From: Thermoflexus sp.
GTDB taxonomy: Bacteria; Chloroflexota; Anaerolineae; B4-G1; SLSP01
NCBI GenBank assembly: GCA_020722365.1
Contig: DYKY01000023.1
Span: 1 to 32,957 of the forward strand
Direction of reading: 5' to 3'
Length of the DNA: 32,957 nucleotides
The notes below the pieces were generated by a model. The model did not search any database, was not told the DNA's origin, and saw only the letters and a list, made by a program, of their open reading frames with translations. Of the stretch, positions 1 to 32,957 are shown in pieces; position 1 is the first letter of the stretch; the number at the start of each line of letters is the position of its first letter. The translations under genes were made by a program, and so were the position numbers.

Positions 1-31
1 AGGAACCAAGCACAGAATCTCATGGTAGATT

Positions 32-439
32 TTGGTAGGTATTGGAGAACGGTTGCTGGTCACCGACGTAATTGAGGAAACCGCGCGCCGCATCGAGGCG
101 ACGGGTGTGAAATCGCCAGACGACGTGCGCGGATTGCCCGAAAACGTCGTCGCCGCCTCGCCGGAGACCCACGCCATGACGCGCGAACTAAAGCGCTTCC
201 TCTACGAGCGCCTCTACCGCCATCCCCGCGTGGTGCGGATGCAAATCAAGGCCGAGCGGATTCTCACGGCGTTATTTGAAGCGTATCTGGCGGAACCGGG
301 TCAACTGCCCCGCGAAGAGCAGGCCAAACTGGACGAGCGCTCCCTGCACCGCGTCATCTGCGACTACATCGCCGGCATGACCGACCGCTACGCGCTGCAA
401 GAATACGCCAAGATGTTCGATCCGCAGGAGCGGGTGTAG
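32..439 (+). pseudogene. C-terminal fragment of dGTP triphosphohydrolase-like (HD superfamily) protein, probably truncated or frame-broken
   Basis: Protein ends ...RSLHRVICDYIAGMTDRYALQEYAKMFDP, typical of the C-terminus of dGTPase-like proteins. No HD catalytic region is present, and an in-frame TAG lies at 26-28 just upstream. Confidence 0.6.
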
Positions 440-1489
440 TTACAGCCCCGCCTCAATCTCGGCCATGAGCGCGTCCAGCAGTTCGCTCTCCGGGACGGTG
501 CGCACGATTTCGCCCTTGCGGAAGATGACGCCCTTCCCCTTGCCGCCGGCCAGCCCGAAGTCGGCGCCCTTCGCCTCCCCCGGCCCGTTGACGATGCAGC
601 CCATCACGGCCACTTTGATCGGCTCTTTGATGGCTTTCAGCCGCTCGCTCACTTGCTGCGCCAGCGTCACCAGATCGATCTCCGTGCGCCCGCAGGTGGG
701 GCAGGAAATCATCACCGGGCCGCGCTGGCGCATGTTGAGCGACTTGAGGATTTCGTAGCCCACTTTCACCTCGTCCACCGGATCGCCGGTGAGCGAGACC
801 CGCAGCGTGTCGCCCAGGCCCTCGTAGAGCAGCACGCCCAGCCCCACGGCAGAGCGGATCGTGCCCACGTCGGGCAGTCCGGCCTCGGTGATGCCCAGGT
901 GCAGCGGATACGGCGTCAGCTCGGCAATGCGGCGGTACGCCTCGACGGTGGTGGGCACGTCGAACGACTTGACCGAGATTTTGATCATTTCGAAATCCAG
1001 GTCTTCCAGAATTTTCACATGGCGCATTGCTCCGGTGACCATTTTATCGACCGCAGAAAGCGTGGGGTCTTCGTCCAGGTCTTTGGGCAGCGATCCTGAA
1101 TTGACGCCGATGCGAATGGGGACCTGACGTTCCTTCGCTTTGCGCACGACCTGCTGGACGCGCTCCTCGGCTCCGATGTTGCCGGGATTCAGGCGCAGCC
1201 CGTCCACGCCCGCCTCCAGCGCCGCGAGCGCCAGCCGGTAGTCGAAGTGGATGTCGGCAATCAAAGGGATGTGGATGTCCTTCTTGATGGCGGGCAGCGC
1301 GTCGGCAGCGACACGATCCGGCACCGCCACGCGGATGATCTCGCAGCCGGCCTCTTCCAGCGCGTGAATCTGGCGGATGGTAGCCTGCGCGTCGCGCGTG
1401 TCGGTGTTCGTCATCGACTGTACCGTTACCGGTGCGCCTCCACCTACAACAACGCCGCCGATGCTGATAGGTTTTGATATTCTACGCAT
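440..1489 (-). CDS. ispG: 4-hydroxy-3-methylbut-2-en-1-yl diphosphate synthase (IspG/GcpE)
   Basis: 349 aa; SIGGVVVGGGAPVTVQSMTNTDT start, LRLNPGNIG, and C-terminal Cys motifs SCPTCGRTEID and MGCIVNGPGEAKGADFG. AAGGAG SD precedes the ATG. Confidence 0.97.
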   Translation of the reverse strand: MRRISKPISIGGVVVGGGAPVTVQSMTNTDTRDAQATIRQIHALEEAGCEIIRVAVPDRVAADALPAIKKDIHIPLIADIHFDYRLALAALEAGVDGLRLNPGNIGAEERVQQVVRKAKERQVPIRIGVNSGSLPKDLDEDPTLSAVDKMVTGAMRHVKILEDLDFEMIKISVKSFDVPTTVEAYRRIAELTPYPLHLGITEAGLPDVGTIRSAVGLGVLLYEGLGDTLRVSLTGDPVDEVKVGYEILKSLNMRQRGPVMISCPTCGRTEIDLVTLAQQVSERLKAIKEPIKVAVMGCIVNGPGEAKGADFGLAGGKGKGVIFRKGEIVRTVPESELLDALMAEIEAGL

Positions 1490-1509
1490 GATTCTGCTCC
1501 TTGTGTGTT

Positions 1510-1619
1510 ATGAGTAACGGGAAGTGAGTAATGAGTAATGGGAAACGAGTCTTGTCACTCTTTACTCTTTACTCTTTACTCTTCACTCTTTACTCTTCAC
1601 TCTTCACTCTTCACTCTTT
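1510..1619. repeat. Heptameric (7-bp) tandem arrays: six degenerate units (ATGAGTA-like, 1510-1551) then nine ACTCTT(T/C) units (1557-1619)
   Basis: Direct reading: ACTCTTT x3, ACTCTTC, ACTCTTT, ACTCTTC x3, ACTCTTT. The left block is ATGAGTA ACGGGAA GTGAGTA ATGAGTA ATGGGAA ACGAGTC. Confidence 0.95.
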
Positions 1620-2471
1620 ACCAACCGTGTGCGTGGCGTAGACGAAGGGATAGCGCGGTTTGAGCGCCTCGGCGATGGCGCGGGCCTGCGTTGCGCTCCT
1701 GGCGATGCCGAACACGCTTGCGCCCGATCCCGATAGCAGCGCGGCCTCCGCGCCGGCCTCTACCAGGTCACGCCTGGCTGCGCCGATGACCGGATACTCG
1801 TCCAGAACGGTGCTCTCGAAATCGTTGTGCAGGCTGGCGACAATGCCGTCGAAATCCCGGCGCCGGATGGCGTCGATCATCTGCGCGCTCTTGTCGGTGA
1901 ACGTGAGTTCATCTGCCTTTAACCCCTCGTAAGCGGTGCGCGTCGACACAAAGACGCCAGGGTTGACGATGACGAGAGGCAGCTTCGGCGGAGGGGGCAG
2001 CGGTTGGACGATTTCGCCACGTCCCGTCGCCAGCGCCGTGCCGCCCACGATGCAGAAGGCCACGTCCATGCCGATTTCCTGGCTGATCTCAAATAGCTCC
2101 GTCTGCGACAATCCCAACTGCCAGAATTGGTTCAGCCCCACCAGCGTCGCCGCAGCGTCGGCGCTGCCGCCGCCCATCCCGCCGCCGACGGGAATGCGTT
2201 TGACGAGTTTGAATTTCACCCCATAGTCCGCGCCACTGCGTTCCTTGAGCAGCGCGGCGGCCTTCCAGACCGAATTCCGCGCGTTGCGAGGTACGTTGCT
2301 GCTCGCACTTTCGATGGTGATCCCGGCATGGGCTTCGGTGATGGTGATATCATCGCACAGCCCCGTCTGCTGCATCACTGACTTGATTTCGTGATAGCCC
2401 GACGGCAGCCGCCGGAGGATTTCCAGCGTCAGGTTGATTTTGGCGTAAGCTTTGACGGTGAGTTCGGTCAT
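1611..2471 (-). CDS. ispE: 4-diphosphocytidyl-2-C-methyl-D-erythritol kinase (IspE)
   Basis: 286 aa GHMP kinase; AYAKINLTLEI start, PVGGGMGGGSADAAA, LSGSGASVFG. Confidence 0.96.
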   Translation of the reverse strand: MTELTVKAYAKINLTLEILRRLPSGYHEIKSVMQQTGLCDDITITEAHAGITIESASSNVPRNARNSVWKAAALLKERSGADYGVKFKLVKRIPVGGGMGGGSADAAATLVGLNQFWQLGLSQTELFEISQEIGMDVAFCIVGGTALATGRGEIVQPLPPPPKLPLVIVNPGVFVSTRTAYEGLKADELTFTDKSAQMIDAIRRRDFDGIVASLHNDFESTVLDEYPVIGAARRDLVEAGAEAALLSGSGASVFGIARSATQARAIAEALKPRYPFVYATHTVGKE

Positions 2472-2473
2472 AG

Positions 2474-2515
2474 GAGTTCAAAGTTGAAAGTTCAAAGTTC
2501 GAAGTTGAAGGTCAA
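2474..2515. repeat. Heptameric tandem array, about six units: GAGTTCA AAGTTGA AAGTTCA AAGTTCG AAGTTGA AGGTCAA
   Basis: 7-bp periodicity read directly in the ispF-ispE gap. Confidence 0.85.
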
Positions 2516-2532
2516 AAGCCGTTTGAGTCCGT

Positions 2533-3024
2533 TCAACCCATTGACTGCATCAAACTGACGATGGCGAACGCCTGAATCCCCTCGCCGCGCCCGAAGGCGG
2601 TGAGTTTCTCGCCGCTGGTGGCGTTGATGCCGATTTGCGCTTCTTCAATGCCGAGCAACTGCGCGAGGCTCTGCTTGATGGCGTCGGACCAGGGTTCAAT
2701 GCGCGGGCGATGGCCTTCGACGGTGATGCCCAGGTTGTTGATAACGCACTTCCTCTCCGCCAGCATCTGCAGCGGAATCTTGAGGTATTCGCGGCTGTCG
2801 GTGATGCCGTCTTCCAGGCACAACTTGTCGCAGTAGTAGCCGATGGAGCGCCCGCCGATGGCCTGTGTGAGTGCGTTGAAGACCGCGTGCAGGATCACGT
2901 CCGCGTCGGAGTTGCCTTTCAACCCACGCTCGCCTGGAATCACGACCCCGCCCAAGACCAGCGGCTTGTCATTCCCCTCCTCCACAAAATGATGGCTATC
3001 CAGTCCAAATCCAACGTAGAACAT
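2533..3024 (-). CDS. ispF: 2-C-methyl-D-erythritol 2,4-cyclodiphosphate synthase (IspF)
   Basis: 163 aa; GFGLDSHHF, LGGVVIPGERGLKGNSDADVILHAVFNAL, INATSGEKLTAFGRGEGIQAFA. Confidence 0.96.
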   Translation of the reverse strand: MFYVGFGLDSHHFVEEGNDKPLVLGGVVIPGERGLKGNSDADVILHAVFNALTQAIGGRSIGYYCDKLCLEDGITDSREYLKIPLQMLAERKCVINNLGITVEGHRPRIEPWSDAIKQSLAQLLGIEEAQIGINATSGEKLTAFGRGEGIQAFAIVSLMQSMG

Positions 3025-3033
3025 TCTCCCTCC

Positions 3034-3061
3034 CCGTCTACTGTCTACCGTTTACCGTCTA
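3034..3061. repeat. Heptameric tandem array, four units: CCGTCTA CTGTCTA CCGTTTA CCGTCTA
   Basis: 7-bp periodicity; overlaps the 3' end of ispD. Confidence 0.85.
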
Positions 3062-3734
3062 CTTTTCCCAACAACGCCTCGGCGATGGCCAGGTCTTCCG
3101 GCGTGGTGATTTTGATGTTGGCGTAGCTGCCCGACGTGATTTTGACCGCCCTGCCCAGGCGTGTGACCAGACCGGTATCGTCCGTGCTTTGCACGCCGTC
3201 GCGCGCGGCGGCTTCGTAAGCTTCTCGTATTATAGCAGCTTTGAACCCTTGCGGTGTTTGCACCTGCCACAGCGTGCTGCGCTCCAATTGCGCCTCGATA
3301 AAGCCGTCCCGCGCGCGCACAATGGTATCCTTCGCCGGCACGGCGACGACCGCGCCGCCATATTCCGCCGCGTCACGGATGACCGCCTCGATCTCTTGTT
3401 GTCCGATGAGGGGCCGCGCGCCGTCGTGGAGGAGCACGATGTCGCAGTCGCCCGCCGCACGCAGCCCGTTGTGCGCCGATGCCTGGCGCGTCTCGCCGCC
3501 GAGCACAAGGCGGCTCACCTTGCCGATGCCGTATTCGATGATGAGGGCCTGGTACGCGGCTTGGTTCTCCGCACTCGTTACCAGCACGATAGCGTCGATG
3601 GCGGCGCATCGCTCGAAAGCCAGCAACGTGTGCACGATCACCGGCTTACCAGCCAGCGCCAACAAGTGCTTGTTGACCTCGGATTTCATCCGCACGCCGC
3701 TCCCGGCGGCGAGGATAATGGCGGTGATGCGCAT
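3045..3734 (-). CDS. ispD: 2-C-methyl-D-erythritol 4-phosphate cytidylyltransferase (IspD)
   Basis: MRITAIILAAGSGVRMKSEVNKHLLALAGKPV, HDGARPLI, VPAKDT, QTPQGF. Start moved from 3746 to the ATG at 3734. Confidence 0.95.
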   Translation of the reverse strand: MRITAIILAAGSGVRMKSEVNKHLLALAGKPVIVHTLLAFERCAAIDAIVLVTSAENQAAYQALIIEYGIGKVSRLVLGGETRQASAHNGLRAAGDCDIVLLHDGARPLIGQQEIEAVIRDAAEYGGAVVAVPAKDTIVRARDGFIEAQLERSTLWQVQTPQGFKAAIIREAYEAAARDGVQSTDDTGLVTRLGRAVKITSGSYANIKITTPEDLAIAEALLGKVDGKR

Positions 3735-3755
3735 AGAATCTCTCAAATATGGATC

Positions 3756-3793
3756 ACATCTTAGTGGATGCTATGCAGCATCCGCTAAGATGT
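3756..3793. repeat. Inverted repeat/hairpin: 16-bp arms with one mismatch, 6-nt loop
   Basis: ACATCTTAGTGGATGC tatgca GCATCCGCTAAGATGT upstream of ispD. Confidence 0.85.
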
Positions 3794-3880
3794 TTATCAT
3801 TGCTAGTACAGTTGGGGCATCAGGGGAAGTTATGGGATGGGACATACCAGTTTTATTGGTTCATAGATCGCAACAGGCAG

Positions 3881-4180
3881 TCACGCTGACATCCTTGACA
3901 GCAATGAACGATTTGTAAGGCGTGGGTTTACCAACCGCGACCGCGCCGGCGCGACAGCATCGATTTCTACGAAGATGATGTTTGATGCTCCGGCTTCTTG
4001 CGCTTTGCGTGCAGTATCAAGATTGACCCGATAGAGTTCTGGATCATCTTTTGGCAGTAGAATCACTTCGGCAGTTTGCGGAATCTGTTTGAACAAGACC
4101 GGATGTTCTTGCAGGTAGCGTGCAAATTCAAACGATAGCGTGATATTTTTCTCGATAATCGTATCTTGATCGTAAGTCAT
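3881..4180 (-). CDS. DUF5647-like small protein
   Basis: KNITLSFEFARYLQEHPVLFKQIPQTAEVILLPKDDPELYRVNLDTARKAQEAG pattern recalled from the DUF5647 family. 4-nt ATGA-type overlap with the upstream ORF. Confidence 0.7.
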   Translation of the reverse strand: MTYDQDTIIEKNITLSFEFARYLQEHPVLFKQIPQTAEVILLPKDDPELYRVNLDTARKAQEAGASNIIFVEIDAVAPARSRLVNPRLTNRSLLSRMSA

Positions 4181-4494
4181 TCCTGCATCTCCTGTTCATA
4201 AGCGGCGCGATACCGACGCCAATTCGCCTTGAGGTCGCGTTCGCCTAATGTTAATACTTCTTCGACCGTGTATCCACGAAATTCACGCTTATCTTCAATA
4301 CGGTCTGGATGCAACAAATCGCGGTGGGGATACCCATGAGCTGTGTCGTAACGCACGACAGACCGCCATTCGTCTCCAATCCATGCCTCATACTGAACGC
4401 GAAATCGCACGATCTTCCCCCGTTCGAGACGATGGAAATAACGGAACCGATCGACCCGTTCTGGCGAAAGATAGAAAATGTACTCTTTATCCAT
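4177..4494 (-). CDS. Small hypothetical protein (DUF7718-like), partner of the DUF5647-like gene
   Basis: 105 aa ORF with sensible start, translationally coupled to 3881-4180. Sequence features: RYFHRLERGKIVRFRVQYEAWIGDEWRSVVRYDTAHGYPHRDLLHPD. Confidence 0.65.
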   Translation of the reverse strand: MDKEYIFYLSPERVDRFRYFHRLERGKIVRFRVQYEAWIGDEWRSVVRYDTAHGYPHRDLLHPDRIEDKREFRGYTVEEVLTLGERDLKANWRRYRAAYEQEMQE

Positions 4495-4551
4495 GATAAA
4501 AGATATCCCCGGAATTTCAACCGCAGATGGATGAGATGCCGATTCTGTTAC

Positions 4552-5403
4552 CTAGCTTGGCCGACCTTTTAGCCACGCAATTACCTTCTCGATTGCCGCA
4601 TCCGGCGTCGAAGCGCCTGCTGTAAGGCCGACTTTCTCCGCGCCCGTGAACCATGCCGCGTCCAACTCGTCCGCTATGGCGATGCGGTACGTGCGTGGAT
4701 TGACTTGTGCGCACACTTCCGCCAGACGGCGACTGTTGGAGCTGTGCGCCCCGCCGATGACAAGCATCACGTCCACTTGCCGTGCTGTCTCGATCGCAGC
4801 AGCCTGACGCTGCTCGGTGGCGTTGCAGATGGTGTTGTGGGCGCGCAATTCCTGGCATTTGCCCATCAACGCGCCGACGATGGCCTGGTAGTTGGCGGGA
4901 ATCTTCGTCGTCTGCGAGACCACGCCGATCTTCTTGTAGCGCGGCAGTGCAGCGACGTCATCGAGACTTTGAACGATCACCGTCCCTTCCCCGGCCCACC
5001 CGGCGATGCCGATCACTTCCGCGTGCTCCGGCGCGCCATAGATGACAACCTGGTAGCCCTCATCGTGCAGCGCGCGGGCGAGTTGATGCACCCTGATGAC
5101 CAGCGGGCACGTGCCGTCCACGATGCGCAAGCCCTTGTCGCGCGCCGCCGCCAGCACGTCCGGCGGGACGCCGTGCGCGCGGATGATGACCGTCCCTGCG
5201 TCGATCTCATCGATAGCGTCCTTCGCCTGCACACCGAGCGTCTGTATCTGCGCGACCACCTCGTCGTTGTGGACGATGGGGCCGAGCGTGTAGACCGGCT
5301 CACCGGCAGTCGCCTCGGCGCTTGCCGCCGTTTCCTCCACCGTCTTCACTGCGCGCTTCACGCCGAAACAGAAGCCATATTCTTTGGCGAGGATGATTTC
5401 CAC
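4552..5403 (-). CDS. ispH: 4-hydroxy-3-methylbut-2-enyl diphosphate reductase (IspH/LytB)
   Basis: VEIILAKEYGFCFGVKRAV, GPIVHNDEVV, DGTCPLV, NTICNATEQRQAA, GGAHSSNSRRLAEV. GTG start at 5403 is preceded by GGAGG. The supplied ORF starts at 5421. Confidence 0.96.
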   Translation of the reverse strand: MEIILAKEYGFCFGVKRAVKTVEETAASAEATAGEPVYTLGPIVHNDEVVAQIQTLGVQAKDAIDEIDAGTVIIRAHGVPPDVLAAARDKGLRIVDGTCPLVIRVHQLARALHDEGYQVVIYGAPEHAEVIGIAGWAGEGTVIVQSLDDVAALPRYKKIGVVSQTTKIPANYQAIVGALMGKCQELRAHNTICNATEQRQAAAIETARQVDVMLVIGGAHSSNSRRLAEVCAQVNPRTYRIAIADELDAAWFTGAEKVGLTAGASTPDAAIEKVIAWLKGRPS

Positions 5404-5420
5404 GTGCGCCTCCAAAATCA

Positions 5421-5480
5421 CTCAACGGATTGAACGGATTTAACGGAAATCCTTCCGTTCGATCCGTTCAATCCGTTGAG
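5421..5480. repeat. Long nested inverted repeat: 19-bp perfect outer arms plus 7-bp perfect inner arms, 4-nt loop
   Basis: 5421-5439 CTCAACGGATTGAACGGAT is the reverse complement of 5462-5480; 5442-5448 AACGGAA pairs with 5453-5459 TTCCGTT. Confidence 0.95.
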
Positions 5481-5487
5481 GAAATCC

Positions 5488-6624
5488 TTACTGTGTGATC
5501 TGCGCCTGGACATAGGCCCTGGCCCAGGCATCGACTTCGAGTATAGCCTCGAATGTGGGATTGTCCACGCCGGTATGGGCGTTGAGGGCATGCTCGACCA
5601 GCCGGGGAATGTCGGAGAATTTGATCCGCTCCGCCAGATACAGGCCAACGGCTTCTTCGTCCGCCGCGCAGAGGACGGTGGGATACGTACCGCCTGCAAT
5701 TCCAGCCTCGCGGGCCAGGCGAAGACACGGGAAGCGCGTCGTGTCGGGCGCTTCGAAGGTTAGCGCGCGCGCGGCAATCAAATCCAGGGGATTGCAAATT
5801 TGCGCCGTGCGCGCGGGGTAATTCAACGCGTACTGAATGGCGAGGCGCATGTCGGGTGCGGAAAGCTGCGCCTTGATCGCGCCGTCCACGTACTGCACCA
5901 TCGAGTGGATGATGCTCTGCGGGTGAACGATCACGTCGATTTGCTCGTAAGGCTTCCCGAAGAGCCAATGCGCCTCGATGATCTCGAAGCCCTTGTTCAT
6001 CAGCGTGGCCGAGTCGATGGTGATCTTCTGGCCCATCACCCACGTGGGATGCTTGAGCGCGGCGGCGGGGCTGAGATCGTGGAGTTGCTCCGCGCTGTAG
6101 GTGCGGAACGGCCCGCCGGACGAGGTGAGGATAAGCTTGGCGACCGTGTCGCCGTCCTCACCGCGCAGGCACTGCCACAGCGCGCTGTGCTCGCTGTCGA
6201 TGGGGCGCAGTTCCACGCCGTATTTTTCGACGGCCTCCATCACCAACGCTCCCGCCATCACCAGCACCTCTTTGTTGGCGATGGCGATGGCCTTGCGCGC
6301 TTCGATGGCGGCCAGCGTGGGCACGAACCCCGCCTTGCCCGACGTGGCGACAACGACCAGGTCCACGTCCGGGCGGGTGACGATTTCCACCAGGCCCGCC
6401 TCGCCTGTGACAACGTTGGGATGCGCGACACGCGAGGCATCCGCGGCTTCGCTCACGGCGACGAGCGCCGGGTGAACCTCACGGATTTGTTCGTTGAGCA
6501 GCGTCACATTGCGCCCGGCAGCCAGCGCGACGACGGTGAAGTGATCGGGCAGGGCCCGGATCACATCCAGGGTTTGCCGTCCGATGGAGCCGGTGCTGCC
6601 GAGGATGGCGATACGTTGCGGCAT
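5488..6624 (-). CDS. dxr: 1-deoxy-D-xylulose 5-phosphate reductoisomerase (Dxr/IspC)
   Basis: IAILGSTGSIGRQTLDVI, ANKEVLVMAG, PIDSEHSALWQCL, LTSSGGPFR, HPTWVMGQKITIDSATLMNKGFEIIEAHWLF. Confidence 0.97.
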   Translation of the reverse strand: MPQRIAILGSTGSIGRQTLDVIRALPDHFTVVALAAGRNVTLLNEQIREVHPALVAVSEAADASRVAHPNVVTGEAGLVEIVTRPDVDLVVVATSGKAGFVPTLAAIEARKAIAIANKEVLVMAGALVMEAVEKYGVELRPIDSEHSALWQCLRGEDGDTVAKLILTSSGGPFRTYSAEQLHDLSPAAALKHPTWVMGQKITIDSATLMNKGFEIIEAHWLFGKPYEQIDVIVHPQSIIHSMVQYVDGAIKAQLSAPDMRLAIQYALNYPARTAQICNPLDLIAARALTFEAPDTTRFPCLRLAREAGIAGGTYPTVLCAADEEAVGLYLAERIKFSDIPRLVEHALNAHTGVDNPTFEAILEVDAWARAYVQAQITQ

Positions 6625-6625
6625 A

Positions 6626-8497
6626 CTAGCCCATCAAGCCACGATCAAACGCATGACGTTGCACATCTGGCCCAAGTCCGGGCATACTGACGAGCGTGCG
6701 CCGGTCCGACAATTCGACGTGATAGTACCAGGGCACACTGAACAGTTCGGGGAACGTCCGCTGGATCACACTGACGATCCCGGCAGCGTCGAGGTTGTAC
6801 TGCTTCAGGAAAAGGCTGCGATCACCGTGTTCGATAAATTCGTCGGGCAATCCCAGGCGCTTGAGCGTGACGTAAGTCAGGCCGCGCGCCTCCAGTAGCT
6901 CTAGCACGGCGGAACCGAACCCGCCTGCCAGCACACCCTCTTCGACCGTCACCAGGCGGTTGAAGTTCAGCGCCAGGCTCTTGAGCAGGTCGCCGTCCAG
7001 CGGCTTGACGAAGCGTGCATTGATGACGGCGGCTTCCACACCCTGGGTGGAGAGGGCTTTGGCGGCCTCTATTGCCGGATAAACCATGGACCCCACAGCC
7101 AGGATAGCTAAATCCACGCCTGCACGCAGCATTTCGGCCTGCCCGACGGGGAGTGCCTGGGGGCGCGCAGGGAGCGAGACACCTTCACCCGCGCCCCTGG
7201 GGTAGCGGATGGCGACCGGCCCGTTGATGGTCAGCGCCGTCCACAGCATCTCGACCAACTCGGCCTCATCTTTGGGCGCCATCACGGTGAAGTTGGGAAC
7301 GCTGCGCAGGTACGCCAGATCGAACACGCCTTGATGCGTGCGCCCATCGTCGCCGACGATGCCGCCCCGGTCGATGGCGAAGATCACCGGCAGATTTTGC
7401 AGCGCCACGTCGTGGATCACTTGATCGTAGGCGCGTTGCAAGAAGGTGGAATAGATCGCCGCGACGGGCCGCATCCCCTGCGTAGCCAATCCCGCCGCGA
7501 AGGTGACCGCATGCTGTTCGGCGATACCCACGTCGAAGAAGCGCTCCGGGAACGCTTGCGCAAAGCTGGCCAGCCCGGTGCCAGAGGGCATGGCCGCAGT
7601 GATCGCCACCACGCGCTTGTCGGCGCGCGCCATCTCCGTCAACGTGTCGCCGAAGACCTGGCTGTAGGTGGGCGCGGCTTTCTTATTGGGCGCTTTCGAT
7701 ACGCCGTTCTGCGGTGAGATACCGTGCCACTTCTCCGGATTCTCTTCGGCGGGACGGTAGCCCTTGCCCTTCTGCGTGCGCACGTGAACCACCACGGGTT
7801 TGTCGGTGATGGCTTTCGCAGCGCGCAGGGCGTCTTGCAATGCCGCCAGATCGTGCCCGTCAACCGGCCCAATGTACTGAAAGCCCAACGTCTCCCAGAG
7901 GGTGGGGGATGTGGCAGGCGGCGCCTCGAGATGATTCGCAATCGCGCCGACGCTTGGCGAGATCGACATTCCGTTATCGTTCAAAATAACAATGAAGCGC
8001 TTCTGCAGGTATCCGGCATGGTTGAAGCCCTCCAATGCCATCCCGGCGGTAACGGAGCCATCGCCGATGATGGCGATCACGTGGAAATCCTCGCCTTGCA
8101 GGTCGCGCGCGGCGGCAATGCCCAGCGCCGACGAAATCGACGTGCCCACGTGACCTGCGCCAAAAATATCATGGGCGCTCTCGCGGCGGTCGGCGTAGCC
8201 TGACATTCCTCCATACTTGCGTAACGTGCTGAAATCGTGGAGGCGTCCGGTGAGCAGCTTGTGAGGATAGCACTGGTGGCTCACGTCCCAGATCAGCTTG
8301 TCGCGGGGACTGTCGAAAACGGTGTGCAACGCCAGCGTCAATTCCACAACGCCCAGGTTGGGCGCCATATGCCCGCCGTTTTCAAGGACGGTCTCGATAA
8401 TGTGTTGCCGTATTTCCGACGCTATCTGCTCAAGCTCAGGCAGTTCCAGGGACTTCAAATCGTCCGGTCCCTTGATTTGCTCCAATGATGGGATCAT
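6626..8497 (-). CDS. dxs: 1-deoxy-D-xylulose-5-phosphate synthase (Dxs)
   Basis: [65 protein letters not shown]. Start moved from 8566 to ATG at 8497 with SD GGAGGT. Confidence 0.96.
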   Translation of the reverse strand: MIPSLEQIKGPDDLKSLELPELEQIASEIRQHIIETVLENGGHMAPNLGVVELTLALHTVFDSPRDKLIWDVSHQCYPHKLLTGRLHDFSTLRKYGGMSGYADRRESAHDIFGAGHVGTSISSALGIAAARDLQGEDFHVIAIIGDGSVTAGMALEGFNHAGYLQKRFIVILNDNGMSISPSVGAIANHLEAPPATSPTLWETLGFQYIGPVDGHDLAALQDALRAAKAITDKPVVVHVRTQKGKGYRPAEENPEKWHGISPQNGVSKAPNKKAAPTYSQVFGDTLTEMARADKRVVAITAAMPSGTGLASFAQAFPERFFDVGIAEQHAVTFAAGLATQGMRPVAAIYSTFLQRAYDQVIHDVALQNLPVIFAIDRGGIVGDDGRTHQGVFDLAYLRSVPNFTVMAPKDEAELVEMLWTALTINGPVAIRYPRGAGEGVSLPARPQALPVGQAEMLRAGVDLAILAVGSMVYPAIEAAKALSTQGVEAAVINARFVKPLDGDLLKSLALNFNRLVTVEEGVLAGGFGSAVLELLEARGLTYVTLKRLGLPDEFIEHGDRSLFLKQYNLDAAGIVSVIQRTFPELFSVPWYYHVELSDRRTLVSMPGLGPDVQRHAFDRGLMG

Positions 8498-8752
8498 GAT
8501 GTGACCTCCGGATAATATGGGTCTAACGCTCCTGACTTTTGAGAATTGCAGGACATGGACGTGCAAAATCGGTTAAATATGTTTATTATCATAGCATAAA
8601 TACCCTATCAAAAGCTATCAGGATAAGGTCATGGGGCATCTTGGTCGTCTTTGACAGTGCATTTAGGGGACTGTCCCTCGCCATGCAGGCATCGCATACC
8701 CACCACCACGCCAGTGCTGGATGGCGCTCAGTTCGCCTGAGTTCACTCCGGG

Positions 8753-9562
8753 TTAGCCGGTCGTGTCACCGAGGTTATACTGGGGCGTGGAGAACAGTTC
8801 GGGGAACGTTCGCTGGATCACGCTGACGATGCCCGCGGCGTCGAGGTTGTAGCGCTTCAGGAACAGACTGCGCTCGCCGTGTTCGATGAATTCGTCGGGC
8901 AGCCCCAGGCGCTTGAGCGTGCCGTAGTTCAGGCCGCGCGCCTCCAATAGCTCCAGCACGGCGGAACCGAACCCGCCCGCCAGCACACCCTCTTCGACCG
9001 TTACCAGGCGATTGAAGTTCAACGCCAGGCTCTTGAGCAGTGCACCATCCAGCGGCTTGACGAAGCGCGCATTGACGACAGCAGCCTCCACGCCCAAACT
9101 CGAGAGGGCACGCGCCGCCTCCAGCGCGGGATAGACCGTCGCGCCGAGTGCGAGAATGGCGACGTCTGAGCCGGCGTGCAGCATTTCGGCCTGCCCGATA
9201 GGAAGCCCATGAGGCTTCGCCGGGAGCGCCGCGCCTTCGCCGGCGCCCCTGGGGTAGCGGATGGCGATCGGGCCATCGATGGTCAGCGCCGTCCACAGCA
9301 TCTCGACCAATTCGGCTTCATCCTTGGGCGCCATCACGGTGAAGTTGGGGATACAGCGCAGGTAGGCGATGTCGAACGCGCCCTGGTGCGAACGCCCGTC
9401 ATCGCCGACGATCCCGCCCCGATCGATGGCGAAGATCACCGGCAGGTTTTGCAGCGCCACGTCGTGGATCAGTTGATCGTAGGCGCGCTGCAGGAAGCTG
9501 GAATAGATCGCCGCGACGGGCCGCATCCCCTGCGCGGCCAATCCCGCTGCAAACGTGACCGC
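8753..9562 (-). pseudogene. Truncated second copy of dxs (C-terminal part: end of the pyrimidine-binding domain plus transketolase C domain)
   Basis: Near-identical over most of its 262 aa to the C-terminal part of the dxs at 6626-8497. Homology stops abruptly at GTGACCGC (~9562). The N-terminal TPP-binding region is absent. Confidence 0.88.
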
Positions 9563-9659
9563 TTTACTTGTTTGTTTGGCAAATTGGTATATTCTCTGAG
9601 TAGGCGCTTTGCACTAGCTTTCCGGTTACCGGAGAGACATTCTTCCGTGATGGTGAACC

Positions 9660-11495
9660 GTGTTACGCGAACTGCATATCAAGGACTTTGCGATTATCGA
9701 TGATCTCCATTTGACGTTGGAACCCGGTTTTAACGTGCTGACCGGTGAAACAGGCGCGGGGAAATCTATTCTCATCGATGCAGTGGCGCTGCTGCTCGGT
9801 GGGCGCGGCGATACGACCGCGGTCCGCGCCGGCGCCGACCTTGCTCGCGTGGAGGGCCTGTTTGTGCTGACATCTCCGGAGCAGGACGACCTCGCTGCGT
9901 TGCTGAAGGACGAAGCGTTGGAGGGCGACGCGCCGGATGCCTTGTGGCTGAGCCGCGAACTGCGCAGCAATGGGCGGTCGGTGGCCCGGGTCAACGGGCG
10001 TGTCGTTTCCGCAGCCCTGCTGCGTGACATCGCCGAGAGGCTCGTCGATATCCACGGGCAGAGCGAGCACCTGAGCCTGTTGCGCGTACGCGAGCACTTG
10101 AATTTGCTGGATCGTTTCGCCGGGTTGGAGTCTCTGCGCGCGCAGGTTGCCGAGGTCGTGCAACAGCTTCAGGCTATCCGCCGTGACTTGCGTGCTTTCC
10201 GCCAGAGCGAGCGCGATCGGATGCAGCGCATCGACTTGCTGCACTTTCAGGTAGACGAGATCCATGCGGCTATGCTCGCGCCAGGCGAGAAGGAGGCGTT
10301 GGAATCCGAATTGGTGCGCCTCACCAACGCCGAGCAGTTGGCAGCGTTGGCCTCCAACCTCGTAGCGGTGCTTGAGGAAGGGCGTGGACAATCGCCTGCC
10401 ATCCTCGATTTAATCGGTCAGGCGCAGCGCGACATGACGACACTGGCCCGCATTGACGTGACCCTTGCGCCCCAGGCGCAGACGCTTGAGGAAGTCGGCT
10501 ATCAGGTGGAGGATTTGGCGCGCACATTGCGCGATTACCTGGGCGGTGTCGAATTCAATCCGCGCCGCTTGACGTGGGTGGAGGAGCGGTTGTCGTTGCT
10601 GCGGCAGTTAGCCCGCAAGTACGGCGGTTCGGTCGAAGAGGTGCTGGCGTATGCGGAGAAAGCCGCTGCCGAACTTGAGACGCTGGAACACAGCGATGAG
10701 CGCATCGCCGAGTTGTCGGAGCGGGAGGCGACGCTGCTTGCGCAGTGCGCGACGCTGTGCCAGGAACTTTCCCGGCAGCGCCGTGCTGCCGCGGTTCAAC
10801 TCTCGGCGGGTGTCGAGGCGGAATTGCAGGATTTGCGTATGGAAGGGGCGCGTCTGGGCGTTGCCTTTCAGTGGTGTGAGGCAACTGACGGCGTCCCCTT
10901 GGACGAGCCGTTGCCCATCCAGTTGGCCGTAACCAGCCTGGGCGCGGAGGCGCTGGTAGACGACACCGTCGCGCGGGCGGATTTCGACATCACGGGGATG
11001 GACCGGGTGGAATTTCTCATCGCGCCCAATCTCGGCGAAGGGCTGAAACCGATGACGCGTATCGCTTCAGGTGGTGAGACCGCGCGGCTGATGTTGGCGC
11101 TCAAAGCAGTGCTCTCCCGTGCCGACCGCACACCTACGCTCATCTTCGACGAAATTGATCAGGGCATTGGGGGGCGGGTGGGGGCCATCGTGGGGCTGAA
11201 GTTGTGGCGACTCACCTCGCCGTATGGCGGCAACGGGGGCGTGCAGCATCAAGTCCTCTGTATCACCCACTTGCCGCAGTTAGCGGGCTTTGGCGACGTG
11301 CATTTTGGTGTACAGAAGCAAATCACTGATGGACGGACCGTCACGCAAGTGAAACGTCTGGTGGATGAGACGCGAATTGCTGAATTGTCCTCGATGTTGG
11401 GGACGCAGGGGGAAGCGGCGCGCCAGGGCGCCGTAGAAATCCTGGCGCAGGCCGCCGACCTAAGGCAGCGTGTCGCTGCACTCATCGAGAAGTGA
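9660..11495 (+). CDS. recN: DNA repair protein RecN
   Basis: MLRELHIKDFAIIDDLHLTLEPGFNVLTGETGAGKSIL, LVDIHGQSEHLSLL, IASGGETARLMLALKAVL, LIFDEIDQGIGGRVG. Confidence 0.96.
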   Translation: MLRELHIKDFAIIDDLHLTLEPGFNVLTGETGAGKSILIDAVALLLGGRGDTTAVRAGADLARVEGLFVLTSPEQDDLAALLKDEALEGDAPDALWLSRELRSNGRSVARVNGRVVSAALLRDIAERLVDIHGQSEHLSLLRVREHLNLLDRFAGLESLRAQVAEVVQQLQAIRRDLRAFRQSERDRMQRIDLLHFQVDEIHAAMLAPGEKEALESELVRLTNAEQLAALASNLVAVLEEGRGQSPAILDLIGQAQRDMTTLARIDVTLAPQAQTLEEVGYQVEDLARTLRDYLGGVEFNPRRLTWVEERLSLLRQLARKYGGSVEEVLAYAEKAAAELETLEHSDERIAELSEREATLLAQCATLCQELSRQRRAAAVQLSAGVEAELQDLRMEGARLGVAFQWCEATDGVPLDEPLPIQLAVTSLGAEALVDDTVARADFDITGMDRVEFLIAPNLGEGLKPMTRIASGGETARLMLALKAVLSRADRTPTLIFDEIDQGIGGRVGAIVGLKLWRLTSPYGGNGGVQHQVLCITHLPQLAGFGDVHFGVQKQITDGRTVTQVKRLVDETRIAELSSMLGTQGEAARQGAVEILAQAADLRQRVAALIEK

Positions 11496-11521
11496 GAGGA
11501 TGGTTAAAACACAAGTCACAT

Positions 11522-11549
11522 TTGCTCAATGGCAGAACACGTTTATAAT
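11522..11549 (+). promoter_or_regulatory. Candidate sigma70-type promoter upstream of the DUF4388/GTPase genes
   Basis: TTGCTC, 16-nt spacer, TATAAT (-10 at 11544-11549). Confidence 0.5.
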
Positions 11550-11602
11550 GGTTATAGTTGTGTTTAACACATACTCCCTTTTGAAAACCAGGTTAAGGAT
11601 GG

Positions 11603-12457
11603 GTGGAAATGGCGCTTAAAGGCAGGCTAGAAGATTTCGGCATAACCCAATTACTGAATCTTATCAATTTGGCCCGGAAGACGGGGACGCTTTACCTTGA
11701 AGGAGCGCAGAAAAATTCGTATCTTTGTTTCCGCGAAGGGAAGTTGATTTATGCGGCGCTCGAAGGGGTGGAGGACAGTCTCCCGGTCATTCTGCAACGC
11801 GCGAACGTTTTTACGGCTGAGCAAGTGCGGATGATTCAGACGAACATGGCGGGAAGAACAGACCGCGACATCGCGCAAGTTCTCATCACGAGCGGACGTT
11901 TGCAGCAACAAGTCGTGGTGAAGAGCGTGCGTGATGCGATCCTTGACCTGGTCTATCAAATCTTCTCCTGGCATGAGGGACAGTTTCGCTTCGAGCCTTC
12001 CAAACTGCCGGTCCAGGGCAAAATCACGACCTCCATCGCGCTGGAAAACGTCATCATGGAGGGCAGCCGCCGGGTGAAGGAGTGGGAGCGTCTGCAAGAC
12101 GAACTCCCTGACCTGGATATTCCCCTGAAATTTGCCGAGCGCCCAACAACGCCGCTGCGTGACGTCAACCTCAGTGTCGAAGAGTGGCGCGTCATCTCTT
12201 TCGTTAACCCAAGCAATACCATCCGGCAGATCGCGCAGTTCAATAATATGAGCGAGCTGCAAATCCGCAAAATCGTCTATAGCTTGCTCCAGGCGGGACT
12301 GGTGGAAATCATTCGCCCACCACGCCCTACGGTCGCGCCCGCGAGTGCGCGGCAAGTCCCAGAAGGTATGCCTCAACCGACTGCGGCGCAGATGCAGCGA
12401 CCTGCTGTTAAGCGGGGTATCGTCCAGAAGCTGATTAGCCGGATCCGGGAGTTATAG
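11603..12457 (+). CDS. DUF4388 (PATAN-like) domain protein with C-terminal winged-helix-like region
   Basis: MALKGRLEDFGITQLLNLINLARKTGTLYLEG...CFREGKLIYAALEG is the DUF4388 signature; C-terminal EEWRVISFVNPSNTIRQIAQFNNMSELQIRKIVYSLLQAGLVEII. Confidence 0.85.
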   Translation: MEMALKGRLEDFGITQLLNLINLARKTGTLYLEGAQKNSYLCFREGKLIYAALEGVEDSLPVILQRANVFTAEQVRMIQTNMAGRTDRDIAQVLITSGRLQQQVVVKSVRDAILDLVYQIFSWHEGQFRFEPSKLPVQGKITTSIALENVIMEGSRRVKEWERLQDELPDLDIPLKFAERPTTPLRDVNLSVEEWRVISFVNPSNTIRQIAQFNNMSELQIRKIVYSLLQAGLVEIIRPPRPTVAPASARQVPEGMPQPTAAQMQRPAVKRGIVQKLISRIREL

Positions 12458-12993
12458 TGATGCAGACGTTAAAGATTGTTGTGACAGGCCCCTTTTCCTC
12501 TGGCAAGACAGAGTTGATCCAGAGCGTCAGCGAGATTGACGTGGTCTCCACCGAGCGGAAAATCTCTCAAGAAGCCGAACGCATCAAACAGCAGACTACG
12601 GTGGCGATGGACTTTGGGCGAATCACCATTGACGATGAGTTGATTCTGTATCTCTTTGGGACACCCGGTCAACGCCGGTTTGATTTTATGTGGGAAATTC
12701 TCTCCGAAGGTATGCTCGGTTTTGTCGTGTTGGTCGATAGCACCCGCCCGGAGACGTTCCGTGAAGCGCGCCGCATCCTTGACACGTTCCGAAGCTATTC
12801 TCCCGTTCCGTATATTGTGGCCGCCAACAAACAGGACCTCTCCGACGCATGGCCGCCGGAGGATTTGCGCATCGTGCTCCACGTTGAACCGGGTGTGAAG
12901 GTGGTGCCATGTGTAGCCACCGATAGAGAAAGCGTCAAAGAAGTTTTATTAGAGCTGCTGTACTCCATTCTGGAGTTAGTGGACGAAGAGTAG
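12457..12993 (+). CDS. Small Ras/Arf/MglA-like GTPase
   Basis: P-loop GPFSSGKTELIQ, switch-II LFGTPGQRRFDFMW, specificity motif AANKQDL. 1-nt overlap with the preceding gene. Confidence 0.88.
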   Translation: MMQTLKIVVTGPFSSGKTELIQSVSEIDVVSTERKISQEAERIKQQTTVAMDFGRITIDDELILYLFGTPGQRRFDFMWEILSEGMLGFVVLVDSTRPETFREARRILDTFRSYSPVPYIVAANKQDLSDAWPPEDLRIVLHVEPGVKVVPCVATDRESVKEVLLELLYSILELVDEE

Positions 12994-13086
12994 TAACTGT
13001 TTTTTAACTGAATTGCAATGGCCTCTTTTCGTGGATGAATAAGGTTTGTGGTATGATGATAGAAAAGGGGTGCAGGGTTAGGCATA

Positions 13087-13875
13087 ATGAGTTCAATAGT
13101 GACGGATCGGGGTATAGTCCACTACGAGACCTTTGGGCGCGGAAAGCCGGTGGTCTTGTTGCATTGTTGGCTTGGTTCGTGGAATTACTGGTATTCAACG
13201 ATGGAGTATCTGTCCGCGCATAAATACAAAACGTACGCGCTGGACTTTTGGGGATTTGGGGATTCGGCCAAACAAGGTTCTTTTTCAGTCACTGAATACG
13301 TGCGCATGGTCGATCAATTCATGGAGCGCATGGGCTTGGAACGCGCACGGGTGATGGGTCATTCAATGGGTGGCACGGTCTCGTTAAGCCTGGCGCTCTC
13401 GTATCCGCAGCGGGTATCCAGGGTTGCAGTGGTTGGTTCTCCAATTTGCGGTTCGGGCCTGGCCTTTTTACTCAAGTTGTCCGGCTACCGCCAATTTGCC
13501 CGTATGCTCTATGCCGTGCCGGGTCTTTTGTCCGTATCCATGAAGTTGCTCTCGTTCTCGTATGCCAAAGACTGGCGCACGTTGTACGATATGCTGAAGA
13601 AGGACTTGTCACGTACCACGATGCAATCCTTCTCTGCCAGCATCCGCGATTTACGCCTCACCGATTTGCGGCCCCGACTTGGCGAACTGCATATTCCCGC
13701 GATGGGCATTTATGGACGTAAGGACAACATTGTCGATCCTAAGCAAGGCGAACTGATGCGCGACGGGATCAAAAGTCACATCGTTCACTATTTCGAACAC
13801 TCGGGACATTTTCCGATGTTGGATGAAACCGACCGTTTTCACGCGACAATCCTGGAATTTTTGGCGGATTCGTGA
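13087..13875 (+). CDS. Alpha/beta hydrolase (paralog 1, intact triad)
   Basis: RGKPVVLLHCWLGSWNYW, nucleophile elbow GHSMGG, GRKDNIV, EHSGHFPMLDE. Confidence 0.88.
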   Translation: MSSIVTDRGIVHYETFGRGKPVVLLHCWLGSWNYWYSTMEYLSAHKYKTYALDFWGFGDSAKQGSFSVTEYVRMVDQFMERMGLERARVMGHSMGGTVSLSLALSYPQRVSRVAVVGSPICGSGLAFLLKLSGYRQFARMLYAVPGLLSVSMKLLSFSYAKDWRTLYDMLKKDLSRTTMQSFSASIRDLRLTDLRPRLGELHIPAMGIYGRKDNIVDPKQGELMRDGIKSHIVHYFEHSGHFPMLDETDRFHATILEFLADS

Positions 13876-14543
13876 ATGTGAGCGGAATCGCGAGTGCAGA
13901 CACCTTGGTGAGTGACGATTTAGAACGGCGTGATTACTATTTCCCTAATCGCATCTCGCGCATCTTGTTATTGGCACTGCGCGACGTGATGGGTGAGAAT
14001 GGTATTCACGCGGTTTTAAATATTGCGCGGCTTCAGCACTTTATTGAGGAGTGCCCGCCGCCTAACTTCGAACCCGGTATGACGTTTGATGAGGTAGGAC
14101 GCCTCTTTGATGCGGTGGAAGGGATTTATGGCGTTCGTGGTGGGCGACGGTTGGCGCGGCGCTCAGGAGAAGCATGCTTCAAGTATGGTATTGAGGGATT
14201 TGGTGGCGTCATCGGCTTTGCCGATTTCGCGCTGCGATTGTTACCGATTTCTTTGCGCGTGCGCATCGGCCTCGAGGTGTTGGCCGAAATCTTTAACCGC
14301 TACACGGATCAACAGGTGGTACTTCGCGAGGGCGAAGATAGCTTCTTTTTCATCATCGAGCGTTGTGGGTTCTGTTGGCGTAAGCATTCCGACACCCCCG
14401 CTTGTGCGTTACTTGAGGGATTGCTTGAAGAGTCGCTTTACTGGGTTAGCCGGGGAAAGCGTTTTTTTATCGAAGCGATCAGTTGTATTGCCTGCGGCGA
14501 TTCTGTAGGAACGTTGCGTGTGGACAAGACACCGTTGAATTAA
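13872..14543 (+). CDS. V4R (4-vinyl reductase-like) small-molecule-binding domain protein
   Basis: C-terminal CGFCWRKHSDTPACALLEGLLEESLYWVSRGKRFFIEAISCIACGDSVGTLRV matches the recalled V4R cysteine pattern. Overlaps the stop of the previous gene. Confidence 0.65.
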   Translation: MNVSGIASADTLVSDDLERRDYYFPNRISRILLLALRDVMGENGIHAVLNIARLQHFIEECPPPNFEPGMTFDEVGRLFDAVEGIYGVRGGRRLARRSGEACFKYGIEGFGGVIGFADFALRLLPISLRVRIGLEVLAEIFNRYTDQQVVLREGEDSFFFIIERCGFCWRKHSDTPACALLEGLLEESLYWVSRGKRFFIEAISCIACGDSVGTLRVDKTPLN

Positions 14544-14564
14544 CGAGTGCAAGGTATAGGCTGA

Positions 14565-15824
14565 ATGCGTAAAATCATCCTGCGCGATAAACGAAAGATA
14601 CCACCCTTCAACGAGCCGGCGCGCGAGTTGAGTGTGCTGACGAAACCTCTGTGGCTGCAACAGCGGGATGTGTTGGCGCGCTATACGACCGCAGAGCGCG
14701 AGGTTGAGTCGGTTCACGAAGTCGGCAATGACCGTGAGGAGACCCTGGTCTACCGCGACAATCTCTATTTCGATCAAGCATTCATCGACGAGTTCATCCA
14801 GCGCGCGCAAAAATCCGGCAAATCCTGCCAGGTGGCCTTCAAACTCGACGACCCGGCCATTACCGGACAGGCGATTTACCTGCAACGTGGAATTCGCCGC
14901 CAGGGCAACTATTACGTTGCGGACCTGTGGTACTATCCTTACGGCATCGAACCTGTGGTGCGTCCCCTGGTGATGGATACCGAAGCGCGTGAAGTGGGTT
15001 TCTACCACGTGCCTACGCATATGTCCGACTTTCAGGGTGATCTGGTCTACAATTTGCCGACGAAACCGTTTCTTTCCATCGAACACTGGATCCACATCCT
15101 CCATGCCAACATCGATTTCGGTATCTTTGCGATTGGCGTGCGCTTTGAAAAACGTCTGGAGCGCGATCTCGGATTGCTCATGAAAATGCTATGGCGAGGT
15201 ATCCTCGAGCGCAAACAGGTCTTGACCTCATCGGAGATCGTGGTGACGGGCAAAAATTGTACGATTGATCCCACGGCGATCATTCAGGGACCAACCTTCA
15301 TCGGGGACAACGTGGACATCGGCCCCGGCGTCGTCATCCGCAACTGCGTCATCGGCGACGATGTCACCATCGACCAGGGCTGCCAGTTGATGCTCAGCGT
15401 CGTGGGCAACGGCACTTTTCTACCCTTCCGCGCTGCGCTCTACCGCACCGTGCTGATGGATCGTTGCATGGTGGCGCAGAATTCGTGCTTGCAGATGTGT
15501 GTTGTAGGGCGCGACTCGTTTGTGGGTGCCGGCACAACGTTCACCGATTTCTTGCTGGTCGATAAGCCGTTGCGCTCGCACTTCGGCGGCAAGCTTGAAG
15601 AGACCGGCATGACGGCTTTGGGGAGTGCCATTGGGCACAATGTGCGCATCGGTTCAGGGTTGGTCTTCTTCCCTGCGCGGATGATCGAGTCGGACGTGAT
15701 TATGTTCGCTTCAGACGATCGCCGGCGGGTGATCACCGGCAACGTTGCCTACGAGGATAGCGATCATTTGAAACTTAAGGATGGCGAGAAAATGCACCCG
15801 CGTTTGTACAAGCGGGATGCGTAG
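14565..15824 (+). CDS. Left-handed beta-helix (hexapeptide repeat) protein, GlmU/transferase-like C-terminus
   Basis: Hexapeptide repeats CTIDPTAIIQGPTFIGDNVDIGPGVVIRNCVIGDDVTIDQG...VVGRDSFVGAGTTF...IGHNVRIGSG. Confidence 0.75.
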   Translation: MRKIILRDKRKIPPFNEPARELSVLTKPLWLQQRDVLARYTTAEREVESVHEVGNDREETLVYRDNLYFDQAFIDEFIQRAQKSGKSCQVAFKLDDPAITGQAIYLQRGIRRQGNYYVADLWYYPYGIEPVVRPLVMDTEAREVGFYHVPTHMSDFQGDLVYNLPTKPFLSIEHWIHILHANIDFGIFAIGVRFEKRLERDLGLLMKMLWRGILERKQVLTSSEIVVTGKNCTIDPTAIIQGPTFIGDNVDIGPGVVIRNCVIGDDVTIDQGCQLMLSVVGNGTFLPFRAALYRTVLMDRCMVAQNSCLQMCVVGRDSFVGAGTTFTDFLLVDKPLRSHFGGKLEETGMTALGSAIGHNVRIGSGLVFFPARMIESDVIMFASDDRRRVITGNVAYEDSDHLKLKDGEKMHPRLYKRDA

Positions 15825-15844
15825 GCGCGGGGGCGTAGGCCACG

Positions 15845-16924
15845 TTGATGCATTCTTTTGCCTTTATCATACATCCGATAGATCCGAAACGCGACGTGGC
15901 GCGCAAATACCCGTTGCTCGGTAAGGTCTTGTCGGAAGGGGCCATCAACTTTGTTTGTCGCTTCTGGCCGCCCGTTGAACTTTCACATATCACCGGCGCG
16001 CGCTCTAAGGCCACCGGCGAGGAAATCGAAGGTTGGCTGATCGCCGTGCCGTATACGCCGCAGCGCATGCTGCAACTGCCAACAACCGAAGTCTATAACA
16101 AGATCATCGCCGCCGGCCATCTGGCGACCCGTTTAGGGGCGCAGATGCTCGGTCTGGGGGCCTATACATCAGTGGTCGGCGATGGCGGCGCAACCATCGC
16201 GCGCAACCTGGACATTGCCGTGACATCGGGCGATAGCTATACGGCAGCGCTCGCGGTGCAGGCGACACTCCAGGCGGCACACTTGATGGATATCGATATG
16301 GCGCAAACGACGTTAGCTGTTGTGGGTGGGGCCGGAGCGATTGGCGCGGCGGTCGCGCAGTTGTTGGCGTCACATGTGAATCACATGCTTTTGATCGGGC
16401 GGCAACGCGAGGCTCTTGCCGTTGTGGCAGAAAAGGTACGGCGCTTTGGTTGTCCTGAGGTGCAACTCTCCACTGAGATTGTGGATGTGGCCAAGGCGCA
16501 GGTGGTGGTGACGGTGACGAGCGCCGGCGGCAACCTGATCCGGCCGGAGATGCTGCGCCGGGGTGCGGTGGTGTGCGATGTCTCTCGCCCGCGCGACGTC
16601 TCCCACCAGGTCATCCAGGCGCGTGACGATGTCCTGGTGATCGATGGGGGGCTGGTGCGGGTTCCGGGTAAAGTGGATTTTGGCTTCGACTACGGATTGC
16701 CGCCCCACCTCACCTATGGGTGTCTGGCCGAGACGATGACGTTGGCTTTCGAGGGTCGCTTTGAGGATTACTCTATCGGCAAAGACCTATCGGTAGAACA
16801 GGTGCAAGAGATCAACGCTCTGGCGACCAAACATGGGTTCGAGTTGGCGGCTTTACGCAGTTTTGAACACAAATTAGATGATGCTTTTCTTGAAAAAGTG
16901 AAGGCGAAGGCGAAAGTTGGGTAA
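15845..16924 (+). CDS. Acyl-ACP-reductase-like / shikimate-dehydrogenase-fold NAD(P)-binding protein
   Basis: LGLGAYTSVVGDGG, TLAVVGGAGAIGAAVAQLLA, VVCDVSRPRDVS, LAETMTLAFEGRFEDYSIGKDLSVEQVQEI resembles the layout of cyanobacterial long-chain acyl-ACP reductase. Confidence 0.65.
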   Translation: MMHSFAFIIHPIDPKRDVARKYPLLGKVLSEGAINFVCRFWPPVELSHITGARSKATGEEIEGWLIAVPYTPQRMLQLPTTEVYNKIIAAGHLATRLGAQMLGLGAYTSVVGDGGATIARNLDIAVTSGDSYTAALAVQATLQAAHLMDIDMAQTTLAVVGGAGAIGAAVAQLLASHVNHMLLIGRQREALAVVAEKVRRFGCPEVQLSTEIVDVAKAQVVVTVTSAGGNLIRPEMLRRGAVVCDVSRPRDVSHQVIQARDDVLVIDGGLVRVPGKVDFGFDYGLPPHLTYGCLAETMTLAFEGRFEDYSIGKDLSVEQVQEINALATKHGFELAALRSFEHKLDDAFLEKVKAKAKVG

Positions 16925-16926
16925 TC

Positions 16927-16951
16927 AACGCTGTTGGTGTCCAACAGCGTT
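16927..16951. repeat. Perfect 11-bp hairpin with 3-nt loop
   Basis: AACGCTGTTGG tgt CCAACAGCGTT, directly after the stop of the reductase-like gene. No T-tract. Confidence 0.85.
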
Positions 16952-16994
16952 GGTTCGATATGCGGTTCCATAACCGTTGGTAGGAGGTATACAC

Positions 16995-17888
16995 ATGAGC
17001 GGTGGTCGTGTCCTGGTTGTAGAAGATGATTTCGATATATCCAGTATGCTGCAACTTTATTTCAAGACCCAGGGCTACGAAGTCTATGTAGCCCCGCGCG
17101 GCGGCGTGGCCCTGGAGATGACGCGGCAGAATATGCCGAATGTCATCGTGCTGGATATCATGCTACCCGATATTGATGGGTATGAGGTTTGTAAGCAACT
17201 GCGGACGAATCTGCGCACCAGCCACATCCCCATCATCTTCTTGACTCAGAAGGACGAACGTAACGACAAAATTCAGGGCCTTGAATTAGGGGCGGATGAT
17301 TACATCACCAAGCCCTTTGACCTGGAAGAGCTGCGTCTGCGGGTGCGCAATACCATCAAGAGCGCCGAAGTGGCCAGCCTGACCAGTCCAAGCACCGGCC
17401 TGGCTAGTGGACGGTTGATCGAGCAACAACTCCGCGAACTGATTCGCAAACAGGACTGGGGCGTCCTGTACATTGGCATCACGGGTCTGGGTGCTTTCAA
17501 CGAGGTCTACGGATTTGTCGCCGGAGAGGAAGTTTTGCGTTTTACCGGGATGCTCTTGAACGACGTCATTGACGAGATGGGGACGGTGGATGATTTTATC
17601 GGCCACATTGGCGGCGACAATTTCATCATCATCACCCGCAAAGAATTGGTGGACCCACTGCGCACAGAGATCGCCCACCGCTTTGCTGAGAATGTAGGGA
17701 CACACTACGACTTCATGACGAGGATGCAGGGATATCTGGCTATCAAGGACGATGATGGTAAAGAGGAACACGTTCCCTTGATGACCTTGCAGATTGGCGC
17801 GTTGACCGTTGAGGATGGCCCGTTTACCGACATTCGGGAGATCACCGAAGCGGCAGCCGAGGCGCGGCGACAAGCGCGCAATAAGTAA
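16995..17888 (+). CDS. Response regulator with REC and degenerate GGDEF domain
   Basis: RVLVVEDDFDIS...VIVLDIMLPDIDGYEVCKQL...KPFDLEELRLRV; GGDNF in place of GGDEF. ATG at 16995 with SD AGGAGGT; the supplied ORF starts at 16977. Confidence 0.85.
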   Translation: MSGGRVLVVEDDFDISSMLQLYFKTQGYEVYVAPRGGVALEMTRQNMPNVIVLDIMLPDIDGYEVCKQLRTNLRTSHIPIIFLTQKDERNDKIQGLELGADDYITKPFDLEELRLRVRNTIKSAEVASLTSPSTGLASGRLIEQQLRELIRKQDWGVLYIGITGLGAFNEVYGFVAGEEVLRFTGMLLNDVIDEMGTVDDFIGHIGGDNFIIITRKELVDPLRTEIAHRFAENVGTHYDFMTRMQGYLAIKDDDGKEEHVPLMTLQIGALTVEDGPFTDIREITEAAAEARRQARNK

Positions 17889-17926
17889 AGCTTGACTGGA
17901 GATAGAGAAACAGCGGAGGCGTTTGG

Positions 17927-20900
17927 GTGAAAGGGTTGCAGGCGCTCAGCACACGACTGTTGGCCGTTTCCAGCGTGGAATCCCTGTGGGAGATCACGCT
18001 TGAGGAAGCGGTGCAATGGTGCAAGGCCGACGCGGGCGCGTGGATTTGGACTGCCCGTCCTGGGACGTCCGTTCCCACAGTTGGCCCGGTGTATGGCGCT
18101 GCAACGTGTGATTTCTCTGCCTGGCAAGTTGCGCTGCTGCACGATGAAACTGCTGGGGAAGCGCGATGTTGGGGTCTTCCCGAAGGGATGTTCGATTTCG
18201 CGTTAAGCGTTCCTCTATCGGGCGAAATTTGGAATGGTTGGCTTGTCTTGGCGCGGCAAGCGTCATTCACGGAGGACGATGTGGAACGCGCCGGCGGCGT
18301 TGTCGCTTTGGCGCAAATTGCGGTTGCTGGAATGGGGCGGTATGCAGGCGTCGATCAAACGCGCGCCTACCAGGTGCAGGAATTGGAAACTGTACAGCGG
18401 ATGGGGCATTTGATCGGCGAAAGCCTCAATTTGAAGGCTATGTTGGATGTGATCCTGGAGGCGTTGGCGGGATTGATCCCCTACGATGCGGGAGAAATCA
18501 CGCTCTTCGACGCCGAAGAGGGCGTCTTGCGCAGCCAGGCTTACCGTTCCAATGATGCGGCGCGCCGCGCCGCGCAGGTCAAGGGTACTGCCTACCGGCT
18601 CGATGAAGGATTGAGCGGGTGGCTGGCGCGCTCCCGTAAACCGTTGTTGATTGCTGACTTATTGGCAGAGGACATCACCGAACCGAAGGACGAAACGCTC
18701 AAACTGTGGGCGCGCTCTTTCCTGGGGGTCCCCCTGTTGGCGCGCGGCGAGTTGGTGGGGACGTTGGAAATTGCGGCGGCCAAGCCGGGACAGTTCACCG
18801 CACACCACCAGAAATTGGCCGAGATTTTCGGCGGGCAGGCGGCGATTGCGATTGAGAACGCGCAATTGTACTCCCAGACCGACGCCGAACTGCGCCGTCG
18901 TCTCGAAGCCCTGGAGGCGCTACAACGCATCACGCGCGATATCACTGCGACGATTGACCTGGACTATATCCTCAACGGTGTTTTGGAAGAAGCAATCCGA
19001 TTTAGCCAGGCTACAGCGGGTTTGATCGCGCTTTCCGATGGGGAAAGCTTTGAATTGCGCGCTCGCCGTGGTTACGCGGATGCGGATTTGGATGACCTGC
19101 GCGACTCGCTGGGTTCGGAGTTTTTGGCTCGCCAGGAAACGATGTACATTCCTGATGTGCAGCAGTTGCCCAATGCTGAATCATTTCCCCCTGGCGCGCG
19201 CGCTTTGCTGGTGGAACCGGTCTTCTACGAAGAACGTCTGGCGGCGGCCATCCTGGTGCAATCAGACCAGCCGGCGGCCTTTACCCCGGCGGTCTTGGAG
19301 TTCATCGCTGGACTGGCGGCTCAAACTTCCATCGCGGTGGGAAACACGCGACGTTACCAGGAGCAACTGGAACGCGGCGAGTTGATGCACAAGCGCGCCG
19401 AACAGATGGCGCTGCTGTTGGAAGTCTCGCGCACGCTGCGCTCAGACCGCCCTCTGGAAGAGACGCTGCTCGATATTGCCTACGCGGTACAGGAAGGCAC
19501 TGGATTCAACATTGTGTTGATCAGCGTGGTGGAAGGTGTGACGCTGCGCCGGGTGGCCGGTGCTGGGATTCCGCTGGCGCGTCTGGAGCAAATGAAGCAG
19601 GTGCGCCATTCCTGGGCGCGCATCCAATCGCTGTTTCAAGAACGCTTCCGGCTGGGACGCTGTTACTACATTCCGGCGGAGCATTACGAGAGCGTTATGG
19701 ATGGGCTGGACGTCTTCGTGCCGGGGACCGAGGAGGTTGTGGCGCGCCAGCCGGGTATGTGGCATCCGAAAGACTCGTTTATCACGCCACTGTACGGCAG
19801 CCATGGGGAAATCGTCGGGATGATGTCGGTCGACGATCCTCTTGACCGGCGTGCGCCTACGGCGCTGACCGCTGAGGTGATTGAGGTCTTCGCGGCGCAG
19901 GTCGCTTTGGCCATTGAAAACAGCCATCTGGTCGAGGACTTGCGCCGCCAGCTTAACACCTTGCGCCTGTTCAACGAGTTAAGCCGCTCCATCACCACCA
20001 AGCTCGATTTGCCTTTGGTTTTGAACACCGTCGTGCAGTCGGTGACGAACCTGTTGGGCTATGACTACGCTACGATTTTCCTGGAAGACAAAATCAGTGC
20101 GTCACAGGCGACGCCGCGTTTCTTGCCGCTGGCGACTTCCGGGTATGCGCTGGATCTGGTGGATGAGAGCGCCTTCGAGCGGCGCGTGGGGCGGGTCGTG
20201 CAAACCGGAATGCCACTGGTGATCGAGGATGCGGTTGCCGATCCGCGCTACAAGGCCGGGCCGGTGAGCATCGGCTCGTCGCTGATGGTGCCGTTGATGG
20301 TAGAAGGGCGTTCGGTGGGCGTGCTCGTCGCCGATCGTAAGGTCACAGGGGATTTCACCCCTACCGAAGTCGCCACGTTGACCGCGTTGGCCGACCAGGT
20401 GGCGGTAGCCGTCGAGAACGCGCGCCTCTTCGAAGAGGTGACGCGCTTCAACGAGGAATTGGAATTGCGCGTTGCCGAGCGCACGCGCGAATTGGCCGAA
20501 GCCTTGGAGGGATTGCGCTTGCAACGCGACCGCTCCAACGTCCTCTACCACATCGCTTCCGAATTGGTTGCCAGCCTGGATATAGATCGCGTGCTCAGCC
20601 AGGCGCTGTCGCTGCTGCAAAAGGCTGTCAGAGCCTCGCGGAGCGCCGTGATTTTGCTCGATAACAACACCGGCAAATTGTTCTATCGCGCCGCCATCGG
20701 GCACACTGAGCCAATCCCGCCGGGTGGACGCCTTGCGCCCTTTAACCGGCAGGATGGCGTTATTGGATGGGTCTTCGCCAACAGGAAAGCATTGATTATT
20801 CCCAATGCGCTGCAGGACAAGCGTTGCGCGATAGGCATCGACCGTTCCGTGCGCTCGGTTTTGGCCGCGCCGATCGTGGGTGGGGCCGGGGAATCGCTCG

Positions 20901-22930
20901 GTGTTATTCTGATGCAATCGCCTGTGGAGAACGTCTTCGACGAGCCGGAACTGCGTCTCGTTGAGGCGGCGGCGGTGCAGTTGGGCAACGCGCTCAACAA
21001 CGCCGAATTGTATCGTCTGATCCGCGAGCAGGCTGAGCGCGTTGGCAGCATGTTGCGCGCGCAGCAGATCGAGGCGGCGAAGAACCAGGCCATCCTCGAA
21101 GGTATCGCCGACGGCGTGATGGTGGCCGACGAGAACGGCAAGGTCATCTTGTTCAACGCGGCGGCTGAACGCATCCTCTCGATTGCGCGCGAACAGGCAT
21201 TAGGCCGCCCGCAGGATGGTATTATAGGGCTTTACGGCAGCGCCGCACGCGAGTGGTTGGCGCAGATCGACCAATGGCGGCAGAATCCCGGCGCTTATGG
21301 CACGGAAGAGTTCCTGGTCCATCGCATGGAAGTGGAGCGGCGCTTTGTCAGCGTTCACTTGTCGCCGGTTGTCTCGCCGTCGCAAGAGTTTCTCGGCGTC
21401 GTCTCGGTCTTCCGCGACATCACATCCGAAGTGGAAGCCGACCGCGCCAAGAGCGACTTCGTGTCCACCGTCTCCCACGAACTGCGCACGCCGATGACGT
21501 CGATTGTGGGCTACGTCGATCTCGTCTTGATGGGCGCAACCGGGGCGTTATCGGATATGCAACGCGATTTTCTGAAGCGGGTGAGGACCAACGCCGAGCG
21601 CCTGACCACGTTGGTCAATGATCTGCTCGACATTTCCCGCATTGAGACGGGGCGCGTGGTGTTACAACTGGCGCCGGTCGCCATAGGGGACATTGTCAAG
21701 CAGGTGGTGGATCTGGTGCAGCCCAAGGTAGAGGAAAAGGAGCAGCGGCTTTACACCATCCTGCCTGCTGGTCTTCCCAAGGTGTACGGTGATCGCGACC
21801 GTCTGGCGCAGATTTTGACCAACATCGTCGGCAATGCCTACAAATACACGCCCGTGGGCGGCGAGATTGGCGTCCACGCTTACGTTCGGGATGCCAAGAT
21901 GTACGTGGCCGTATCCGATACAGGCATTGGTATTGCGCCTAAAAACCAGAAGAAGCTTTTCTCACGTTTCTACCGGGTCGAGGACGATCCCGCCGTCTAT
22001 GAGGTATCCGGGACGGGTCTGGGATTGGCGATCTCGCTGTCGCTGATCCAGATGCATGGCGGTAACATTTCACTGGACAGCGTGTTGGGGAAAGGTAGTA
22101 CCTTCACCTTCTCCGTGCCGCTGGCCGAAGGCGAACCGGCCGCGGATGTTGGCACGCCGCCGCCGCGCATCGCCGGAGAAGCTCAGGTGACGGTGTTGGT
22201 GGTTGAAGATGATCGGGAAAGCTCCGATTTGCTCAAGTTGATGTTGCAGCGCGAGGACATCGAATTCCTGACCGCGAGTTCTGGCGAGCAGGCGCTGCAC
22301 ATCGCGCGCGAAAAGCACCCCGACTTGATTACGCTGGACATCCGTCTGCCAGACCTGGACGGGTTCGAGGTATTGCAGTTGCTCAAACGCGACGTCGATA
22401 CGGCGGACATCCCGGTGGTCATCGTCTCGGTGACGCAGGACCGGCAGCGCGGACTGCGGATGGGTGCGACAGAATTCCTGGTCAAACCCCTGGACGAACA
22501 GCGGCTGCGTGAGGTTATCCTGCCGTTGCTCGATCGCCGGGAAACCGTGGTGGTCGCCGGGGATGATCGCCGTTTGCTCGATCCGCTGCGGGCGGCGCTA
22601 CACGTCCGTGGATTGAACGTCCGCACAGCCCGGCGCGGCGAGAGCGCGCTCGATCTGGTGCGCGGAACGCATCCGGCGGTCGTCGTGGTGGATCAACAGT
22701 TGCCTGATATGGATGGCTATCAGATCGTGGAATCTCTCCGGCAGGACGCAAGTATGGTCAGCGTGCCGGTGATACTATTGACCGAGGACGCGGCGCACGG
22801 GGAGCATCGTTGGAATGGCGGTGATGGCGCCGGGCCGGTACAGTTAATCGTCAAACCGTTTTCCGTTGAGGAACTTGCGGCCAGTATTGCCGGTCTTATT
22901 CAGGGAAACAGTGTGTTGAAGGAGTCGTGA
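17927..22930 (+). CDS. Giant hybrid sensor histidine kinase: multiple GAF, PAS, HisKA, HATPase_c, two REC domains
   Basis: Repeated GAF-like blocks ending AIAIENAQLY, SIAVGNTRRY, ALAIENSHLV, AVAVENARLF, LGNALNNAELY; PAS GVMVADENGKVILFNAAAERIL; H-box SHELRTPMTSIVGY; GTGLGLAIS; REC VTVLVVEDDRESSDLL and VVVAGDDRRLLDPL. Confidence 0.93.
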   Translation: MKGLQALSTRLLAVSSVESLWEITLEEAVQWCKADAGAWIWTARPGTSVPTVGPVYGAATCDFSAWQVALLHDETAGEARCWGLPEGMFDFALSVPLSGEIWNGWLVLARQASFTEDDVERAGGVVALAQIAVAGMGRYAGVDQTRAYQVQELETVQRMGHLIGESLNLKAMLDVILEALAGLIPYDAGEITLFDAEEGVLRSQAYRSNDAARRAAQVKGTAYRLDEGLSGWLARSRKPLLIADLLAEDITEPKDETLKLWARSFLGVPLLARGELVGTLEIAAAKPGQFTAHHQKLAEIFGGQAAIAIENAQLYSQTDAELRRRLEALEALQRITRDITATIDLDYILNGVLEEAIRFSQATAGLIALSDGESFELRARRGYADADLDDLRDSLGSEFLARQETMYIPDVQQLPNAESFPPGARALLVEPVFYEERLAAAILVQSDQPAAFTPAVLEFIAGLAAQTSIAVGNTRRYQEQLERGELMHKRAEQMALLLEVSRTLRSDRPLEETLLDIAYAVQEGTGFNIVLISVVEGVTLRRVAGAGIPLARLEQMKQVRHSWARIQSLFQERFRLGRCYYIPAEHYESVMDGLDVFVPGTEEVVARQPGMWHPKDSFITPLYGSHGEIVGMMSVDDPLDRRAPTALTAEVIEVFAAQVALAIENSHLVEDLRRQLNTLRLFNELSRSITTKLDLPLVLNTVVQSVTNLLGYDYATIFLEDKISASQATPRFLPLATSGYALDLVDESAFERRVGRVVQTGMPLVIEDAVADPRYKAGPVSIGSSLMVPLMVEGRSVGVLVADRKVTGDFTPTEVATLTALADQVAVAVENARLFEEVTRFNEELELRVAERTRELAEALEGLRLQRDRSNVLYHIASELVASLDIDRVLSQALSLLQKAVRASRSAVILLDNNTGKLFYRAAIGHTEPIPPGGRLAPFNRQDGVIGWVFANRKALIIPNALQDKRCAIGIDRSVRSVLAAPIVGGAGESLGVILMQSPVENVFDEPELRLVEAAAVQLGNALNNAELYRLIREQAERVGSMLRAQQIEAAKNQAILEGIADGVMVADENGKVILFNAAAERILSIAREQALGRPQDGIIGLYGSAAREWLAQIDQWRQNPGAYGTEEFLVHRMEVERRFVSVHLSPVVSPSQEFLGVVSVFRDITSEVEADRAKSDFVSTVSHELRTPMTSIVGYVDLVLMGATGALSDMQRDFLKRVRTNAERLTTLVNDLLDISRIETGRVVLQLAPVAIGDIVKQVVDLVQPKVEEKEQRLYTILPAGLPKVYGDRDRLAQILTNIVGNAYKYTPVGGEIGVHAYVRDAKMYVAVSDTGIGIAPKNQKKLFSRFYRVEDDPAVYEVSGTGLGLAISLSLIQMHGGNISLDSVLGKGSTFTFSVPLAEGEPAADVGTPPPRIAGEAQVTVLVVEDDRESSDLLKLMLQREDIEFLTASSGEQALHIAREKHPDLITLDIRLPDLDGFEVLQLLKRDVDTADIPVVIVSVTQDRQRGLRMGATEFLVKPLDEQRLREVILPLLDRRETVVVAGDDRRLLDPLRAALHVRGLNVRTARRGESALDLVRGTHPAVVVVDQQLPDMDGYQIVESLRQDASMVSVPVILLTEDAAHGEHRWNGGDGAGPVQLIVKPFSVEELAASIAGLIQGNSVLKES

Positions 22931-22932
22931 AC

Positions 22933-23310
22933 ATGGTCAAAATCTTGGTCGCAGAAGACGAGCGTGACATCCGAGAATTGATTGCATTTACCCTGCGTTT
23001 TGGTGGATTCGAGGTGGAATTGGCGAGCAACGGCGCAGAAGCGTTGGAAAAAGCAGCGGATGCCATCCCCGATCTGATTTTGATGGATGTGCGGATGCCA
23101 CGGATGACCGGGTATCAGGCATGTGAAGCATTGAAAGAAAACCCGGACACGCGAGATATTCCCGTGGTTTTCCTTTCTGCGAAGGGCCAGGAGAGCGAAA
23201 TCCAAGAAGGCCTGGAAGTTGGGGCGATGGAATACATCCTTAAACCTTTTGCGCCGGACGAGCTCACCGCGCAAGTGCACAGGATTCTGCAGGAAATTGG
23301 CAAGGCGTGA
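22933..23310 (+). CDS. Stand-alone REC-domain response regulator
   Basis: VKILVAEDERDIRELI, LILMDVRMPRMTGYQACEAL, VVFLSAKGQ, ILKPFAPDEL. Confidence 0.92.
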   Translation: MVKILVAEDERDIRELIAFTLRFGGFEVELASNGAEALEKAADAIPDLILMDVRMPRMTGYQACEALKENPDTRDIPVVFLSAKGQESEIQEGLEVGAMEYILKPFAPDELTAQVHRILQEIGKA

Positions 23311-23332
23311 CGGATAAAGTGGAGCGCAGTCT

Positions 23333-24118
23333 ATGAGTGCGATTATCCTCGAAAGCAGCCTCGTCCATTACGAGGCTCTAGGACGTGGCAAGCCGTTGCT
23401 GTTTCTCCACGATTGGCTTGGTTCGTGGCGCTACTGGGTGCCCACGATGGTCGACATGTCCTCTTCCCACCGTGCGTATGCCCTCGATTTTTGGGGTTTT
23501 GGCGATTCGGATAAGGTGGTGACGCGGTACAGCATCCCCGGATATGTGGGGCAGGTTAAGCTTTTTATGGACCAGATGGGGATTGGCAGCGTGCCGATCA
23601 TTGGCCACGGTCTAGGTGGGGCGGTGGGGGCGCATTTTGCTATGACGCACCCTGAGCACGTCGAACAATTGCTGATGGTTTGCACACCTTTGGCGAGCAG
23701 CGATATTGCTCGCTCCTTGAGCGGCTACACTGGCGGCGAAAATCCGGCCAAAGTTATCCTGGGGCGCCGTCTGAAAACGTATGAAAAAGTTATTGAGGCC
23801 GGAAAAACCGATGCCAACGCCGTGGTGCAGAGCGTGAAGTCGGTGCTGGACCACAATCTTCTGGAGGTTGTGGAAAAACTGGACATACCGGTGTTGTTGG
23901 TCTGTGGTCGGGAAGACCCCATCATCCAGGTGCCAGATGAAGAGGTGTTAGAAGATCTGGATTATAACGTGTACCCGTTTATTTTTGAGACGGCGCAGCA
24001 TTATCCGATGTTGGAGGAAACCAATAAATTCAACCGGTTGCTGCGGGATTTCCTGGTTTACAAGGATAAGTGGGACGAGATCGAAGTAAAGGACGAGTGG
24101 AAACGTCGTATGCGTTAG
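23333..24118 (+). CDS. Alpha/beta hydrolase-fold protein (paralog 2), nucleophile Ser replaced by Gly
   Basis: RGKPLLFLHDWLGSWRYW, ALDFWGFGDSDK; nucleophile elbow reads GHGLGG (att ggc cac ggt cta ggt ggg), not GHSxGG. Asp (GREDPII) and His (ETAQHYPML) positions are retained. Confidence 0.85.
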   Translation: MSAIILESSLVHYEALGRGKPLLFLHDWLGSWRYWVPTMVDMSSSHRAYALDFWGFGDSDKVVTRYSIPGYVGQVKLFMDQMGIGSVPIIGHGLGGAVGAHFAMTHPEHVEQLLMVCTPLASSDIARSLSGYTGGENPAKVILGRRLKTYEKVIEAGKTDANAVVQSVKSVLDHNLLEVVEKLDIPVLLVCGREDPIIQVPDEEVLEDLDYNVYPFIFETAQHYPMLEETNKFNRLLRDFLVYKDKWDEIEVKDEWKRRMR

Positions 24119-24124
24119 TTAGCC

Positions 24125-24222
24125 AGACTACAAAAGTCTTACGCGATAGCGGGTTGACTCAATTTCCAGGTTCCGCACACGAGTTTTGAAAGTGCAAATA
24201 TGCGTTGAGACTTTTGTAGTCT
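24125..24222. mobile_element. MITE-like element A (98 bp) with perfect 15-bp terminal inverted repeats AGACTACAAAAGTCT
   Basis: 24125-24139 AGACTACAAAAGTCT and 24208-24222 AGACTTTTGTAGTCT; the same ends occur at 25743-25838. Confidence 0.7.
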
Positions 24223-24244
24223 TTACTACGTGGATGGTAGACCG

Positions 24245-25018
24245 ATGATAAAAACGACTGTGAGCGCCGATCCCTGGGCTGTGGGATGGATGGTGCGGGG
24301 CCTGGTCCTGCTGGCCCTCCTCGCGGCCTTCGGCGTACCGATGGGGGTGATCCCGATCATCGCGGTGGAGTCCGACCTCACCATGCCAGACCCTGAACAT
24401 ACCGGTTTGGTTGTGATCCCACTCAACGCGCCCACACCCACTGCGACAGCGGTTCCCGCGCCGTCCCTCACGGTCACGCCACACACGCCGCATGTCGGCA
24501 TCATCGCCGGACATAGCGGCAACGACAGCGGCGCGGTTTGCCCCGATGGGTTGCAGGAAGTGGATGTGAACCGCGAAATTGCGCGCCGGGTGGTTGCGCT
24601 GCTGACGCAGCGTGGATGGAATGTCGATTTGCTCGATGAATTCGACGTGCGTCTCAACGGTTATCAGGCCGATGCGCTGCTTTCGATTCACGCCGATTCC
24701 TGCAATGTGCCGGGTAAATCCGGCTTCAAAATTACGCGTGCTGAGGCCGGCTTTCAACCCCTTTCGGCGGATGTACTTGTGGACTGTATCACACGTTATT
24801 ACGCGGAACGCACCGGATTGGCATTTGATCCCTATACCATCACCTACGATATGACGCGCTACCATGCTTATTACGAAATCGACCATAACACCCCCGCCGC
24901 TATTATTGAGACCGGCTTTATGCTGGACGACCGCGAAATTTTAACGCAACGTCCCGACGTGGTGGCTGGAGGGATTGTAGATGGCATGGTGTGCTTCATC
25001 GAAGGTGAATCCCCTTAA
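24245..25018 (+). CDS. N-acetylmuramoyl-L-alanine amidase (Amidase_3) with N-terminal hydrophobic anchor
   Basis: VGIIAGHSGNDSGAVCPDGLQEVDVNREIARRVV, ADALLSIHADSC, AAIIETGFMLDDREIL; N-terminal GLVLLALLAAFGVPMGV. Confidence 0.85.
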   Translation: MIKTTVSADPWAVGWMVRGLVLLALLAAFGVPMGVIPIIAVESDLTMPDPEHTGLVVIPLNAPTPTATAVPAPSLTVTPHTPHVGIIAGHSGNDSGAVCPDGLQEVDVNREIARRVVALLTQRGWNVDLLDEFDVRLNGYQADALLSIHADSCNVPGKSGFKITRAEAGFQPLSADVLVDCITRYYAERTGLAFDPYTITYDMTRYHAYYEIDHNTPAAIIETGFMLDDREILTQRPDVVAGGIVDGMVCFIEGESP

Positions 25019-25181
25019 CCCCCTTGTCTTGCTGTGGCCGGTCTCCCGACCGCGCCTCCCCCAGGTTCTGATACCGCACGACGCAAATAGCTTCCCAGTT
25101 TATGCTGGCCAGGGATCATCGGATCCAGGCGTGGATCGCGGATCTGGCGATCTGCTTTGAGTCTAGCTACCTGTCTCGAAT

Positions 25182-25209
25182 TTGCACTTTGTGCTGATCG
25201 GGGTACAAT
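25182..25209 (+). promoter_or_regulatory. Candidate sigma70-type promoter of ssb
   Basis: TTGCAC, 16-nt spacer, TACAAT. Confidence 0.5.
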
Positions 25210-25256
25210 TTATTTGGTTTGTACATCTTTCCCCATAGTGCAAAGGAGGCGAGGCA

Positions 25257-25679
25257 ATGGCATATCAAAAGCTGATCATCGTTGGTAATTTGGGCCGTGA
25301 CCCAGAGATGCGTTACATGCCGGATGGAACACCGGTGACTACGCTGAGCGTCGCGACGAATCGCAAATGGAACAATCCCGATGGTTCGAAGGGTGAGGAG
25401 ACGACGTGGTTCCGCGTGACCGCATGGCGCAAGACTGCAGAAATCGCCGCTCAGTATCTAACCAAAGGCCAGCAGGTAATGATCGAAGGTCGTCTGACGC
25501 CGGATCGCGCCACAGGCGGCCCCAAGATCTGGACGCGTCAGGATGGTACGCCTGGCGCGAATTACGACGTGACAGCGGATCGGTTGGTGCTGCTTGGCGG
25601 TCGCGGCGAGGCGGCAGGCGCTCCGGGCGCGGCGGAAGCCCCCGAAGAGTACGAGGCAGAAGGCGGCATTCCTTTCTAA
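25257..25679 (+). CDS. ssb: Single-stranded DNA-binding protein
   Basis: MAYQKLIIVGNLGRDPEMRYMPDGTPVTTLSVATNRKW, ETTWFRVTAWRKTAEIAAQYLTKGQQVMIEGRL, acidic tail ending GGIPF. SD AAGGAGG. Confidence 0.96.
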   Translation: MAYQKLIIVGNLGRDPEMRYMPDGTPVTTLSVATNRKWNNPDGSKGEETTWFRVTAWRKTAEIAAQYLTKGQQVMIEGRLTPDRATGGPKIWTRQDGTPGANYDVTADRLVLLGGRGEAAGAPGAAEAPEEYEAEGGIPF

Positions 25680-25706
25680 AGGTGGGAGGGCTGTTTGACG
25701 GAATAT

Positions 25707-25740
25707 ACAGAGGGGCGTATGTGCCCCTCTGTTCTTTGTC
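25707..25740 (+). terminator. Rho-independent-type terminator after ssb
   Basis: ACAGAGGGGC gtatgt GCCCCTCTGT followed by TCTTTGTC. Confidence 0.8.
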
Positions 25741-25742
25741 AT

Positions 25743-25838
25743 AGATTACAAAAGTCTCACAAGGAGCCTGGTTGCGCAAATACTTTCGCTGAACACGTGA
25801 TCTGCACGTCCCAATACGTGCCGAGACTTTTGTAGTCT
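25743..25838. mobile_element. MITE-like element B (96 bp), ends AGATTACAAAAGTCT / AGACTTTTGTAGTCT
   Basis: Same terminal motif (one mismatch in left arm) and nearly the same length as 24125-24222; internal sequence diverged. Confidence 0.7.
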
Positions 25839-25859
25839 GACTTTATGGCGTGGTATAAT
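25830..25859 (+). promoter_or_regulatory. Candidate promoter with -35 inside the right end of MITE-like element B
   Basis: TTGTAG (25830-25835), 18-nt spacer, TATAAT (25854-25859). Confidence 0.45.
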
Positions 25860-25869
25860 GGAGGTACTT

Positions 25870-26187
25870 ATGTCAGCAAAACCGAAATCGCTCAACGTTG
25901 AATTGCCCGCCGGGCTGGAGCCTATCTACGCCAACTTCGCGCTGATCTCCCATTCCCCTTCCGAAATCATCATGGACCTGGCGCAGATGCTGCCCAACCA
26001 GCCGCAGGTGCGGGTGAAGGCGCGCGTGGTGGTCACACCCCTGAACGCCAAGTTGCTGCTCGGCGCGCTGCAGGATAATCTCGCCAAGTATGAGGCCAAC
26101 TATGGTGAGATTGTGGTTCCCGGCCACGGCGATGACCTGGCCCGTGAGTTCTTCGGCGGCGTACGTCCGCCGGATGGGGGAAGTTAA
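25870..26187 (+). CDS. DUF3467 family protein
   Basis: LNVELPAGLEPIYANFALISHSPSEIIMDLAQMLP...VRVKARVVVTPLNAKLLLGALQDNLAKYEANYGEI. ATG at 25870 preceded by GGAGGT; the supplied ORF starts at 25858. Confidence 0.85.
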   Translation: MSAKPKSLNVELPAGLEPIYANFALISHSPSEIIMDLAQMLPNQPQVRVKARVVVTPLNAKLLLGALQDNLAKYEANYGEIVVPGHGDDLAREFFGGVRPPDGGS

Positions 26188-26188
26188 C

Positions 26189-26830
26189 ATGACAGACAAA
26201 CTGCAACTCTGGTTGGATCAATTGTCCGAGGCCGCGCAGGCCGACCTGGAAGCGCGCAATCAGGCCCGCGACGAGGCGCTCAACAAAAGCCGCGAGCTGA
26301 TCCGGCTGTGTTCCAGCGCCATCCGCGCGGGCCACCGCGACATCTGGGACGAGGCCAACGACCTGCTCACCCAGGCCGAGGCCGTGGGCCGCGAGATGCA
26401 GGCGCTCTTGGCGCCTTTCCCCGATTTGTTCTATGCCGGTTACACGCAGGATGCGCTCAAAGAGCTGGTTGAAGCGCGGATCACGCTGGCGCTGATCTCC
26501 GACGGCGCATTGCCGGCGGTGGATGCGCTGACCGTTCCCTACAACACCTATCTCAACGGCGTGTGTGAGGCGGCCAGCGAGCTGCGGCGGCGTTGCCTCG
26601 ACGTGATGCGCCAGGGCGCGATGGACGAGGCCGAGCGGTTGCTGGCAGCGATGGATGCTGCCTACGAAGTCTTGATGTCGTTTAGCTACCCCGACGCGAT
26701 CACCGGCGGCCTGCGCCACCGCGTGGATCAACTGCGCGGCGTGTTGGAGCGCACGCGCGGCGATCTCACCAACAGCGCCCAGATGCAGCGCCTCCTGCGC
26801 GCCCTCGAAGACGCCGAAACGCGCGGATAA
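26189..26830 (+). CDS. Translin/TRAX family protein
   Basis: SRELIRLCSSAIRAGHRD, KELVEARITLALI, YLNGVCEAASELRRRCLD, and C-terminal SYPDAITGGLRHRVDQLRGVLERTRGDL match the recalled translin layout. Start at the ATG 26189 directly after the DUF3467 stop. Confidence 0.8.
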   Translation: MTDKLQLWLDQLSEAAQADLEARNQARDEALNKSRELIRLCSSAIRAGHRDIWDEANDLLTQAEAVGREMQALLAPFPDLFYAGYTQDALKELVEARITLALISDGALPAVDALTVPYNTYLNGVCEAASELRRRCLDVMRQGAMDEAERLLAAMDAAYEVLMSFSYPDAITGGLRHRVDQLRGVLERTRGDLTNSAQMQRLLRALEDAETRG

Positions 26831-26833
26831 GGT

Positions 26834-26861
26834 TTGACAGACATCGAAAATCGTTTATAAG
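26834..26861 (+). promoter_or_regulatory. Candidate strong sigma70-type promoter of sat-cysC
   Basis: Consensus TTGACA (26834-26839), 16-nt spacer, TATAAG (26856-26861). Confidence 0.65.
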
Positions 26862-26889
26862 AGCACTGATACGTAATGCATGATGCGTG

Positions 26890-28704
<1,815 letters not shown>

Positions 28705-29916
28705 GTGGTCAATGTGACGATGCAAATCGAACAACTGCGCCAGCGCCTCAAACAGCGCACCGGTTGTACGGATAGCGATATCCGGGTGGTCTACGCGCCG
28801 CTGCGGATTTCGCCGCTTGGTGCGCACGTCGATCACCAGGATGGCTTGGTGACAGGGATGACGCTGGATCGGGTGATCCTGCTGGCCTTTACGCCGCGCC
28901 GCGACCGGCGGGTGTGCGTCGAAAGCCTGAATTTCCCTGGCTGCGTCGAATTTGCCCTGGACGCTGTCCCGCCAAAATCGCCCAGGGACTGGGGCAACTA
29001 CGTGCGGGGAGCGGCGTTGGCGTTGCAGCAACGGCATGTCCTGCGAACCGGCATCGACGCGGTGGGGGGCGGCAGCATGCCCATCGGCGGCCTGAGTTCC
29101 TCGGCGGCGGTTGGGGTGGCGTACCTCCTGGCGCTGGAGACGGCGAACGATCTGACGGTTTCTACTGAGGAGAACATCCAGCTCGACCGCTACATCGAGA
29201 ACGTGTACCTGGGGCTGAAGAACGGCATCATGGATCAATCGATGATCCTGATGAGCGAACGCGACACGCTGACTTATCTGGATTGCCAGTCGATGGCGTT
29301 CGAGAAGATTCCAATCCCGCACGAGAGGAACGGCTTCGACATCCTGGTGGTTTACTCCGGGGTGGAAAAGTCGTTGGGTGGCACGGATTACAACAACCGG
29401 GTGGCCGAATGTCAGGAAGCGGCACGGCTGCTGCTCACCTGGTCGGGGCAGAAACCGCCGGAGCAGCCACGCTTGCGGATGGTGCCGGAAGAGGTGTACG
29501 TTGAGTTGGGCGGGCGCTTGCCGGCCCCGCTGGATCGTCGAGCGCGACACTTCTTCACCGAGATGGCGCGTGTGCGTGAGGGCGCGACAGCCTGGCGTGC
29601 GGGCGATGTGGTCACCCTCGGCCGGCTGATGCGCGAATCGGGGGCCAGCTCGGTCTACAACTATGAGTCGGGGTGCCCGCAGTTGGTGACGCTGTACAAC
29701 ATCCTCTGCGACGCACCCGGCGTGTACGGCGCGCGCTTCAGCGGGGCGGGGTTCCGGGGAAGCTGCATCGGCCTGAGCGATCCGGCTTACCGGGAGGAGA
29801 TCCGGGCTTTCATCGATGCGCGGTATCCGGCGGCGCATCCCAACGCGGCAGCGCATTACAGCGTGCATTTCTGCAAATCCGACGGTCCGGCGCGGGTGTT
29901 GAACGGAAGCGACTAG
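28705..29916 (+). CDS. GHMP sugar kinase, galacturonokinase/galactokinase-like
   Basis: VYAPLRISPLGAHVDHQDG, PIGGLSSSAAVGVAYLLALETANDLTVSTEENIQLDRYIENVYLGLKNGIMDQSMILMS, FSGAGFRGSCIGL. Start may be the ATG at 28720. Confidence 0.82.
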   Translation: MVNVTMQIEQLRQRLKQRTGCTDSDIRVVYAPLRISPLGAHVDHQDGLVTGMTLDRVILLAFTPRRDRRVCVESLNFPGCVEFALDAVPPKSPRDWGNYVRGAALALQQRHVLRTGIDAVGGGSMPIGGLSSSAAVGVAYLLALETANDLTVSTEENIQLDRYIENVYLGLKNGIMDQSMILMSERDTLTYLDCQSMAFEKIPIPHERNGFDILVVYSGVEKSLGGTDYNNRVAECQEAARLLLTWSGQKPPEQPRLRMVPEEVYVELGGRLPAPLDRRARHFFTEMARVREGATAWRAGDVVTLGRLMRESGASSVYNYESGCPQLVTLYNILCDAPGVYGARFSGAGFRGSCIGLSDPAYREEIRAFIDARYPAAHPNAAAHYSVHFCKSDGPARVLNGSD

Positions 29917-29942
29917 CTGGCAGCTTTCAGCGGTCAGCCTGA
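29915..29942. repeat. Degenerate heptameric run AGCTGGC AGCTTTC AGCGGTC AGCCTGA
   Basis: AGC recurs every 7 bp in the gap after the GHMP kinase. Confidence 0.6.
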
Positions 29943-29997
29943 CGATCCGGTGCGGGCATCGCTGCGTAGTTGTCTCAACGGGGTATACGAAGGGACT

Positions 29998-30702
29998 ATG
30001 ATGGTTAGTACACTGGGTCAGCCAGCGCACTTGTCTGAGTATATGCGGGTGTGTCTAAACGCGCTTGCCGATCAAGGCCTGGGTGAGGCGATTTCGGTGG
30101 GGGGCGGGTTGGGACTTTTACATTATTTCGATTATCGAACAACGCACGATATGGATGCCTGGTGGACTGATTCAGCGACGCAATCCGTACGCAGGGAGGT
30201 CATTCGTGTGTTGGAAGCGACGCTCGCGTCGTATGGACAAATTAAGACGCGGGCGTGGGGTGATGTTGTCAGTGTTGAGTTGGCTGTGGAAGCGCAGGTT
30301 GTTTTCAGCTTTCAGATTGCTGCGCGGGATGCCCAATTGGAACCATTGATCAAACTCCCATGGGTGGATGTGTGGCTTGACAGTCTTTCCGATCTGGTTG
30401 CCGGCAAAATGGTTGCCCTGATCGAGCGCGGTGCGCCACGCGATTTTCGGGATATTCATGCCGTGTGTCAGGCCGGTTTGATGACGCCGGAGCAGTGTTG
30501 GGCGTTGTGGCAACGGCGGCAGCAGTTGGCCGGTAGCGATACAGATCAAGCGCGCGCCAGATTGGCGATTGAGACGCACCTGATGCGTATTGAACAACAT
30601 CGCCCTTTGTTGCATATTGAGGATACATTTGCGCGCATGCAGGCAGAGCAAGTGCGGACTTGGTTCCGGGAGGTATTTCTCAATGTCATCGACATGGATT
30701 GA
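29998..30702 (+). CDS. AbiEii/AbiGii-type nucleotidyltransferase-like protein
   Basis: SVGGGLGLLHYFDYRTTHDMDAWW (GG plus D-x-D region), DLVAGKMVALIERGAPRDFRDIHAV. ATG at 29998 preceded by GAAGGGA. Confidence 0.75.
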   Translation: MMVSTLGQPAHLSEYMRVCLNALADQGLGEAISVGGGLGLLHYFDYRTTHDMDAWWTDSATQSVRREVIRVLEATLASYGQIKTRAWGDVVSVELAVEAQVVFSFQIAARDAQLEPLIKLPWVDVWLDSLSDLVAGKMVALIERGAPRDFRDIHAVCQAGLMTPEQCWALWQRRQQLAGSDTDQARARLAIETHLMRIEQHRPLLHIEDTFARMQAEQVRTWFREVFLNVIDMD

Positions 30703-30991
30703 TGGTGGGGTGTACCCGGATGTGACGCCACCTCGGTCCCTGGATTCATTTGCCGAACGGGTGGATTTCATCGCGCGGCTGTGCGCTGCCTGGGATTTCG
30801 GACGGTTGCCGGATGTAGCCGTCGTCAACGAAATTCGCAAGGAGACGTGGCGAGATGTGATCGATGCTTGCCGGTTGCTGACCTCTCCAACCTACCACCT
30901 TCTGCGTCGCTGGCACGGATTGCCGCCGCTGCCTTATCTGGGCCAGCAGTTAGCGTACATTCGCGATGATCCGAATCTGGCGTATGTGTAA
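30683..30991 (+). CDS. Small hypothetical partner protein of the AbiEii-like gene
   Basis: MSSTWIDGGVYPDVTPPRSLDSFAERVDFIARLCAAWDFGRLPDVAVVNEIRKETWRDVIDACRLL...; overlaps the upstream stop by 20 nt and has SD GGGAGG. Confidence 0.65.
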   Translation: MSSTWIDGGVYPDVTPPRSLDSFAERVDFIARLCAAWDFGRLPDVAVVNEIRKETWRDVIDACRLLTSPTYHLLRRWHGLPPLPYLGQQLAYIRDDPNLAYV

Positions 30992-30998
30992 GGCGCCC

Positions 30999-31019
30999 AA
31001 CTTTTAACTTTCAACTTTT
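30999..31019. repeat. Short heptameric array AACTTTT AACTTTC AACTTTT
   Basis: Three 7-bp units upstream of the epimerase gene. Confidence 0.75.
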
Positions 31020-31041
31020 ATCTATTCTTGGAGGAACCTAA

Positions 31042-32004
31042 ATGATGAAAAAGGCTTTGGTTTGCGGTGCCGGTGGGTTCATCGGCGGACATCTGGTAAA
31101 GAAATTAAAGCGTGAGGGCTACTGGGTGCGCGGCGTCGACATCAAGGAACACGAGTTCGCGCCCACCCAGGCCGACGAGTTCCTGCTGCTCGACCTGCGC
31201 GAGGCGCACAACTGCTGGCAGGCGCTCTCTGTTGATGGCGGCGCCTTCGATGAAGTCTACCAACTGGCCGCCGATATGGGAGGAATGGGCTTCATCCACA
31301 CCGCCGAATGTGAGATTATGCACAACAGCGCGTTGATCAACGTGAATATGATCGACACGGCGGCCAGAATCGGCGTGCCGCGCTACTTTTTCTCCTCTTC
31401 GGTGTGTGTCTACCGCGATATGCAACCGGGCGAACCGGCGCTCACCGAAGCCGACGCCGTCCCTGCGCACCCGGACAACGAGTACGGCTGGGAGAAACTC
31501 TACGCCGAGCGGATGGCGCAGACCTATGCCCGGCATTACCCTATCCAGGTGCGTATCGCGCGCTTCGAGAACTGCTACGGCCCGGAAGGGACCTGGCGGG
31601 GTGGGCGGGAGAAAGCGCCGGCCGCGATGTGCCGCAAGGTCGCCGCAGCCCCGGAGGGCGGCACGATTGACGTGTGGGGCGACGGCACGGCGATTCGTAA
31701 TTTCACCTACGTGGACGATATGGTCGAGGCCATCTACCGGTTGACCCAATCCGATCTGCAAGGCGCGGTGAACCTGGGCGGCGAGGAGTACGTGACCGTG
31801 GCCGAACTGGTGAAGACTGTCATTGAGGTCTCCGGCAAGAATGTTGGCATCCGGTATGTGGAAGGCCCGGTGGGGGTGCAGTCGCGCAATTTCAGCAAGG
31901 CGCGCAGCCGGCTGTTGGGCTGGCAGGCGCAGACGACGCTGCGCGAGGGGATTGCGAAGACGTATGCGTGGGTTGCGGAACAGGTACGGCAATTTGCGGT
32001 GTAG
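31042..32004 (+). CDS. GDP-mannose 3,5-epimerase-like extended SDR
   Basis: ALVCGAGGFIGGHLVKKLK, VYQLAADMGGMGFIHTAECEIMHNSALINVNMIDTA, YGWEKLYAE, GPEGTWRGGREKAPAAMCRKVA, WGDGTAIRNFTYVDD resemble plant/bacterial GME. Confidence 0.85.
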   Translation: MMKKALVCGAGGFIGGHLVKKLKREGYWVRGVDIKEHEFAPTQADEFLLLDLREAHNCWQALSVDGGAFDEVYQLAADMGGMGFIHTAECEIMHNSALINVNMIDTAARIGVPRYFFSSSVCVYRDMQPGEPALTEADAVPAHPDNEYGWEKLYAERMAQTYARHYPIQVRIARFENCYGPEGTWRGGREKAPAAMCRKVAAAPEGGTIDVWGDGTAIRNFTYVDDMVEAIYRLTQSDLQGAVNLGGEEYVTVAELVKTVIEVSGKNVGIRYVEGPVGVQSRNFSKARSRLLGWQAQTTLREGIAKTYAWVAEQVRQFAV

Positions 32005-32102
32005 TGCGGTGTTGCGGTCTACAGTTTGTCCAGGGTGTAACGCTAGACGTGTTATAGTCATCGAGTGTGCACGGGAGTTGCCGATAGAGACCAGGAGGGA
32101 AT

Positions 32103-32375
32103 ATGGATACGCAAGGCGCGAACGAAGCACAGGGTGCAAATACATTGATGATTCCAATCGAAATGGATTTATCTGAAGCAAAATTGCTGGAAGCCTTTCG
32201 GCGCTTGTCAGCTAAACGGCGGGCGGACTTGCTCGACAAACTGCAAACACTCCGTGAACCGATTTTGCGAACGGTATCGGCTAACACCTTGTATCACTTA
32301 ACGGCCTTGGTGTCATTAGGGGGTGATGCCGTGGCTGATGCAGAGGCGTTGTACGATGGTAACAATGGCAATTGA
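32103..32375 (+). CDS. Probable antitoxin of a VapBC-like pair
   Basis: 90 aa ORF overlapping the start of a PIN-domain gene. Confidence 0.6.
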   Translation: MDTQGANEAQGANTLMIPIEMDLSEAKLLEAFRRLSAKRRADLLDKLQTLREPILRTVSANTLYHLTALVSLGGDAVADAEALYDGNNGN

Positions 32376-32817
32376 TACAAATGTGTTGGTTGGATTGCTA
32401 GATGACAACGACAAGTGGCATAATGTCACGGTGGCTTTACGTGATGCGTTATATGAAGCTGGAGTGGGGCTGATCTACTTTGATTGCGTGGTCAATGAAA
32501 CTGTTAGTGTGTTGGTGCGACGCATTTATGAGCAGAAGCGTCTTGAGCAATTGTGTCCATTGTTGGATCAACTGCGCGAGTGTGTGCCGGTGAGCGACAT
32601 CACGTGGATTGCTGGAGAGAGTAAGCGCCTCTATGCGGAGATTATGCGTTTGGTGCGTAATACCTCTGGAAAGCTCAATTTTCATGACGCGCTGCTCGCG
32701 CTAATTTGTCGTGAGCAAGGGGTGAACGCTTTAGTGAGTTTTGACCGCGATTTTGACGAATTGGATTGGCTGGCGCGCATTGAGCAAGCTTCTCAGGTTG
32801 CAGCATTGCTCGCCTAG
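32356..32817 (+). CDS. PIN-domain ribonuclease (VapC-like toxin)
   Basis: MAIDTNVLVGLLDDND start, FDCVVNETVSVL, LNFHDALLALICREQGVNALVSFDRDFDEL (PIN acidic residues). ATG 32356 or 32365. Confidence 0.85.
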   Translation: MVTMAIDTNVLVGLLDDNDKWHNVTVALRDALYEAGVGLIYFDCVVNETVSVLVRRIYEQKRLEQLCPLLDQLRECVPVSDITWIAGESKRLYAEIMRLVRNTSGKLNFHDALLALICREQGVNALVSFDRDFDELDWLARIEQASQVAALLA

Positions 32818-32844
32818 ATTCGTTTGTAGTGACTTCATACGTTT

Positions 32845-32957
32845 GTGTGCGAGGCCGACCGGGCGCTGGTAATCTCGCCGATGGTCGATGCGCGCGCGCG
32901 GGCGTTGGCGAACGAATTGGGCATCGAGGTCTATAGCTACGCGGAGGATGTGACGCT
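32845..32957 (+). pseudogene. Partial ORF without a convincing start (possible remnant, or 5' end of a gene cut by the window)
   Basis: VCEADRALVISPMVDARARALANELGIEVYSYAEDVT is protein-like and in frame to the window edge. In-frame stop at 32830-32832, no SD. Confidence 0.35.

Follow-up and report, generated by a model that had tools for sequence, protein, structure and literature searches.

Among described signalling systems, the closest counterpart to the locus reported here is the RsbQ-RsbP (alpha/beta hydrolase-PAS) module, in which the hydrolase is encoded with a sensor whose output can be a GGDEF protein or a kinase of the histidine or hybrid type; it has been proposed that the hydrolase either makes the ligand of the PAS domain or is the sensor itself, and the module is recognized by an intact Ser-Asp-His triad in the hydrolase and by an RsbP-type PAS as the most N-terminal domain of a protein whose gene directly adjoins that of the hydrolase (PMC3183031). 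Other precedents concern single components. As far as the relevant sections of PMC4316618 go, a GTPGQ G3 motif marks groups 2-5 of the MglA family of small GTPases, single-domain proteins of <240 aa that usually have a coupled MglB/Roadblock gene, and PATAN genes had been noted earlier near group 1/5 MglA GTPases. Human GMPPA is a non-catalytic nucleotidyltransferase-LbH regulator, which provides a precedent for an inactive member of that family (PMC9168903).

The window analysed here (32,957 nt, Thermoflexus sp.) is one entire contig of a 3.95-Mb genome that is 95% complete. An initial annotation had described ten plus-strand genes with signalling and metabolic domains, some overlapping or separated by tiny gaps, and an ORF check of the window located all ten, which we designated A to J, at 11603–24118:

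A, 11603..12457 (+), PATAN/DUF4388 protein with a winged-helix-like C-terminus (PF14332, 1.7e-27)
B, 12457..12993 (+), MglA-family small GTPase (domain match and GTPGQ G3 motif)
C, 13087..13875 (+), alpha/beta hydrolase with an intact Ser-Asp-His triad (orthologue alignment)
D, 13872..14543 (+), V4R-fold protein of ligand-binding type (V4R matches of orthologues and AF2 fold)
E, 14565..15824 (+), protein with a nucleotidyltransferase fold and a left-handed beta-helix (AF2 and Foldseek); core gene
F, 15845..16924 (+), NAD(P)H oxidoreductase resembling acyl-ACP reductase and PigE-N; accessory gene
G, 16977..17888 (+), response regulator with REC and a degenerate GGDEF; core gene
H, 17927..22930 (+), hybrid histidine kinase (domain matches); core gene
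I, 22927..23310 (+), single-domain response regulator (PF00072, 2e-30)
J, 23333..24118 (+), putative alpha/beta-hydrolase pseudoenzyme with a conserved tail, directly behind H/I; core gene

A and B overlap by 1 nt, and C/D and H/I by 4 nt each; the remaining genes are separated by 20 (E-F), 21 (D-E), 22 (I-J), 38 (G-H), 52 (F-G), and 93 nt (B-C). Judging by the sequence, the true starts of five genes likely lie at 11609 (A), 12460 (B), 15848 (F), 16995 (G), and 22933 (I). Most of the domain labels first given to these genes held; however, E proved to have two domains and not merely a beta-helix, and G carries GGDNF, not GGDEF.

Like the RsbQ-PAS module, the locus encodes an alpha/beta hydrolase together with a sensor kinase. 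It differs in that the Ser nucleophile is missing from J, whose gene follows that of the kinase and whose tail is distinctive, in that the kinase starts with GAF domains and not with an RsbP-type PAS, and in its extra partners E, G, D, A, and B. The intact triad is found instead in C, which adjoins B and D, J having Gly or Ala at the nucleophile position. By this comparison, the A–J system is best regarded as analogous to RsbQ-PAS and not as a member of it.

Conservation of the locus in Chloroflexota

The initial annotation had named a conserved neighbourhood among relatives as its own check, and the A–J order was indeed kept across genera, families, and orders. Order and orientation of A-B-C-D-E-F-G-H-I-J were retained in nearly all of 40 neighbourhoods, including those that belong to different families and orders within the class, and the order persisted in relatives down to ~45% identity; A adjoins B in almost all loci, and homologues of F occurred in 50 of 60 related genomes. 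When genome contigs were scanned with E, 335 coding stretches were returned, and the A–J order was seen again among the best 80 of these; the same best 80 were titled Chloroflexi, Anaerolineae, Thermoflexales, and similar, bar one MAG contig titled 'Archaeoglobales', which is probably misbinned.

Such linkage might reflect independent operons that share no function and were kept together by slow rearrangement, an explanation with which the B-C and F-G gaps, either of which could hold a promoter, and the partial gene sets of some genomes agree. As a control we compared the flanking genes in 28 loci from other families of the class, truncated loci included. A, B, C, and E were each present in 27 of the 28, F in 25, and D and G in 24 each, whereas the upstream flanking gene u10 was present in 1/28 and the downstream genes d1, d3, and d4 in 0/28 and d2 in 1/28; within its own family u10 was found in 14 of 19 loci. 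Since the A–J order is kept while the flanks are lost outside the family, the block has been held against general rearrangement, and not by chance. As the flanks were rearranged over the same distances and as J-family matches follow the presence and absence of E (see below), we consider the independent-operon explanation quite improbable. A–J is an ancient, conserved linkage group in two Chloroflexota classes.

The block does come apart in places. Genome G283 has A, B, D, G, H, and I and lacks C, E, F, and J; G143 has A, B, and D only; and in G269 the locus is rearranged. The proposed combination of GTPase, phosphorelay, and ligand- or metabolite-type genes is found as a conserved linked block, but its halves are separable, as in G283, G143, and the second class. 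Promoter and terminator scans of the locus gave no more than shuffled sequences did. An RNA hairpin between F and G, considered as an operon boundary, was strong (z -4.2) but was rejected as a conserved element because it is missing in the nearest relatives.

E turned up in 71 of the 400 genomes sampled across the phylum, comprising the window's own class and families with 4-7-Mb genomes, and is the most widely retained gene of the set. In the second class the locus has the order (D)-E-G-H-J, with D missing from the Chloroflexus-like loci; A, B, C, and F lie outside it, the A-B pair standing together at a separate locus. We take the genomes with this reduced locus to include Chloroflexus aurantiacus J-10-fl, Herpetosiphon aurantiacus, and Roseiflexus RS-1. 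Going by the second-class loci, the oldest core common to both classes consists of E, G, H, and J. A kinase accompanied by degenerate enzymes describes this core better than a pathway of biosynthesis does; C and F, the metabolic genes, were for the most part added in the window's own class. A role in gliding motility was considered from this distribution and not adopted: the core is found in gliding genera, but likewise in non-motile Anaerolineae.

The hydrolases C and J and the phosphorelay

J had been labelled a 'GHxxGG' hydrolase; the fold was confirmed, but the motif reads GHGLGG and there is no Ser nucleophile. C and J separate cleanly in a tree, with the second-class copies on the J side except for that of G070. 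Among the 34 Anaerolineae loci with distinct C and J, the nucleophile position of J is Gly in 24, Ala in 8, and Ser in 2, with Asp kept in 33/34 and His in 34/34, and C keeps Ser93, Asp, and His in 34/34 distinct orthologues. All 12 second-class copies of J have GHGLGG or GHGMGG, with Gly at the nucleophile, and the Anaerolineales-type loci have Gly (three) or Asp (one). A count of Ser in 49 of 106 J sequences turned out to be an artefact of truncated loci in which the best match to J was C, and the figures above are from a recount with C and J separated. From these alignments, J appears to be a conserved alpha/beta-hydrolase pseudoenzyme in which the Ser nucleophile has been replaced by Gly or Ala with Asp and His retained. 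Lacking the nucleophile, it would fit only the hydrolase-as-sensor model of RsbQ-PAS.

J ends in a tail, K-x-E-W-R/K-R-R, that is conserved more strongly than its fold: in 29 sequences from both classes K253 and E255 are conserved at >90%, and W256, R258, and R259 are invariant. C has no such tail. Wherever the sequence reaches, J lies directly after H or H-I, the rearranged G269 being the exception. A J-family profile (E-value ≤ 1e-40) matched 9 of 9 E-positive genomes versus 0 of 20 E-negative ones, the genomes being related and not an independent sample; the match in G070 is its C, the J match in G290 is partial, and family f18 contains both E-positive and E-negative genomes. The two J copies that keep Ser and the one with Asp count against the receptor reading given below.

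H (1667 aa) comprises five GAF domains, a PAS, HisKA, HATPase, and two REC domains; the PAS (1053-1165) is immediately before HisKA, and the N-terminal domains are GAF. A Roseiflexus-like orthologue has 9 GAF domains, and in general the number and sequence of the GAF domains vary widely, which disfavours one fixed ligand. In G, the phosphoacceptor Asp60 of the REC domain is conserved in 85/85 sequences, and the output motif is GGDNF in the window, GGDNF or GGDDF in the class, and VGPDF or VGQSF in the second class, so that the intact GG(D/E)EF of a diguanylate cyclase is lacking. Asp54 of I is conserved in 96/96.

The proteins E, F, and D and the GTPase B

The AlphaFold2 model of E (pLDDT 81.6, pTM 0.83, the beta-helix being of lower confidence) matched ST0452 by Foldseek (5z0a, E-value 1.6e-7, probability 1.00, TM 0.54 for the predicted structure); in fold searches the model also matched GMPP, and its N-domain matched CobY and RmlA. 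The beta-helix half aligns with the GlmU-like protein L202 (hhalign 95.5%). E thus resembles ST0452, GlmU, GMPPA, and GMPPB in its predicted two-domain NTase and LbH fold, and it differs from them in lacking the GxGTR loop, which was absent from E in both classes, in its N-domain without detectable sequence homology, and in its signalling-gene neighbours. Both classes share a conserved E motif, PF-x-EPARDLR-x-LNKPLW. Homology of the N-domain to PF13562-type GlmU-like proteins or to the genome's own PF00483 nucleotidyltransferases was sought with hhalign and none was found, the likeness appearing in fold searches only. The PF13562-type GlmU-like proteins likewise have no GxGTR, so its loss is no proof that E is inactive.

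If E were an active GlmU/GMPP-like transferase, it could make a surface-glycan precursor whose synthesis or placement along the filament is controlled by the kinase and the GTPase. That sugar-1-phosphate nucleotidyltransferases with LbH are the closest folds to E, that its beta-helix matches a GlmU-like protein, and that it is the most widely kept member of the set all speak for such control of envelope sugars; yet with GxGTR absent, with the locus retaining neither glycosyltransferases nor further sugar genes, and with the N-domain similar by fold and not by sequence, we regard it as unlikely.

F aligned full-length to PigE-N and to acyl-ACP reductase (AAR). It scored 106.7 and 220.4 bits against NCBIfam models, the 106.7 bits falling below the curated acyl-ACP-reductase cut-off of 449.7, and it matched the PDB entries 4ppm (2.2e-37) and 6jzq (3.4e-21). 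Cys293, invariant in 95/95 sequences, aligns with the Cys of the AAR motif ACFAEAM, and a glycine-rich NAD(P)-binding motif is present (seen in A2). F therefore shares full-length homology and the catalytic Cys with the cyanobacterial acyl-ACP reductase and the PigE N-terminal domain; it differs in scoring far under the curated family cut-offs, in having no aldehyde-deformylating oxygenase (ADO) partner, none being found in 20 relatives, and in being dispensable in the locus. F was absent from all 13 E-containing second-class loci and from the whole genomes G159 (which we take to be Bellilinea), G269, and G205, all of which keep E; the distant F-like domains of the second class are fused behind ~310 uncharacterized residues at other loci. 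F is an accessory gene.

These results bear on the original proposal of a fatty aldehyde or lipid-like signal. In such an operon, the aldehyde would come from the reduction of an acyl-thioester by F, its derivatives being substrates of C and J for hydrolysis or modification; D and H would sense the product, and B/A would act on polarity. The catalytic Cys and dinucleotide motif kept by F, its presence in most loci of the class, the intact triad of C, and the binding of hydrophobic ligands or palmitate by V4R relatives (6aq3, 5frz, 5kbh) are in keeping with this; however, F is missing from E-positive genomes and from every second-class locus, J has no nucleophile, and the deformylating oxygenase was not found in the 20 relatives. 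A lipid signal is possible but secondary, and as an account of the whole locus it seems to us doubtful.

The window copy of D scored only 17 bits against the V4R model (curated cut-off 31), but 49 of 50 orthologues match it (best 4.5e-13), and its AF2 model (pLDDT 92.1) matches H-NOX, TRAPP/Bet3, MJ1460, and the phenol sensors MopR/PoxR. D is like the V4R, H-NOX, and TRAPP-Bet3 proteins in predicted fold and in its Cys-rich C-terminus, and it differs in being a stand-alone protein and in that the window copy has lost the last conserved V4R Cys (Cys213, present in 48/50).

B is a single-domain protein of 178 aa (<240 aa) with a Ras/Arf-type small GTPase domain match and the G3 motif GTPGQ in 99/99 sequences. 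In this motif and in its PATAN neighbour it resembles the MglA-family GTPases in the sections of PMC4316618 cited above; compared with the groups given there, it has no MglB in the locus and stands in a different operon setting, among a kinase and putative pseudoenzymes. No MglB/Roadblock gene was found in the locus, and five matches occur elsewhere in the genome. We infer a polarity or surface role solely from the sequence-based placement of B in the MglA family.

A candidate receptor circuit

We favour, with a probability of roughly 0.4, a two-component/GTPase circuit in which pseudoenzymes act as ligand receptors for the multi-GAF kinase H, a reading in which we infer both ligand and output. 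J would bind, but not cleave, a hydrophobic ligand of ester or lactone type, and its basic/Trp tail may contact the GAF/PAS region of H; E would sense the state of a nucleotide-sugar or acyl donor, and D (V4R) would bind another hydrophobic ligand. H would phosphorylate G and I. The intact hydrolase C and, where present, the acyl-thioester reductase F could make or remove the ligand, and A with the MglA-type GTPase B would probably form the output that switches a function in polarity, at the septum, or at the surface. The conserved A–J order, the changes in J, the J-family matches seen with E and not without it, the folds of E and D, and the loss of the G motif with its phosphoacceptor kept are consistent with this reading. 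Its weakest step is A-B as output because in the second class the pair stands apart from the core, and because G143 and G283 keep it while lacking both E and J. A bolder form, which we think possible though on balance unlikely, is specific to these two Chloroflexota classes: a single giant GAF kinase would be served by three retired enzyme folds (J, G, and E), each a receptor or adaptor, and J would work non-catalytically in the manner of a hormone receptor.

The initial annotation matched this composition to no named system, and we found no description of the A–J locus in the open-access literature, which suggests that this conserved locus, a candidate receptor system, is undescribed. Few regulatory circuits have been characterized in the filamentous Chloroflexota, among which are hot-spring mat phototrophs, gliding predators, and filaments from sludge. 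Because the locus is kept across two classes, it is likely basic to these organisms. Moreover, since evolution has here removed the nucleophile, J offers a natural test of the open RsbQ–PAS question of catalysis versus ligand occupancy.

Inverted repeats at the F-G and J boundaries

The gap between the acyl-ACP-reductase-like gene F and the response-regulator gene G (window 16925-16976) contains a strong, perfect hairpin (z -4.2) that was not found in the nearest relatives and is probably a recent palindromic insertion. A long inverted repeat with arms AGACTACAAAAGTCT...AGACTTTTGTAGTCT lies immediately 3' of the hydrolase pseudoenzyme gene J (window 24126-24225), and is possibly the operon terminator.

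Variation in D, F and locus layout

The last cysteine of the V4R-fold protein D, kept in 48 of 50 cases, is gone in the window's genus (window 14475-14510, and locus L072), as is the glutamate at position 202 that is conserved elsewhere. At other loci (L236-L241), an F-like reductase domain is fused C-terminally to ~310 residues lacking a Pfam match; the carriers are genomes resembling those of Chloroflexus, Roseiflexus and Herpetosiphon, together with two Anaerolineae without E. A MAG contig titled 'Archaeoglobales archaeon' (L107) carries A-B-C-D-E at 61% identity, and is probably misbinned Chloroflexota DNA. The locus on contig C4 of G269 is rearranged, with E and J both retained ~14 kb apart on opposite strands.

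Genes flanking the locus

Outside A–J, the window contains the following:

440-9541, minus strand, MEP-pathway gene cluster containing both DXS-type genes
6626-8566, DXS, 646 aa, adjoining the 262-aa fragment
8753-9541, minus strand, DXS/transketolase C-terminal fragment, 262 aa
29950-30702, plus strand, AbiEii-type nucleotidyltransferase gene, downstream of A–J

The 262-aa fragment may represent a second DXS that has decayed or was mis-started.
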